Shown piece by piece: positions 1-64,000 of a stretch of DNA of 64,000 nt. The position numbers and the translations under genes were made by a program. This DNA is from Mariprofundus sp. (lineage in GTDB: Bacteria > Pseudomonadota > Zetaproteobacteria > Mariprofundales > Mariprofundaceae): positions 217,154 through 281,153 of the forward strand of contig JAJFLH010000035.1 of assembly GCA_021772775.1 (NCBI GenBank). Direction: 5' to 3'. Position 1 is the stretch's first letter. Every line of letters starts with the position of its first letter. The notes beneath the pieces were generated by a model that saw only the letters and a list, made by a program, of their open reading frames with translations, made no database searches and was not told where the DNA came from.

Positions 1-2
1 AC

Positions 3-485
3 CACTCTTCTCCTGTAGAGATTAGCGAACTACACGGGAATATTTCTCAACTCACCAACAAATCCGGAAAACCTGCTATACTCAGAGAAGTTCCGTTGAT
101 TTCATCGATTCAGGCTGGTGAATGGGGTGATGTAGTTGATAACTATAATGTTGGTGAGGGCGTTGAAATGATGCTCTGCCCGGTTAATCATAGCGAGAAC
201 ACATTTGCTCTTATGGTGGATGGTGATTCAATGACTTCGCCTTATCCAGGACAGAAGAGCTACCCACATGGCACAATAATTTACGTTGACCCTATGCGTC
301 AAATAGAGCTCGGTGATCGTGTTGTTGCAAAGGTGAATCAAGACAATAAAGCCACATTCAAGGTGCTGGCAGAGGATGCAGGACAGCGATTCTTGAAGCC
401 ACTTAACCCGCAATACAAAAACATTGAGATTAACGGCAACTGCCGAATCGTCGGCAAAGTTATCGGCGCGTTTACGCCGGAGTAG
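3..485 (+). CDS. S24/LexA-like phage repressor, C-terminal part (truncated by window start)
   Basis: Frame is open upstream of the listed TTG start to the window edge (HSSPVEISELHGNISQLTNKSGKPAILREVPLISSIQAGEW). FALMVDGDSMTSPYPGQKSYPHGTIIYVDP...GDRVVAKVN resembles an S24 peptidase Ser/Lys region. Confidence 0.8.
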   Translation, partial: HSSPVEISELHGNISQLTNKSGKPAILREVPLISSIQAGEWGDVVDNYNVGEGVEMMLCPVNHSENTFALMVDGDSMTSPYPGQKSYPHGTIIYVDPMRQIELGDRVVAKVNQDNKATFKVLAEDAGQRFLKPLNPQYKNIEINGNCRIVGKVIGAFTPE

Positions 486-489
486 TATC

Positions 490-1227
490 TTGACCATATC
501 GCTGTTTACCTTAGACGCTACCAAACAAGAGCCAAAACCTTCAGGGGGCTTGGACGCACAAGGCATTGTTATTGCAGAAGACGGCCTCCCATACCTTTTA
601 AAAAAACCAACGGAAGACAACCCAACGATGGCTGCTAATGAATGGCTATGCTGTAAGATAGCATCCCAGTGCACCGTCCCTTCTCCTACTGTTGCCAAAT
701 TGAACTATAATGGTGAAAAGTGCGTAGGAATAAGAATCGAAGGCGGCACATCTGATGATTACACTGACCCTAATGATGTTCAAATATCTTCTGACTACCA
801 CACCCCTTCGGCATTAAATACTGTCTGCTCTGCAGCTGTTATTGATTTGTTTTTATACAACCCAGATCGTCATCTAAACAACTTCATGACACGCAGAAGT
901 ATTGCTGGAACAAGTATGTTTGCTATTGATTATAGTCGTGCATTTCTAAGTAATTGGCCACTCCCTCCAGTCAGCGAAATAAAAACCACTCCTACCATGC
1001 AAACTCTCTTATTTACGATTAAACTAAACGGTCGCAAAGACACGACAGCCATAGAACGAGTGTGCAACAAAATGGATAAAATAAGCACCGATATGATGCA
1101 ATTATGGATAAATGAGATGCCCGCCCCGTGGTTATCTGATAAACTTCGATGTTCAACAATCGAATGGTTCGACTCCGAGAAAGACAAGCGTATGGATGAA
1201 GTGAAGGAGGTTCTTAATGAAATATGA
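490..1227 (+). CDS. HipA-like kinase family protein
   Basis: LLKKPTEDNPTMAANEWLCCKIASQCTVPSPTV and LFLYNPDRHLNNFMTR...FAIDYSRAF resemble HipA-type ATP-binding/catalytic motifs. The track start at 424 overlaps the repressor; a TTG at 490 in the same frame is more plausible. Confidence 0.65.
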   Translation: MTISLFTLDATKQEPKPSGGLDAQGIVIAEDGLPYLLKKPTEDNPTMAANEWLCCKIASQCTVPSPTVAKLNYNGEKCVGIRIEGGTSDDYTDPNDVQISSDYHTPSALNTVCSAAVIDLFLYNPDRHLNNFMTRRSIAGTSMFAIDYSRAFLSNWPLPPVSEIKTTPTMQTLLFTIKLNGRKDTTAIERVCNKMDKISTDMMQLWINEMPAPWLSDKLRCSTIEWFDSEKDKRMDEVKEVLNEI

Positions 1228-2029
1228 ATACCAGATCATCTTGCTAGAGCCCGACATGCTTCGGGGAGAAAGAATCAACATAGGTGTGTTGATTTACAAG
1301 AACGGCATGGCAGATATTCGTATGCCTGTATCCCTTCCAAAACTCCGTGCGATTGACCCTGCCTTTACTCCGCTGGCTATTGAGAAGGCAAAAGCAACGC
1401 TTGCTGAGCTTGCCTCTGTTGATATTAAATTATTCAAAGACATATCGCAAAATCTTGGATCACTTCACACATCAACTATTGGCTGGTTCGCTGCAAAATC
1501 AGAAAAGGAATACGAAGAGCAGGTGAAATATATCCTGGTTAATCGCATACACGCCCCTGTTAGGAAAACAAAGAGGGTTGGTGTGTCTAGACTAGTAGGC
1601 TCATTGAAAAAAGAATTTAAAGCAAAAGGATTTCTCAGCGAGTCCATTGATGATATAGATAAACATAGAATCATTCCCGGATTTACTATCTCAGAAGAAG
1701 AAGGCTTAAAAGCCGACTTTGCATATAAGAACGGGGTCTTTCATGTCACCACCGTCGCGGATTTGAGAGCAAAGTCATCTACCTTAACCCAGAAGCAAGG
1801 GCGAGGTGCACTAAAGGCGATCACAATGCTTAAGGGTAAAGAGAAGTTAGGTGGAAAAGCTTATGCGGTTTATGCGGCGACACAATCAGAAGAAAGGTTG
1901 GTGCAGCCTGTCATTTCAATGCTAGACGAGTTTTCCGATGGTAATATATACAACTATATGAGTAGTTCTGACATGACTTCATATCACAATATAGTAGCCG
2001 ACCACTTGAACCATCCTGCAATGCATTAA
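1217..2029 (+). CDS. DUF3037-like protein
   Basis: N-terminus MKYEYQIILLEPDMLRGERINIGVLIYKNG is typical of DUF3037. Start overlaps the HipA-like stop by 11 bp (coupled genes). Confidence 0.65.
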   Translation: MKYEYQIILLEPDMLRGERINIGVLIYKNGMADIRMPVSLPKLRAIDPAFTPLAIEKAKATLAELASVDIKLFKDISQNLGSLHTSTIGWFAAKSEKEYEEQVKYILVNRIHAPVRKTKRVGVSRLVGSLKKEFKAKGFLSESIDDIDKHRIIPGFTISEEEGLKADFAYKNGVFHVTTVADLRAKSSTLTQKQGRGALKAITMLKGKEKLGGKAYAVYAATQSEERLVQPVISMLDEFSDGNIYNYMSSSDMTSYHNIVADHLNHPAMH

Positions 2030-2039
2030 CTGCAGCAAT

Positions 2040-2321
2040 ATGGATCTTCTATGGGTAGGGCTAATTTTAGTTGGTTCATTTCTGATTGTATTTATACCAT
2101 CATTCTCTGGCCTCTTGAATCCAGTGTATTCAGTCTGGAGCAAGATCTACAAAAAAGGTATAAGCAGTAAATATCCGGTTATATTCCTTTCATTCATCAT
2201 GATAGTCCCAATGCTTATTGCGCTTGAGATATCTTATTTTAACGAGCTTATCTTCGCAGCTGTCTTCGGAAGTGTTTTTGGCTTTTGCTTTGGCTTTATG
2301 AAATACAGTGAATATCGTTAA
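2040..2321 (+). CDS. small membrane protein
   Basis: Multiple hydrophobic segments; co-directional with preceding pair. Confidence 0.5.
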   Translation: MDLLWVGLILVGSFLIVFIPSFSGLLNPVYSVWSKIYKKGISSKYPVIFLSFIMIVPMLIALEISYFNELIFAAVFGSVFGFCFGFMKYSEYR

Positions 2322-2350
2322 CCACCACCCCTTCCTTTAATATTTAATTA

Positions 2351-2379
2351 GACCCTGCTTCGGCGGGGTCTTTTTTTTG
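2351..2379 (+). terminator. rho-independent terminator
   Basis: gaccctgcttcggcggggtc followed by tttttttt. Confidence 0.8.
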
Positions 2380-2407
2380 CCCAAAATCTCCCGTCTCAAA
2401 GTAAATA

Positions 2408-2450
2408 TAGCGTTTCGCTATTGACATATCACATAGCTTATCGCTATACT
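2408..2450 (+). promoter_or_regulatory. early phage promoter with two operator-like dyads
   Basis: TTGACA (2421-2426), 18-nt spacer, TATACT (2445-2450). Dyads tagcgtttcgcta (2408-2420) and tagcttatcgcta (2434-2446) overlap both hexamers. Confidence 0.65.
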
Positions 2451-2520
2451 TCGCCATGTCGGAGAGACAATACGCCAACAAGGTATTTGCCAGATAAGAC
2501 ACGGGGAAATGGAGGCGGTT

Positions 2521-2805
2521 ATGGGCTTAGATTCATATGGCGACTGGATACACACAGATGATGCAGCTGAAGAGCTGAGGAGTGATGAAGACTTTCTTGG
2601 CAATGTTATCGAAGCATTGCGAAAATCATCATCTGCATCTTACGCAGATCAGAATGAAGTAATCGGAATCGCTATTCACTGCGATGCGATGGCTGTTCAT
2701 GAAGCCTTTCTGGATAAACTAACGGGTGATCAAATGGACAGTGCAGAATCTGCAAGCACAGTGATTGATCTCGGCAACTCATCTGATTGGAGGATTGCGA
2801 CATGA
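2521..2805 (+). CDS. hypothetical phage protein
   Basis: ORF with RBS-like ggaggcgg before ATG 2521; overlaps next gene by ATGA. Confidence 0.5.
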   Translation: MGLDSYGDWIHTDDAAEELRSDEDFLGNVIEALRKSSSASYADQNEVIGIAIHCDAMAVHEAFLDKLTGDQMDSAESASTVIDLGNSSDWRIAT

Positions 2806-2975
2806 TCACTGTACATAATGTTGAGTCAGTAGAGATAAAGCACAGACGTATCTTGCGCGGCAAACCATGCCATTTCGATGTAGTTGAGATGGTTATCAAA
2901 ACGACTGACGGTGATCAACGGATCAGACTAGAAACTGAAAGAATGGATCTATCTTTCAGGGAGGTTAAATCATGA
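2802..2975 (+). CDS. hypothetical small phage protein
   Basis: ATGA overlaps at both ends. Confidence 0.5.
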   Translation: MITVHNVESVEIKHRRILRGKPCHFDVVEMVIKTTDGDQRIRLETERMDLSFREVKS

Positions 2976-3073
2976 TCAAGTCACTAATTAAGCGACTTTT
3001 CTGCAAGCGCACAACTTACAGTTACATAACACTCAAATCAGGTCAGATGATGGCAGTTGAGGTGTATAGATGA
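2972..3073 (+). CDS. micro-ORF MIKSLIKRLFCKRTTYSYITLKSGQMMAVEVYR
   Basis: ATGA overlap with 2802-2975 and with 3070-3165; absent from ORF track. Confidence 0.35.
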   Translation: MIKSLIKRLFCKRTTYSYITLKSGQMMAVEVYR

Positions 3074-3165
3074 ACCCCGAACTAATTGCAGCCATATTAT
3101 TAACCGGATCGTGCTTATCCATGCTCTACGCAGCCGAACTATTTTCAAGGCACCCGAAGAAATGA
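3070..3165 (+). CDS. micro-ORF MNPELIAAILLTGSCLSMLYAAELFSRHPKK, single TM-like
   Basis: ATGA overlaps with both neighbours; hydrophobic segment; absent from ORF track. Confidence 0.4.
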   Translation: MNPELIAAILLTGSCLSMLYAAELFSRHPKK

Positions 3166-3284
3166 AAGCGCTAGAGATATTCTTCGCTTTTTTACCAGCG
3201 ATAATAATTGGTCTGATATTGATACATAACGAAAAAAAGAAACTACTAACTGAGTACAACCCTTGGGGTACAGGAGGAAGGTAA
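3162..3284 (+). CDS. micro-ORF MKALEIFFAFLPAIIIGLILIHNEKKKLLTEYNPWGTGGR, single TM-like
   Basis: ATGA overlap; hydrophobic segment; in frame within track ORF 3057-3284. Confidence 0.4.
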   Translation: MKALEIFFAFLPAIIIGLILIHNEKKKLLTEYNPWGTGGR

Positions 3285-3285
3285 A

Positions 3286-4215
3286 ATGAGTGAACAAGAA
3301 GTGATGGTAATGGAAAATTCAACAGTGGCGATGTTGAATAAATCAGAGATCGACCAGCAGATATCCACTGCAAAAAAATACCCACGATCAATTAAAACAT
3401 TCCGTGATGAAACTTTAGCAATGGTAACACTTAATGAAGGTGTAGCAGCTGAGTGTATTTATTCACTTCCGCGTGGTGGAAAGACAATTGAAGGGCCAAG
3501 TGCGCGATTTGCTGAAGTTGTCGCATCGGCCTGGGGCAACAGCAGGGTTGGTGCAAGAGTAGTAAGCGATCAAGGTAACTTTGTAACAGCTCAAGGTGTG
3601 TTCCATGATCTTGAAAAGAACGTAGCTATCACCTATGAAGTGCAGCGCCGTATTACTGACCGAAACGGCAGACGATACAGCGATGATATGATTGTTGTTA
3701 CCGCAAACGCTGCTTGTTCAGTCGCATTGAGGAACGCCATTTTAAAAGGTGTGCCTAAAGCTTTCTGGTCTGAAATGTATTCAGCTGCGCGATCAACCGT
3801 TATGGGTGATTTCCAGACACTGGCAAATCGCCGTGCTGAAGCCTTAAAGGCATTCATGAAATACGGAGTATCACAAGAGCAGATCTGCGCAACCCTTGGC
3901 GTTGCAGGCGTTGAAGATATCGGACTTGAAAACCTCGTAACACTTCGCGGGATGCTGACTGCCATTAAAGATGGTGACACAACCCCAGAACAGGCATTTG
4001 CACCACAAAACACCACCAGCGCCGGAGATCATAAAAAAGATGATCGAAAAGCATGTACTGCTGAGGCGTTTGAATCCAAGAGTGTTGATTGGAAAAAGGT
4101 GATTATTGCCAATAAGAAAACTCCTGCTGCATTAATCGCCACCATTGAAACAAAGGAAACTTTGTCAGATGAACAAAAACTAACAATTGAGTCTTGGGCT
4201 CACGAAAACGATTAA
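3286..4215 (+). CDS. phage recombination-associated protein (usual partner of YqaJ exonuclease; putative annealing function)
   Basis: KYPRSIKTFRDETLAM...LPRGGKTIEGPSARFAEVVASAWGN pattern recalled from phage proteins next to YqaJ/exonuclease genes; immediately upstream of the exonuclease here. Confidence 0.5.
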   Translation: MSEQEVMVMENSTVAMLNKSEIDQQISTAKKYPRSIKTFRDETLAMVTLNEGVAAECIYSLPRGGKTIEGPSARFAEVVASAWGNSRVGARVVSDQGNFVTAQGVFHDLEKNVAITYEVQRRITDRNGRRYSDDMIVVTANAACSVALRNAILKGVPKAFWSEMYSAARSTVMGDFQTLANRRAEALKAFMKYGVSQEQICATLGVAGVEDIGLENLVTLRGMLTAIKDGDTTPEQAFAPQNTTSAGDHKKDDRKACTAEAFESKSVDWKKVIIANKKTPAALIATIETKETLSDEQKLTIESWAHEND

Positions 4216-4226
4216 GGAGCTATAAA

Positions 4227-5942
4227 ATGGACACACTTGCATTAGTACAAGGTACAAAAGAATGGCACGAACACCGATTATCCTGTGACAATGCCAGTGA
4301 ATCTGCGGCAATGCTTGGACTGGATAAGAACACCACGCGCGACGAGTTAATTCACATGGTCGCTACTGGTGATGAAAAAGAGTTTAGCGACTATGTTAAG
4401 GAGCGTATTTTCAAGCCAGGGCATGAAGTTGAAGCCATGGCACGTGTAATTATTGAGCAGGAGATTGGTGAAGATTTATACACAGTAACTGGCGTTAAAG
4501 GTTTGCTCTCTGCAAGCTTTGACGGTCTTACCATGCTTGAAGATGAAGATATCGCCTTTGAGCACAAGCAGTGGAATGAAGAATTAGCGGCACTGGTTGC
4601 GCAAGGCATCGTACCAGATACGCACATGCCACAATTGCAACAGCAGTTGATGGTATCTGAAGCAAAAAAGGTGATCTTTGTTGTGTCTGATGGCACAAAA
4701 GAAAAACGTGAAAAAGTAGAAGTATTTCCTGACCCTGTGTGGTTTGAGCGTATTCGCGCCGGATGGGTCCAGTTCCATAAAGATATTGAAGACTACACGC
4801 CACAAGTTGAAGTAGTTAAACCTACAGCAAATGTAATTGAAACGCTGCCTGCCCTTGTTGTGCATATTGATGGCGTTGTTAAATCATCCAACCTTGCAGC
4901 GTACAAAAAAACAGCACTGGCATTCATCGATGATATCAAAACAGATCTTAAAACAGATCAAGATTTTGCCGATGCCGCCAGCACCATCACATTCTGCACT
5001 AAAGCAGAAAAGGAATTGGACTTAATCAAAAAGCAGGCGCTTGGTCAGACTGCAACCATTTCTGAGCTATTCAATACAATGGACACATTGAAAGAGAATA
5101 TGAGAAAAAAACGTCTTGAACTCAATTCAATCGTTACAGCTAAAAAGAAAGAGATACGCGGAAGCATACTTTTTGAAGCACAATCTGAGCTTAAAGAACA
5201 TATTATTTCAATAAACAAGCGCGTCATGAATTACATGCCGGAAATAAGTGCCGACTTTGCAAGTGCAATGAAGGGCAAGAAAACAGTCAATTCTCTCAGA
5301 TCTGCCTGCAATGATCTGCTCGCTACAACTAAAATCACTGCGAACGCAACGGCTGACAGCCTTGAAGCTAACTTAAAAATCATCAATGAGCTTGGAGAGG
5401 GATATTCATTCCTACTCAATGATGTTGCACAGATCATCCACAAAGATGCAGATGATTTAACGATGCTGATCAATGCTCGCATAGCTGAACACAAGCAGGC
5501 CGAAGAGAAACGCCTGGAAGCTGAGCGTGAGCAGATCCGAAAGGAAGAGGAAGCCAAAGCAGCAGCTAAAGCTGAAGAAGAAGCTAAGCGCATTCAAGCA
5601 GAACGAGAACAGATCCGAAAGGAAGAGGAAGCCAAAGCAGCAGCTAAAGCAGCAGCTAAAGCTGAAGAAGAAGCTAAGGTAACAGCAGAAGCCGCAAAAG
5701 AAGCCGTGCATGCACAAGCGCCAGATCAGGAAAAACCTGATGAACCGCAGCAAGTACAGCCAGAAACAACATCAAAGGTTGTTCCACTTCCGTCAAAGGC
5801 ACCCGCACAGCAGCCAGTAAAATCACTCATGGAAGATATAGCCCATTGGTGTGACGCATGGTGCATACCTGCAGGAGGTTGTTACGAACTAACCGAAATT
5901 CTAAAAGAACACATGCCGGAGCAAGCAACACGCAAGGCATAA
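4227..5942 (+). CDS. YqaJ-like viral recombinase/exonuclease with long C-terminal coiled-coil extension
   Basis: MDTLALVQGTKEWHEHRLSCDNASESAAMLGLD and FEHKQWNEELAALVAQG...HMPQLQQQLMV fit YqaJ/lambda-exonuclease family motifs; RBS aaggag before ATG 4227 (track start 4194 is earlier). Confidence 0.75.
   Translation: MDTLALVQGTKEWHEHRLSCDNASESAAMLGLDKNTTRDELIHMVATGDEKEFSDYVKERIFKPGHEVEAMARVIIEQEIGEDLYTVTGVKGLLSASFDGLTMLEDEDIAFEHKQWNEELAALVAQGIVPDTHMPQLQQQLMVSEAKKVIFVVSDGTKEKREKVEVFPDPVWFERIRAGWVQFHKDIEDYTPQVEVVKPTANVIETLPALVVHIDGVVKSSNLAAYKKTALAFIDDIKTDLKTDQDFADAASTITFCTKAEKELDLIKKQALGQTATISELFNTMDTLKENMRKKRLELNSIVTAKKKEIRGSILFEAQSELKEHIISINKRVMNYMPEISADFASAMKGKKTVNSLRSACNDLLATTKITANATADSLEANLKIINELGEGYSFLLNDVAQIIHKDADDLTMLINARIAEHKQAEEKRLEAEREQIRKEEEAKAAAKAEEEAKRIQAEREQIRKEEEAKAAAKAAAKAEEEAKVTAEAAKEAVHAQAPDQEKPDEPQQVQPETTSKVVPLPSKAPAQQPVKSLMEDIAHWCDAWCIPAGGCYELTEILKEHMPEQATRKA
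5521..5682 (+). repeat. tandem duplication coding EREQIRKEEEAKAAAKAEEEAK
   Basis: cagatccgaaaggaagaggaagccaaagcagcagctaaag occurs twice in tandem inside the YqaJ-like gene. Confidence 0.85.
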
Positions 5943-6024
5943 CCAGTTCCGCGCCGGCCCTCCCTCCCCCTCCCAGCCGGCGCGGTTTTTATTATGTAGG
6001 GGAGATCATTTTAAGGAGAAACAC

Positions 6025-6147
6025 ATGTTCAAGAACGTCCACTTTTACAGTATCGAAGATACAGCAAACCTCAACCTCTACACTCTAAACGCCGCTTTAG
6101 TCAATCGATTGTCCCATGGAATCGGTCAGATGGAAACGCTGCCGTGA
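6025..6147 (+). CDS. 40-aa ORF, possible truncated RdgC-like N-terminus
   Basis: MFKNVHFYSIEDTANLNLYTLNAALVNRLSHGIGQMETLP with RBS aaggag. Weak resemblance to RdgC start (WFKN..Y). Confidence 0.3.
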   Translation: MFKNVHFYSIEDTANLNLYTLNAALVNRLSHGIGQMETLP

Positions 6148-6449
6148 GCTATGACGAACATACGGAGTGTGTATCAATGGATGATTCAACCGTAGCAGGA
6201 AGGCGTGTTGAAAAGCCACTGCTTGAACTTCAGCAGGCCGCATTCACCCTTATTGAAGATGAGAACCTGTCGGCGCATCCGAACTCGGCTGTCATCGATG
6301 TGCTTTGCGATCTGGTTCGCCTGATCAGAGAGCATTCGGACTATGTGCAGGGCGGCCGCAGCTGTGTCGATAATCAGCGCCTTATTCTTGAGGCACAAGG
6401 CCACGCGCAGGAAGACGAAGACCAAGCCATTGAGGAAACGCTGCCGTGA
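6144..6449 (+). CDS. hypothetical phage protein
   Basis: ORF 101 aa; GTG start overlaps previous TGA (GTGA). Confidence 0.5.
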   Translation: MSYDEHTECVSMDDSTVAGRRVEKPLLELQQAAFTLIEDENLSAHPNSAVIDVLCDLVRLIREHSDYVQGGRSCVDNQRLILEAQGHAQEDEDQAIEETLP

Positions 6450-6589
6450 TATGCAGCATATGCGGGTCGAATGTCGAATGGAAAGGCAAGATTTCTGCCT
6501 TAACGCACACTGAATGTAGCAAATGTGGGGCGATTAATTGCCAATTAACTGAACCAGAAGAAGCGGCGGAAGAAACAGAGGAAGATTAA
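6446..6589 (+). CDS. 47-aa Cys4 zinc-ribbon-like protein
   Basis: (M)ICSICGSNVEWKGKISALTHTECSKCGAINCQLTEPEEAAEETEED; GTGA overlap with previous ORF; missing from ORF track. Confidence 0.4.
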   Translation: MICSICGSNVEWKGKISALTHTECSKCGAINCQLTEPEEAAEETEED

Positions 6590-6644
6590 AACATGATCCC
6601 TGAACCTGGTGATGAAGATTTAAAAGAGTGGAAAAGGAGATGAA

Positions 6645-7088
6645 ATGCAGGTAATCAAAAAATATAAAGCTGATGATGGCGTTGAGTTTTTAGATGCCAA
6701 TAAATGCAAGGAACATGAAGCTAATTGTAAACTCGCAAAAGTAATTATGAGCTCCTTACTAGTTAAGCCTGACAGCATCGATTTCTCAAATGGTCATGGT
6801 TACATTCAACACGACAGAAGCGAAGTCCTTAACACGCGTAATAGGTTTCTAGAATTCATTAAAAGATATACAGACCACAAATGGGTGCAAGCCACCATAG
6901 ATGGTGGCACTGATGTTCATCCATCCTATGTGGACCGGATGCTTGGCGAATCCGTCCCAACATCAATTTGGAAACATTGGCATCGCTTTTCTTGCATTGA
7001 TTCACAGTTCAGAGAATGGGGCCAGCCGTTCTACGCAAACCACCCTGAGGGTGCCAAACAAATACAACTCAACAGGGAAGGAGAATAA
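6645..7088 (+). CDS. hypothetical phage protein
   Basis: ORF 147 aa preceded by aaaggagatg. Confidence 0.5.
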   Translation: MQVIKKYKADDGVEFLDANKCKEHEANCKLAKVIMSSLLVKPDSIDFSNGHGYIQHDRSEVLNTRNRFLEFIKRYTDHKWVQATIDGGTDVHPSYVDRMLGESVPTSIWKHWHRFSCIDSQFREWGQPFYANHPEGAKQIQLNREGE

Positions 7089-7601
7089 ATGCTAAATAAA
7101 GTGATGTTGATGTATTCAGGCGGTATGAGCATGCCCGATATCGCCAAGGCAATGGATACATCATATTCAAAGGTGCGGAACATGCTTGTGAAGACCGGTG
7201 TCGAGTTAAGGTCTAGGGCTGACGCTGTGCGCTTAGCCGTGAGTCAGGGGAAGCGCGGAAAAGGAAACACAACACCGAGAACTGAAGAACAAAAAAGGAA
7301 AACAAGTGAGTCTCGCAAGGCTTGGAGTGAAAGGAACGCAAAAGGTAAACGAATATCTCATTCTGGATATGTTGAATACACAACGGGCAAACACAAAGGA
7401 AGGTCTGAGCATGTTGTTGCAATAGAGCATGAGATTGGAAGGAGTCTATTGAAAGGTGAATGTGTGCATCACAAAGATGGAAATAAGATGAACAACTCAC
7501 TATCCAACCTGCAATTGATGACCATCTCTGATCACACATCACTACACGCTAAAGAGAATATCAAAAAAAGAAAAAGAGACAGCAAAGGAAGGCTTATATG
7601 A
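7089..7601 (+). CDS. HNH endonuclease with N-terminal HTH-like region
   Basis: [31 protein letters not shown] is a clear HNH motif; N-terminal [25 protein letters not shown] looks HTH-like. Confidence 0.8.
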
Positions 7602-8038
7602 AAAACCTTGTAATTTTAATCGGAAACCTTGGTGCAGATCCAGAAACCCGCTTTCTTCAAGACGGCACATGCGTATGCAATCTTCGCCTGGCAACCACGG
7701 AGAAGTTTAAAAAAGATGGTGAGCAGGTTGAGAAAACTGAATGGCACCGTGTAGTTCTTTGGGGCCGCCTGGGTGAGATCGCTAACCAGTACCTTACAAA
7801 GGGTTCGAAGTGCTACATCGAAGGCAAGATCGAAACACGCAAATGGACCAACAAAGATGGGCAGGATCAATACACGACAGAAATTCGTGGTTCAGAAATG
7901 AAAATGCTTGGTGGTGGTTCCAGTCAGGGCGGCGGATATTCTAATCAGGGTGGTGGTTCTGCACCGAAGAACAACGATCCATTTTCCGGCGGCCCAGACT
8001 TTTGCGATGTTCCAGTGGACTCAGACATCCCATTCTGA
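7598..8038 (+). CDS. ssb: single-stranded DNA-binding protein
   Basis: [80 protein letters not shown] and C-terminal DSDIPF. Confidence 0.95.
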
Positions 8039-8079
8039 CCCTTACCATATAAAACACCAATAAATAAAAGGAGAATGAT

Positions 8080-9021
8080 TTGAGCGACGAACAAGCAACA
8101 GAGAAAAAGATTAGAGACAAAGGGCTAAATGCCCCTCGCCTTTCACCGGCCAACATCGATGCGGTGATTGTCAGTGAAACATTCACCACCCTACCAAGCG
8201 GTAAATGCATGGTGTGTGAGCTTACCCTGGTTAATGGCTTCACTGTTCGCGGTGAATCGGCAACCGTAAGTAAAGAAAACTTCGATATTGAAATTGGCCA
8301 GGATATTTCACGCAAAGACGCACGCGACAAGGTGTGGGGTTTCGAAGGCTACTTGCTGCAGCAGCGATTGCATGAAGATGGTAGCGATGGCCCGAGCCCG
8401 TTTCAGGAACGGAAATACACCTTTACCGGTGGCAAGATCGTCAATCGAGCTACTGGTGTAGCAATTCCGGATAATGAGCCGATTATGATATTCCGGGCAA
8501 AGGATATGATGGCTCCAGAAGCAATCCTTGCTTATCGGAATCAATGTCATGATGAAAACCACAAAAAAGAGGTCGCAGGTCTGGCTCGTGATTTCTACGC
8601 ATTCCAGCAGGACAACCCTGATTTATGCAAACTTCCGGATAGTGATCCTTCATGCTTACCCGGTGTTGATAAGTTTGTAATGGACGATATTGCACGCGTA
8701 GCCCATGAAATAAATCGAGCATATTGCGAAGCCCTTGGTGACACATCGCAACCATCATGGGAAGAAGCCCCTGCATGGCAGCGTGAAAGCGCACGTGCAG
8801 GCGTGGATTTTCATTTGATGTTTCCTGAAGCTGATCCTGAAGCAATTCATGTATCTTGGCTGTCTCAGAAAGAAGCAGATGGATGGGTATTTGGTGAAGT
8901 GAAAGATCCTGAAGCAAAAACACACCCATGCATTATTCCATTCAGTGAGCTTCCAACTGAACAACAGGCAAAAGACTTCTTGTTTCGCGCCGTTGTTCAC
9001 GCACTGCAACATAGCCGATAG
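8080..9021 (+). CDS. Gp49-like + RyR-like domain phage protein
   Basis: N-terminal NGFTVRGESATVSKENFDIEIGQDISRKDA...KVWGFEGYLL resembles phage Gp49/66; C-terminal INRAYCEALGDTSQPSWEEAPAWQRESARAGVDFH...HVSWLSQKEADGWVFGEVKDPEAKTHPCIIPFSELP resembles RyR domain. Confidence 0.65.
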   Translation: MSDEQATEKKIRDKGLNAPRLSPANIDAVIVSETFTTLPSGKCMVCELTLVNGFTVRGESATVSKENFDIEIGQDISRKDARDKVWGFEGYLLQQRLHEDGSDGPSPFQERKYTFTGGKIVNRATGVAIPDNEPIMIFRAKDMMAPEAILAYRNQCHDENHKKEVAGLARDFYAFQQDNPDLCKLPDSDPSCLPGVDKFVMDDIARVAHEINRAYCEALGDTSQPSWEEAPAWQRESARAGVDFHLMFPEADPEAIHVSWLSQKEADGWVFGEVKDPEAKTHPCIIPFSELPTEQQAKDFLFRAVVHALQHSR

Positions 9022-9419
9022 GCAAACCAAATTGCAGCGCGGCAGGCGTAAAAAAACAAATCGAATTTTAGTAATGTGGAATGAGATCAAAAACGACCTG
9101 CCGTGACTGCATAACAAACCCAAAAGGGTGAATCACATAAAGGCAAGACACCGGATATAAGCTGATGCAGGCGATCTGGATACCCGATAAGGCTTTGTCA
9201 GCTGCATCTATGTCACCCGCTATAAAGAGAGAACGACACCAAAGCTAATCGGGTGACTCATGGATGAGTGAAAGGATTAGCACCTTTATATCTGCTTCCG
9301 GCGTTGGCTGCATCTGGCGTTCCATGCAGGGACAATGCACGCATTGTGCGGGTCTATAGCGGAGGCAGTTGTAAGGGTATCAAAATGAGGTGATGAAATG
9401 GAAATAACGAGGAGATGGA

Positions 9420-9635
9420 ATGATTGAGCAAAGCAAGCCAACATGTCCAGGGTGTAACCACCCATTAGATGATGATCAGATGATTGATAGCGGCCAAGAT
9501 CTTTTCGCTATCTCTCCAAACGAAGAGACCGTTGAAATAGAATGTCCATCGTGTTTCACAATCTATTGGTGTAGAGGCGGCTACACACCTCACTACTTGA
9601 GCTCTATCAGCCTGGATGGTGAGTACGATGAGTGA
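9420..9635 (+). CDS. zinc-ribbon-like phage protein
   Basis: CPGCNHPLDDD ... ECPSCFTIYWC. Confidence 0.5.
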   Translation: MIEQSKPTCPGCNHPLDDDQMIDSGQDLFAISPNEETVEIECPSCFTIYWCRGGYTPHYLSSISLDGEYDE

Positions 9636-10230
9636 ATTAACTGTAGGCGAAATGTTTCAATCTTTTAACGCATGGCTCAAGAAAGGCGTAGGGACTAAAC
9701 GTATCGATACAGCTTATGAAGCTGGCTTTATGGCATGTCATGAATTAATTCACGCAGATATTAATGATGTTGCGGCTTATGCTACGAAGCACATCAAAGA
9801 CCTGACTGACGAGCGTGATGAACTGAAGGCCCATGTAAATGAGTTGCGTGAATCATTACTTCTGTTAGCGAATGGGAGTCTTGACGATGAAGGTATCTCC
9901 ATAGCACTTAAGAAAACCCAGCAACAGTCCCTATCATCACACAACAACAAAGTTCGAGCTACTGAGCGTGTTGAGCCAAAAGTCACCTGCTATATGAAGT
10001 CAGAGTGTATCGGTGAATTCACAGTGGAGACAATTCAAGCGTGCCCTAACTGCTTCAATTACGAACCAAGCGATGATTGCGAATATTGTGGCGGTGAGTC
10101 AGATGAAAACGGAATGGGGCCTGTGCTGGTCGATATCCCCTGGGATACAATGAAGGACATCTACAAAATGATGTCTGAATCAGCAAACCGCGAAACACTG
10201 AAAAAAATCAAGGAGGTTGATCAGTCATGA
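9628..10230 (+). CDS. hypothetical phage protein with CPNC/CEYC cysteine cluster
   Basis: ACPNCFNYEPSDDCEYCGGESDENG; start taken at second Met (9628). Confidence 0.5.
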   Translation: MSELTVGEMFQSFNAWLKKGVGTKRIDTAYEAGFMACHELIHADINDVAAYATKHIKDLTDERDELKAHVNELRESLLLLANGSLDDEGISIALKKTQQQSLSSHNNKVRATERVEPKVTCYMKSECIGEFTVETIQACPNCFNYEPSDDCEYCGGESDENGMGPVLVDIPWDTMKDIYKMMSESANRETLKKIKEVDQS

Positions 10231-10409
10231 GAATGATCGGACTAGCAGAAGTAAAAACAATCATGGGCTGGAAATCCAAAACCACAGTTTATAAGCATAT
10301 CGCAGACGGACTTTTCCCTCGGGGAATTAAATTACGCGAAAACGGGAACAACAGATGGAATGAAGAAGAAGTGAAAAGCATTGCATGTGGAAATCCCTTC
10401 CAGCCATAG
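10227..10409 (+). CDS. AlpA/excisionase-like DNA-binding protein
   Basis: MRMIGLAEVKTIMGWKSKTTVYKHIADGLFPRGIKLRENGNNRWNEEEV, AlpA-type wHTH pattern; adjacent to integrase. Confidence 0.75.
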   Translation: MRMIGLAEVKTIMGWKSKTTVYKHIADGLFPRGIKLRENGNNRWNEEEVKSIACGNPFQP

Positions 10410-10416
10410 CAACCCC

Positions 10417-11805
10417 TCACTTGATTACTCTTAACCCTACGGATTGCGCCTCCTGCAGTTCGGCCAGTTGTTTGCGCAGCATCTCTATCTCTGCATCTTT
10501 AGAGTCAACAATAACAGGCATGGGTGTTCTGTCCCTCAAGCTGCATAAATAATCTGCATAACGCTGCATGATTATGATACGCGCCCCCATCATGGCCGAT
10601 GTCATATAGTGTGCTCGCACGCCTTTCACCAAATGAGCGAGCTGTAGCTCCACCGCCGTTTCCAATGTGGGTATGTCATCAAACAACACATGTGCACTCC
10701 CATTACAGACCGATGAAAATGTACCACGGAATCCATGCCAGCTCTGTTTCCCTTTAACGTGATCATCAAGATTCGTATCGTTTCCGTAATATCCAAGTTC
10801 ATGCAGCACACCACTGATGCTGTTTTTACCAATCGTGGAAGACTCATTCTTGCTCCAGCCAAACAAATATTTGTGTTTTCCTCCAGCTTCTTTATGGACA
10901 GCTATTGCCTGCTCTGCTATCAACACAGCTTGATCTGAAAGCGGGACTATATGCGCTATCGCTTTTTTCATTTTTTCTGCGGGTATGCGTATCTCTCTAG
11001 CATCAAGGTGGACCTCATGCGGCTCTATGTGTCGCACCTCTATTGGCCGTAGTGCCACAAAAACAGAAAGCTTTAGTGCAAGTTCGTATTGTGTTTTTCC
11101 TGAATAGCCCCATATATCACGCAGTAACTCACCAAGAGCTTTTGCTTCAAATATAGCTGGGTGCTTCTTGTGCGTGCGTTCGCCCAGCTCTTTTACCAGG
11201 TCGATTGTCTGAGCCACATTTCGCAGTATAACTTCTGCCCGTAGAGCACAATCCAAAATACTATTTGCCTGCAATAGCACAGTTCGGGCTGTATCGCGAT
11301 GCCCAAGGCTATGTATTGGATCAACGACATCCAGAATGTCATTGCGGGTAATATCTACAATGGGAGTAGTTCCTAATTTAGGTATCAAGTAATTATTGAG
11401 TCGAGCTAGCGCATCCTTCGCCGTGTCGCTAGACCAACATTTGTTTTTTACATTTTGTTTGTGCCAAACCATTGCCCATTGGCTGAAAAGGTTTCTCTGT
11501 GCATCAACTGCATCGGCTAAGCGGCTCTTCCTTTCGGCTGCAGGGTCAATGCCTTCCCTAAGCTTTACTTTTATTTCGTCGCGCCTGGCTCTTGCAGCCT
11601 GTAATGATAAAGCAGGCCATGCACCTAACGAAATCACCCTCTGCGTGGGTTTCCCGGTACTGTCAGGAAATCGATATCCAATCTTCCAATGCTTACCACC
11701 GGGCTTAGTAACAAGGAGATACAACCCCCCGCCGTCACTTAGTTTAATTTGTTTCTTTTCTGCAGGGACTTTCGCCCTCTTCAGCTGTAAATCTGTAAGT
11801 GCCAT
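10417..11805 (-). CDS. P4-type tyrosine recombinase/integrase
   Basis: MALTDLQLKRAKVPAEKKQIKLSDGGGLYLLVTKPGGKHWKIGYRF N-terminal domain; catalytic-like ALRPIEVRHIEP and SWHGFRGTFSS segments. Confidence 0.95.
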   Translation of the reverse strand: MALTDLQLKRAKVPAEKKQIKLSDGGGLYLLVTKPGGKHWKIGYRFPDSTGKPTQRVISLGAWPALSLQAARARRDEIKVKLREGIDPAAERKSRLADAVDAQRNLFSQWAMVWHKQNVKNKCWSSDTAKDALARLNNYLIPKLGTTPIVDITRNDILDVVDPIHSLGHRDTARTVLLQANSILDCALRAEVILRNVAQTIDLVKELGERTHKKHPAIFEAKALGELLRDIWGYSGKTQYELALKLSVFVALRPIEVRHIEPHEVHLDAREIRIPAEKMKKAIAHIVPLSDQAVLIAEQAIAVHKEAGGKHKYLFGWSKNESSTIGKNSISGVLHELGYYGNDTNLDDHVKGKQSWHGFRGTFSSVCNGSAHVLFDDIPTLETAVELQLAHLVKGVRAHYMTSAMMGARIIIMQRYADYLCSLRDRTPMPVIVDSKDAEIEMLRKQLAELQEAQSVGLRVIK

Positions 11806-11854
11806 AACCTGCCCCGGAATGAACGCTATACATCATGTGGCTTTCGCCTCGATA

Positions 11855-12031
11855 ATAAACCAGCAAATCGTACCATTCCTGCACCAATAAACCAGCAAAC
11901 ACCATCAAATCGTACCACTTTTAGCGCGGCTTATATTACCCCATTCTGTGCCACAATAAACACTACAGACATCGAATAATCGTTGGCACACAACAAATAG
12001 CAAGGCCAAGCTGAACCCTACTGTGCCACAA
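11855..12031. other. candidate attachment region / integrase arm-type sites
   Basis: Direct repeats ataaaccagcaaa (11855, 11886 region) and aaatcgtacca (11865-11875, 11907-11917); tgtgccacaa (11947, 12022) with opposed ttggcaca (~11993); between int start and groEL terminator. Confidence 0.45.
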
Positions 12032-12051
12032 CAAGCCACCCATGAACAAAA

Positions 12052-12085
12052 AAAGGGCGGCCCTTTCGGAACCGCCCTTTTTGAT
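12052..12085 (-). terminator. rho-independent terminator of groEL
   Basis: aaagggcgg-ccctttcggaa-ccgcccttt stem with T-run on the minus strand. Confidence 0.8.
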
Positions 12086-12134
12086 ACATCAGCTATGAAA
12101 CGACTGATATAAAACCAACTCAGATGAGTGGGTT

Positions 12135-13781
<1,647 letters not shown>

Positions 13782-13885
13782 TCAATCTCCTGTTTTATCT
13801 ATTCAATCTAATTTCTAAATATGTCGCGCAACGATTATACGAGCGCTGAGTTACTTATTGCCATCCATTAGAGATGACAGAATAA

Positions 13886-14182
13886 TTAAGACTCGATTAC
13901 GCCGAGGATGTCGTCTTCACGCATCATCAGGAAACTTTCACCATCAAGCTTGATTTCAGTACCAGCATACGTTGAGAAAATAACGGTATCGCCTTCTTTC
14001 ACATCTAAAGGACGAACATCACCGTTTTCAAGACTTTTGCCTTTACCTGTTGCAATCACGAGACCCTGGATTGGCTTTTCTTTAGCCGAATCAGGAATGA
14101 TGATGCCACCGGCAGATTTTTCTTCTTCATCCAAGCGACGGACGATTACGCGATCATGTAAAGGACGGACCTTTGTTGTCAT
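13886..14182 (-). CDS. groES: co-chaperonin GroES
   Basis: [37 protein letters not shown]; start taken at internal Met (14182). Confidence 0.98.
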
Positions 14183-14398
14183 CTTTGTTTCTCCTTCAAT
14201 ATTAATATTGGGTAATATTAGAATTGGTATCTTCTGAGATTCATATATAGGAACCCGCCAGCAGGGATTCAACCCCTAAGCAATATTTTTTTTCAATACT
14301 TCAAGATTAGGATGCATATTCTATGAACAGATACTGATTAATTGACTCAGATTTCGATTGAGCACTCTACTACGGCGCTCATCTTATGAGGTAGTAGG

Positions 14399-14884
14399 TT
14401 AAACAACCTTCTGCTTTGACAGCACAATGCCATCTTCATCGGCATACACGTATTCACCCGGATTGAACGTAACATCGGCAAAATGTACGGAGATATCCAT
14501 CACACCCTGCTGCCGTTTAACTGTTTTGCGGGGAATCGTTGCAAGTGCTTTGGCGCCAAAGTCGAGCTTTCCGACATCAGCCGAATCTCTAATGCAGCCA
14601 TTGATAATCACACCTTCCCAACCATTGGATGCACCGAGTGCCGCCATCACATCGCCCATCATGGCGCAACGCAATGAAGCACCAGAATCAACCACCAACA
14701 CCTTGCCACTACCGTCTGTTTCAAATGCTGCTTTAAGGTAGGTATTATCTTCAAAAGCTTTCAAGGTTACGATTTGCCCACAGAAAGAGCTGCGCCCACC
14801 AAAATCTCGAAAGATGGGCGCTGCTACCTGTAGATTTTCCAGATGATCATCGTAAAGATCAGTAGTTTTAAATGTAGCCGTCAC
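14399..14884 (-). CDS. rraA: RraA family protein (regulator of RNase E activity)
   Basis: CGQIVTLKAFEDNTYLKAAFETDGSGKVLVVDSGASLRCAMMGDVMAALGASNGWEGVIINGCIRDS. Confidence 0.9.
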   Translation of the reverse strand: MTATFKTTDLYDDHLENLQVAAPIFRDFGGRSSFCGQIVTLKAFEDNTYLKAAFETDGSGKVLVVDSGASLRCAMMGDVMAALGASNGWEGVIINGCIRDSADVGKLDFGAKALATIPRKTVKRQQGVMDISVHFADVTFNPGEYVYADEDGIVLSKQKVV

Positions 14885-15720
14885 TGACCAAACAATCCTT
14901 TCACTGCATCACTAGCACCACCGGCTGCGCCACCAAGGCTATCAGTGACTGTTTTTTCAACATTGCCACCAAGCTTACCTGCTTGATCCAAAGCACCTTT
15001 CTTAAGTAGCTCGGCTGATTTACCCAGATATTTGTTCACACCCAATGAAGCAACAGAGCCCTTCACATTACCCAATAGTTTAGATGACAGCAGCTGAGCC
15101 ACTTCTGCAGCTGTAGCACCACCACTCTTTTTACCGACATCGGTTAGTAAAATACGAGGCAGATTAACCGTCTGTTCTGCATCACCAAGTGCAGCAATAC
15201 GTACTTTCGCTTTGCTGCCTTCAACAACGAGTTTACGAATAATGATTTTCAACTCTTCGCCACCGTCAGCTTTCGCTGCTCCAGACTCAGACTTAGTACT
15301 ACCACCGCCGCCGATATTCTTCTTCAGCATATCGACATTGGAGGCACCTGATTTATTGATTTCATATACCACAACCGGTGCAGAGATAATGATCTCATCA
15401 ATCACAATCGGATTCTGGCGAATCGTAGTAACATCAATTTTTGTTTGGATATTGCCCAGTTCAAAGATATTCGGATCACTGAAACCAGCAGGGTTAGCAA
15501 CGATCAAACCGGTGATGGATGCTTTCCCTTCCTTTAATTGCAAAGAGACATCTGCAACACTGACTTTAGTTTTTGTGGCCTGAGAACCATAAGTCTGAAT
15601 CGAATCTTTGACGATGCCATCCAAATTAGACCAAACAAATACCAAGCCTACCACAATAATCACTGCTAATGCAGTCACACCAATCAATACTTTTTTCATC
15701 ATCTGCCTCCGTTCATTCAC
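14881..15720 (-). CDS. AsmA-like membrane-anchored protein
   Basis: N-terminal TM plus ADVSLQLKEGKASITGLIVANPAGF...NIQTKIDVTTIRQNPIVIDEIIISAP, AsmA/DUF748-like. Confidence 0.55.
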   Translation of the reverse strand: MNERRQMMKKVLIGVTALAVIIVVGLVFVWSNLDGIVKDSIQTYGSQATKTKVSVADVSLQLKEGKASITGLIVANPAGFSDPNIFELGNIQTKIDVTTIRQNPIVIDEIIISAPVVVYEINKSGASNVDMLKKNIGGGGSTKSESGAAKADGGEELKIIIRKLVVEGSKAKVRIAALGDAEQTVNLPRILLTDVGKKSGGATAAEVAQLLSSKLLGNVKGSVASLGVNKYLGKSAELLKKGALDQAGKLGGNVEKTVTDSLGGAAGGASDAVKGLFGQ

Positions 15721-15789
15721 TACTTAAGTAAAATAAAGCTTATGCCTTCAACATTATCATTGCACATCATCAACTCTGCAGATTAATCG

Positions 15790-16695
15790 CTACTTTGGTA
15801 AATCCTTCAATGCAGCAATACGATCCGCCGTTGGCGGGTGCGTAGAAAACAGGTGTCCAATACCCTTGGACTGACCATGAATTTTCATTGTAGCCAGAGC
15901 ATCATCACTCATGCCCTCTTCTCTGTGTTCAGATGACAATGTCTGTTGAGACAATATTTCAATTTTTTGCAATGCCGCAGCCATCGATGCAGCACCCACT
16001 GCATTTGCAGCATATGCATCAGCACGAAATTCACGGCGACGCGAGAACCAGCAAATTGGAATCATGGCTAGAATCGACAACACAAACTGTAACAGCATAT
16101 AAACTGCAAAACCCATCCAGTAATTGCGTTCCATCAATGGGCGCGAAATCATACGTGCAATAAAATATACAAAGGTATTCATCAAACCTTGCAGTAGCGT
16201 TGTCGCCATCATATCACCATTGGTAATATGGCCCACTTCATGGGCAACCACCGCTCTTAGCTCATCATCCGATAGGTTCATCGCCAAACCGGATGAGACA
16301 GCTACCATGGCATTATTCCGCGTTGGGCCAGTGGCGAAAGCATTGGGCACATCATCCCAATAGACCCACACCTCTGGCATTTTGATACCTTCCCTCTCTG
16401 CTAATTCGGCAACAGTATTAAATACCACCTTCTCTTTTTGAGTCGATGGGGAGGTAACCTGCTGCATGCGCATGCCACGCTTGGCCATCCATTTGGACAT
16501 AAACAGAGAAATAAATGCGCCACCAAAACCAAACACCATAGCCCATGCAAATTCATGCGTTGCAACTGAACCGCGTAGATCGATGCCAAATTGAGGCAAA
16601 ACATAGTCGATAAGAATGGTGCCAGTAATCGCTAATGTGAAAAAAATCAATAAATTAGTAACGATTAATAGAAAGATACCTTTGAACCACTGCAT
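15790..16695 (-). CDS. htpX: membrane metalloprotease HtpX
   Basis: VAHEVGHITNGDM zinc motif and four TM-like segments; start taken at MQWFKGIFLL (16695). Confidence 0.95.
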   Translation of the reverse strand: MQWFKGIFLLIVTNLLIFFTLAITGTILIDYVLPQFGIDLRGSVATHEFAWAMVFGFGGAFISLFMSKWMAKRGMRMQQVTSPSTQKEKVVFNTVAELAEREGIKMPEVWVYWDDVPNAFATGPTRNNAMVAVSSGLAMNLSDDELRAVVAHEVGHITNGDMMATTLLQGLMNTFVYFIARMISRPLMERNYWMGFAVYMLLQFVLSILAMIPICWFSRRREFRADAYAANAVGAASMAAALQKIEILSQQTLSSEHREEGMSDDALATMKIHGQSKGIGHLFSTHPPTADRIAALKDLPK

Positions 16696-16793
16696 TGAAA
16701 ACTCCTTTGTGATAATATTCAGCCTATATATGAGGTCACCAGTGTGCAAATACAAGCCTTGAAAACAGATGAAACATACCTTAAAAGGAACTC

Positions 16794-19247
16794 ATGAACT
16801 CTAAAGCTGACCACGATCCCGAAATTCCTGAGAAAACCAACAAAGCCACTGAAAGCAAAGAGGCTCATTTGGTTCGTTCTGATGATGTTCTGCCAAAAGA
16901 GCTAACCATTCTACCCGTCTCGAATAGACCTCTCTTCCCAGGGCTAGTTGTACCCTTAATTTATGAAGGTGATGAGATGGGTAAGATCGTTCGCGATCTG
17001 GCTGACAGTCACAGCCAACATGTCGGTTTGGTTTTGGTACGCGATGAAGATAAGGATTATGCCCCTGAAAATCTCTATGAGGTCGGTGTGGTCGCTCGCA
17101 TTGCCAAAGCGATTGAAATTGAGGGCCATGGCCTGCACCTCGTGGTTGAATGTCTACGTCGCTTCAAAATTGAAGCTTTTCTCAGCAACACGAATCCGAT
17201 TCGTGTACTCGCCAGTTATCGTAGCGAAACCTCCTACGAGGATAATGTTGATCTACGCGCTTATACCGTGGCTATCGTTAATACCATCAAAGAGTTACTT
17301 AAACACAATCCCCTATATGAAGAAGAGCTGCGACTGTTTGCATCGCGATTTGATGTGAATGAGCCAAATCGACTGGCGGATTTTGCGGCCAGTCTGACCA
17401 CGGCCAGCCGTGAGGATTTGCAAGGGATCCTTGAAACATTCCCGATTTTTGATCGTCTGAAGAAAGTGCTATCGCTGCTGAACAGAGAGCTTGATGTCAG
17501 CAAGGTACAAACAAAAATCCGTGACAATATTGATGAACGGGTCAGTGAACAGCAACGTAAATTCTTCTTGCATGAACAGCTACAGGAAATTCAGCGCGAA
17601 TTGGGTATGAACGAAGACCCGCGTGAAAAAGAGATCGATGATTTCCGTAAAAAAGCCAGTAAACTCAAGTTTAGTGACGAAGCAGAACAAATATTTGATG
17701 AGGAACTCAACAAGCTGATCATGCTGGAAACAGCTTCGCCTGAATACAGTGTAACACGCAATTATCTCGATTGGCTGACCAGCCTGCCATGGGGCAAAGC
17801 CTGCCGTGATCGATATAATTTAAACAGCGCCTCCCGCTCCCTGAACCAGCATCATTCTGGCCTTGATGATGTAAAAGACCGCATACTTGAATTCATTGCG
17901 GTAGGTGCGCGTAAAAAAGCTGTCGGTGGTTCAATCATTCTGTTTGTAGGCCCACCGGGTGTGGGCAAAACCTCTTTAGGTAAAGCCATTGCCGATGCTG
18001 TGGCGCGTCCATTTTACCGCTTTTCAGTTGGTGGCATGCGTGATGAAGCTGAAATAAAAGGTCATCGCCGCACCTATATCGGAGCTATGCCGGGTAAAAT
18101 AGTACAGGCTTTAAAACGGGTTGAGGTAGCCAATCCCGTCATTATGATCGATGAAGTGGATAAAATCGGCTCTGATTTCCGTGGTGATCCTGCTTCAGCG
18201 CTATTGGAAGTACTAGATCCCGAACAAAATGCAGAGTTCATGGATCATTATCTGGATGTGCGCTTCGATCTATCGCAGGTGTTATTTCTATTAACTGCCA
18301 ACCAACTCGACACCGTTCCACGCCCCCTACTCGACCGTGCTGAAATCATTCGTCTGCCTGGATATATGGCCAGTGAAAAAATAGAAATTGCCCGTAAGCA
18401 TCTTTGGCCAACACAACTGAAAGAACATGCATTAACACGAAACGATGTGTCGTTAACCAAAACAGTCATCCAGCATTTGGTGGAAGATTATGCAAGGGAA
18501 CCGGGTGTGCGCCGCCTGGAAGGCTTGATGAAAAAGATCCTACGCAAAGTTGCACGCAAGCTGGAAGATGGTTCCGCTGAAACACCAGTTCGCATTGCTG
18601 TCGCCGACCTGGCAGAGTATATCGGCAAACCGCGCTTCCGTGAGCAGCCCATCAATCAGGGAGTCGGTTTATCTACTGGCCTCGCCTGGACTGCGATGGG
18701 AGGCACCACCCTAACATTGGAAACTACGGTCATTCATCGAGACCGTCGCGGTATGAAAATCACCGGCCAACTGGGAAAAGTAATGCAGGAATCAACCGAA
18801 ATCGCTTATTCCTATATCACATCAAACCTCTCTCGCTTTATCACGGATAAAAAAGCTATTGATGCAAGCTTCTTCGACAAAGCATTTGTACATATGCATG
18901 TTCCAGAGGGCGCAGTACCTAAAGATGGACCATCGGCTGGTGTCGCTATAGCGACTGCCCTATTATCGCTGGCATTAAATCAAGCCCCTGCCCGCCTTGC
19001 CATGACAGGTGAAATGACCTTAACAGGTGATGTTTTGGCCATTGGTGGCGAACGCGAAAAATTATTGGCGGCCAAACGCCTTGGCATCCATGAAGTCATT
19101 CTACCCGCAGCCAACGAAGTCGATGTCGATGAACTCCCGGCCAGTGTACGTGAAGGTTTAACCATTCACTATGCCAAACACTTTAAAGATGTGGCCAGAC
19201 TCATGTTCAACATTCGCATGAAAGCAAAGACTAAACGAGAGATATAG
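16794..19247 (+). CDS. lon: ATP-dependent protease Lon
   Basis: GPPGVGKTSLGKAIADA, MIDEVDKIGSDFRGDPASALLEVLDPEQN, PKDGPSAGVAIATALLSL. Confidence 0.98.
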   Translation: MNSKADHDPEIPEKTNKATESKEAHLVRSDDVLPKELTILPVSNRPLFPGLVVPLIYEGDEMGKIVRDLADSHSQHVGLVLVRDEDKDYAPENLYEVGVVARIAKAIEIEGHGLHLVVECLRRFKIEAFLSNTNPIRVLASYRSETSYEDNVDLRAYTVAIVNTIKELLKHNPLYEEELRLFASRFDVNEPNRLADFAASLTTASREDLQGILETFPIFDRLKKVLSLLNRELDVSKVQTKIRDNIDERVSEQQRKFFLHEQLQEIQRELGMNEDPREKEIDDFRKKASKLKFSDEAEQIFDEELNKLIMLETASPEYSVTRNYLDWLTSLPWGKACRDRYNLNSASRSLNQHHSGLDDVKDRILEFIAVGARKKAVGGSIILFVGPPGVGKTSLGKAIADAVARPFYRFSVGGMRDEAEIKGHRRTYIGAMPGKIVQALKRVEVANPVIMIDEVDKIGSDFRGDPASALLEVLDPEQNAEFMDHYLDVRFDLSQVLFLLTANQLDTVPRPLLDRAEIIRLPGYMASEKIEIARKHLWPTQLKEHALTRNDVSLTKTVIQHLVEDYAREPGVRRLEGLMKKILRKVARKLEDGSAETPVRIAVADLAEYIGKPRFREQPINQGVGLSTGLAWTAMGGTTLTLETTVIHRDRRGMKITGQLGKVMQESTEIAYSYITSNLSRFITDKKAIDASFFDKAFVHMHVPEGAVPKDGPSAGVAIATALLSLALNQAPARLAMTGEMTLTGDVLAIGGEREKLLAAKRLGIHEVILPAANEVDVDELPASVREGLTIHYAKHFKDVARLMFNIRMKAKTKREI

Positions 19248-19419
19248 TCGACTAGCGATATATTAAAAACATCTATTTGCTATAGGCATCCAAAAACATC
19301 GAATGATATAAACTGTCACTATGACTGACCATAGCGATAACAGACATCGTTGTATAAGTCATGAAATATAAGTATGCTTGTCAAAATTCATCTATCAGTG
19401 ATTCAGCAGGAGTTCAACC

Positions 19420-19962
19420 ATGAAAAAAGTATTGGCTAGCCTAATTATGATCTTTTTAAGCGTATCTTCTGCAGATGCAGCTAATTTCACACTGGCAGAC
19501 GCAAATGCCAACGCTGCCAATGCTGCAAATGCTGCAACTCGATCTTTAGATCCATTGAAAGGTGACTTAAAAGCCCTGCTGGCAAGTGGCTTCACTATTG
19601 ATCAAATCCTAAACAACTATGCAACTTCGAATAGCCCTTATGCAATCACAGAAGTAATTGCCTCCTTAACAGAAGTCGCTGACCCTAAGTCATACGGCCA
19701 AATCTTGGCGGCTACGAATAAGTATGCCCCTGCTTTTAAAGCTGTCATCCAACAGGTTATTCAACTTTATAGAGCCGATTTAAAAGCACTGAATTCCGTC
19801 AATAGCATTAACGAACTTGCTGCAACGGCCGCAGGCGCTGGGGAAGCTGCACCACGAAGCATTGCTGCGGCAAGCTCTTTAATTACAAGATATAATGTTG
19901 CGAATGTAGTGAATACTTTTGCGGGCTCTGGCGTTAATCGACTTGGTGCTAGCGCTTTATAG
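19420..19962 (+). CDS. secreted hypothetical protein
   Basis: Signal peptide MKKVLASLIMIFLSVSSADA followed by Ala/Asn-rich mature part. Confidence 0.6.
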   Translation: MKKVLASLIMIFLSVSSADAANFTLADANANAANAANAATRSLDPLKGDLKALLASGFTIDQILNNYATSNSPYAITEVIASLTEVADPKSYGQILAATNKYAPAFKAVIQQVIQLYRADLKALNSVNSINELAATAAGAGEAAPRSIAAASSLITRYNVANVVNTFAGSGVNRLGASAL

Positions 19963-20046
19963 TAAAAAACTTGGGCATTTGGATCCCGAGGCTTATAGCA
20001 TTATAATATATATTACTTCATAAAGGCAGTAAATATTAATAATTGG

Positions 20047-21471
20047 TTGGTTTATTGTTATTTAGCTTTAATTGCATGGCTTCCGTTACCATTCGGCAAC
20101 AACCGTCCTTGGGCTACCTCAATCACAGAAGTGTGGATCTATTTTATTGCCGGATTTATTATCATTCAGTGGCTCCGCCAACCTCAGGCTATTCCAACAC
20201 CTTTTAAAACCTCCTATGTTACCCTTGTCCTGCTGGCATTAAACTTATTATGGCTGCTAATACAATGTATGCCAATACCTTTAAGCTTGCTACAGACTCT
20301 CTCTCCTTTAGCTACTGATTTGTACATTCATAGTGGAATAACAAGCTACGCCTCAATTTCACTTGATAGCACAGTAACATTTTATCAGTTTCAAACAGCT
20401 CTATTTTTATTCACTCTATTCCTCCTTACGCTCTATTTGATTGACTCAGAAAAGAAACTAAGGTGGCTTGTTTATACAATTTTGTTAAGTGCTCTTTTTC
20501 AGTCCATGTATGGAGCCCTGATGATCTTAACTGGGATCGAATATTCCTTTTTTATCAGTAAGTCGGAAATTCAATCAACCATCGGCTCCGCAACAGGCAC
20601 CTTTGCAAACCGAGATCATTTAGCTGGTTACCTTGAAATGGCGCTAGCGCTGGGAATCGGATTGATGCTTACTATGTTGTCTAACAGTAGAAACTTTATT
20701 CTAAACTGGAAGCAACGCATCAGAGAAATCTCAGAACTACTGTTAGGTTCTAAAGCACGACTACGTATTATACTGATATTGCTCTGTTTAGGGCTTGTTC
20801 TTACCCACTCTCGCGGAGGAAACATAAGCTTTTTTATCAGTCTAGGTGTTACAGGAATACTCTTTTTAGCAATCGCGCGAAATAAACCACGTGCCACGAC
20901 CATCTTTCTAAGCAGCTTACTCATTTTGGATATTGTAGTTATTGGATCGCTGGTCGGAGCCTCTGAAGTCATAAACCGTTTAGCAGAAACATCCACACAA
21001 ACAGAGACCAGGGATGATGCTTATCTTGCTACCTACCCAATGCTTAAAGATTACTTCATCACTGGGATTGGAGCTGGCAATTACTTTAATGTATTTCCTA
21101 GCTATAAAACGCCACTGCTCAATGAGTACTGGAGGCATAGCCATAACGACTATTTAGAAATCATGGTCGAACAAGGTATCATTGGCTTTTCGCTCTTGGC
21201 CGGTGTCGTTCTTTTTTCAATATTCACCGCCATACAACTGCTCCGAACACGACGAAACCCCTTCGTGCTAGGTATGTGCTTTGCATCTTTGATGGGGACT
21301 TTCTCACTACTTATCCATTCAGCCGTTGATTTCAACCTACAAATTCTGGCCAATAGCAGTGTTTTCATGATCATATTGGCTATTCCGTTTATTTGCCACA
21401 ACCTCAATTATAAACAAAAAGGTAGCAGAAGATCATCGATGAAGATCGACCACTATCATCGGCATGAGTGA
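20047..21471 (+). CDS. O-antigen ligase/polymerase (Wzy/WaaL-like) membrane protein
   Basis: Polytopic; LVLTHSRGGNISFF and GAGNYFNVFP...YWRHSHNDYLEIMVEQGIIGF typical of the O-antigen ligase family. Confidence 0.85.
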   Translation: MVYCYLALIAWLPLPFGNNRPWATSITEVWIYFIAGFIIIQWLRQPQAIPTPFKTSYVTLVLLALNLLWLLIQCMPIPLSLLQTLSPLATDLYIHSGITSYASISLDSTVTFYQFQTALFLFTLFLLTLYLIDSEKKLRWLVYTILLSALFQSMYGALMILTGIEYSFFISKSEIQSTIGSATGTFANRDHLAGYLEMALALGIGLMLTMLSNSRNFILNWKQRIREISELLLGSKARLRIILILLCLGLVLTHSRGGNISFFISLGVTGILFLAIARNKPRATTIFLSSLLILDIVVIGSLVGASEVINRLAETSTQTETRDDAYLATYPMLKDYFITGIGAGNYFNVFPSYKTPLLNEYWRHSHNDYLEIMVEQGIIGFSLLAGVVLFSIFTAIQLLRTRRNPFVLGMCFASLMGTFSLLIHSAVDFNLQILANSSVFMIILAIPFICHNLNYKQKGSRRSSMKIDHYHRHE

Positions 21472-21587
21472 AGAAAGCTAAGCGAAAGCAACATGCCTCT
21501 AGACCAAGGAACCTCTGAGATAAAAATGAGCGGACTCAGTAAATGATTCTCTATTACTCTGACCTCTCCAATTTATGCTCACAAGCT

Positions 21588-23264
21588 CTATTTTCCTACT
21601 GACGGAGGTAATAAAGGCTTATTAACAAATACGCTGTTCAATATTGAAAGCTTACTGATTAGAAGAATTGGAATGGCGTGAATACAAGCGAAATTTAAAT
21701 GCTCAGCCATCGCTGTATACTCTTTCAATCCAGGTAAGGTTACAGCTACAGCAAACCAAGAGATCAAGATCAGTAATATTTCGAAGGAATGCATACTCAA
21801 CCGCTCTCTCGCATGCCCAACAAAAAGACTAATGATCAACCACAATAGCGTAACAGAAGTTATTACTGTCCAATAGATATCCCACACATTATTTTTCAAC
21901 AGCATATCGTAAATAAACAACATCGCCAAAATAATCAGATAGAACATCCCATACAACATCGCAACGATACGCTTGTTATAGTGTCTAAACACGATCAACA
22001 AAAACAATCCAATGATTGGCAGCAAACATAATCGCCAATCCTGCAAAACAACAAGCGGAAACAGGAATGACAACATAACTATGTTAGGAACTACTCTGCC
22101 AAATGCAAACCATACACGATAAGTCCTTTGAAATTGCCTCTTTTCAAACCTTTTAAGGACAGTACTCAGCTTCCAAATATTGGAGACCATACTCCAAGGG
22201 TTATCTCTTAATTGTGCCAAGCCCCTGTAAAGCAGAAAAGCCATCAGGATAGCCGCTGTAAATTGCCAGGCATCCGGAAGATTCAGCTTCAAAAATAACA
22301 GCCCCAGAAAACCGTATAAAAACATCAAAGCATACAGTATCGACACAGCCTGGTTTTGGCTTAATCCAACCTCAATCAAGCGATGATGCAGATGCGTTTG
22401 ATCTGGTGAGAATGGACTCTTCCCCTGTAAAATTCGCCCTCCCATAACAATCAACGTGTCGAGAAGTGGCACTGCTAAAATCAAAGCCGCTGTCATAGGG
22501 GTAGGTTGAAAGCCTGTATTGGAATCAACAACACTTAATGCCAGAACTCCACAGGTATAGCCAATCATCAGGCTTCCGACGTCCCCCATGAACAGACGAG
22601 CAGGGAAGGAGTTATAGGCCAAAAAACCTGTTAGTGAACCAGCTAGGGCTGCAGCAATGATAAGAGATGCATGGTTACCTGTTTTAAACGCTAGCAGAGC
22701 AAAGAAAAGTGAAGCAATAACCGCCATTCCACCAGCCAAACCATCTAGACCATCACTTAGGTTCATCGCATTGATAAGCCCTACCACACAAAATATTGTA
22801 ATTATATAAGAGAGTGAGCCAAAGGAAATATCTCCCAGACCAAACAGGTCACCTACACCACTTAACTCAACACCTGAGATAGTGACAAAAACAGCAACGG
22901 CTATAATCTCACCCACAAATTTAATGCGATGTGACATTGGGTTGATATCATCAAGCAGACCGGTTATCAAAATAACTATCAACCCCAATAAAAAACCAAC
23001 CATAAATCTGTCAAATGATACAAAAAAGGACATCGCAAATAACATAGCCAGACAAATTCCAATACCACCTAATCGTGGTGTTGCAACTTTATGCACAGAG
23101 CGATGGTTTGGTTCATCAACCGCACCCAGCTTATGGGCCACAAACATAGAGAGTGGAGTCAACATAATTGAAAACACCAGTGCCAGCGCCAAGACCAACC
23201 ATGATGTAGATATAGCTTCTAAGTAGAGCCCTATAACAAACCATGATGTATTCATAATTTCCAT
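21588..23264 (-). CDS. WecA/MraY-family sugar-1-phosphate transferase with extra C-terminal TM region
   Basis: NAMNLSDGLDGLAGG, FMGDVGSLMIG, HLHHRLIEVGLSQ. Confidence 0.88.
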   Translation of the reverse strand: MEIMNTSWFVIGLYLEAISTSWLVLALALVFSIMLTPLSMFVAHKLGAVDEPNHRSVHKVATPRLGGIGICLAMLFAMSFFVSFDRFMVGFLLGLIVILITGLLDDINPMSHRIKFVGEIIAVAVFVTISGVELSGVGDLFGLGDISFGSLSYIITIFCVVGLINAMNLSDGLDGLAGGMAVIASLFFALLAFKTGNHASLIIAAALAGSLTGFLAYNSFPARLFMGDVGSLMIGYTCGVLALSVVDSNTGFQPTPMTAALILAVPLLDTLIVMGGRILQGKSPFSPDQTHLHHRLIEVGLSQNQAVSILYALMFLYGFLGLLFLKLNLPDAWQFTAAILMAFLLYRGLAQLRDNPWSMVSNIWKLSTVLKRFEKRQFQRTYRVWFAFGRVVPNIVMLSFLFPLVVLQDWRLCLLPIIGLFLLIVFRHYNKRIVAMLYGMFYLIILAMLFIYDMLLKNNVWDIYWTVITSVTLLWLIISLFVGHARERLSMHSFEILLILISWFAVAVTLPGLKEYTAMAEHLNFACIHAIPILLISKLSILNSVFVNKPLLPPSVGK

Positions 23265-23444
23265 GTTGTTAAATTACCTACCCCGACTGAAAAGTTTATA
23301 TTATTCTAGACTAAATTTCTAAATACGTAAAACAGAGTCATTTTCAATGTGAAAAGAAGTTGTTAAGATACAAACAGAAGAGGCAGGAGCAGTAAACAAC
23401 TTACATTGAAGGATCCACTGTAGTCATTCAGATTAGAGTTTACA

Positions 23445-23858
23445 TTAACGCCATCGCGAACAAACCATCCTACAGCCGTTCACGCATATCCCCCCTATCA
23501 ACACGCCCACCATATCCACTATAAAATCACTCATCCGCGGTGTACGGCCTGGCACCCAAAACTGTACAATCTCACTGGCCATCGCAAAAAAGGCTACTCC
23601 TATAAACAGCTTTAACCACGAAGTGCCCTGCAAAACCAATAGCAGCACTGCACCCAGAAACGAAAATAGCAGGAGATGCACAAGATCAATCAATGGCCAA
23701 AGGCCCTCAATCCAATTAAGTGGCTGCCCGATCCAATGATATTCCGACCGCAACCAGGCTAAGGAGGTGTTCGGAAGCATAATTCCGACAATAATTAGAG
23801 TGCAAACAGACAGTAAGGCAACCCATCTGATCGCTGTTGCTACATCATTTCTCAACAC
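23445..23858 (-). CDS. VanZ-like membrane protein
   Basis: Small polytopic protein with FAMASEIVQFWVPGRTPRMSDFIVDMVGVLIGG. Confidence 0.7.
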   Translation of the reverse strand: MLRNDVATAIRWVALLSVCTLIIVGIMLPNTSLAWLRSEYHWIGQPLNWIEGLWPLIDLVHLLLFSFLGAVLLLVLQGTSWLKLFIGVAFFAMASEIVQFWVPGRTPRMSDFIVDMVGVLIGGICVNGCRMVCSRWR

Positions 23859-23883
23859 CAGTCAGTTATCATCTTGTATTCCG

Positions 23884-25011
23884 TCAATCAATGCTATGAA
23901 GCGTATTCAGGTAAGCATCAATGACCAAACTCTCATCAAATTCCCGGATCACTTTTTTCCTACTTTGACTACCCATTAGAGTACGCTGCTCCTCTGTGAG
24001 ATCCAGTAACAACTGCATCTTTCCCGCCAGATCTGCAGCATTTTGCACTTCGCATAGATAACCATTTACTTCATCATCAATCACATCTCGACAACCCGGT
24101 ACATCGGTGGCGATTAATGGACGGGCCATACTCCCCCCCTCGATCAGCGTACGTGGCAACCCTTCGCGATAAGAAGGTAACACCACACAATCGGCCTCTT
24201 GCATAAAAGACTTCACATCATCGCTCTCGCCAAGGTATTCAATCACCCCTTCGTCTACCCACTGCTGCATCTGCTCACGCGAAACAGCCTGAGGATTAAT
24301 CACATCTAGAAAACCGAGCAACTGGAAACGAGCTTCGGGGTATTGCTGCTTCAACAGACGAGCAGCCTCGACAAACTCTCCCACGCCCTTATCCCAAAGC
24401 ATTCGGGCCACAAGTAAGAAAATGCCCCCCTGCCCTTTTTCGCTCACATCGCCAGGTGCATAAAGTTCAGTATTGATTCCTGAGCCTGGTATACGTTGCA
24501 CCTTTTTCTCATTAACCAGTCCTAGCTCAACAAACAGATGCAGATCATCATTATTCTGAAAAAATACCCGCTGTGGAAAATAGAGTGCCACTCTATAGAG
24601 CACCTTGATGATGCGCGTAATAAAACTTTGTCTAATAAAGACATTCCCCAATCCCGAGATATTGGGAATTACTGAAATAGACATCAGACCAGCGACCAGA
24701 GAGACATAGATATTTGGTTTCGGTGTGTAGGTAAGAATCACATCCGGCTTCTCACTCCTGAATAAGCGATACAAACGAAACATCAGGAACAGATCTGTAA
24801 CTGGATTAGTTCCCTTGTTGTCCATAGGTAACGCAATAAATCGGAAACCAACCCTCTCAATACGTTCGCTGTAGGCATCAGGCGGTGCAGCTGCAATCAC
24901 CTCATATCCCTCATCACACAGCCGTGACATCAAGGGCCTACGAAAATTAAATAGGTTCCAACTGGTATTGGATATAATAATTAATTTAGGCATATGTGAC
25001 TGGTTGGTCAC
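23884..25011 (-). CDS. glycosyltransferase family 4
   Basis: MLWDKGVGEFVEAARLLKQQYPEARFQLLG ... VLPSYREGLPRTLIEGGSMARPLIATDVPGCRDVI. Confidence 0.9.
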   Translation of the reverse strand: MTNQSHMPKLIIISNTSWNLFNFRRPLMSRLCDEGYEVIAAAPPDAYSERIERVGFRFIALPMDNKGTNPVTDLFLMFRLYRLFRSEKPDVILTYTPKPNIYVSLVAGLMSISVIPNISGLGNVFIRQSFITRIIKVLYRVALYFPQRVFFQNNDDLHLFVELGLVNEKKVQRIPGSGINTELYAPGDVSEKGQGGIFLLVARMLWDKGVGEFVEAARLLKQQYPEARFQLLGFLDVINPQAVSREQMQQWVDEGVIEYLGESDDVKSFMQEADCVVLPSYREGLPRTLIEGGSMARPLIATDVPGCRDVIDDEVNGYLCEVQNAADLAGKMQLLLDLTEEQRTLMGSQSRKKVIREFDESLVIDAYLNTLHSID

Positions 25012-25043
25012 AAATCACTAATAACAAGTCACTGCTCCCCCTC

Positions 25044-26138
25044 TCATTGAAATATCGCACTTTGATATGGTAGCCAGTATTTTGCATGGGCACCAAATGT
25101 GAGCCAGACAAAGAGAACTGCGGCGTGATAAAATACGATCATCATACCCAAGTTGGACTTATTCATCACCAGAGGTAGATGCGCCCATACATATAATTGC
25201 AGTGGGGCTAGATAGAGTGCCATGCGATCTACTGCAGTTGATGCAATAGCTAGCATCGGTAAACATGCTAAACATGCCCAGGCAAGTGGTATCCAATGTG
25301 CATCGAGTGTAATCGCAGATGATGAAGGCTTCCCCCTCCCTGTATTCGCATGGCCGTGCTCACTGCTCACCGCCAAACTACTCCACTTCCGGTATATGAT
25401 GAAAAAAATGGCTGCCGGCAGTACATTCATCATCACCCGAATCATTGCACCAGAAGACTGCATCTGTGCATCCACATAGTTTAAAATCAGATTATCATAA
25501 TAATCAGCCATAAATGCATTCATCGCTAGGTAGGCAACCACCAAACCAACAGATACGCGCACCAATGAGAAACGGTTCGGACCTGAAAAAACCCCCAGTA
25601 AAATTAGCACTACAGCAGTTTTATGAAACAGAGCTCCACAAATGATGAACGCATAAAAGCGCCAGTTTTCTTTTCTGGCTAAAGCATTCAGTGCCAAAAA
25701 TTCAAATCCAAGTGCTACTGCCTGACGTGTATATCCCATCGCCACAACCACGAGCAAATAGGGCACCGCAACTACCATACCTATCCATGGGTTGGGCAGA
25801 CGCAATGAAAATGCAGTAACCCCAGCCATAAAAATAGCACCGCAGACTAAGTTTACGCCATAAATACCCCAACCAATCTGATTCATTATCCAGCTCAACG
25901 TTGTATAACCGGCATCATGGCCTATTTTTAGCGCATCCTCAAAAGAGTAATAATGCAGTATATGAAATTGACGCAGATAATTATTCCAGTCACCACCGAC
26001 ATGAAAGCGAAAGCCGATCATCAACGCAGCAAAAAATGCAAACAGTAGCACCGGAACTGTTTTTACCTGCTGTCGTGAGTTTGTAGATGCTATTACTGCC
26101 ATAGCTGGTATCAGAAACAAAAACCAATAAGGAATCAT
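25044..26138 (-). CDS. EpsG-like polysaccharide polymerase-type membrane protein
   Basis: GFRFHVGGDWNNYLRQF...GYTTLSWIMNQIGWGIYGVNLVCGAIF. Confidence 0.75.
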   Translation of the reverse strand: MIPYWFLFLIPAMAVIASTNSRQQVKTVPVLLFAFFAALMIGFRFHVGGDWNNYLRQFHILHYYSFEDALKIGHDAGYTTLSWIMNQIGWGIYGVNLVCGAIFMAGVTAFSLRLPNPWIGMVVAVPYLLVVVAMGYTRQAVALGFEFLALNALARKENWRFYAFIICGALFHKTAVVLILLGVFSGPNRFSLVRVSVGLVVAYLAMNAFMADYYDNLILNYVDAQMQSSGAMIRVMMNVLPAAIFFIIYRKWSSLAVSSEHGHANTGRGKPSSSAITLDAHWIPLAWACLACLPMLAIASTAVDRMALYLAPLQLYVWAHLPLVMNKSNLGMMIVFYHAAVLFVWLTFGAHAKYWLPYQSAIFQ

Positions 26139-26253
26139 TTCAGGAAGCTACAGGGAGCAAGGAAAAAGGGGAAAGGTTCAAGAACCAATGACTCATTGTC
26201 ATAACATAGCGATAGCAATTTCAAAAATTTCTCTCATATTAATTCTCGATTTT

Positions 26254-26316
26254 CCTCTGCGTTACTTTGCGACAAGGTGAATGCCGCTATGCGGCAGAGA
26301 ATGTGCCCCGAGGTAC
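26254..26316 (+). repeat. palindromic repeat family copy 1 (intergenic)
   Basis: cctctgcgttactttgcgacaaggtgaatgccgctatgcggcagagaatgtgccccgaggta. Confidence 0.6.
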
Positions 26317-26346
26317 CTCTACGGTAAATGCCTTTGTCTAAGGGGT

Positions 26347-28467
26347 TCATTGCTCTTCCAGCCACGCTTGAAACATCAAAACACCCCACAATTTAAATTG
26401 TCTATTCTCTCCACTCAGGTGTTGCTGCCATACCTGCCTGACCACCGCTGCATTGAAAAAGCCTTCTTGCTCTAACCGAGATTCATCCAGCAGTGCTTCC
26501 GCCCAATCTCTGAGTGGCCCACGCAACCAAACATCCACAGGCAAACCAAACCCCTGTTTGGGACGATCCATCATCAATTGCGGCACATGTTTGTACAGTA
26601 ATTGACGCAATAACCACTTACCCTGTCCATTTCGAATTTTCATATGCAGAGGCAAAGCCCATGCCAGTTCTACAACCCTATGATCAAGCATAGGTACTCT
26701 AGTCTCTAAACTTACCCCCATAGCCGCTCGATCTACCTTGCAGAGTATGTCATCAGGCAAATAGGTTAAACCGTCCATCAACATCATTTGATGCTCAATC
26801 TCTAGCAGACCCTCATTCTGCCAAGAAGGTGAATTGTCGTCAGGCAAGAGAGACTCCCCTGGGGGACTGCCAACTGGCGACTGCTGACCCGCGCCAATCA
26901 CAACACTGGCCGGATCAAACCACTGCGACACCAAACGTTTGTACAGATCAGATTCATCTTTTGCATTCAGCAGCCCGGCAAGTTTATGCACTTTCTCACC
27001 CATCTGAACTGTTTGAAAACGTGAGGGCAGATACGATCCACAGCGTGAATTAAAAGCGTCCCAGGCACTAGGAGAAATTGAGCACATGGCAGAACCAATG
27101 CCTTGACGAACACTCGTAGGCACCCAACCAGTCTTCTGACGTATTGTTCGACTCCAAGTGTGCCGATTATACCCACCAAACAACTCATCACCCCCATCAC
27201 CTGAAAGCGCTACAGTCACGTCTTGACGCGCCATCTGCGCGACCAGAAAGGTCGGAATCTGAGATGAATCAGCAAACGGTTCATCATAGAGAGATGGCAG
27301 TTGTGGAATCACATCCAGCGCATCCTGCGGAGACAGATACAGCTCGGTGTGCTCAGTGCCAAGGTGTTTTGCCACACTCTTGGCATGCACCGCCTCATTA
27401 TAGTCAGACTCATCAAAGCCAATCGTAAATGTTTTTATCGGTCTATCTGAATGCTCCTGCATCAGTGCCGCCACAACAGAAGAATCAATCCCGCCAGACA
27501 AAAAGGCACCAAGCGGAACATCTGCCAGCTGCTGCCCTTTTATGGCATCACCAAGCGTTGATTCGAGCAGATCGATAGCCTCGTCGTCATTGCCTGCAAA
27601 CGGCTCAGCCTGCCCTCGTTCAGCCACCTCAGCCAATGACCAGTAGGGTATGGGCTGTGATTGGTGATTAGTAATTGGTAACTTATCTCTACCACATTGA
27701 ATCTGGAGAAAAGTGCCCGAAGGGAGCTTGTGGATGCCCTGATATATAGAATAAGGCGTTGGGATATAGTTATATCGAAGGAGCAGTGTCAGTGCTCCTC
27801 TATCGACATCTCCGATGAAATCTGGATGCGCTTTCAGTGCCTTCAGTTCAGAGCCAAAAATAAAGGTATCAGCCAGCCAACCATAATAGAGAGGCTTCTC
27901 ACCCATGTGATCTCGGGCAAGGGTCAACATCTGCTCTTCACGATCCCACAACGCAATAGCGAACATGCCAACACATGCTTTCAGTGTCTTTTCAATGCCC
28001 CAGGCTGAAAATGCTGCCAACAACGTCTCAGTATCGGAGTGGCCGCGCCAATTAAACTGTGATTGGGAACTAGTGATTGATGATTGGTCGCGTGAAACCG
28101 CTAACTGCCGAGAAGGTGAATTGTCGTCAGGCAAGAGAGACTCCCCTAGAGGACTGCAAACTGCAAACTGCAAATTTTCTTTTTCCAACTGCTGTCTGAT
28201 CTCCAAATGATTATAAATCTCACCATTGAAGACGATGACATATCGCCCGCATACTGAATGCATCGGTTGATGCCCTGCTGGTGACAGATCGAGAATAGAT
28301 AACCGACGATGAGCTACCGCAATGCCGCTCGACTCATCAACCCATGCACCACCATCATCCGGCCCGCGATGTAGCAGCACATCGCTCATAGCACGTACTA
28401 TCTTTTCCAGCGACTGATTGCAGCTACCCGACTCGATGAATCCCGTAATTCCACACATGCTATACAA
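26347..28467 (-). CDS. asnB: asparagine synthase (glutamine-hydrolysing)-type amidotransferase with in-frame insertions
   Basis: MCGITGFIESG...HRGPDDGGAWVD, SGGIDSSVVAALM, VALSGDGGDELFGGYNRH; two GESLLPDDNSPS insertions. Confidence 0.92.
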   Translation of the reverse strand: MYSMCGITGFIESGSCNQSLEKIVRAMSDVLLHRGPDDGGAWVDESSGIAVAHRRLSILDLSPAGHQPMHSVCGRYVIVFNGEIYNHLEIRQQLEKENLQFAVCSPLGESLLPDDNSPSRQLAVSRDQSSITSSQSQFNWRGHSDTETLLAAFSAWGIEKTLKACVGMFAIALWDREEQMLTLARDHMGEKPLYYGWLADTFIFGSELKALKAHPDFIGDVDRGALTLLLRYNYIPTPYSIYQGIHKLPSGTFLQIQCGRDKLPITNHQSQPIPYWSLAEVAERGQAEPFAGNDDEAIDLLESTLGDAIKGQQLADVPLGAFLSGGIDSSVVAALMQEHSDRPIKTFTIGFDESDYNEAVHAKSVAKHLGTEHTELYLSPQDALDVIPQLPSLYDEPFADSSQIPTFLVAQMARQDVTVALSGDGGDELFGGYNRHTWSRTIRQKTGWVPTSVRQGIGSAMCSISPSAWDAFNSRCGSYLPSRFQTVQMGEKVHKLAGLLNAKDESDLYKRLVSQWFDPASVVIGAGQQSPVGSPPGESLLPDDNSPSWQNEGLLEIEHQMMLMDGLTYLPDDILCKVDRAAMGVSLETRVPMLDHRVVELAWALPLHMKIRNGQGKWLLRQLLYKHVPQLMMDRPKQGFGLPVDVWLRGPLRDWAEALLDESRLEQEGFFNAAVVRQVWQQHLSGENRQFKLWGVLMFQAWLEEQ
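26824..26885 (+). repeat. palindromic repeat family copy 2, inside asnB
   Basis: agaaggtgaattgtcgtcaggcaagagagactcccct identical over 37 nt to 28111-28147; similarity continues downstream. Confidence 0.9.
28111..28173 (+). repeat. palindromic repeat family copy 3, inside asnB
   Basis: Same 37-nt block followed by agaggactgcaaactgcaaactgcaaat. Confidence 0.9.
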
Positions 28468-29530
28468 CCATCGATTTGAATAATTTGATAAGTTTAGGGG
28501 CTGCTACTTGTAGACAGTATCTCTCTTCCACCTTGCTTTGACCAGAAACACCCATTCTCTTTCTCAGCTCAACATCAGAAATCATGGTTTCTACTGCCTG
28601 CTTCCAACCACTCTGAGTGGACGCGAGAAAACCATTCTCTCCATGTTCGACAATCTCCGAGTTTACGCCCACAGGTGAAGCAATAACCGGCAAACCACAA
28701 GCCATGTATTGGATCAACTTGAATCCACACTTGCCACGCGCCCACGCTTCATCAGGTAGTGGCATGATCCCAACATCAAATCTGCATATCTGAGCCACTT
28801 CACTTTCTTCTCTCCAGGGAACCACCTCTACATCGACACCCACCAGTTCCACAGGACCTGAACCAATCAGACGCAACTTTGCATTGCCATCACTACACAC
28901 CTCTGCCAATGCGGGTGCAATTGATTGAAGATACTTTGCCGTTGAAGGAGAACCAACCCAACCGATCGTGAATGTATTGCACTCTCTACCCTTCTCGGAA
29001 GCAGAAAGCAGATAACGATCAAGATTGATAACCGTCGGTATAATCTCCACCCGCCTTGCTCCTGCCCTACGCGCGTAATCAGCTAGATACGCATTACCTG
29101 CCACTACTGCTTCGGACAACCTCATAACCGTCGATATTTTTCCACTCAGAAACTTGCGAATTATTGGATTACGATGATGGTCATACTGGTGAAACAACGC
29201 ATCGTCATAATCGACAATATAGCGAATGTTGAACCAACCAAGCATCCGCTCTAATAGAGCGGGAAAATAGGGAAGCAACTCATATTCAATAACAAGCAGG
29301 TCATACTTATTCGCACTTAGTAAAATTCGAATACGGCGAAGAAAAGCATAGACAACATCCATCTTCGAACCACTTCCGTGCTGATAGCGATTAGCAAGAT
29401 ACAAGTCATCAAACAATGGCGATACTTCACTAGTCATGCCTGCCTGCTCCAGCAAGGGCAAGTATTGATAACTGCGGTAGCGACTACTTGCCCCACTTCG
29501 CGCATATTTTGTTAAGAACAAAATTTTCAT
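28460..29530 (-). CDS. glycosyltransferase family 4
   Basis: IGWVGSPSTAKYLQSI ... GFKLIQYMACGLPVIASPVGVNSEIV. Confidence 0.88.
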   Translation of the reverse strand: MKILFLTKYARSGASSRYRSYQYLPLLEQAGMTSEVSPLFDDLYLANRYQHGSGSKMDVVYAFLRRIRILLSANKYDLLVIEYELLPYFPALLERMLGWFNIRYIVDYDDALFHQYDHHRNPIIRKFLSGKISTVMRLSEAVVAGNAYLADYARRAGARRVEIIPTVINLDRYLLSASEKGRECNTFTIGWVGSPSTAKYLQSIAPALAEVCSDGNAKLRLIGSGPVELVGVDVEVVPWREESEVAQICRFDVGIMPLPDEAWARGKCGFKLIQYMACGLPVIASPVGVNSEIVEHGENGFLASTQSGWKQAVETMISDVELRKRMGVSGQSKVEERYCLQVAAPKLIKLFKSMVV

Positions 29531-29629
29531 AGGCTCGCCAGAAGGCTTAATCTTTCCACTCAAACAGTAGTATCCAACTTATCGTTATAAAAAACATTAG
29601 TTATATCATCAGGATTCATTGCATCCTCT

Positions 29630-30454
29630 TTAGAAAACACATTTTGCTGTTGCCTTAATCGCCTTTGCATACTCGCCTCTGGAGCGCCAGCAAAGAAAAA
29701 GAATAGTTGCCACTTTTAATTTCATATAAAGCTTATCAAATAAAGATGCACCTTGAATACCCTTGACACTTTCTAGTAAGGTTAAATAGCCTTCTTCCAA
29801 ACCTTCAAAATTTGCCATGGCAGAGCTGTCGCTTTTCCGATAGAGATAAACTATCTCATTTACATACGCATATTCGACATCGCATCTATCGGCTATTTCA
29901 ATATAGAAACGAAGATCCTCAGCATGTGACATGCCGTCAGCAAACCTTATACCTCCCAATCTCGAGCTACGTAGCATATATGATGGCCCAAAAAAGGTAC
30001 GGTCATCAAGCTTAAGTAGCCTTGGTAACAACTTGCCAGTGTAATACGGCCGATAGCAACGCTGCTCATCATGCATAGAAGCATCTCGAACACTGATGAT
30101 GCCATCTACAACATCTACTTCCGGGTTCTCCTGCAGAAAAAGGCCCCGAGCTTCCAAGCCCTTAGATGGCAAAACATCATCTGCATCGAGAAAAGTGATA
30201 TACTCTCCTTTCTTCAACTCTAACCCTACATTTCGTGCAGAACTAACCCCTCTGTTCGACTGATGAATCACATGAATGCGTGAGTCATCAAGCTTCTCTA
30301 GAAGGCTTTTTGTGCCATCCGTGCTGCCATCATTAATAATGATCAACTCCCAGTTACTCCAACTCTGTGCTATACAGGATTGGACAGCTTCATTTACATA
30401 AGCTACAGCATTGTAAACTGGCATAATTATAGTGATAAGTGGTTCAGTTCGCAT
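29630..30454 (-). CDS. glycosyltransferase family 2
   Basis: PLITIIMPVYNAVAYVNEAVQSCIAQSWSNWELIIINDGSTDGT ... FLDADD. Confidence 0.95.
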   Translation of the reverse strand: MRTEPLITIIMPVYNAVAYVNEAVQSCIAQSWSNWELIIINDGSTDGTKSLLEKLDDSRIHVIHQSNRGVSSARNVGLELKKGEYITFLDADDVLPSKGLEARGLFLQENPEVDVVDGIISVRDASMHDEQRCYRPYYTGKLLPRLLKLDDRTFFGPSYMLRSSRLGGIRFADGMSHAEDLRFYIEIADRCDVEYAYVNEIVYLYRKSDSSAMANFEGLEEGYLTLLESVKGIQGASLFDKLYMKLKVATILFLCWRSRGEYAKAIKATAKCVF

Positions 30455-30526
30455 ATAAACTGATAGTGCTTAACCGTATTAAAGTGTGCTTCTGAAAATA
30501 ATAATCAAGATGGTAAAGCATATATG

Positions 30527-31204
30527 TCATGTAGCCTTACGCGCTTCAATGTATAGCGACTCGACTTTTCTTGATTCACTATCCACCAACAGATTATCGT
30601 CATCACCACACATAAACTTCTGTCTTTTTATATCAATATAGCCTGCCTCTTTCAACATTGCGGCAAACGTTTGGAAGTCATACGCAAAACGATGACCATG
30701 ATCTCTGAAGACCCTATTAACTTCCATCATAGGGGTAGATCCATTTAATACATCTTTTTGTGACATATATGGGAATGCTATGTCGTCAGAAACTTTCCCT
30801 TTTTGATAAAGGTCCAAATAAAGCTCAGCATCAGGAACAACAATTCGCAAAATACCTTCGGGTTTTAAAACCCGATATACATCACTAAGCACCTTTTTGC
30901 ATGATTCGAATTCAATATGTTCAAGGCAATGTTCGGTATACACTCCCGTATAGGTGTCGCTTTTCAACTCAGGTAACCCATTGCTTATATCCCAGCAAAC
31001 ATGAATACCCGGCCTCCACTGATAATCCACATTGATGAATTGTTCATATATATTAGGGCCGCATCCAATATTCACATAATCCTTTTCAGGGAGTGAATTA
31101 ATTTGTGCCCTGTTATTACGAATAAAGTAACTGTAAAAAAACTGCACTTTAGTGTAATCACTTAAAGGCCTTCCTAGTGTAATTCTCGTATCCCTAAATT
31201 CCAT
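30527..31204 (-). CDS. SAM-dependent methyltransferase
   Basis: VNIGCGPNIYEQFINVDY ... VYRVLKPEGILRIVVPD. Confidence 0.85.
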   Translation of the reverse strand: MEFRDTRITLGRPLSDYTKVQFFYSYFIRNNRAQINSLPEKDYVNIGCGPNIYEQFINVDYQWRPGIHVCWDISNGLPELKSDTYTGVYTEHCLEHIEFESCKKVLSDVYRVLKPEGILRIVVPDAELYLDLYQKGKVSDDIAFPYMSQKDVLNGSTPMMEVNRVFRDHGHRFAYDFQTFAAMLKEAGYIDIKRQKFMCGDDDNLLVDSESRKVESLYIEARKAT

Positions 31205-31307
31205 TCTATAACTCCCAATAAGTCCTAACCTACAAAACTTCTATACTTACATTTTCTAATATATCTACAAATTTGGAGACTAGTTGCATCTGTCTGTCGG
31301 CAGTTTA

Positions 31308-32198
31308 TTATTTTACCAAATAACCTTTAATCGTATCTCCTTTCTTCGTCACCGAAAGAAAGATATTGATTACATTTTTTACTAAACCAAGTAATTTATT
31401 TGACTCCACCTGCTGCCTAAAAGAATCTGTTTGAGCTTTCGCAGCCAATCGTTTCTCGGTCTGGTTCATTTCGACCTCTGTTTTTGATAACTGCCTCTTT
31501 AAACGACCAATATCAATGCCTGTTGTCACAATATTCTTAACCATAAAACCGTGCCGGACGGCAATTTTTGATAATGAAGAGCGTGAGTAAAATGAGATAT
31601 GCTCTGGATAGCAAATGATTGGAAATGCCTCCCCCTCCAGATGCCTTAGTAGTGCGTTGAAATTTGGCGTTGTGCAATAATACAATCCACCAGCTCTTAA
31701 TTTTTCATGTATCAAATTAAAGTGCTCATTCGGATTATTAATATGCTCAATCACCTCAAAAGTGGTAATCACATCAAAATGAACATCTTGAAACATCTCA
31801 GAGGTAAGTTCACCCTGCTGAACCGGCAGGTTTCTGCCATGACAAAGCGCTATGGCTGCATCTGAGTATTCGCAACCATATACGTTCCATCCCCTCTTGC
31901 GAGCCTCATTGAGAAAATCACCCTGACCACACCCAACATCCAAGATATTCCCTGTTTGCCTGTAATGTTCGAATTCATCGAGTAGTTTGTTATAGCTAGC
32001 AATGGTCGGAGGCAAACATGGCTTAAGCATTGAATAACTGTACTGTTTATAGTGATCGTATAACTCATCATCTGTTGGAATTCGACAGTCAAAGACAAAA
32101 CTACAACCGGCACATTTAAACAGATGCAAAGCCTCAAAACCATTCAACACCGAAATCTTCTTACTTTCACATAGAGGGCAATAATTAAAACTATTCAT
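31308..32198 (-). CDS. SAM-dependent methyltransferase with N-terminal zinc-binding motif
   Basis: CPLCESKKI..LFKCAGCSFVF; ILDVGCGQGDFLNEARKRGWNVYGCE. Confidence 0.88.
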   Translation of the reverse strand: MNSFNYCPLCESKKISVLNGFEALHLFKCAGCSFVFDCRIPTDDELYDHYKQYSYSMLKPCLPPTIASYNKLLDEFEHYRQTGNILDVGCGQGDFLNEARKRGWNVYGCEYSDAAIALCHGRNLPVQQGELTSEMFQDVHFDVITTFEVIEHINNPNEHFNLIHEKLRAGGLYYCTTPNFNALLRHLEGEAFPIICYPEHISFYSRSSLSKIAVRHGFMVKNIVTTGIDIGRLKRQLSKTEVEMNQTEKRLAAKAQTDSFRQQVESNKLLGLVKNVINIFLSVTKKGDTIKGYLVK

Positions 32199-32217
32199 AA
32201 TAAAAGCTCTTCTCCCA

Positions 32218-33201
32218 TCAAAACTCCTTTTTAATTAGCAAGCGAATCTGATCAACACTCATCCACTCATCATTATCTCCAGAGTTATAATCATGAAGAG
32301 CATCAACTGGTGCTGCATCAGTTGCATCAATATAATCCTTGGGGCTCCACCGCCCTCCTGTCGGGCAGATAACAACGTAAGAGCCATGTCGTAATGTCAT
32401 CGGGGCTTCTACAAGACTGTACATTGCTTCGTGTTTCTTTTCTCCAGGTCTGGCACCAATGATTCTATGTTCAGCATCAGGGGCAATGGCCATAGCCATA
32501 TCTGCAACTTTGTAGGAGGGAGATACAGGGCACGTAATATCCCCTCCCCATCCTTCAGTAAGCGCATGCATAATAAGATCTGTACCTTCACGCATAGTAA
32601 TGGAGAAGCGTGTCATAGTAGGATCAGTAATAGGTAAAACTCCGGATGAGCGAAGTCGCAGAAATAGAGGAACGACTGAGCTACGACTGCTCAGAATATT
32701 GGCATAACGAACCAGTGAAAAACGTGTATCACCCACGCCATCTGCTTCAATCAACAGGCGCTCCATCAGAAACTTTGTAGCACCATACGCTGTAGTTGGA
32801 TTCACAGCCTTATCACTCGATATTGCCACAACGCGTTGTACCCCATTTAATCTTGCGGCACGAATTAAATTATTTGTTCCTACTACATTTGTGGCTACAG
32901 CCTCAAAAGGATTACTCTCAGCAGCAGGAACCAGACGCATCGCTGCAGCGTGGATAATGGCATCAACACCGCGAGTCGCATCCTCAATTTTTCGATCATT
33001 ACGGATATCACCTATCACAAACCGTAGCCTGGCTGAATAAGCGGAAAGCTCCTGCCCCATATCAATCTGCTTATGTTCATCACGTGAAAAAATAGTAATT
33101 CTTTCAACTTCAGGGTGCTCGTTAAGGATACGCTCAACCATTGCACGACCAACGGAGCCAACCCCTCCTGTGACTAAAACATGCTTATATTCAACTTTCA
33201 T
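32218..33201 (-). CDS. NAD-dependent sugar epimerase/dehydratase (CapD/PseB-like)
   Basis: VLVTGGVGSVGRAMVERIL...FSRDEHKQIDM...AAMRLVPAAESNPFEAVATNVVGTNNLI...VAISSDKAVNPTTAYGATKFLME. Confidence 0.9.
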   Translation of the reverse strand: MKVEYKHVLVTGGVGSVGRAMVERILNEHPEVERITIFSRDEHKQIDMGQELSAYSARLRFVIGDIRNDRKIEDATRGVDAIIHAAAMRLVPAAESNPFEAVATNVVGTNNLIRAARLNGVQRVVAISSDKAVNPTTAYGATKFLMERLLIEADGVGDTRFSLVRYANILSSRSSVVPLFLRLRSSGVLPITDPTMTRFSITMREGTDLIMHALTEGWGGDITCPVSPSYKVADMAMAIAPDAEHRIIGARPGEKKHEAMYSLVEAPMTLRHGSYVVICPTGGRWSPKDYIDATDAAPVDALHDYNSGDNDEWMSVDQIRLLIKKEF

Positions 33202-34438
33202 TACTATTCTCCGTTAAACAATTAATGGCTTCTTTAAAACGCGGATTCAGTGCATCAAATCCACGATAGCCAAGCCCTACCTCGCGGCAGTGTGCACGCA
33301 AAGGTTCCTGATCCATTTCGAAGAAGCGTCGAATTCTCGGCCATGCATCAACGACCTCTGTTTCACTAAATTCTTTTACAACTACACCAACATCCTTCTC
33401 AGTCGCGTAAAGGTAATCCTCAGAGACTCCCCATGGATTAATGAAAGGCATACCTGAACAGAGATATTCACCCACTTTAATTGATGAGCGAAAGAACTGC
33501 GATGGCCCAGGCGGAATGGTAATGAGCCCAATATCACCAGCGAAGTAGTAGCGGTGAATATCATCGTAGCTACTGTGACGAATGAAATAACGATCTCGTG
33601 CTACACCCGCCGTATCGAAAAGGGCATGAACTTCATCATCTGTGTGAGGAGTCACAACCAACATTCGTAAATCAGGATCTATATCCGAGAGCCAGCGAAA
33701 CAACCAAGCCGTTTCAACGCCATAATAAAGCCCTCCGAATTTACCGGGATAAAATATTACCTTGTTTTCATCTTTCAGCCCAAGTTCATCCCTAACTTTA
33801 GCACGCAAACTTTGATCCATGTTGAATTTGCGGTCATTAGCAACTGTAGGAATCTGAATAAACTTGCCTTTGACTCCCCACTCATCCTTCAACCGCTCTC
33901 GCATAAAACGTGTGCCTGAGGCGATCACTGTCGCAAAATGAGTTGCTCTCCGCTCCAGAGCATATGAGATACGGAACTGGGGGCTATCCCCAGCCCATGC
34001 ACCTGCATCACGTGAAAGTTCACTATGGGGCTCGAATTGATAGAGAAACAAACGCATGAAAAGCACACGCGCTATCACATAACCAAAAGTGCCGGCAACA
34101 GAACCAAGAGTAACAATATGCTTCAAGCCCTTACTACGAAGCCTGCGTACAGCGAGCAGTCCATTCCAAAGGTCTATAAATTTTTGCTTTAGACCCATAC
34201 CCGGATGCCAAGTAAGCGCAGTCCACTCTAAGCCTTGATTCTTCCATTTATTTACAAGTTCTTGTTGATCAGGAGTAAGAGGGAATTTTTCATCTTCATA
34301 AGTAATGAGGTGGAAGCGCACAGAACTTTCCGGATCATCCAGATAGTCTTTAATGTATAACCAGAAGTTACTCTGAATGAGTGGATCAAAAAGCCTGTTA
34401 TACAGGTAGATGATTACCTTCTTTTCTTGCTTCATCTT
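33191..34438 (-). CDS. glycosyltransferase
   Basis: VIFYPGKFGGLYYGVETAWLFRWLSDIDPDLRMLVVTPHTDD ... SSIKVGEYLCSGMPFINPWGVSED. Confidence 0.75.
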   Translation of the reverse strand, partial: KMKQEKKVIIYLYNRLFDPLIQSNFWLYIKDYLDDPESSVRFHLITYEDEKFPLTPDQQELVNKWKNQGLEWTALTWHPGMGLKQKFIDLWNGLLAVRRLRSKGLKHIVTLGSVAGTFGYVIARVLFMRLFLYQFEPHSELSRDAGAWAGDSPQFRISYALERRATHFATVIASGTRFMRERLKDEWGVKGKFIQIPTVANDRKFNMDQSLRAKVRDELGLKDENKVIFYPGKFGGLYYGVETAWLFRWLSDIDPDLRMLVVTPHTDDEVHALFDTAGVARDRYFIRHSSYDDIHRYYFAGDIGLITIPPGPSQFFRSSIKVGEYLCSGMPFINPWGVSEDYLYATEKDVGVVVKEFSETEVVDAWPRIRRFFEMDQEPLRAHCREVGLGYRGFDALNPRFKEAINCLTENSNES

Positions 34439-35546
34439 ATGCTCTCCCTTCCAATAGCTTTTTATCCAGATCATGTTTTTTTAGTAATGCGAAAATTTTA
34501 TCGAGCTGTCTGTCATAACTGTGCTGCTGTGCATATTCAATACGAACTTCCTGCTTCTCCAGGCTGTTATATTCACCCAGGTTTTCAACAACTCTGGAAA
34601 ATGTCTTTAGATAGTCCCGCGAATCATCGACCATTTCAAGCAGCTGACGTTTATCTTTGTATTCATCGGTGTAAGTCGCCACGACTATTTTACCGCTTGC
34701 GAGGTACTCCATCATCTTGTGTGGACTGGCAAGTTGCTCCCTAAAGTTTTCAGCCAGATAAGTGATTAAAAGTATATCACACTGCGTTAAAATAGCAGGT
34801 ATCAAAGTGCTCTCCACACGTCCCCACCAGATCACATTACCTGCATTTGAACAGGCTCTATATAACTCTCCTGTCTGACTGTAACTTCCGACAAAGTGAA
34901 AAATTACTTCAGGGAAGGACTTCACCAGCTCTGACAGCAAGGAAACATCAACATAAGGAATATCCAAATTGCCAATATAGCCTGCATGCATCTTCCCCGA
35001 TGAGAAGTTATTAACCAAATTATCCGGCAATGTGCGGCTATTGTTAGCGACAAAAACACCATGATGCACTTTGTAAGTATGTTTATTAAATGCTTGAAGC
35101 TTTTGGCTAATAAAATCTGTCGTTGAGAAACAGATATCTGCAGTCAGAGCCGCTCTTTCAACCTGAAAGTCCTGATTCAAATCAACTTGATGATAAATCT
35201 TCAAACGCTCCCCTGCGAACTTCATATCAAAAAATCGAGAGTTTTCGAATAACCAGACAACTTTCACGATGCCGCCAATCTCTCTTTCCAAACGCTCGAG
35301 CCAGCGCTGTTCAATCCACCTTCGAAACCTTGCTGGATAGAAGCGTAAGCCTTTAGCAACAGGCGGAGTATTCACTTCAAACACATCAGAGTGCTCCGCA
35401 GTGGCTTCAACCTGTATCCCGTCCAATCCTTTAGTTGGAGGATTGAGAAACAGTACTCTGCATCCAGCCTTGCCTAAGGTAATAGCATAATGCTGCTTGC
35501 TTACCGTATGAGCTCCCCATGATTCTGGTGAAATAATTAAGATCAC
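34437..35546 (-). CDS. glycosyltransferase
   Basis: AGYIGNLDIPYVDVSLLSELVKSFPEVIFHFVGSYS ... SPHKMMEYLASGKIVVATYTDEY. Confidence 0.8.
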   Translation of the reverse strand: MILIISPESWGAHTVSKQHYAITLGKAGCRVLFLNPPTKGLDGIQVEATAEHSDVFEVNTPPVAKGLRFYPARFRRWIEQRWLERLEREIGGIVKVVWLFENSRFFDMKFAGERLKIYHQVDLNQDFQVERAALTADICFSTTDFISQKLQAFNKHTYKVHHGVFVANNSRTLPDNLVNNFSSGKMHAGYIGNLDIPYVDVSLLSELVKSFPEVIFHFVGSYSQTGELYRACSNAGNVIWWGRVESTLIPAILTQCDILLITYLAENFREQLASPHKMMEYLASGKIVVATYTDEYKDKRQLLEMVDDSRDYLKTFSRVVENLGEYNSLEKQEVRIEYAQQHSYDRQLDKIFALLKKHDLDKKLLEGRA

Positions 35547-35613
35547 AAGAGCAGCTGTAGAGATTTATGACCTAATTTGCAGCAGGTAGGCAACTTAATT
35601 ATAAGGTATTTTC

Positions 35614-36768
35614 TCATTTATTGATTCTTCCACAAACCTCATCAACTATTTGAGCATAGTTCTTCATAGTGCTTTCAGTCGAAAACTTCTTGGTATATCT
35701 TATTGCTATTTCCCTTCGACAAAACATCTCTTTCTTAGCCATAAAATTACGAAATGCATCTGCCCACCCCTGCTGATTATTATTTTCAACTGATACCATG
35801 GAACTCTCATCTGCATATTCCATGATCGCCTCTATCGGTGGAGAGATAAGCGGTACACCACAACATAGTGCTTGAGCACAAGCTACTGAAAACGTCTCAT
35901 ATGTTGATGAACATAAATATGCATCGGATTCTTTTAGTGTATCTACAATATCCGCTTTTGTCATTGAACCTGGAAATTCAACAATTTCACTCATTCCTTG
36001 TGAACTGACATATTCTTTCATGTCTGAAAGTATTGAACCATGCCCTCCTAGTATTAGCTTCATATTCAATCCTTCATCAGATAAAGATTTAAAACCATCG
36101 ATAACAGGATATGGGTTCTTTCTCTCATTCCAGAGATTTACCATGAAAAACTTGGGAATAGCCAACTGCTGATTTTGATCATAATAGCGAAATATATTTT
36201 GATCGATCACATTGGGAAGAATATAACTCTTAAAATCACTTGCACCCGAAAACTCCTGAATATCGTGTAACAATGCTTTCGAGACTGTTATGACAGGAAT
36301 TCGTTGGTGGAATATTTTTTTTATACCTTCGAGTTTTCTTGTACTCTTTGGTAAATTGAAATTCAGATGATATGCAGTCCAGTGCTCTGAAATCACAACT
36401 CTGCTTTTTAACCATCTTTTCCACCAATGAAAATGGATTAGTAATGGATATGCAACATGAATGTGAAGTAAATCATATTTATTTACATTTTCTCTATTCA
36501 AGACCCACAGCAAAAGAATCGTGCTAATAAGATGAACAACTTTAGATCTCTGGAACTTTGTCAGAACATAGTGACCACATTCAGAATCGCTATAGTCACA
36601 ATAACTGTACTCAAACCATTTACTACCTGATCTAACTTGAACGTTAACGAGTCTTGAGTCCGTAGCTTTGGAAAAGACATTAAATTGCTCACGAACAAAT
36701 ATTCCCTCATGATCATGCCATGGGTTAGGGTACCAATTGGTGATGTGAAGCACTTTTGCTTTTGACAT
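35614..36768 (-). CDS. glycosyltransferase family 4
   Basis: LHITNWYPNPWHDHEGIFVREQ ... SSTYETFSVACAQALCCGVPLISPPIEAIMEY. Confidence 0.88.
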   Translation of the reverse strand: MSKAKVLHITNWYPNPWHDHEGIFVREQFNVFSKATDSRLVNVQVRSGSKWFEYSYCDYSDSECGHYVLTKFQRSKVVHLISTILLLWVLNRENVNKYDLLHIHVAYPLLIHFHWWKRWLKSRVVISEHWTAYHLNFNLPKSTRKLEGIKKIFHQRIPVITVSKALLHDIQEFSGASDFKSYILPNVIDQNIFRYYDQNQQLAIPKFFMVNLWNERKNPYPVIDGFKSLSDEGLNMKLILGGHGSILSDMKEYVSSQGMSEIVEFPGSMTKADIVDTLKESDAYLCSSTYETFSVACAQALCCGVPLISPPIEAIMEYADESSMVSVENNNQQGWADAFRNFMAKKEMFCRREIAIRYTKKFSTESTMKNYAQIVDEVCGRINK

Positions 36769-37019
36769 CTGGAAAAACTCTCTATATTTAAATATTTATT
36801 CCACAACGTGAAATTTATTAACCACCGATTTAGATATGGGATACCATCGGTTTTGTATAATTAAACAGGACAGATTATAATAGGTAAACCTCCATTAGGC
36901 TTACACCCAGTGGGCTCTTTTGTCTTATTGGTTGATCAATACCTACTTATGGTGAAATCAATGAATACCGTAAAATTGTTCCTGCCAACATTAGGCATTT
37001 CTCCTCTTAGAACTGCCCA

Positions 37020-37667
37020 TTATCGAGAATATATAAAAAAATCTGCAAATGATGTATGCTCAGGGTCATCTTCAGAATAGGGGTACTTGTTCTTCACTGT
37101 CTGTTTTAAGAAAAAATCAGGGCGGTTAGCTTCAATCCAATCTGCAAACTTTCTGTGGCGCACATGGGTATTTCCAAAACCATCATAATTGGAGCTATAG
37201 ATAATGACCCATTTTTTGGAGGCGCTAAACATATTTTTCATATATACATCAAACACTGAATCCTCAACCAGATGGTAAATCACATCCAGTGATAATACCA
37301 GATCAGCTTGCTGATTATCATATTCATTAGTATTCAAAAATTGTTTACTTTGATCATGATTAAACATTTCTCGACATGTGGCTAATGCTTGCTCACTCAC
37401 ATCAAACCCAATGTATCCAGAATAATCTGCAAGCGTTAGCTGATTTCCATCTCCCGATCCAAATTCAATAACGCTTTCAATACCGTTCTCCTCAACGAAT
37501 GCGTTAATAAGATCTGCTTTAAAATGAGCCAAATTTGAATACGAACCCGCACCGGAGTTTCCTCCAGCTTTATATCGCTTTTCCCAATACTCACCCGAGC
37601 TAAATCCCTTACCTGTCAGTTTTCTAATAAGCTGCTTACATTTATTAATTACACTCATTTTATACAC
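37020..37667 (-). CDS. SAM-dependent methyltransferase
   Basis: VIEFGSGDGNQLTLADYSGYIGFDVSEQAL ... LVLSLDVIYHLVED. Confidence 0.82.
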   Translation of the reverse strand: MYKMSVINKCKQLIRKLTGKGFSSGEYWEKRYKAGGNSGAGSYSNLAHFKADLINAFVEENGIESVIEFGSGDGNQLTLADYSGYIGFDVSEQALATCREMFNHDQSKQFLNTNEYDNQQADLVLSLDVIYHLVEDSVFDVYMKNMFSASKKWVIIYSSNYDGFGNTHVRHRKFADWIEANRPDFFLKQTVKNKYPYSEDDPEHTSFADFFIYSR

Positions 37668-37727
37668 TAGCCTCTGATTTTTTTGGACGATTATTAATCA
37701 ATAGAACAAGCAGGGTAACCATGATAC

Positions 37728-38690
37728 TTATTCATTCTGCCTGATCTTAATTGATGAAGACCTCTCGGTACCTAACAGCTGCCTCTCACACAGTTGTCTA
37801 TGTACATCAGCCTTAATTACATCCTGTTTGCTGCAGATAGCGAGTAAATCCAACGCTGATTCAAGCTCATCATCACTGTACCAAAGCCTTTTCTTCAGCA
37901 TAGAATCAACAAATATACTATCAAAGATGATGTTCTGTGCACTTTCAGGCGACATTTTCTTCTTCATGCCTCGAACACCATCCATGACAAACGAGGGCAA
38001 TAACTTTTTCACCCGTTCTTTTAACCCTAACGAAGCTTCTGGGTTACGCATGCTATTTTTTATTGCTGTAACGCGATTTCTTTCAATGGATTGAATGGGA
38101 TCCTCAGCTACAAGACCATAAACAGCTACGGATGAAAAATATCGTTTCAGTGTTTCACTAAGATCTGGGGCGGTGAATTCCTTTACGTGAAACTCATACC
38201 ATGGCTCCATACCAGGATCAAGTCTTATAGCTGCATTGGGTGTTGTGAAACACACAATTCCATCAGGTTTTAAGACCCTAATAATTTCATAAAGAAATTG
38301 ATCGTAATCAGAGATATGCTCTATGACCTGACAGCTGACGATCATATCAAAAGAGTTGTCATCAAATGGCAACGTCTCACCATCAATCACCATGAAATCA
38401 AAATCCCGGTCAGCATACCTTCTTTTCGCAGCCTCAATTGAGGAGGGGGAGACATCTACTCCAGTAATTTTCTTTGCTGCGGAACCTACCACCTCGGTGC
38501 CATAACCGATATTACAGCCAAGATCCAATACAACCTTTTCCCTTGCCAGCATGGAGGCCTTTAAATAGGCAAAGGCGTGTATGAGATACAACACGAAATC
38601 TTCCTTATTTTCGAACTCATCAACATTAATTTCACTCTGATGATCGACGTGAAATTTGATCATATCATCTTTCAATTTTTTATCCCTCAA
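37728..38690 (-). CDS. SAM-dependent methyltransferase
   Basis: VLDLGCNIGYGTEVVGSAAKKITGVDVSPSSIEAAK ... IRVLKPDGIVCFTTPN. Confidence 0.9.
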   Translation of the reverse strand: MRDKKLKDDMIKFHVDHQSEINVDEFENKEDFVLYLIHAFAYLKASMLAREKVVLDLGCNIGYGTEVVGSAAKKITGVDVSPSSIEAAKRRYADRDFDFMVIDGETLPFDDNSFDMIVSCQVIEHISDYDQFLYEIIRVLKPDGIVCFTTPNAAIRLDPGMEPWYEFHVKEFTAPDLSETLKRYFSSVAVYGLVAEDPIQSIERNRVTAIKNSMRNPEASLGLKERVKKLLPSFVMDGVRGMKKKMSPESAQNIIFDSIFVDSMLKKRLWYSDDELESALDLLAICSKQDVIKADVHRQLCERQLLGTERSSSIKIRQNE

Positions 38691-38706
38691 CCTGTAAGAT
38701 TCAGAA

Positions 38707-40161
38707 TTATATCGAAACTGTTTTTTTTCGTCCCAATAGCTGCATTACCTCTCCCATCCATTCATGATTAAACTTCCAGCAAATTGCAAAGTAAAATATT
38801 GAAGCAAGTGTTACTCCCACGATTAAATGTGCTGCCACCCCATCAAATTTCATTGCAATAAAATAAGCAGAGGATATTGCCAATAGAGATATAAAAAATG
38901 GCTTTAAGAAAGATTTGAGATATTCGTATAGCCCCGCTTGGCATATCGGGCGAACGAACACTAACCACCTTGGGAATATCAAAGCAATAAACAGTACCAG
39001 CATAGCCAAAGACATACCGCTTAATCCATAATAATGAATGCTCACCCAAAGTACAGGGGGAACCACAAATAGTGAAGCGATATTCCACTTCAATAACAAA
39101 TCCACCCTGCCTACCCCCAGTGTCAAACTAGCATCAGGAGCAGCAGTAATCTTGAAAAAACCCCATAACGAGAGCGTTTGAAGAATAACCACCGATTCAT
39201 TCCAATTAGATCCCAACGTAAGTTGAACCACATCTTCGGCAAAAAATGAAAGCCCCACATACAGAGGGGCACATAGAGATGCAAGAATATTATGTGAGCG
39301 TAATAAAATGCCTCTTACTCTGGGAATATCATCCTGAACCAGTGAGGTAAGAGGAAACCCTACCCGTGCAATAACAGAGCCCAGCAACATCTGGACCTGA
39401 ATTATCAAATTACGAGGTACACTGTACAAACCGAGCTGGGAGGCAGTTGCCATTCGACCACCTATCAGCAGATCGGCCCCAGCCGTTAGAATAGAGACAA
39501 TTGTCCCTCCGATAAGTGCCCAGCCAAAGCGAACAAATGATTCGATTTCCTTAAACTTAAACCGTAACTGGGGGCGCCAGCCAAGAGAACAATATCTCCA
39601 TGCAAATGCAGTGGCAGCCAATGAAGCAATGATCGAGCCTGCAATGAATGAATAAACACCCCATCCTCCGAATGCAGTTAGCATCGTCACGCCAAATCCA
39701 ATCGCAGTAGATGCTATCTGCATAATAGACACGGATCTAAACTCAAGTTTTTTTTCTGCTGTCCACACCAGTTGCATACTAAGCGCATTAATCAACAACG
39801 TAGGAGCACAGAGCATCATGAGAGTTGTGTATCTGTCATCTCCAAAAAACCAACCCAACATGGGACTAGCTAAAACCATCATCAAGGTAACAATCAACCC
39901 CAGAAAAACATTAAACCAGAATAGGCTGGACCTCTGCTCTTCTGTCACCTCTTTTCTTTGCATGTAGGCCGCACCAATCCCTGAGTCAACAAGAATATTC
40001 GCCATTTGAATTACAACCCAAATGATTGCCATTAAGCCAAAATCTTCATGGGTTAACAATCTGGCCAAGATCGCAACTTGGGCAAACTGAATAACCCCCC
40101 TCACAATGGCTGATAATGAAGTCCAGCGTACAGCACTGAAGGTCTTTTCTCTTAAAGACAC
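38707..40161 (-). CDS. lipopolysaccharide/O-unit flippase (Wzx/MOP family)
   Basis: SLREKTFSAVRWTSLSAIVRGVIQFAQVAILARLLTHEDFGLMAI; about 12 hydrophobic segments. Confidence 0.92.
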   Translation of the reverse strand: MSLREKTFSAVRWTSLSAIVRGVIQFAQVAILARLLTHEDFGLMAIIWVVIQMANILVDSGIGAAYMQRKEVTEEQRSSLFWFNVFLGLIVTLMMVLASPMLGWFFGDDRYTTLMMLCAPTLLINALSMQLVWTAEKKLEFRSVSIMQIASTAIGFGVTMLTAFGGWGVYSFIAGSIIASLAATAFAWRYCSLGWRPQLRFKFKEIESFVRFGWALIGGTIVSILTAGADLLIGGRMATASQLGLYSVPRNLIIQVQMLLGSVIARVGFPLTSLVQDDIPRVRGILLRSHNILASLCAPLYVGLSFFAEDVVQLTLGSNWNESVVILQTLSLWGFFKITAAPDASLTLGVGRVDLLLKWNIASLFVVPPVLWVSIHYYGLSGMSLAMLVLFIALIFPRWLVFVRPICQAGLYEYLKSFLKPFFISLLAISSAYFIAMKFDGVAAHLIVGVTLASIFYFAICWKFNHEWMGEVMQLLGRKKTVSI

Positions 40162-40459
40162 ATGAGGCCCCTCGAAACATTATCTAATTCAATCTGGCAG
40201 CAATATCGCTTGGTCGTAACAATAATGCTTGGAACGAGCCTGAGATTTTGTAAATTCAATTATCACCTATTATTTATAAATAATGTGGCTGATCAGCTAG
40301 CCACTAATTTTCTGACCTAGGATCAAACGCAGTCCATATGGTGAATGTCTGCCGCTAGGTAGCCTGCTATAACCAAAGTTGGAACAACTCACGCAATAGC
40401 TTACCTTCTTCAAGCTATCAGATATTGATCCCAAATGACAAATATATCAAAGGCACGAA

Positions 40460-41275
40460 TTACTCTGTCCAGACACCATATTTTTCCTGACAAAGTGCAA
40501 TTGCTGATTGATTTAACTGTTGTCGATCTTTTCCACCAAATTCAGAGCCTAGCAGTGAAGCATAATTAGACTGCTCGCCAGAATCTGCACATGGAAAACG
40601 CCATGGACTGTAGATAGCTATATTTTTCCTCGCTAACTGAGCTGATAACCATACATCATCAACGGCCCAAACCTCTTCAGGAATCACCATAGATTCATCA
40701 TCAAAGAAATTAGGTCGAATAACAACCCCTCCGACTCCAAATAGGATATCTATATATCCCGGAAAAATAGTTGGCCGCCAAAAAGGCCGTCTGAATCCAA
40801 ACAACCTATGCATTAACCATGCTGTCCGATATATAAGGTCTTGATGATGTTGAAGATGTCGCGCTCTGGGTTGGTTTTTGCTTTTACCCACAGAGGATGG
40901 CGTCGCATAAATTCGCCCGACTGTTGCTATCGCCACATGCGGCCTCTTTGCTTGCGCCCGAAACAGTTTGTTCGCCCACCCTTTCGGATAGATCAGATCA
41001 TCATCACAAAAAAGAAGCTGAACATCCTGCCCCCGAAAGTCTTGTGCAGCAGGAAGTACTTTCGTAGCAGGCCCTAGATCCTCCTTTATCCTGCATATCG
41101 TCACACCATCAGGCACATCAGGTAAGTTTCCAGTGTACTCGGGAAAACGATGATAGGTTTCCGGTATATAGAGGCGAACCTCATCAACATCCTGTTGCAG
41201 AGCAAGACTCTTTAGCGTTGGCCCTAAAAATGAAAATCTAGGAGGGACTGATGAAAGGGAAATAATACGCTTCAA
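40460..41275 (-). CDS. glycosyltransferase-like protein
   Basis: MKRIISLSSVPPRFSFLGPTLKSLALQ...EVRLYIPETYHRFPEY...LLFCDDDLIYPKGWANKL. Confidence 0.65.
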   Translation of the reverse strand: MKRIISLSSVPPRFSFLGPTLKSLALQQDVDEVRLYIPETYHRFPEYTGNLPDVPDGVTICRIKEDLGPATKVLPAAQDFRGQDVQLLFCDDDLIYPKGWANKLFRAQAKRPHVAIATVGRIYATPSSVGKSKNQPRARHLQHHQDLIYRTAWLMHRLFGFRRPFWRPTIFPGYIDILFGVGGVVIRPNFFDDESMVIPEEVWAVDDVWLSAQLARKNIAIYSPWRFPCADSGEQSNYASLLGSEFGGKDRQQLNQSAIALCQEKYGVWTE

Positions 41276-41286
41276 AACGAGCTCTG

Positions 41287-42117
41287 TTACTTAACGTTAA
41301 ATCTCTTCTCTACATCATCGACCATGTCGGATTTAACATACCAATCATCAAATTGGGAGAGCTGCTCCAGAACCCTAGTATATCCATTAGCTTCGAGTAA
41401 TGATTTAATTTTTTCTCTGCGTTCTGTGAAATTGTGCTCAACAGTTATGATAGAAACATACCACTTCTGAAAATCAAATGTAGATAGAATATCGTATTCA
41501 CTACCTTCAGTATCAATGCTAAGATAATCAATTACTTTTGGTGCATTAAATGAGGTCAAAAGGTCATTTAATGAAATCGTTTCCACTTCATATTTGGTTC
41601 CACCCATTCTTACTTCATAATGATCGTCTGATTGCGATAAACTATCGATGGTTGAAAACCCACCATCTACTGCTTCATTAAAAATTAGTTGTTCATTGGA
41701 TTCTTTCCAAACACATTTATTCGATATTTTGCATTCTCGATTTTTATGCAAGAGTTTCTGCCAGCTTCTACCAGGTTCAGCAAGAATTCCTTGCCATTTA
41801 AATTCGTTCTCTAGAAGCCATGAGTTACTAAAATGAATTCCATTCGTAGCACCAAACTCAACAAAATAACCGTCCTTTTTGAACTCAGACATCACAAGAG
41901 CAAAAACATCCTGATTTATTTGGGCCTTCGCCAGATCAGCAATCATCAGAGACCGCTTAAGTGACTCTTCATGAGAAATATTCTTTAAGAACTGAACGGA
42001 TGAGGATAACTCTCTTAACTTTTGTCGATCAAGAACCAGCTCGTTGAACGTGGAAGTTTTGACCGCTTCCAATCCTATGGAGTTGACCATTCTTTTGATG
42101 ATTTTTGTTGCTGCCAT
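41287..42117 (-). CDS. FkbM family methyltransferase
   Basis: GYFVEFGATNGIHFSNSWLLENEFKWQGILAEPG ... IDYLSIDTEGSEYDIL. Confidence 0.85.
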   Translation of the reverse strand: MAATKIIKRMVNSIGLEAVKTSTFNELVLDRQKLRELSSSVQFLKNISHEESLKRSLMIADLAKAQINQDVFALVMSEFKKDGYFVEFGATNGIHFSNSWLLENEFKWQGILAEPGRSWQKLLHKNRECKISNKCVWKESNEQLIFNEAVDGGFSTIDSLSQSDDHYEVRMGGTKYEVETISLNDLLTSFNAPKVIDYLSIDTEGSEYDILSTFDFQKWYVSIITVEHNFTERREKIKSLLEANGYTRVLEQLSQFDDWYVKSDMVDDVEKRFNVK

Positions 42118-42324
42118 TGGATATTATCCCCTGTAATTACCAAATAATCTATTCATGCCGGAAAGTGAAGCAAACGGCCCATAGTCTAACGCATTAATAT
42201 TGCGATTTCGTCGTTTGTTGAAGACACTACTTTCATAACTTAATGCCAGTTTAATGGCTAAAACTTTCAATTCTGGAGATGAAGCCTTCCAATGATCTTT
42301 AAACAGATAACTGCGATATCCTCT

Positions 42325-43302
42325 TTATAAAAGCAAAATATCTGTAAAGTTATCATCAACCGCCATCTCATCGTATAGTTTGATTAATGCCTCTCTATTC
42401 ATCGGAATCAGTTTCTTTTCTTCTGAATCAAGAATGATAAAATGCTCATACTTCGATTCCTCAAGACTATCAAGTAACGCATCATAGCTACCACTGCGCC
42501 TCAGCCCATAAGGCCAGAACTCCATCACTAGGGGTATCTTCTTCTGTAAAATGCTACTTGCACCCTGAAGAACGTAGCCTTCAAATCCCTGCGTATCCAT
42601 CCATAGAAAACACGGTCCATCTTTGAAAGCATCGGTATATTCGTCCAATGTATTCATCATTACAGATATAGTCGATCGATTTTTTTCATCATAGAGGTCT
42701 TCATCATTTGAGAGCTCCTTTAAACGAATACGATGATCACCATAATTTGTATTACTTAACTCAAATTGAATTTCACTCTTACTATTACCTAGAGCAATTT
42801 GGAAAACATCAACTTTATCTCCTAAATCATTCAGCATAACGTTAGTTTTTAGTAATTTGGAATTTAATGGATCAGGTTCAAACGCAATGCAATGTGATGC
42901 ATAACCTCTATTAACAGCAGGAATCCCTATTGAACCCACATTGGCCCCTATATCAATTAAAAGTAACTCCCCCTGAAGCCCATCTAAGCCAGCCAATTTC
43001 CATGCTTCTATGAATTTATTAAAATCAAACTCACCGCTAAGATAGAGTCGGCGACCAATAACTTGATCATTTGTACTGATAACATACTTTTCTTGACCTA
43101 TAAGAGTCAGAGCGACTTCCTCCTGAAGCCCTGCAAACTTCATCGGTCTAAAGTAACTGGAATTGCCAACTCGCTCTACTAAAGTAAACAATATGCATCC
43201 AATATGAAAAACAAATGACCTAAGCAGCCTAACAGCAGTCATAGTTTGGCGACCAATAGTATAAATAAACTTATTTTTCTTACAAACTGCTACGAAATTC
43301 AA
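42325..43302 (-). CDS. FkbM family methyltransferase
   Basis: LLLIDIGANVGSIGIPAVNRGYASHCIAFEPDPLN ... LWMDTQGFEGYVLQGA. Confidence 0.85.
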   Translation of the reverse strand: MNFVAVCKKNKFIYTIGRQTMTAVRLLRSFVFHIGCILFTLVERVGNSSYFRPMKFAGLQEEVALTLIGQEKYVISTNDQVIGRRLYLSGEFDFNKFIEAWKLAGLDGLQGELLLIDIGANVGSIGIPAVNRGYASHCIAFEPDPLNSKLLKTNVMLNDLGDKVDVFQIALGNSKSEIQFELSNTNYGDHRIRLKELSNDEDLYDEKNRSTISVMMNTLDEYTDAFKDGPCFLWMDTQGFEGYVLQGASSILQKKIPLVMEFWPYGLRRSGSYDALLDSLEESKYEHFIILDSEEKKLIPMNREALIKLYDEMAVDDNFTDILLL

Positions 43303-43552
43303 TGTTCTATTTCCCCTTACTATACTGAAGAGTAACCTCCTCTTAAACAGTTAAATGCATCACCATATTTACTTTGATTGATACTTTTTTACTCAGTTGA
43401 TAGATCATTTCACAATCTCATTTCCATACGTAAAAGTAGCACAATAATATTCTTCTTGGTCTAGGAGGTTCACCAGAGGTACTTCGAAACAGCCTATTAT
43501 TCACAGAGACTTCTCATATAAAAAATCTATAAACAACGAGATCAACCCCCTC

Positions 43553-44617
43553 CTAAACTGAATAATACTCTCTATACCAAGCTACAAACTTTGCAACACC
43601 CTCTTCCACTGGAGTATCGGGTTTATAGCCGACCTCGCGAACAAGATCATCCACATTGGCATAGGTGGCAGGAACATCACCATCTTGTAGTGGCATGAAG
43701 TTCTTTTTAGCTTCCATGCCCAATGCCTTTTCAATGGCCCCAACATAATCCATTAACTCGACTGGGCTGGAGTTGCCTATGTTGTACACCCTCCAGGGAG
43801 CCTTGCTTGTACCAGGATCAGGGGCCTTGCCTGTCCATTCAGGATTGGCTGTCGCGGTCTTATCCAGCACTCTGATCACGCCTTCAACAATATCATCTAC
43901 ATAAGTAAAGTCGCGTCTCATTTTACCGTGATTGAACACATTAATGGCTTTGCCCTCTAGTATTGCCTTGGTAAAAAGAAAGAGAGCCATATCAGGGCGA
44001 CCCCAAGGGCCGTAGACAGTGAAAAAACGCAGACCGGTGGTTGGCAGATCAAACAGGTTCGAATAGGTATGCGCCATCAACTCATTAGCTTTTTTACTGG
44101 CAGCATACAATGATAAAGGATGATCCACATTATCATGCACCGAGAACGGCATCGTTTCGTTGGCCCCATAAACCGAAGATGATGAAGCATAGACCAGATG
44201 TTTCACACTGGTGTGGCGACATCCCTCAATAATATTGGTGAATCCCACGATATTACTGTCGATATAGGCCTGCGGATTCTCAATCGAATAACGCACCCCA
44301 GCCTGCGCGGCAAGATTCACCACTTTATCGAATTTCTCTTCAGCAAACAGTGCTTCCATACCCTCACGGTCAGAAAGATCCATCTTCACTAGGCTGAAAT
44401 TCTCGTGATCTGAGAATCGAGCCAGACGAGCCTTTTTCAGACTAACCTCATAATAATCGTTGAGATTATCCAGCCCCACCACTTCATCACCGCGTTCCAG
44501 CAAACGAATACACAGATGCGAACCAATAAACCCGGCTGCGCCGGTGACAAGGATCTTCTGCGGCGAAGCCGCTGAAGATTCTTCGTGAGGGGTAAGATGT
44601 GAGATGTGAAGTGTCAT
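43553..44617 (-). CDS. NAD-dependent epimerase (UDP-glucuronate epimerase-like)
   Basis: [45 protein letters not shown] ... [11 protein letters not shown]. Domain starts well inside track ORF 43553-44836; upstream 73 aa are S23-like. Confidence 0.93.
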
Positions 44618-45050
44618 TTTTTTTACTACCTTTTGTTGTATGGAGTGAATCAGTCCACCAAGCTTTGCGAACAATTCGTTGATATGAGACATAACCGATT
44701 CAACTTCATCGATATATCCCAGTGACTTGCTAATTAAAATCTGCGTTTCTAACTCACTCAAGGAGCCACGAGCAATAAAAAGATACTGGAGAAACTCTCT
44801 ACCACCAGATCTCGCTGCTCCCTCAGCAATATTCATTTACACATCGTGTGTACTCCCCTTGCAGGGCGCTAAACGCGTGCAATGCTGCTTCCTGAATCAT
44901 TGTTGATGGAATACTAACAGCTGCACGCTGCATTTGGCTAATCAACCCAAACTTCTCGCTGTCAGGAAATGATTTAGTCAAATCATAGGTATGTTTTATT
45001 AACTGCATACCCAGTTGCCAAACATGGAGATCATGATGTTTCCTTTTCAC
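44618..45050 (-). pseudogene. S23/IVP-type four-helix-bundle gene, split by ~70-bp insertion/frameshift
   Basis: N-half VKRKHHDLHVWQLGMQLIKHTYDLTKSFPDSEKFGLISQMQRAAVSIPS (ORF 44823-45131); C-half [43 protein letters not shown] (ORF 43553-44836). Confidence 0.75.
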
Positions 45051-45081
45051 CTCACATTTCACTTGGCCGCGATTAAATCGC

Positions 45082-46380
45082 CTACAGCCTCCAAAGGCTG
45101 TAACCTGCTTTGGCGACTTCTTTGCGATCAAGTGCGGATTTCACATCAATAACAACTCCGCCCGGTTTAAGAGGAGTCAGTAAATCATCAATTGATTTAC
45201 CCAGGTAATCAGCGTGCCCGACAGCCAGTACTGCTGCGTCAGCATCTATTGGCAGATCATCCCACTGGGTCAGAGCAATGCCATATTCGTGCTGCGCTTC
45301 ATCGCTTTCAGCAAGCGGATCGTGCACAGATACATTACAACCATATTCTTCCAGCTCGTGTGCTACATCAGCCACCTTGGAGTTACGTAGGTCTGGGCAG
45401 TCTTCCTTGAACGTCAGCCCCAGTACAACAACCTTCGAACCCATGATACATGCACCGGACTGAATCAACTGCTTGACTGTCTGCTGAGCTACATATGCTG
45501 ACATACCATCATTAATACGGCGACCGGCTAGAATCACCTGAGGGTGATAGCCGAGCACCTCCGCCTTATAGGTTAGGTAATAAGGATCGACACCAATACA
45601 GTGACCACCAACCAAGCCAGGCCTGAACGGTAAGAAGTTCCATTTGGAGCCTGCGGCTTCAAGCACATCCAGCGTATCGATATCCATCTTATCAAAGATA
45701 ATCGAGAGCTCATTGATCAAGGCAATATTCAAATCTCGTTGAGTATTTTCGATTACCTTGGCGGCTTCAGCAACCTTCACGGTAGCGGCTCGATGTACAC
45801 CAGCTTCAATTACCAGTTCATACAGTGTTGCGACTAACTCCAGAGTTTCCGCATCCTGACCGGACACAACCTTCACAATTTTTTCCAAAGTATTTACTTT
45901 ATCACCCGGATTCACACGTTCCGGCGAATAACCAATTTTAAACCCATCATCACCGCATTTAAGTCCAGATTCACGCTCAAGAATCGGCACACACACCTCT
46001 TCAGTCACACCCGGATAGACCGTCGATTCAAAAATTACAATCGCACCTTTTTTAAGGTTACGCCCTACTGTTTCAGTGGCTTTAATGACTGGAGTAAGAT
46101 CAGGTTTATGTCCCTCATCAACAGGTGTAGGTACTGCCACTACGACAAAGTCGGCCTGTTTAATCTCTGCTGCATCAGTTGTATAACTCAATTGTTCAGC
46201 ACGGATAAACAGCTCTTTATCCATTTCGCCTGTTGGATCAAAACCATCTCTATAGGCCTTCACCTTCTCTGCTGAGATTTCGAACCCGATTGACGCCATC
46301 ACACGTCCAAACGCCAAGGCAAGCGGTAATCCGACATAACCTAGACCTACTACTGCAACTACCTTATCTTTCATCTTCAA
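45082..46380 (-). CDS. UDP-sugar 6-dehydrogenase (TviB/WbpA-like)
   Basis: VAVVGLGYVGLPLALAFGR ... KVIENTQRDLNIALINEL ... GLVGGHCIGVDPYYL. Confidence 0.93.
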   Translation of the reverse strand: MKMKDKVVAVVGLGYVGLPLALAFGRVMASIGFEISAEKVKAYRDGFDPTGEMDKELFIRAEQLSYTTDAAEIKQADFVVVAVPTPVDEGHKPDLTPVIKATETVGRNLKKGAIVIFESTVYPGVTEEVCVPILERESGLKCGDDGFKIGYSPERVNPGDKVNTLEKIVKVVSGQDAETLELVATLYELVIEAGVHRAATVKVAEAAKVIENTQRDLNIALINELSIIFDKMDIDTLDVLEAAGSKWNFLPFRPGLVGGHCIGVDPYYLTYKAEVLGYHPQVILAGRRINDGMSAYVAQQTVKQLIQSGACIMGSKVVVLGLTFKEDCPDLRNSKVADVAHELEEYGCNVSVHDPLAESDEAQHEYGIALTQWDDLPIDADAAVLAVGHADYLGKSIDDLLTPLKPGGVVIDVKSALDRKEVAKAGYSLWRL

Positions 46381-46445
46381 AGCTCCATTTTAATCTGTGA
46401 TTGGTAATCAAGCCAGTGGCTAGACACATACCCACTGACTACCTC

Positions 46446-46485
46446 GCACGCTACCGCACTACAGGTGCATAACAGCCTATAGCGC
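46446..46485 (-). promoter_or_regulatory. JUMPstart/ops-like element
   Basis: Minus strand GCGCTATAGGCTGTTATGCACCTGTAGTGCGGTAGCGTG; compare E. coli JUMPstart ...CTGTTAAGCCAGGGGCGGTAGCGTG; 11-nt GCGGTAGCGTG exact. Confidence 0.7.
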
Positions 46486-46712
46486 AAAATCATTAAACAA
46501 CTTATAACCAAGCAAGGCAGCTCGTTATCATCATGCCCTACTCCACAAACGAAAGGCCAACTTTAGCACTATATGTTGAAGCATAATGCTTAATCAATCA
46601 CCTTTATTAAACCTGATTCAAAACAGTTATAAAATTAACCCCATCCAAAAAGTTCTGTAGATCAGTTATAGACAAAAATCAAGAAATATCAAGCCCAAGA
46701 TAAACATTTCAA

Positions 46713-47258
46713 TCACATCAGTAAGTCCAGCTTTTCAAGCTTGGTTTCAATGCGCATCTTCTTTTGCATCCAATCAAGCAGAACCAGGGCACGATCATTA
46801 CCACGCATCTCTACAAATACACCCTCAAAACCATTTAGTGAACTATCATGCAGTCGCACTTTATCTCCTGCTATAAATGGCGCCTCAATCGGTCTACCTA
46901 TGGCAATAAAACCTTTTTCATCGTGATTTGATCGAAGCATTTCAATCGCCACATTGGGCAGTGGCGGATAAAAGTCCCCAAAAGATACCGGAGCATGCAC
47001 ACCAACTGTGCTGCGAATTGTCGTCCAGCGCTGCTCCTCTTTTGCCAGATGTACAAACAGGTAACCAGCAAAAAATGGGCGCGGCTGCCAACTCACCTTG
47101 CGCGCATGGGTAATGCGCGCATTCACCATAGGAAGATAAACCTCGAGCCCTTGATTAAGCAACTGATCACGCGCAAGCGTCTCCTGCTTCGGCTTAGTGC
47201 GCACGCAAAACCAGAAGCGCTGCACATGGCACGTTTGTTGAATAGAGGGAGATGACAT
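46713..47258 (-). CDS. RfaH/NusG-like transcription antitermination factor
   Basis: WFCVRTKPKQETLARDQLLNQGLEVYLPMVNARITHARKVSWQPRPFFAGYLFVHLAKEEQRWTTIRSTVGVHAPVSFGDFYPPLP ... AGDKVRLHDSSLNGFEGVFVEMRGNDRALVLLD. Confidence 0.92.
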   Translation of the reverse strand: MSSPSIQQTCHVQRFWFCVRTKPKQETLARDQLLNQGLEVYLPMVNARITHARKVSWQPRPFFAGYLFVHLAKEEQRWTTIRSTVGVHAPVSFGDFYPPLPNVAIEMLRSNHDEKGFIAIGRPIEAPFIAGDKVRLHDSSLNGFEGVFVEMRGNDRALVLLDWMQKKMRIETKLEKLDLLM

Positions 47259-47381
47259 TTCCTGAAGTTATCAGGCTGGAGATAAGTTGGATAGAGTAAT
47301 GAGAAGTATTTGAAAGCAACAGTACTCATTTGATGCAAGAAGAGCAAAACACACAAAGGCGATCCTGATGCCCTATCGGAT

Positions 47382-48107
47382 TCATCGTTTCTGACACACC
47401 CCAGTCGCAGCCACCCCTCGTGTAACTAATGCACAATAAAGAGCAAGCCTACCAGAAGATTTCACTGCCTTAAAAACTTCCCCTCCCCTATTCCCTTCTG
47501 CTGTGATAAAATATTCAAGAATTAGCTGACGGCTATGCGTATCAAGGTGTCGCCAAGATAACAGACTCAGCTGTATTATGGATGGCAAAGTCGCCTCCTC
47601 CCATGGCCCTGTTTTCAGAAGTTGCAGCAGAGACCTTTTAAACTCTGCATCCAGCTCCCCCAAACGCGCCTTTGACAGGGCAATATTCATCCAACCATAT
47701 GGCCATGCTGGTCGCTGCTGAGTAACTTGCCTGTAGTACGCAACCGACTTTTCTCCATAAAGCTTTATTTCATCCCATTTTTTTTCCATTCTCACACTTC
47801 GAAAATCATATACACGCCCTACTGCATTTAACATCGTTGCATTGTGTTCATTTCCATCCATCGAAGAGAGAGCAAATAACTCTAGCTCCTTCCATTCATT
47901 CAGTGTTGGTAGCTCTTTGCTCTCATACCAGTGATCCAATGTAAAATTCACATAATATTGATTGAGATAAATGAGGCCCGACAAAACAGACTTTACAGAC
48001 AAAAAAACAAGAGCCACCAACAACAATAGAGCAATAAGCCTTCGTTTATTCGTACCAAAATCGCTCTGACTACCCATCACGCCTTCAATCATGCACAAAC
48101 ATGCCAC
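47382..48107 (-). CDS. hypothetical membrane-anchored protein of EPS operon
   Basis: N-terminal TM then soluble helical region; overlaps 3' end of the CpsB-like gene. Confidence 0.5.
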   Translation of the reverse strand: MACLCMIEGVMGSQSDFGTNKRRLIALLLLVALVFLSVKSVLSGLIYLNQYYVNFTLDHWYESKELPTLNEWKELELFALSSMDGNEHNATMLNAVGRVYDFRSVRMEKKWDEIKLYGEKSVAYYRQVTQQRPAWPYGWMNIALSKARLGELDAEFKRSLLQLLKTGPWEEATLPSIIQLSLLSWRHLDTHSRQLILEYFITAEGNRGGEVFKAVKSSGRLALYCALVTRGVAATGVCQKR

Positions 48108-48816
48108 TGACTAAAGCCAGCGGATTATCATATACAAGAGTACGAGCCCTCTCTTCCCCTATGATTAGTGCTGCGGCTAATACCGCATCAGAAAGCTGTG
48201 GTGGCCTAAACCTCAGATTATGGGCATCAGTTGCCAATAGAGTAACCCAACCCTGTTGCATCATGAATTCCGCTGCATAACGGCTGGAGTCACCAAATCG
48301 ACTCGCAAGCGAACCAGCTGTTAGCTGTAATTTACACCCCATATCTACAAACCGCCGAATCTTATTACAATTACGTATAATATCCTTATTACGTTCAGGA
48401 TGAGCAATCAAAACCCTAATCTGATGCCTATACAGCCACTGTATTAATTGCTCTGTCCCAGGTGGAATATGACTATGTGGCAATTCCAACAATATTGTTT
48501 TATTCCCGTTTAAATCAACAAACAGTGGAATATCATCATTCATCAACATTGGTAGAATTTCTGGGCAAAGACGAACCTCAGCCCCCATAGCTACACTTAA
48601 TTTAATACCCGCATCTTTTAAAGCAAGTACAAACAAATCAAAAGCTATAGAAATAGTTTCTCTGTTATTATCAAACACACCAGGCTGAATATGTGGTGTA
48701 AATACCATATGTGTAATTCCGTCAGCCACTGCATATCTTGCTAACTCCAATGATTGATTCAGATCAGTGACACCATCATCAATTCCGGGGAGCAGATGAC
48801 AATGAATATCAATCAT
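48085..48816 (-). CDS. CpsB/CapC (PHP-type) tyrosine phosphatase
   Basis: MIDIHCHLLPGIDDGVTDLNQSLELARYAVADGITHMVFTPHIQPG. Confidence 0.92.
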   Translation of the reverse strand: MIDIHCHLLPGIDDGVTDLNQSLELARYAVADGITHMVFTPHIQPGVFDNNRETISIAFDLFVLALKDAGIKLSVAMGAEVRLCPEILPMLMNDDIPLFVDLNGNKTILLELPHSHIPPGTEQLIQWLYRHQIRVLIAHPERNKDIIRNCNKIRRFVDMGCKLQLTAGSLASRFGDSSRYAAEFMMQQGWVTLLATDAHNLRFRPPQLSDAVLAAALIIGEERARTLVYDNPLALVSGMFVHD

Positions 48817-48902
48817 GTCTCATACGATTCGCTGCAGTACACTCCTGATGCTTAAGTAAACGAGTCGGTTCATTTACAAGCAATGTATAAACAACCACTT
48901 TT

Positions 48903-50894
48903 TCACGAATTGATTTCACTGTATCCATATTGATCATAATAACCACTGTAACCATCAGCATATTTACCGGCTTCTTGGATATTGAATTTATTAAGAATAA
49001 TACCAGTAATGGGAGCACCATATTCAAGCAGACGGTTCACACCACTCTTCACTGCTTTTTCATGTGTAGAATCAGCCTCAACAACATATACTATAGATTG
49101 AGCATATTTAGATAAAACGAGCGAATCACTGACAGCCTGCAGTGGAGGAGAATCAATCACAATGCGGTCATAATGATTTTCCAGCACAGCAATCATACTG
49201 GAAAATCGCGAAGAAGAGAGCAGCTCCAGAGGATTTGGTGGAAGCACCCCACTGGCTAACACATCTATACCAATCTGATCAATATGCTTGATACAATCCT
49301 GAAAACTGTGAGTACCCGCTACAATAGAACTAACTCCCAACTTTTCTTCGTGCAAACCAAACACCCTAGCAAGCGATGGACGTCTAAGATCGGCTCCTAT
49401 AAGAAGCACCCTCTCCATCTGGCCCATTGCTATGGCGAGGTTACACGAAACAACCGTTTTCCCTTCCCCTGGCACCGATGAAGTCACCAAAATAACCTTA
49501 TGAGGGTTATCTAAACTAGATAGCACCAAACCCGTACGGATCGTACGCATAGCTTCAGAAAAAGATGTCAACTTTGGATCAAGCATCGCAAAAGCCTGTT
49601 CTTTTCTATTCATTCTATTTCCCTTCACGAGAGGTAGTAGGCCAAGAACAGGCAGGTTTAACCTCTCCTCAAGGTCGCCAGTGCTTTTAAATGTCTTATC
49701 TAACGCTTCATACAAAAAAGACAACAACACAGCAAACATGAGGCTCGCAAAGAAAACCATCATGACAATTGATCTCTTATTAGGCTTAAATGGACTTCTT
49801 GGTGTCACCGCAGCATCTGTAATTCGCGCATTTACCCTTTCAAGTTCCATAGATTGAGCCGCTTCCTTCAGACCATTCAAGAAAGTTTCATACAGTTTTC
49901 TGTAGCTATCCACATTCCCTTGTAGTTCACGTAACCTCACAGCCTTCCGACCAATAGAATGAATTTTTTCCTCCATCCTCGCCCGTGAGCTTTCTGCCTC
50001 CACCATCTCTGATTGAGCCGCAATCAATTTGGGGTGCCTAGGGCCATATACATCACTTAATTCTTTATATTTAGTACGGGCTATTAAAAGCCTGGAGGTA
50101 TGTTCTTGCAACTCCTTTTCAGCCAATGTACCAACACCTTGAACATCAATTAAGCCATGGCGCTCCCTGTATGTCTGAAGCAGCTGATCCGATTCTTGCA
50201 AGTTTTTTTTCAGCACCAGCAGACGGTGCTCCATCCAAGCCGTGGACGAACGACTCACCTCAGCACGTGCAGAACGAAGGTCACTTATATAGGCTTGAAC
50301 TATTCCATTGGCAATATCTGCAGCCAATTTAGAGCTAGTTGATTGATAAGTCACTTGAATCAACTGAGTCTCTGGAATCAGTCTAACCGACATTCCACCC
50401 TGTATTTTGAGAATATATCCATCCATCAGAGTTGCTGGATCGGGTTGTTGATTCACTATCCCCGACTTAGGCGTCAATGCAAACCATTTCGTCATTGATG
50501 ATAAAAAATAGCCCGGTTTTTCTTTTACCCCAACAAAATCAGCAGAGTTTGCCAAATTCAAATCGACAATGACTTTTTCAGCCAGATGACGAGACTTCAA
50601 AATTTCCAACTGGGTCAAATAATACTCTTTAGCTTGACTGCGGAACCTTATCATAGACTCCAGAGAAAAACTTTTTTGCCGTTCAGGCTCAATCAAAATA
50701 GTAGCTGTCGCCTTGTAAACAGGCACCATAGAATAAACGATCAAACTAGCAACAAAGGTCACAAGAGTCGCAAATAAAACAATACTCCACTTACGACGCT
50801 TAATGACCTTAAGGTATTGAGTAAGATCTAAGTCTGCTTCCGCAAAGCCATCCTGCATCTGCTGACTTTGTTTCCATCCTCCAGCATCAGACAT
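48903..50894 (-). CDS. polysaccharide chain-length determinant / tyrosine autokinase (Wzc-like)
   Basis: Wzz-type N-terminus (LTQYLKVIKRRKWSIVLFATLVTFVASLIVYS), Walker A VTSSVPGEGKTVVSCNLA, Tyr-rich C-terminus YADGYSGYYDQYGYSEINS. Confidence 0.95.
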   Translation of the reverse strand: MSDAGGWKQSQQMQDGFAEADLDLTQYLKVIKRRKWSIVLFATLVTFVASLIVYSMVPVYKATATILIEPERQKSFSLESMIRFRSQAKEYYLTQLEILKSRHLAEKVIVDLNLANSADFVGVKEKPGYFLSSMTKWFALTPKSGIVNQQPDPATLMDGYILKIQGGMSVRLIPETQLIQVTYQSTSSKLAADIANGIVQAYISDLRSARAEVSRSSTAWMEHRLLVLKKNLQESDQLLQTYRERHGLIDVQGVGTLAEKELQEHTSRLLIARTKYKELSDVYGPRHPKLIAAQSEMVEAESSRARMEEKIHSIGRKAVRLRELQGNVDSYRKLYETFLNGLKEAAQSMELERVNARITDAAVTPRSPFKPNKRSIVMMVFFASLMFAVLLSFLYEALDKTFKSTGDLEERLNLPVLGLLPLVKGNRMNRKEQAFAMLDPKLTSFSEAMRTIRTGLVLSSLDNPHKVILVTSSVPGEGKTVVSCNLAIAMGQMERVLLIGADLRRPSLARVFGLHEEKLGVSSIVAGTHSFQDCIKHIDQIGIDVLASGVLPPNPLELLSSSRFSSMIAVLENHYDRIVIDSPPLQAVSDSLVLSKYAQSIVYVVEADSTHEKAVKSGVNRLLEYGAPITGIILNKFNIQEAGKYADGYSGYYDQYGYSEINS

Positions 50895-51814
50895 TAGAAA
50901 AAACCTTCCTTTGAAGTAATCACATCGCCCGGTAAGACTTCACCATTAAGGTCTTTAACATGGATCGTTTTTTTCCCCCGCCCCTCATGAATCACATATA
51001 CCTTATCCTCATTTGACTTATCTTTCAGCCCACCAGCCATTGAAATTGCCATACGATATGTTATGCCCGGTTGATAAGAATATTTCCCTGGGCTTTTCAC
51101 TTCACCATTCACAAAGAAGAAACTCTTCTCAATCGTAAGCGTATCCCCCGGTATCATCCGTTCGCCTAGCGAAGCGTGCACCCCCTCACCAGTCGCATAA
51201 GCACTATGAATCAAAAAAATTTTATTTCTGTCAGCATCCACAGTAAAACCACCAGCAAGCGAAATTGCCTTTCGCACAGTCAGCTCAGGCTGATAAGGAT
51301 AAGCCCCAGGGTTATTCACTTCACCATTCACATAAAATGGTCGATACTCCTCTATTGTCACGCGCACCTGTGGATTAACCAAATAACCATTGGATAGATC
51401 ACCAGCTATCTTCCTCTCTAAACCAGGAAGCGTCATACCGATAACATGAATTTCACCAAGAAATGGATAACGAACATCGCCCGAAGCCCCTAAACGCACC
51501 TCAACATCCATATCGGGCTGTCCAAATACATGGATCTTAATTTTATCACCCGAACCAAGCTGATATTCATTAGTGCTACTATCTAGTGGTATATATTTTT
51601 CCTGATCTCCATCCCTGCCTAAAACTTCACCCACACTTTCATCTAAAAAGTCATCAACGACCGACACTTCGTTGGAAAAGGCAGAATAGCTAAAAAACGA
51701 GAGGCAACAGAGCAGGATAACCAGCCAGCCAGTATATTTATTCATCCAACCTTCCTTAACAACTTCATATATACGCTTGTGAATCACAATTAAGCACAGA
51801 ACATGCCAGAACAA
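50894..51814 (-). CDS. polysaccharide export outer-membrane protein (Wza-like, SLBB)
   Basis: YQLGSGDKIKIHVFGQPDMDVEVRLGASGDVRYPFLGEIHVIGMTLPGLERKIAGDL; SLBB-like repeats FVNGEV..PG.Y.YQP. Confidence 0.93.
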   Translation of the reverse strand: MFWHVLCLIVIHKRIYEVVKEGWMNKYTGWLVILLCCLSFFSYSAFSNEVSVVDDFLDESVGEVLGRDGDQEKYIPLDSSTNEYQLGSGDKIKIHVFGQPDMDVEVRLGASGDVRYPFLGEIHVIGMTLPGLERKIAGDLSNGYLVNPQVRVTIEEYRPFYVNGEVNNPGAYPYQPELTVRKAISLAGGFTVDADRNKIFLIHSAYATGEGVHASLGERMIPGDTLTIEKSFFFVNGEVKSPGKYSYQPGITYRMAISMAGGLKDKSNEDKVYVIHEGRGKKTIHVKDLNGEVLPGDVITSKEGFF

Positions 51815-51875
51815 ATATCATACAGTCATCACTTCATGAAAAAAGACACAACCCGCCAGCAACCGGAATAGGGGA

Positions 51876-53144
51876 TCACATAGTTCCTGTTAGATCTAGT
51901 GAGAAAATATGCTGACGATAAACTGGTTTGGCAACTCCTCCCACAGCTAGGTCAGAAGTCCTATTGGAAAAATTATAACCTCCACCAATCCTAAGCCAAC
52001 GACGTACCTTATAATCCAGACCAACAGAGGCATGCCACATCGTTTCCTTGTGACTAAAGTTTGTAAAACCAGCAACTGCAGTAGAGTTATATTTAGTGAT
52101 ATCATAACCAATTGAGGTACTATGTTTTAAAGCTCCAGACCAGACATGATCCCACGAAAGACTATTCGCATTAGAAACAGTATAACCAAACTCAGCCTCA
52201 CTTCCCACAGCTGTATTTGAACTATTAATACTCAACGTTGAATCACTTCTAGGAAGCCAGCTAGCACCAAGTTCCCAGCTAAAAATGCCTCCCCCAGCTA
52301 TTTGCTTATATGAGGTCGATGAATAACCAAGTCGTAAACGACCTGTTGTTTTAGATTTATTGTCCCAATCAAGTCCGAGGTAATAAGCTTGCCCAGTATT
52401 ATCCAATTTATTTAGAGCATAGATAAAGTTATTGCTAATATAACGCGCCTCAAACAGTGCTCGACCTTTAGTACGAACCGGGAATGATAAGGCAAAGCCT
52501 GCTTTCATCGTATCTACATCACCATCTTTACCACGATTCAAATCATCATATCGTTTCGTGGAAAGACCACCAGACAAAGCAATAATTCCACGTATCCCAT
52601 AACTTACCTCTCCTTCCAGACTGGAGGTTGTTAACTTATCCGGTAACACAATTGCAGGAGCCCCTAAAACCTGATCTACAGTTTTTAATTCATTTGTTTT
52701 TTTGTAATCAACATAGCCTCTGGTGTTAAGTCGTTTTGATAATTTAAAAGCACCATCGAGAGCAATTGATTGACTTGTAGTATCTGCTTTACTGACACTT
52801 TTATGCATGGTTTTATCAAACTGATAATGAACACTAACATCACTTGAATCAGTGTGGGTACCAATTTCCAAAGATGGGCTAATCGTTGAGATTAAACTAC
52901 TAGTCTTTGCACTTGTAGTATCAGCCGAAAAAACATTACTGTTATACTCTTCTCTCACATCCAAAGCCGGATATATTTTCAACCCGCCAAAAAGAACGGG
53001 AACCGGCTCCTGAGCTGCGGCCTCAGCCGCCCCCAGAAAAACAAAATTTAACAAAACGAGCACACAAAAACGACGCTTCATCTTTCTCCCCAATACCAAA
53101 TAGCTGACGAACCTTACACAATTAATTATAAAGATACTACTCAC
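51876..53144 (-). CDS. outer-membrane beta-barrel protein of EPS operon
   Basis: Signal peptide, alternating amphipathic strands, terminal HIFSLDLTGTM; DVREEYNSNVFSADT start typical of EPS-associated barrels. Confidence 0.7.
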   Translation of the reverse strand: MSSIFIINCVRFVSYLVLGRKMKRRFCVLVLLNFVFLGAAEAAAQEPVPVLFGGLKIYPALDVREEYNSNVFSADTTSAKTSSLISTISPSLEIGTHTDSSDVSVHYQFDKTMHKSVSKADTTSQSIALDGAFKLSKRLNTRGYVDYKKTNELKTVDQVLGAPAIVLPDKLTTSSLEGEVSYGIRGIIALSGGLSTKRYDDLNRGKDGDVDTMKAGFALSFPVRTKGRALFEARYISNNFIYALNKLDNTGQAYYLGLDWDNKSKTTGRLRLGYSSTSYKQIAGGGIFSWELGASWLPRSDSTLSINSSNTAVGSEAEFGYTVSNANSLSWDHVWSGALKHSTSIGYDITKYNSTAVAGFTNFSHKETMWHASVGLDYKVRRWLRIGGGYNFSNRTSDLAVGGVAKPVYRQHIFSLDLTGTM

Positions 53145-53372
53145 CGCATATGGAAAAAAACCATTTTATTCTCCTGACATTCCAATAAGATCCAACCAGA
53201 GAGAATCATCACTTTTTTCATTCTTCTCAGTATAGATCAAAATAACATTAATTGTATGAAAAAACTCCAACTAATATTATATCAATCTTAAATCAAAGCT
53301 GCCCTATATCATATGAGGATTCCTACATTGAGCTACTACCAGCAAGAACAAGGCATGCCGTAAACAAACGCC

Positions 53373-54524
53373 TTAATTTTTTTCTATAGCATCAATCTTA
53401 CGATACCGAGCAGATCGTTTCATTCGCTCTTTAAACCCACCTTGAATAATGTGTACATTAACCATTTTAGCAACATGCTTCACTGTACACCAAATAACCC
53501 CAAATAAAGTCATAGCCCCATATAATCGGCGAACTCTTCCAGGTGAGAACTCCGACCGAAGCGACTCAAACCATCCCAGCCTCACCCCTGTCCGACTTAA
53601 AGCTCGATCTAAAAATTTACTCGCATTAAAACCTTCATCGGTAATCGGATTATCCAAAAAGAATAGAGAGTTAACACTTTCTAGATAAGCTTGGTATACA
53701 TCACCATACCCCTCCATCCCATCTTCAATGAACTTCCAGTCAATTTGATGACGGTACTTATATGTCAATATAGCGAAGTGATGCATCTGCCGCAGATCAA
53801 GCTGACAATAATCAAAACATTTATTATCAAGCTGGCAATGTAGAATATTATGCATAATTTGATGCTCAACACATAAAACCTGCACAGCCACGCTCTCTCC
53901 CCATAGACTAATATTCACAGAGTGATCAATGAGTGATGAGCTCTTTAGAAGAGCACCTCCGGTTTTGGATAACAGCTTATGATGAATCTCCAAAGCGGCA
54001 AGTTCATCATCATGATAGAGTCTGGGTAAATGTTTATCTGAAGGCTCAGAAGGAACGTCAGCATTAAAGTAGCCTGCACTTTTTATAACTTCATCAGCAG
54101 CATCCAATTCATCATCCGCAACAAGAAAATCGATATCAAGCATTGAACGACAGCCTTGATCACTAAACAGGTTTTCTGCCAGCGAGCCAATGCCTTTTAG
54201 CAAAACAGGTCTAATATTCTGCCTATTCAACATCGAGGAAACAGAGTGCATCTGCTGTAGCAGCTTCTGATTACGTATATCATTATGCCGATGAACCTCA
54301 CAAAGGAAACCAGCTAACTTTGCATCAACCTTATCCAACAACCCCTTATCCCTAAGTGAGACAAACAAAGCAGGTGTTAATAAAAAATAATTAGACAACG
54401 CAATAATCTTTAACCATTGCTTTTCGCACGGCAACCTATCTTTCAAACCCTCACTATTATTGGCGGGACTAAGACAAGCGCAAAGAAATCGAACACTCTC
54501 CCCATGACTGATTGATGGCTTCAC
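53373..54524 (-). CDS. nucleotidyltransferase family protein (HprK-related system)
   Basis: IRPVLLKGIGSLAENLFSDQGCRSMLDIDFLVADDELDAADEVI; overlaps the HprK-like gene by 4 nt. Confidence 0.78.
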   Translation of the reverse strand: MKPSISHGESVRFLCACLSPANNSEGLKDRLPCEKQWLKIIALSNYFLLTPALFVSLRDKGLLDKVDAKLAGFLCEVHRHNDIRNQKLLQQMHSVSSMLNRQNIRPVLLKGIGSLAENLFSDQGCRSMLDIDFLVADDELDAADEVIKSAGYFNADVPSEPSDKHLPRLYHDDELAALEIHHKLLSKTGGALLKSSSLIDHSVNISLWGESVAVQVLCVEHQIMHNILHCQLDNKCFDYCQLDLRQMHHFAILTYKYRHQIDWKFIEDGMEGYGDVYQAYLESVNSLFFLDNPITDEGFNASKFLDRALSRTGVRLGWFESLRSEFSPGRVRRLYGAMTLFGVIWCTVKHVAKMVNVHIIQGGFKERMKRSARYRKIDAIEKN

Positions 54525-55675
54525 GATAGCCCTTCAATAGCTTCAATAGCTTGATCAAAATGCTGATAACTTAATTGATAAGCATCCAAGCCAGCCAGCC
54601 AGTTCAATATTGATTCTGCTTTTCCTACACCCAGTTCATCCTGAATTTGATAACCACAGGTATCAAGTTTTGCCAAAGCTGCCAGCACTGTTAAGGGCTT
54701 AAGCTCGCCAGCACAATCATCACAGAGCCGCGGGAAAATAATATGCGTTGCAAATATTCTTTTTTTTTCGCCCCTCTCTACCATTGGCGGCATTATATAA
54801 CGTATCGCCTGCCCATCAAAACGACAGTGAATCGATGATTCTTTCAATTCAGGATATAATGATTGTAATAGTGACCAACTCCCCTGCTTAAGGGTAATCG
54901 GCATCGGTATGGAATAGACACCCAAATCATTCAGATTAACCACTGTAACCTCATCAGATAGCAGCTGATATCCCTGTTTAAGCAGAGCTGACGTTAATGT
55001 GCTTTTCCCAGCTCCGGAAACACCAGGCAATAGCACACAGAGATCATTTTTATATAGTGCCGCCGAATGTATAGTCAGCAAATATGGGAGACGCTGATAT
55101 GCCACCGTTCGCATATAGTCCAACAAAAAGGGAAAAAGCTGTAAAAAGGGCAGCGCATGATGCAACTCTTTACCATTGCTCAATACCGTAATCATCTCTT
55201 CGTTCGGAACAAACTCAAATATAATCTCTGGTATAAACTCAACTTCAATACATTCAATATGGACCAGCTCTGCATAAATAGCATCCAAGCAGAGGTCAGA
55301 CCCTGAACTAATTTGAAAACAGGTCCCGAGAAGCTTATAACACTTACCATCCACACGCGATAATGGCAACGAATCAGGATAATCTATTGCAGCAACATAA
55401 CCAACTGCGTTCGATAGAAACCTACTATTTAAAATCCTTTCACAGTAATTCAATACTGTTAAAATATCATTTTTTTTCTCTTCAGGACAGTCAGCCATAA
55501 TCTCTTCAACACTTTCACCCTGCTCTAAACGCAAAAAAATATTCGCCGAGACCCCCTCAAATCCATACAGAGTATCGCTATATTTTGAATGGACAGCAAG
55601 ACCTTGATTGTGAAGAAAAATTGTAATTCCAGAAACCGAAGACGGTAATCGTTGCCATGGTAACTCATCGTTCAT
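54521..55675 (-). CDS. HprK-related kinase with PqqD-like N-terminal region
   Basis: [53 protein letters not shown] (P-loop plus HprK-like region); N-terminal ~90 aa PqqD-like. Confidence 0.78.
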   Translation of the reverse strand: MNDELPWQRLPSSVSGITIFLHNQGLAVHSKYSDTLYGFEGVSANIFLRLEQGESVEEIMADCPEEKKNDILTVLNYCERILNSRFLSNAVGYVAAIDYPDSLPLSRVDGKCYKLLGTCFQISSGSDLCLDAIYAELVHIECIEVEFIPEIIFEFVPNEEMITVLSNGKELHHALPFLQLFPFLLDYMRTVAYQRLPYLLTIHSAALYKNDLCVLLPGVSGAGKSTLTSALLKQGYQLLSDEVTVVNLNDLGVYSIPMPITLKQGSWSLLQSLYPELKESSIHCRFDGQAIRYIMPPMVERGEKKRIFATHIIFPRLCDDCAGELKPLTVLAALAKLDTCGYQIQDELGVGKAESILNWLAGLDAYQLSYQHFDQAIEAIEGLS

Positions 55676-55788
55676 ATTGATTCGTTAACCACCTTTTTTT
55701 ATCGCGAGAACGACTCTTCAATAGCAAATCCAAAAATTTTAGTTATATTCCCCCCCCTACTTGATGAGGGCCACCACTTAAACTCCAA

Positions 55789-56001
55789 TTACAAAAGCCC
55801 ACCAGGTAGAGCATCTGGACCAGACACCGCAGCAGCAGAGCGCTTAGGCGACATCAATACATACATACCTATTGGAGCCACTACAGCATAATTACCAAAT
55901 TTTTTAATAAGCTCACGCTTTCGCTGACCTGCTTCTGTCAGGGCCTCTTTACTTTCACCAGGAGCGACCTTATTTTCAGTTGATTGTTTATCTTCTTTCA
56001 T
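55789..56001 (-). CDS. 70-aa small peptide, candidate substrate of the HprK-like kinase
   Basis: MKEDKQSTENKVAPGESKEALTEAGQRKRELIKKFGNYAVVAPIGMYVLMSPKRSAAAVSGPDALPGGLL; directly upstream and co-directional with the kinase/NTase genes. Confidence 0.6.
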   Translation of the reverse strand: MKEDKQSTENKVAPGESKEALTEAGQRKRELIKKFGNYAVVAPIGMYVLMSPKRSAAAVSGPDALPGGLL

Positions 56002-56014
56002 AGTTGCTCCTTAA

Positions 56015-56482
56015 TCATAACGTTGTATCACTTGCTACAGATGAATAAACATTGATTCGAACCGATGAGTTATAACTGTGCAAATGCACTTTATTCAGAT
56101 CATAAGCCCTGAGCCAATATGTATAGGTAACATTCTGAGTTAAAGCAGTATCAAAAAATCTAAACTTGCCCCCTGGAATAGTGTGAAGATTACTATAGCC
56201 ATTATCTCCTAGAACTTCCAACTCATAATAGGCAACTACCGTACTGAGTCGTGCCCAATCCAACTGCGCACTGTTTCCACTTTTCAAAATTATACTCAAA
56301 GGGTGAACCGTAACTGTTTGCGCTACAGCTCCCGCAGCAACATTAGTTGCAGTAGCCGCATTAGTTATAGCACTTGTAGTCGAAACAAGGTTAGTCGGGC
56401 CTGCATCACTGGCCCCCTGAGAGCACCCAGCCAACAACCATAGCGATAGTATAAAAGCTAACAATAAAGTTTCTTTCTTCAT
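56015..56482 (-). CDS. lipoprotein with fibronectin-III-like domain
   Basis: Lipobox LLAGCSQG; QLDWARLSTVVAYYELEVLGDNGYSN...YTYWLRAYDLNKV. Confidence 0.65.
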   Translation of the reverse strand: MKKETLLLAFILSLWLLAGCSQGASDAGPTNLVSTTSAITNAATATNVAAGAVAQTVTVHPLSIILKSGNSAQLDWARLSTVVAYYELEVLGDNGYSNLHTIPGGKFRFFDTALTQNVTYTYWLRAYDLNKVHLHSYNSSVRINVYSSVASDTTL

Positions 56483-56507
56483 TTCTATTCTCCTTCAACA
56501 GTGATGA

Positions 56508-57284
56508 TTATGGAGTACATCCACCAGAAGGACAGATCTTCTTCTGAACCCTACGGCCTGTGGTGCTGTAATATACATTACTTAGACCTCCAGGTATCAA
56601 CAATGAAATACCAGGCTTACCCGCATCTCTCGTACTTGTACTCTTTTGATAAAAACGAATCGCGATAGCTGTGCCTGCACTGGGCCATGGAGACCCATCA
56701 GCTCGAGTTGCAGGTACAGTAAAAAAATCAGTAAAGTTAAAGTAACTCGCAACCTCTGCACCATATGTCCAAGGTGCAGTTGATGTCTGGGTACTGGTAA
56801 CTGATTTTCCATACAAGGGTGAAATGTAGAACTCTCCACATGTCGGAAACACTGCATTTGTGCAATCGAACATCGCAATATGGGTAGCATAACCGCCCTC
56901 ATAACCCACCAGTGACCAGTCTAATTGATACGACTGCCCGGCCTTCATAACTTCAGGTATATTCAGCGTTTCGATCATTGGTGCAATACGGTTTTGCGCC
57001 TCTAGTCGGGTACTTTGAGCAACGAGAGGATCCGTATCCCTTTCAAACTCAACTAAATCACTATAACCATCACCATCGGTATCACTAGTCGCATTCATAT
57101 CAACCAAGCCAGCCCCTCCAGCTATCCCGGTTTGATATTGCTCCCAATTGTCGGGCAGGCCATCACCATCACTATCGTTTCCAGGCGCACTATATCTAGG
57201 ATCACTAAGTGTAGCAGCTAATATCACCCCTGAAAAAGAGAGAATAGCCAGAAGCAGTAGACCACATTTCATCAAATTATTCAT
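56508..57284 (-). CDS. secreted protein with calcium-binding (TSP3-like) repeats
   Basis: Signal peptide; DSDGDGLPDNWEQYQ, DTDGDGYSDLVEFE; C-terminal LLIPGGLSNVYYSTTGRRVQKKI. Confidence 0.8.
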   Translation of the reverse strand: MNNLMKCGLLLLAILSFSGVILAATLSDPRYSAPGNDSDGDGLPDNWEQYQTGIAGGAGLVDMNATSDTDGDGYSDLVEFERDTDPLVAQSTRLEAQNRIAPMIETLNIPEVMKAGQSYQLDWSLVGYEGGYATHIAMFDCTNAVFPTCGEFYISPLYGKSVTSTQTSTAPWTYGAEVASYFNFTDFFTVPATRADGSPWPSAGTAIAIRFYQKSTSTRDAGKPGISLLIPGGLSNVYYSTTGRRVQKKICPSGGCTP

Positions 57285-57303
57285 CTTTAGCTCCTATTCA
57301 CAC

Positions 57304-60300
57304 TTACGGCGTAATACGCTTACTAATACGACGACCTGTTGTATCGTAATAGTTAGTCGCCACGCCACCTGGAATAAGCAGCGAAACATTTGTATTTCCC
57401 GCCGCCTTTTCTGCAGCACTAACTTGATAGAAACGAACCGCTATCTCTGTCCCTGGCGCAGTAGCCCAAGCACCATTATTTATATTCAAGGCAGGTATCA
57501 CAACAGTAGCTTGATAAGTCGTATCGTTAGCATAAATACCATTATAAGACCAATTAGACTGTGTAGTCGCTTGCGGCGTCATAGTTATCGGCGCCCACCT
57601 GTTCGCATCATTATAATTTGAGCCACAAGTACCAGCTGCAACATTGGTACAATCAAATATGGCCATTACAATTTCATAAGAACCAAGATCATAACCCACC
57701 ACTCGCATATTTACAGTATATGATCCAGTAGCAACAGTCATTGTATCCGGCATATCAAATAGCTCAACAATGGGGGGAAGCCTGCGCTGCGACTCAAAAT
57801 GCCGGTCTTCTACCGCCACAGGATCTGTTCCATTATTAAATTCATCAATATTGGCAATGCCATCATTATCACTATCTGCAGCAGGGCTTGCAGCTAAATT
57901 TCCATAATTCAACATTTCCCACTCATCAGAAAGCCCATCAGCATCAGTGTCAGCACCATGACGACTGTTACCAAGGAACAGATCAAGCGCTAGATTCGTA
58001 GTTGAATCAAACTGTGTCTTTCCAGCATTCCATTCATCTGGGTTCCCGTCTCCATCAGCATCAAGACTCGCTGCGGCATCATTAATAAAAGCATCCAGTC
58101 TTAAACCTGTAGTAGAGACGACGTCAACCCCATTAATTTGAAGCCATGCATCAGGGTAACCATCTTTATCTGTATCCAGATGGGCTGATGCATCATTCGG
58201 GAAATCATCACTTGCGTCAGGAAAACCATCACCATCCGAATCACTGACGAGTAAACCCTGTGCTGCTGTCACTTGAGAAAAAGAGTCATCCCCCCAAGCA
58301 TCCACGGTTCCACCGGCTGTTACTATCAAAGTATGAGCCAGTCCGGCAGAAATATTACTCACCGCCGCGAAAGCGGGATCTGCAGCACTTGCGTATTTAG
58401 CTGGAACTGCCAGTGAACCCGCAGTTGTTAGCGGCAAAGTGGTATTGTAGCCCCATGATAAGACTGTTCCATCAGACATAAGTGCCAGAGAATGATAAGC
58501 CCCTGCCGCGACCTTAGACACTGTCGGCGCATTTGGTAGAGGGGCCGCTGCCAAAACAGTAGGAATTGTAGTTTGACCCAGTGTATTCGCACCCCAGCCA
58601 ACGACAGTACCATCGGCCAATAGCGCTAGAGAATGTGTAGCGCCGGCTGCAATTGCAGTCACCGTTTGCCCAAAGACAGGTATATTAATCTGAAGCGAGG
58701 TATTCACCCCCCACCCTATCACTGCCCCAGCATCTGTTAATGCCAGAGAGTGATTACCACCAGCGGCAATCGCAGTTATAGAGGTACTTCCAACCGGAAG
58801 AGTGGCAACCACAAGCTTATTATTTGCAGCATCACCCCAAGCTGAGACTGTTCCATCAGACTTTAGAGCCAGAGAGTGACTATCACCAGCAGCTATCGCC
58901 ACCACACCTGTCAAACCAACATTAGCCGGAGCTTGCCCTTTTAGATTTGAACCCCATGCGACGACAGTTTTATCGGCCTTCAGTGCAAGTGAATGATTCA
59001 TGCCTCCTGCAACAGCAATCACATCGGTAAGACCATTGGCCACTACTGATTCAGGTGAACGACCAAAGCCCTCCACAACACCATTAGACTTCAATACCAG
59101 GGAGCTATACGCCCCTGCAGCAATCCCACCAGCCGAGCCTGGAAAAGTACCATCTTCAAAATGAGCTTTGTCACTTTTACCATCATTGTTAAAATCACTT
59201 ATTGAAGTTGCAGTAGTCGTGTTATTAAAATAGAAGATTTCCCAATTATCCCCAACGCCATCTGCAGCACCCTCACCACCACTGCCATCTAACCAATCAC
59301 GGGAATTGGTCGGAAAAGCATCCACGACCAGCGTAGTAATGGCCACTGCCGCATCAATATCAATTTTTTGCTGTACGCTTAAACCCGTCATTGTAGCTGT
59401 ATCATGTATAACATCAGGATAACCATCACCATCACTATCCTGACTGGCGGCTGCGTCATTTGGAAAATAATCCTTATGTAGTGCTGGATTTGAAGTTGAA
59501 ACTACGTCAACACCATTCACAACATGCCAATTATCCTTATCCGGGTCCCCATCACCATCGGTATCCACACTCGCTGCAGGATCGTTTGGAAAAATATCCA
59601 AGTGCAGATTTGTGGTGGTAGGTATAACTACATTATTCCCATCAAGATGCCAGGCATCAGGATCACCATCACTATCACTATCGATATGGGCAGATGCATC
59701 TAGAGGGAAGGCATCTTGCAGATCAGTAAAGCCATCATTATCGTCATCTAGATCTTCAATTAAAGTATTGCAAGCTGCAGTTCCAAGCTGGGCTGGTGTT
59801 GCATTTGCATGGAAAGCATCCGGCATGGCGTCCCCATCCGTGTTTACACTCGCAGCAATACAGCTAGGAAAAGCATCAACCCGATCCACCACACCATCAC
59901 CATCACTGTCTGTTGGGAAAATCACATTATCAACAAATACTGTATCCTGAGGTATCCCCGCTGCAGATACAGCAGCCCCGCCTACACCATCCCTTGTATA
60001 GGTCCACTTAAAACGGTGTAAACCTGCAGAAAGCGGGAAACTCGCACCTTGCCATGCAAGTTCCCCATCCCATTTAGCTACTGCAGTATGCACAACGACA
60101 GTGGTCGTACCGCCCGGATTAACTATCGTGTCAGTAAATTCCAGATAATCGTATACCGCTTCAGTATTTATTTTAAAATCAAATGTCAGATCACCTGCCA
60201 GCACAGTTTTTTCTATCTCAAACGAAGTAACCGAATTATGGATGTTCGAAAAAGCAGACACCCCCATCGTGCCCTCGGTAACATCAGCAGCTTGCACAGC

Positions 60301-60783
60301 AGCTGACGTGGTTACCCAAGCCAGGTTATTGGGCGTAACTGTCAAAATTGGAGTTCCACGCGGGCTCGTCCAAGTGTGTGTTTCACTTAATAAAGTCCAA
60401 CCTGCTGGAAAGGCACCAGTCGAAGGGAACAACTCATTAACTAATCCACCAATAGTTGCATCCAGTGGATTGCTATCAATCGAAAGCTTCGGAACAGTGG
60501 TAGAGTCCGCCTGCACCGCCTGAACACCCCCAACCATATGGAAGCTATCAGGATATCCATCCAGATCTGTATCCACACTGGCAGCTGGATCAGAGATAAA
60601 AGCATCAGACACATTTAGAACGCCATCGCCATCATCATCCGTCGCAGTTATATTCAAGATCAAAGCAGCTTGCGCAACACCAATATTGATCACAAGACTA
60701 AATAACAGCGCCATTAACAACGCGCCTGCTGACGCCCATCCCCGACCGAATGCTGTATAATCAATTTGTTTCATCTGCTGCAT
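57304..60783 (-). CDS. large secreted protein with TSP3-like Ca-binding repeats and RCC1-like repeats
   Basis: Many DTDGDGYPD-type motifs; RCC1-like repeats VVAIAAGDSHSLALKSDGTVSAWGD; C-terminal LLIPGGVATNYYDTTGRRISKRITP. Confidence 0.9.
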   Translation of the reverse strand: MQQMKQIDYTAFGRGWASAGALLMALLFSLVINIGVAQAALILNITATDDDGDGVLNVSDAFISDPAASVDTDLDGYPDSFHMVGGVQAVQADSTTVPKLSIDSNPLDATIGGLVNELFPSTGAFPAGWTLLSETHTWTSPRGTPILTVTPNNLAWVTTSAAVQAADVTEGTMGVSAFSNIHNSVTSFEIEKTVLAGDLTFDFKINTEAVYDYLEFTDTIVNPGGTTTVVVHTAVAKWDGELAWQGASFPLSAGLHRFKWTYTRDGVGGAAVSAAGIPQDTVFVDNVIFPTDSDGDGVVDRVDAFPSCIAASVNTDGDAMPDAFHANATPAQLGTAACNTLIEDLDDDNDGFTDLQDAFPLDASAHIDSDSDGDPDAWHLDGNNVVIPTTTNLHLDIFPNDPAASVDTDGDGDPDKDNWHVVNGVDVVSTSNPALHKDYFPNDAAASQDSDGDGYPDVIHDTATMTGLSVQQKIDIDAAVAITTLVVDAFPTNSRDWLDGSGGEGAADGVGDNWEIFYFNNTTTATSISDFNNDGKSDKAHFEDGTFPGSAGGIAAGAYSSLVLKSNGVVEGFGRSPESVVANGLTDVIAVAGGMNHSLALKADKTVVAWGSNLKGQAPANVGLTGVVAIAAGDSHSLALKSDGTVSAWGDAANNKLVVATLPVGSTSITAIAAGGNHSLALTDAGAVIGWGVNTSLQINIPVFGQTVTAIAAGATHSLALLADGTVVGWGANTLGQTTIPTVLAAAPLPNAPTVSKVAAGAYHSLALMSDGTVLSWGYNTTLPLTTAGSLAVPAKYASAADPAFAAVSNISAGLAHTLIVTAGGTVDAWGDDSFSQVTAAQGLLVSDSDGDGFPDASDDFPNDASAHLDTDKDGYPDAWLQINGVDVVSTTGLRLDAFINDAAASLDADGDGNPDEWNAGKTQFDSTTNLALDLFLGNSRHGADTDADGLSDEWEMLNYGNLAASPAADSDNDGIANIDEFNNGTDPVAVEDRHFESQRRLPPIVELFDMPDTMTVATGSYTVNMRVVGYDLGSYEIVMAIFDCTNVAAGTCGSNYNDANRWAPITMTPQATTQSNWSYNGIYANDTTYQATVVIPALNINNGAWATAPGTEIAVRFYQVSAAEKAAGNTNVSLLIPGGVATNYYDTTGRRISKRITP

Positions 60784-60859
60784 ACCTGACTCCTGTATGT
60801 ATTTAATCCATAGGGTCTAAAAGGCAGCATCCTGCAACCAGTGACTATAGCTAGGGAAA

Positions 60860-60868
60860 CACGCTACC
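60860..60868 (-). promoter_or_regulatory. possible second ops core
   Basis: GGTAGCGTG on the minus strand about 80 bp upstream of the 1159-aa gene start. Confidence 0.35.
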
Positions 60869-61315
60869 ATCCACAAAACCGCGACAACGCTACTCGCAAA
60901 GACACCTATAATCAATGACTATAGACTATAATTCATATATTGCGTTAATTAAGAACAGAGCCCCTATCAAATTCTCTGATCGCAGCTATTAACCAAAAGC
61001 GCTAACGAACAAACTGAAACACGCCGAAAAAATATCACAGAAGCCAAGATGCGAGGGATTTGTTGCAGATAAAGAAACCAGCGAGAGTTCGGCACTATTC
61101 ATACAATAACCTTAAATCGTTTTCAGCCACTGATTCCACGAATTCACACGAATTAATAATCCATTTAATTACATACCAAGCTCATCCACGGCAATCCACT
61201 CAGGATCACAGAAAACTTAATTAGTAACGAGACTCTTGTGGCGCTGTTTTTAAAGATGGTGTGAAATCACTACATTTATAAGCAATCATGAAATTCTTTA
61301 GCCACTGATACCTGG

Positions 61316-61352
61316 AGGTGACCGACGAAGCTAGAGAAACTCCCCTAGGGGA
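61316..61352 (+). repeat. palindromic repeat family copy 4
   Basis: aggtgaccgacgaagctagagaaactcccctaggggagt, perfect palindrome actcccctaggggagt. Confidence 0.55.
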
Positions 61353-61403
61353 GTAATCCCCACTGATTTAATATCTTTATTCGTGGTGATTCGTGCGCAT
61401 TCA

Positions 61404-61450
61404 CCCCCCCCCCCCCAGGGAACACTCTCTGCCGCAGGCGGCATTCACCT
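61404..61450 (-). repeat. palindromic repeat family copy 5 with 13-C homopolymer
   Basis: Reverse complement: aggtgaatgccgcctgcggcagagagtgttccctgggg... Confidence 0.6.
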
Positions 61451-61560
61451 GATGACTTAGTTGCCAGCGATTCTTTTAGCTGAGCCTCATAGGGAATCTG
61501 GCAGACTTTTGATTTCTTGTAACTCTTGAATAACAAAATAAGAACCACCCACCGCAGAGT

Positions 61561-61622
61561 TGCCCTAGGGTAGCTTCTCCCTCGCAAGCTCGATTCACCT
61601 TGGCGCAAAGTTACGCAGAGGA
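61561..61622 (-). repeat. palindromic repeat family copy 6
   Basis: Reverse complement: cctctgcgtaactttgcgccaaggtgaatcgagcttgcgagggagaagctaccctagggca, matching 26254-26316 across the left part. Confidence 0.6.
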
Positions 61623-61840
61623 TAACCAGACATTCAATGTATCATGGCCAAACAGTGATTCCGTTTCGCACCCTTAGCTGCAAAAAAACAGCTATTCTTA
61701 GACTAGGATGCCGCATAGTGGGAGGAGGCGCCATTCAGTTCGAAACCTATTTAGCTCTGACTTGCCTAAGGCACCTCTGTGCTAAATAGGTTTCGACCAT
61801 GATTGGCACCAGTGCTGAATAGTTACGATCTCTTTTCCAT

Positions 61841-62446
61841 CTAAGCCTCTATTACAGACACTTCTTTCAAATAACTCAGCACCTGATCAACACACTCACT
61901 CAATGGCCTTGAACCAGTTTCAACCACCAACTCAGGATTTAAGGGCTCTTCGTAAGGCGATGAGATACCGGTAAAGTTTTTGATTTCACCAGCCCTGGCA
62001 CGTGCATATAAACCTTTTACATCACGTGACTCGCATACATCGACTGAAGCACGGCAGTGAATTTCAATATAATCACCATCGCCGACCAATCGACGCACCC
62101 TGTCGCGATCATTTCGGAAAGGAGAAATGAACGCAGTCATCGCAATCACGCCCGCTTCAATAATCAATTTCGACATCTCACCGACACGCCGGATATTTTC
62201 TTCTCTATCTTCATCAGAAAAACAAAGGTCCGAACATAAACCATGCCGCACATTATCCCCGTCAAACACAAAAGTGCGAATATTCAACTGATACAAACTC
62301 TCTTCAACAGCATGCGCCAAAGTCGACTTCCCTGCTCCGGACAGACCTGTAAACCAGAGAATCACACTTCGGTGCCCATTCTGGACCTCTCGGCGCTGAC
62401 GCGTAACCGTTGCCTGATGCCACACTACGTTCGTACCAGCTATCAT
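61841..62446 (-). CDS. cysC: adenylyl-sulfate kinase
   Basis: [69 protein letters not shown]. Confidence 0.95.
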
Positions 62447-62555
62447 ATGTTGATCCTTTTTTCACAAAGTCCAACTGAAACAGCCACCCAAAACTTAGGC
62501 ATAAACGGAACAAAACATATTCGACCTCTTCTTTTCAAGACCAGCCTCTAAAATA

Positions 62556-63653
62556 TTACGCATCAGCAAGATAAGCTTTATATGCATCAGCCACTCCATC
62601 TGCAAGAGATATTTTTGCCCTCCAGCCTAAGCAATTCAACTGACTGACATCCATCAATTTTCTAGGTGTCCCGTCCGGTTTAGATGCATCCCACACCACC
62701 TCACCTTCAAAACCAACAATGCCTTGCGCCAGCTCTGCAACATCACGAATAGTAATATCCGACCCAACACCTACGTTATAAAGCCGAGAGCTATTGATTG
62801 CTGATTGCTGATCAATCATAAGAAAAAGGCAAGCATCGGCCATATCATCGACATGTAAAAATTCACGATACGGTGAACCTGTACCCCAAAGCCTCACTTG
62901 AGGAGCATGATTGCTAATCTGCAACAGATCATCACCCACTCTCTCTAAGCCCAGACAAGAGAGAACATCATAAGGTATCTCCCCATAACGCAGTTCATCG
63001 GCCTTCATAGCATCAATATCACCAGCCAAAGCCAACTTCGCCAAATGAAACTTGCGAATCAGAGCAGGCAACACATGTGACTTCTCGAGATCAAAATTAT
63101 CGTTCGGGCCATAAAGATTGGTTGGCATCGCTGAAATAGCATCAAAACCGTACTGTTTGTGATAGGCCTGACACATCTTAACACCGGCTATCTTGGCAAT
63201 GGCATACCATTCATTCGTTGCCTCCAACTCACCGGAAAGAAGGCATGACTCTGGCATGGGTTGCGGAGCAAGTTTCGGATAGATACATGACGAACCAAGA
63301 AATAATAATCGTTGCACCCCAAAACGATAAGATGAATCAATCACATTAGTCTGAATTTGCAGATTATCGCGAATAAAGTCGGCGGGATATCTGTCATTGG
63401 CAAGAATCCCTCCCACTTTGGCTGCGGCCAAAATAACGTAATCTGGACTCTCGCTAATAAAAAATGCATCTACAGCAGCCTGGTTGCGCAAATCAAGTTC
63501 AGCAGAAGCCCTCAATAAAAGGTTCTCAAAACCTTTAGCCTGCAGGGCTCGAACAATCGCAGAGCCAACCAAGCCTCGATGCCCTGCTATATAAATCTTT
63601 GCATTTTTATCCATGATATCCCCTACCCACTGTGATACTAACTTCACGAACAC
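62556..63653 (-). CDS. fcl: GDP-L-fucose synthase
   Basis: KIYIAGHRGLVGSAIVRALQAKGFENLLLR ... LFLGSSCIYPKLAPQPMPESCLLSGELEATNEWYAIAKIAGVKMCQAY ... MPTNLYGPNDNFD. Confidence 0.96.
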   Translation of the reverse strand: MFVKLVSQWVGDIMDKNAKIYIAGHRGLVGSAIVRALQAKGFENLLLRASAELDLRNQAAVDAFFISESPDYVILAAAKVGGILANDRYPADFIRDNLQIQTNVIDSSYRFGVQRLLFLGSSCIYPKLAPQPMPESCLLSGELEATNEWYAIAKIAGVKMCQAYHKQYGFDAISAMPTNLYGPNDNFDLEKSHVLPALIRKFHLAKLALAGDIDAMKADELRYGEIPYDVLSCLGLERVGDDLLQISNHAPQVRLWGTGSPYREFLHVDDMADACLFLMIDQQSAINSSRLYNVGVGSDITIRDVAELAQGIVGFEGEVVWDASKPDGTPRKLMDVSQLNCLGWRAKISLADGVADAYKAYLADA

Positions 63654-63722
63654 CCTCTAATCTTCATATTAAATCAATAAGCATTCTATAAAAAACGACC
63701 AATTTGTTGTGTAGTATTTAAA

Positions 63723-64000
63723 TTAATCTTCCACGGCCACAGGCATTTCATAGCCGTGTTTTTTCAACAGGGAGTAACGTTTGGCAACTTTAAGGTCTTC
63801 AGCCACCATCTCAGCACACATCTCTTGCACTGTAATTTCAGGGATCCAACCTAACTTCGCTTTCGCTTTACTTGGGTCACCCAACAGGGTCTCAACTTCG
63901 GCAGGTCGGAAATAGTGTGGATCAATTCTGACCACGATATCACCTACCTTTAGTAGTGGCGCATGATCCCCTTCAATAGATTCAACCACACCGATCTCAT
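63723..64000 (-). CDS. gmd: GDP-mannose 4,6-dehydratase, C-terminal part (truncated by window end)
   Basis: [47 protein letters not shown]. Confidence 0.92.

Follow-up and report, generated by a model that had tools for sequence, protein, structure and literature searches.

According to the account of lasso peptide tailoring in a review, the Ser phosphorylated by the HprK-like kinases PadeK, ThcoK and PsmK is a C-terminal one, the nucleotidyltransferase homologue PsmN is required for hexoses on the phospho-Ser of pseudomycoidin, and the published kinase alignment contains an essential His-Lys-Asp-Asp set (PMC9266682). The linear polyphosphorylated peptides (LPPs) of Bacillota were described in 2026, and their loci, which are capsule loci, encode a precursor, an RRE, an HprK-like kinase, an NTP transferase, a SipW-like peptidase and an exporter (PMC13381572). 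LppK phosphorylates Ser3 of the core of a linear precursor, the RRE and the nucleotidyltransferase (NTase) are separate proteins, and deletion of the NTase caused no detectable change (PMC13381572). In our literature searches, we found no paper naming HprK-related kinase A, TIGR04352, the peptide reported here, or a substrate of HPr-rel-A kinases or PF14907 transferases, and nothing on PF14907 together with exopolysaccharide (EPS).

The window, a 64,000-nt stretch of a Mariprofundus genome, contains a peptide-kinase-NTase cassette. Like LPP loci, it combines a small precursor, an RRE, an HprK-like kinase and an uncharacterised NTP transferase in a capsule or EPS setting; a conserved N-terminus, a variable C-terminus, one to three precursors and a modified Ser soon after the leader (here predicted) are also common to both. 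The LPP leader, however, reads YxxPxVLxHQxIxFETxxS whereas that of the window is Tat-like, the LPP RRE is a separate protein whereas that of the window is fused to the kinase, and the LPP core genes include a SipW-type peptidase and an MsbA-like exporter whereas the cassette has no exporter gene. A search of the whole window genome for the SipW-type peptidase (TIGR02228) found no match. Membership in the LPP class was rejected on this genome-wide absence and the different leader motif, although a kinase, an RRE and an NTase do lie beside a small precursor.

Compared with the tailoring of paeninodin and pseudomycoidin (PadeK/ThcoK, PsmK/PsmN), as far as the review describes it, the cassette likewise has an HprK-like Ser kinase and a nucleotidyltransferase homologue for a peptide precursor, but the leader is different. 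The lasso B2 leader protease (PF13471) had no match in the whole window genome, and no asparagine-synthase-like macrolactam cyclase was found among the annotated neighbouring genes, so that lasso membership was rejected as well; the original prediction, made from the DNA letters, had already noted the missing cyclase/protease pair. With HPr kinase/phosphorylase, the window kinase shares the fold and the P-loop, whereas identity is low, the RRE is fused and the HprK cut-offs are not reached. The HPr-rel-A systems (NCBIfam kinase TIGR04352 and PqqD family peptide chaperone TIGR04353) have related kinases and a PqqD-type domain, and the HPr-rel-A loci examined also carry a PF14907-type NTase and an upstream RR-leader protein. 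They differ in that the window kinase falls under the TIGR04352 cut-off and has a fused RRE, and in that the classic substrates are larger (~130-250 aa).

Layout and genomic setting of the locus

The peptide, kinase and NTase genes are located directly ahead of porin-Wza-Wzc-CpsB-VpsP and RfaH-like genes, all on the minus strand (Table 1). The layout agrees with the original prediction, since the kinase stop and the NTase start share 4 nt (GTGA) and the 70-aa ORF lies ahead of both. An AAGGAG Shine-Dalgarno sequence is present at 56007-56012 (-), 5 nt ahead of the peptide ATG. Scans for promoters and terminators found sites no more numerous than in shuffled sequences, and the operon limits are therefore drawn from spacing and strand only. 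The window genome comprises 3.12 Mb in 40 contigs, and the class sample comprises 78 genomes. The porin-Wza-Wzc-CpsB-VpsP operon also occurs in congeners, where the cassette is missing, indicating that the cassette is an accessory addition on the 5' side of the operon.

Table 1. Features of the cassette and its neighbourhood (window coordinates)
Feature	Coordinates	Strand	Basis
70-aa precursor-like peptide with Tat-like leader	55789..56001	-	ORF, Shine-Dalgarno sequence, peptide-family HMM match, homologues beside fused RRE-kinases
K28-R29, at the twin-arginine position (nearly all homologues have RR)	55915..55920	-	alignment
FGNYAVVAPIGMYVLM, leader hydrophobic region	55852..55899	-	alignment
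C-terminal tail, residues 59-70, candidate core after putative cleavage region	55792..55827	-	sequence; predicted cleavage site
Ser60, predicted modification site (second Arg +31)	55822..55824	-	Ser offsets in aligned peptides; predicted site
RRE-fused HprK-like kinase, 384 aa	54521..55675	-	TIGR04352, PEPCK/HprK fold, conserved residues
N-terminal PqqD/RRE domain of kinase	55421..55675	-	predicted structure, PDB matches, hhalign
P-loop GVSGAGKST	54998..55024	-	kinase alignment
PF14907 NTase, 383 aa, GTG start	53373..54524	-	PF14907, E 1.6e-30
155-aa lipoprotein-like, FN3-like protein, upstream of peptide	56015..56482	-	weak fn3 match
TSP3-repeat secreted protein, 258 aa, upstream	56508..57284	-	PF18884
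1159-aa protein, upstream	57304..60783	-	weak TSP3-type family matches; RCC1-like repeats by eye
BBP2-type outer-membrane porin, EPS operon	51876..53144	-	PF10082
Wza/EpsE-type polysaccharide export protein	50894..51814	-	PF02563, SLBB
Wzc-type chain-length determinant/tyrosine kinase	48903..50894	-	TIGR01007, above cut-off
CpsB/CapC-type phosphatase	48085..48816	-	PF19567
VpsP-like EPS protein	47382..48107	-	NF038257, 1.5e-18, below cut-off

Several other features of the window were observed. The secreted 258-aa and 1159-aa neighbours (56508-60783, -) resemble each other closely at the C-terminus (LLIPGG..YY.TTGRR), which may be a common sorting or surface-attachment end as judged from their sequences. 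At 43553-44836 (-), a nucleotide-sugar epimerase carries an in-frame fusion to a four-helix-bundle (TIGR02436-like) segment on its upstream side, and the GDP-L-fucose synthase at 62556-63653 (-) has an apparent insertion of ~45 residues after residue 212.

The peptide, kinase and NTase genes occur together in many genomes

We gathered kinases with the same two domains through genome searches and a scan of named genomes, and then searched their loci with HMMs for the kinase, the NTase and the peptide. Eight aligned kinases proved too diverse a set for the collection scan, and three were used instead. A regular-expression scan of the kinase loci for Tat motifs was too blunt, missing peptides that the HMM detected, and the peptide counts were therefore taken from the HMM table.

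Among 28 distinct fused-kinase loci, the NTase adjoined the kinase in 26; the other two were L022, where the contig ends, and L137, where none was found. The original prediction was to stand or fall with the conservation of the small ORF next to such kinase/NTase pairs, and a homologous peptide was found near the fused kinase in 25 of the 28 loci, directly beside the kinase or NTase in 21 and 7-9 kb off in 4. In the remaining three (L045, L062, L066), peptide genes lay elsewhere in the same genome. The peptide model had been built from 10 of the loci, and among the other 18 the peptide was present within the examined stretch in 15. Across 397 Pseudomonadota genomes, the kinase was present in 11 of the 12 with a strong peptide match compared to 45 of all 397 (Fisher p 1.3e-10), and co-occurrence was also significant after the model-building genomes were left out (p 4.3e-5). 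These 11 kinases were found by simple search, while that of the twelfth genome (L146) was found by HMM. The association of the three genes can be regarded as established.

One pair of homologous peptide genes showed 14 synonymous and 4 non-synonymous differences, and the gene is therefore most likely constrained and translated. Because of this synonymous excess and the homologues beside the same kinase in many genomes, the 70-aa ORF is not a chance ORF; it apparently belongs to a conserved, unnamed family that occurs with the fused kinase in many Proteobacteria. Pfam, NCBIfam and PHROGs matched no family to the window peptide, and within the class (78 genomes) no close homologue was found besides the window peptide itself. 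Rhizobia-like genomes and Thalassotalea have several paralogous peptides per genome. In Thalassotalea sp. ND16A (L062/L133), one kinase gene is followed by two tandem PF14907-type NTase genes, and three tandem peptide genes are located on another contig.

Co-location with EPS genes is recurrent. Wza and/or Wzc lay near the fused kinase in 10 of the 28 loci, while several loci had no EPS genes nearby. Thalassotalea sp. G2M2-11 repeats the order of the window, peptide-kinase-NTase-porin-Wza-Wzc, with the porin judged from sequence, and in the four loci of one genus with the peptide 7-9 kb from the kinase, a porin-Wza-Wzc block lies in between in three. The association of the cassette with EPS genes is genuine yet not universal, and is mute on the direction of any effect. 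The control of EPS export suggested by the original prediction was not supported: co-location recurs in about one third of the loci, and nothing in the data points to regulation.

Domains of the enzymes and features of the peptide

The kinase matched TIGR04352 (HprK-related kinase A) with 99.5 bits (E 1.7e-28), below the 200-bit cut-off. A model of the full kinase (pLDDT 84, pTM 0.83) matched PDB structures of the PEPCK/HprK superfamily, and a sequence search of the PDB gave weak HprK matches only. In an alignment of eight diverse fused kinases, H203, K224 (in the P-loop), D241, K263 and D287 do not vary. The fold and the conservation of the catalytic residues are both established. A direct HMM search of the window kinase N-terminus found no PqqD match; PF05402 did match fused homologues at the equivalent position, and hhalign aligned this N-terminus with discrete HPr-rel-A PqqD proteins (probability 95.6, E 1.1e-8). 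Modelled alone, the N-terminal 95 residues form a beta3-alpha3 fold (pLDDT 85). In Foldseek searches of the PDB with the RRE domain, lasso RRE proteins complexed with leader peptides took six of the top seven places (TbiB1 5v1u/5v1v and B1 6jx3; probability 0.97-1.0, E 0.01-0.2). The RRE fold, which the original prediction had named as a PqqD-like N-terminus, is thereby confirmed, and from the structure matches, the profile match and PF05402 in the homologues, the kinase most likely bears its own leader-binding domain. The NTase matched PF14907 (NTP_transf_5) with 106.9 bits against a gathering score of 31.2, and its alignment showed K110, G111, R126, D130 and D132 to be invariant.

Tat is an exporter of finished proteins. 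The aligned peptides have a Tat-like leader, RRxFLxKFGKxAxxTP...SA, with a charged N-tail, RR-x-[FL]-[IL]-x-K-[FY]-G-K-x-A-x-[VIY]-T-P, a hydrophobic stretch and SAA or AIA in this order. Judged from its sequence, the N-terminal layout looks like a twin-arginine signal peptide: the SRRxFLK motif, the hydrophobic stretch and a small-residue site occur in nearly all homologues, the window peptide having KR instead. TatC is encoded in the window genome. The original prediction had quoted the KKFGNYAVVAPIGMYVLMSP segment and the SAAAVSGPDALPGGLL tail correctly; the segment (FGNYA..AP..M..L) turned out to be the leader's hydrophobic region and not a core, and the Tat-like leader had not been foreseen.

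The position of a Ser past the leader is also fixed. Counted from the second Arg, a Ser stands at +31 in 20 of ~40 aligned peptides, S60 of the window included, and at +33 in 15, whereas offsets +28, +29, +32 and +38 have a Ser in 0-1 peptides each. Ser is also frequent at +22 and +26/+27, so that S51 and S55 are lesser candidate sites. The fixed Ser could in part mirror the composition of a signal-peptide c-region. The tails vary by clade, often with two Cys. The leader is followed by SAAPKSCRGNGTKKC in Alteromonadaceae-type genomes, by AIARSG and a tail rich in Gly in the rhizobia-like ones, and by AVSGPDALPGGLL in the window peptide, which lacks the Cys pair of Alteromonadales tails. The peptides of L022 and L058 stop at the Ser or leader end or one residue past it, and a released core therefore cannot be general. 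The tails of Thalassotalea-like and Methylococcaceae peptides (L134, L140, L137, L064, L162-L164) often end in GF or SF.

A possible phosphopeptide pathway and its alternatives

The original prediction of RiPP-like logic outside a lasso system took the right direction, EPS control excepted, because the small ORF and the catalytic residues are conserved, the RRE-type domain is genuine, and the B2 protease and a SipW-type peptidase are absent from the genome. With moderate confidence, we read the locus as a RiPP-like phosphopeptide cassette in which the RRE-HprK protein phosphorylates a Tat-type precursor, the NTase decorates the phosphate and export follows. In the cytoplasm, the RRE would bind the 70-aa precursor by its leader, the kinase would phosphorylate the Ser just past the leader (predicted S60), and the PF14907 NTase may then put a sugar or nucleotidyl group on the peptide phosphate. 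The Tat-like leader would take the already modified peptide over the inner membrane, a signal peptidase would trim it, and the short modified tail would reach the periplasm or the outside, often perhaps alongside the exopolysaccharide of the neighbouring operon. The phosphorylation of a precursor Ser by LppK and the need for PsmN in hexose addition to a phospho-Ser are precedents for this reading. KR in place of RR, the missing Cys pair and the lack of a close class homologue of the window peptide count against it, as do the peptides that stop at the leader end, the possible c-region origin of the fixed Ser, the undetected effect of NTase deletion in the LPP system and the loci with no EPS genes close by.

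The conserved part of the peptides is the leader with its hydrophobic segment, and the tails are variable and almost nil in L022 and L058, as expected if the peptide were never set free but stayed in the membrane as a single-pass protein, anchoring the RRE-kinase and the NTase at the EPS export machinery. Reversible Ser phosphorylation would then regulate EPS assembly, like HprK on HPr; HprK relatives do target a Ser of a small protein, and EPS export genes are close in 10 of the 28 loci. We consider this unlikely, since the strong RR, hydrophobic stretch and AxA-like end form the layout of a cleavable Tat signal, the conserved tails of Alteromonadales (SAAPKSCRGNG..C) would be needless for a mere anchor, and many loci have no EPS genes, but it stays alive because some peptides have no tail. 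Such cassettes away from EPS genes, together with the congener operons lacking the cassette and the multiple paralogues in rhizobia-like genomes and Thalassotalea, would fit a mobile accessory locus for an antimicrobial or signalling peptide, for which the EPS site is a common insertion place and not a functional one. The identical order beside EPS genes in distant classes argues against this, no immunity gene or dedicated exporter was seen, and we regard it as quite unlikely.

The least probable alternative is that the kinase and NTase activate a small molecule or sugar that is later linked to EPS or to the exported peptide, which would be an acceptor only. Sugars and polyols are usually activated by a kinase together with an NTase (cf. 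choline), and sugar genes are close to the cassette, but the RRE fused to the kinase has its best structural counterparts in lasso B1 proteins with bound leaders, and a peptide Ser is the target of related kinases (PMC9266682, PMC13381572).

If the phosphopeptide reading is true, Tat would be in use by a RiPP-like pathway. Proteobacteria commonly encode HPr-rel-A type kinases and PF14907 transferases, for which the peptide family supplies a definite candidate substrate and a predicted modification site. The EPS co-location also has a parallel in Bacillota, where phosphorylated RiPPs are associated with capsule loci for reasons still unexplained. A wider reading, which we hold with little confidence, is that proteobacterial peptides of an unrecognised and widespread class are phosphorylated on Ser and glycosylated or nucleotidylated in the cytoplasm, exported by Tat and in some species joined to EPS, where they might serve, for example, as a peptide-phosphate-glycan anchor or cap.

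In classic HPr-rel-A loci, where PqqD is separate from the kinase, upstream proteins of ~130-250 aa carry a similar RR-leader, suggesting that proteins with an RR-leader may be the substrates of this kinase group as a whole. These putative substrates fall into two motif groups (L043, L049, L050, L057; L010, L051, L055, L059), one with CS[ILV]SG soon past the RR-leader and another with a C-terminal motif of the SCW.S or SCWNS type. L056, from the window genome's family (G049 contig 99, 1-4419), encodes a 133-aa Cys-rich RR-leader peptide at 3698-4099 (-), a radical SAM protein at 2520-3662 (-), a discrete PqqD at 2231-2554 (-) and an HprK-related kinase at 1380-2231 (-), and amounts to a RiPP-like system of the radical SAM kind whose leader is Tat-like.
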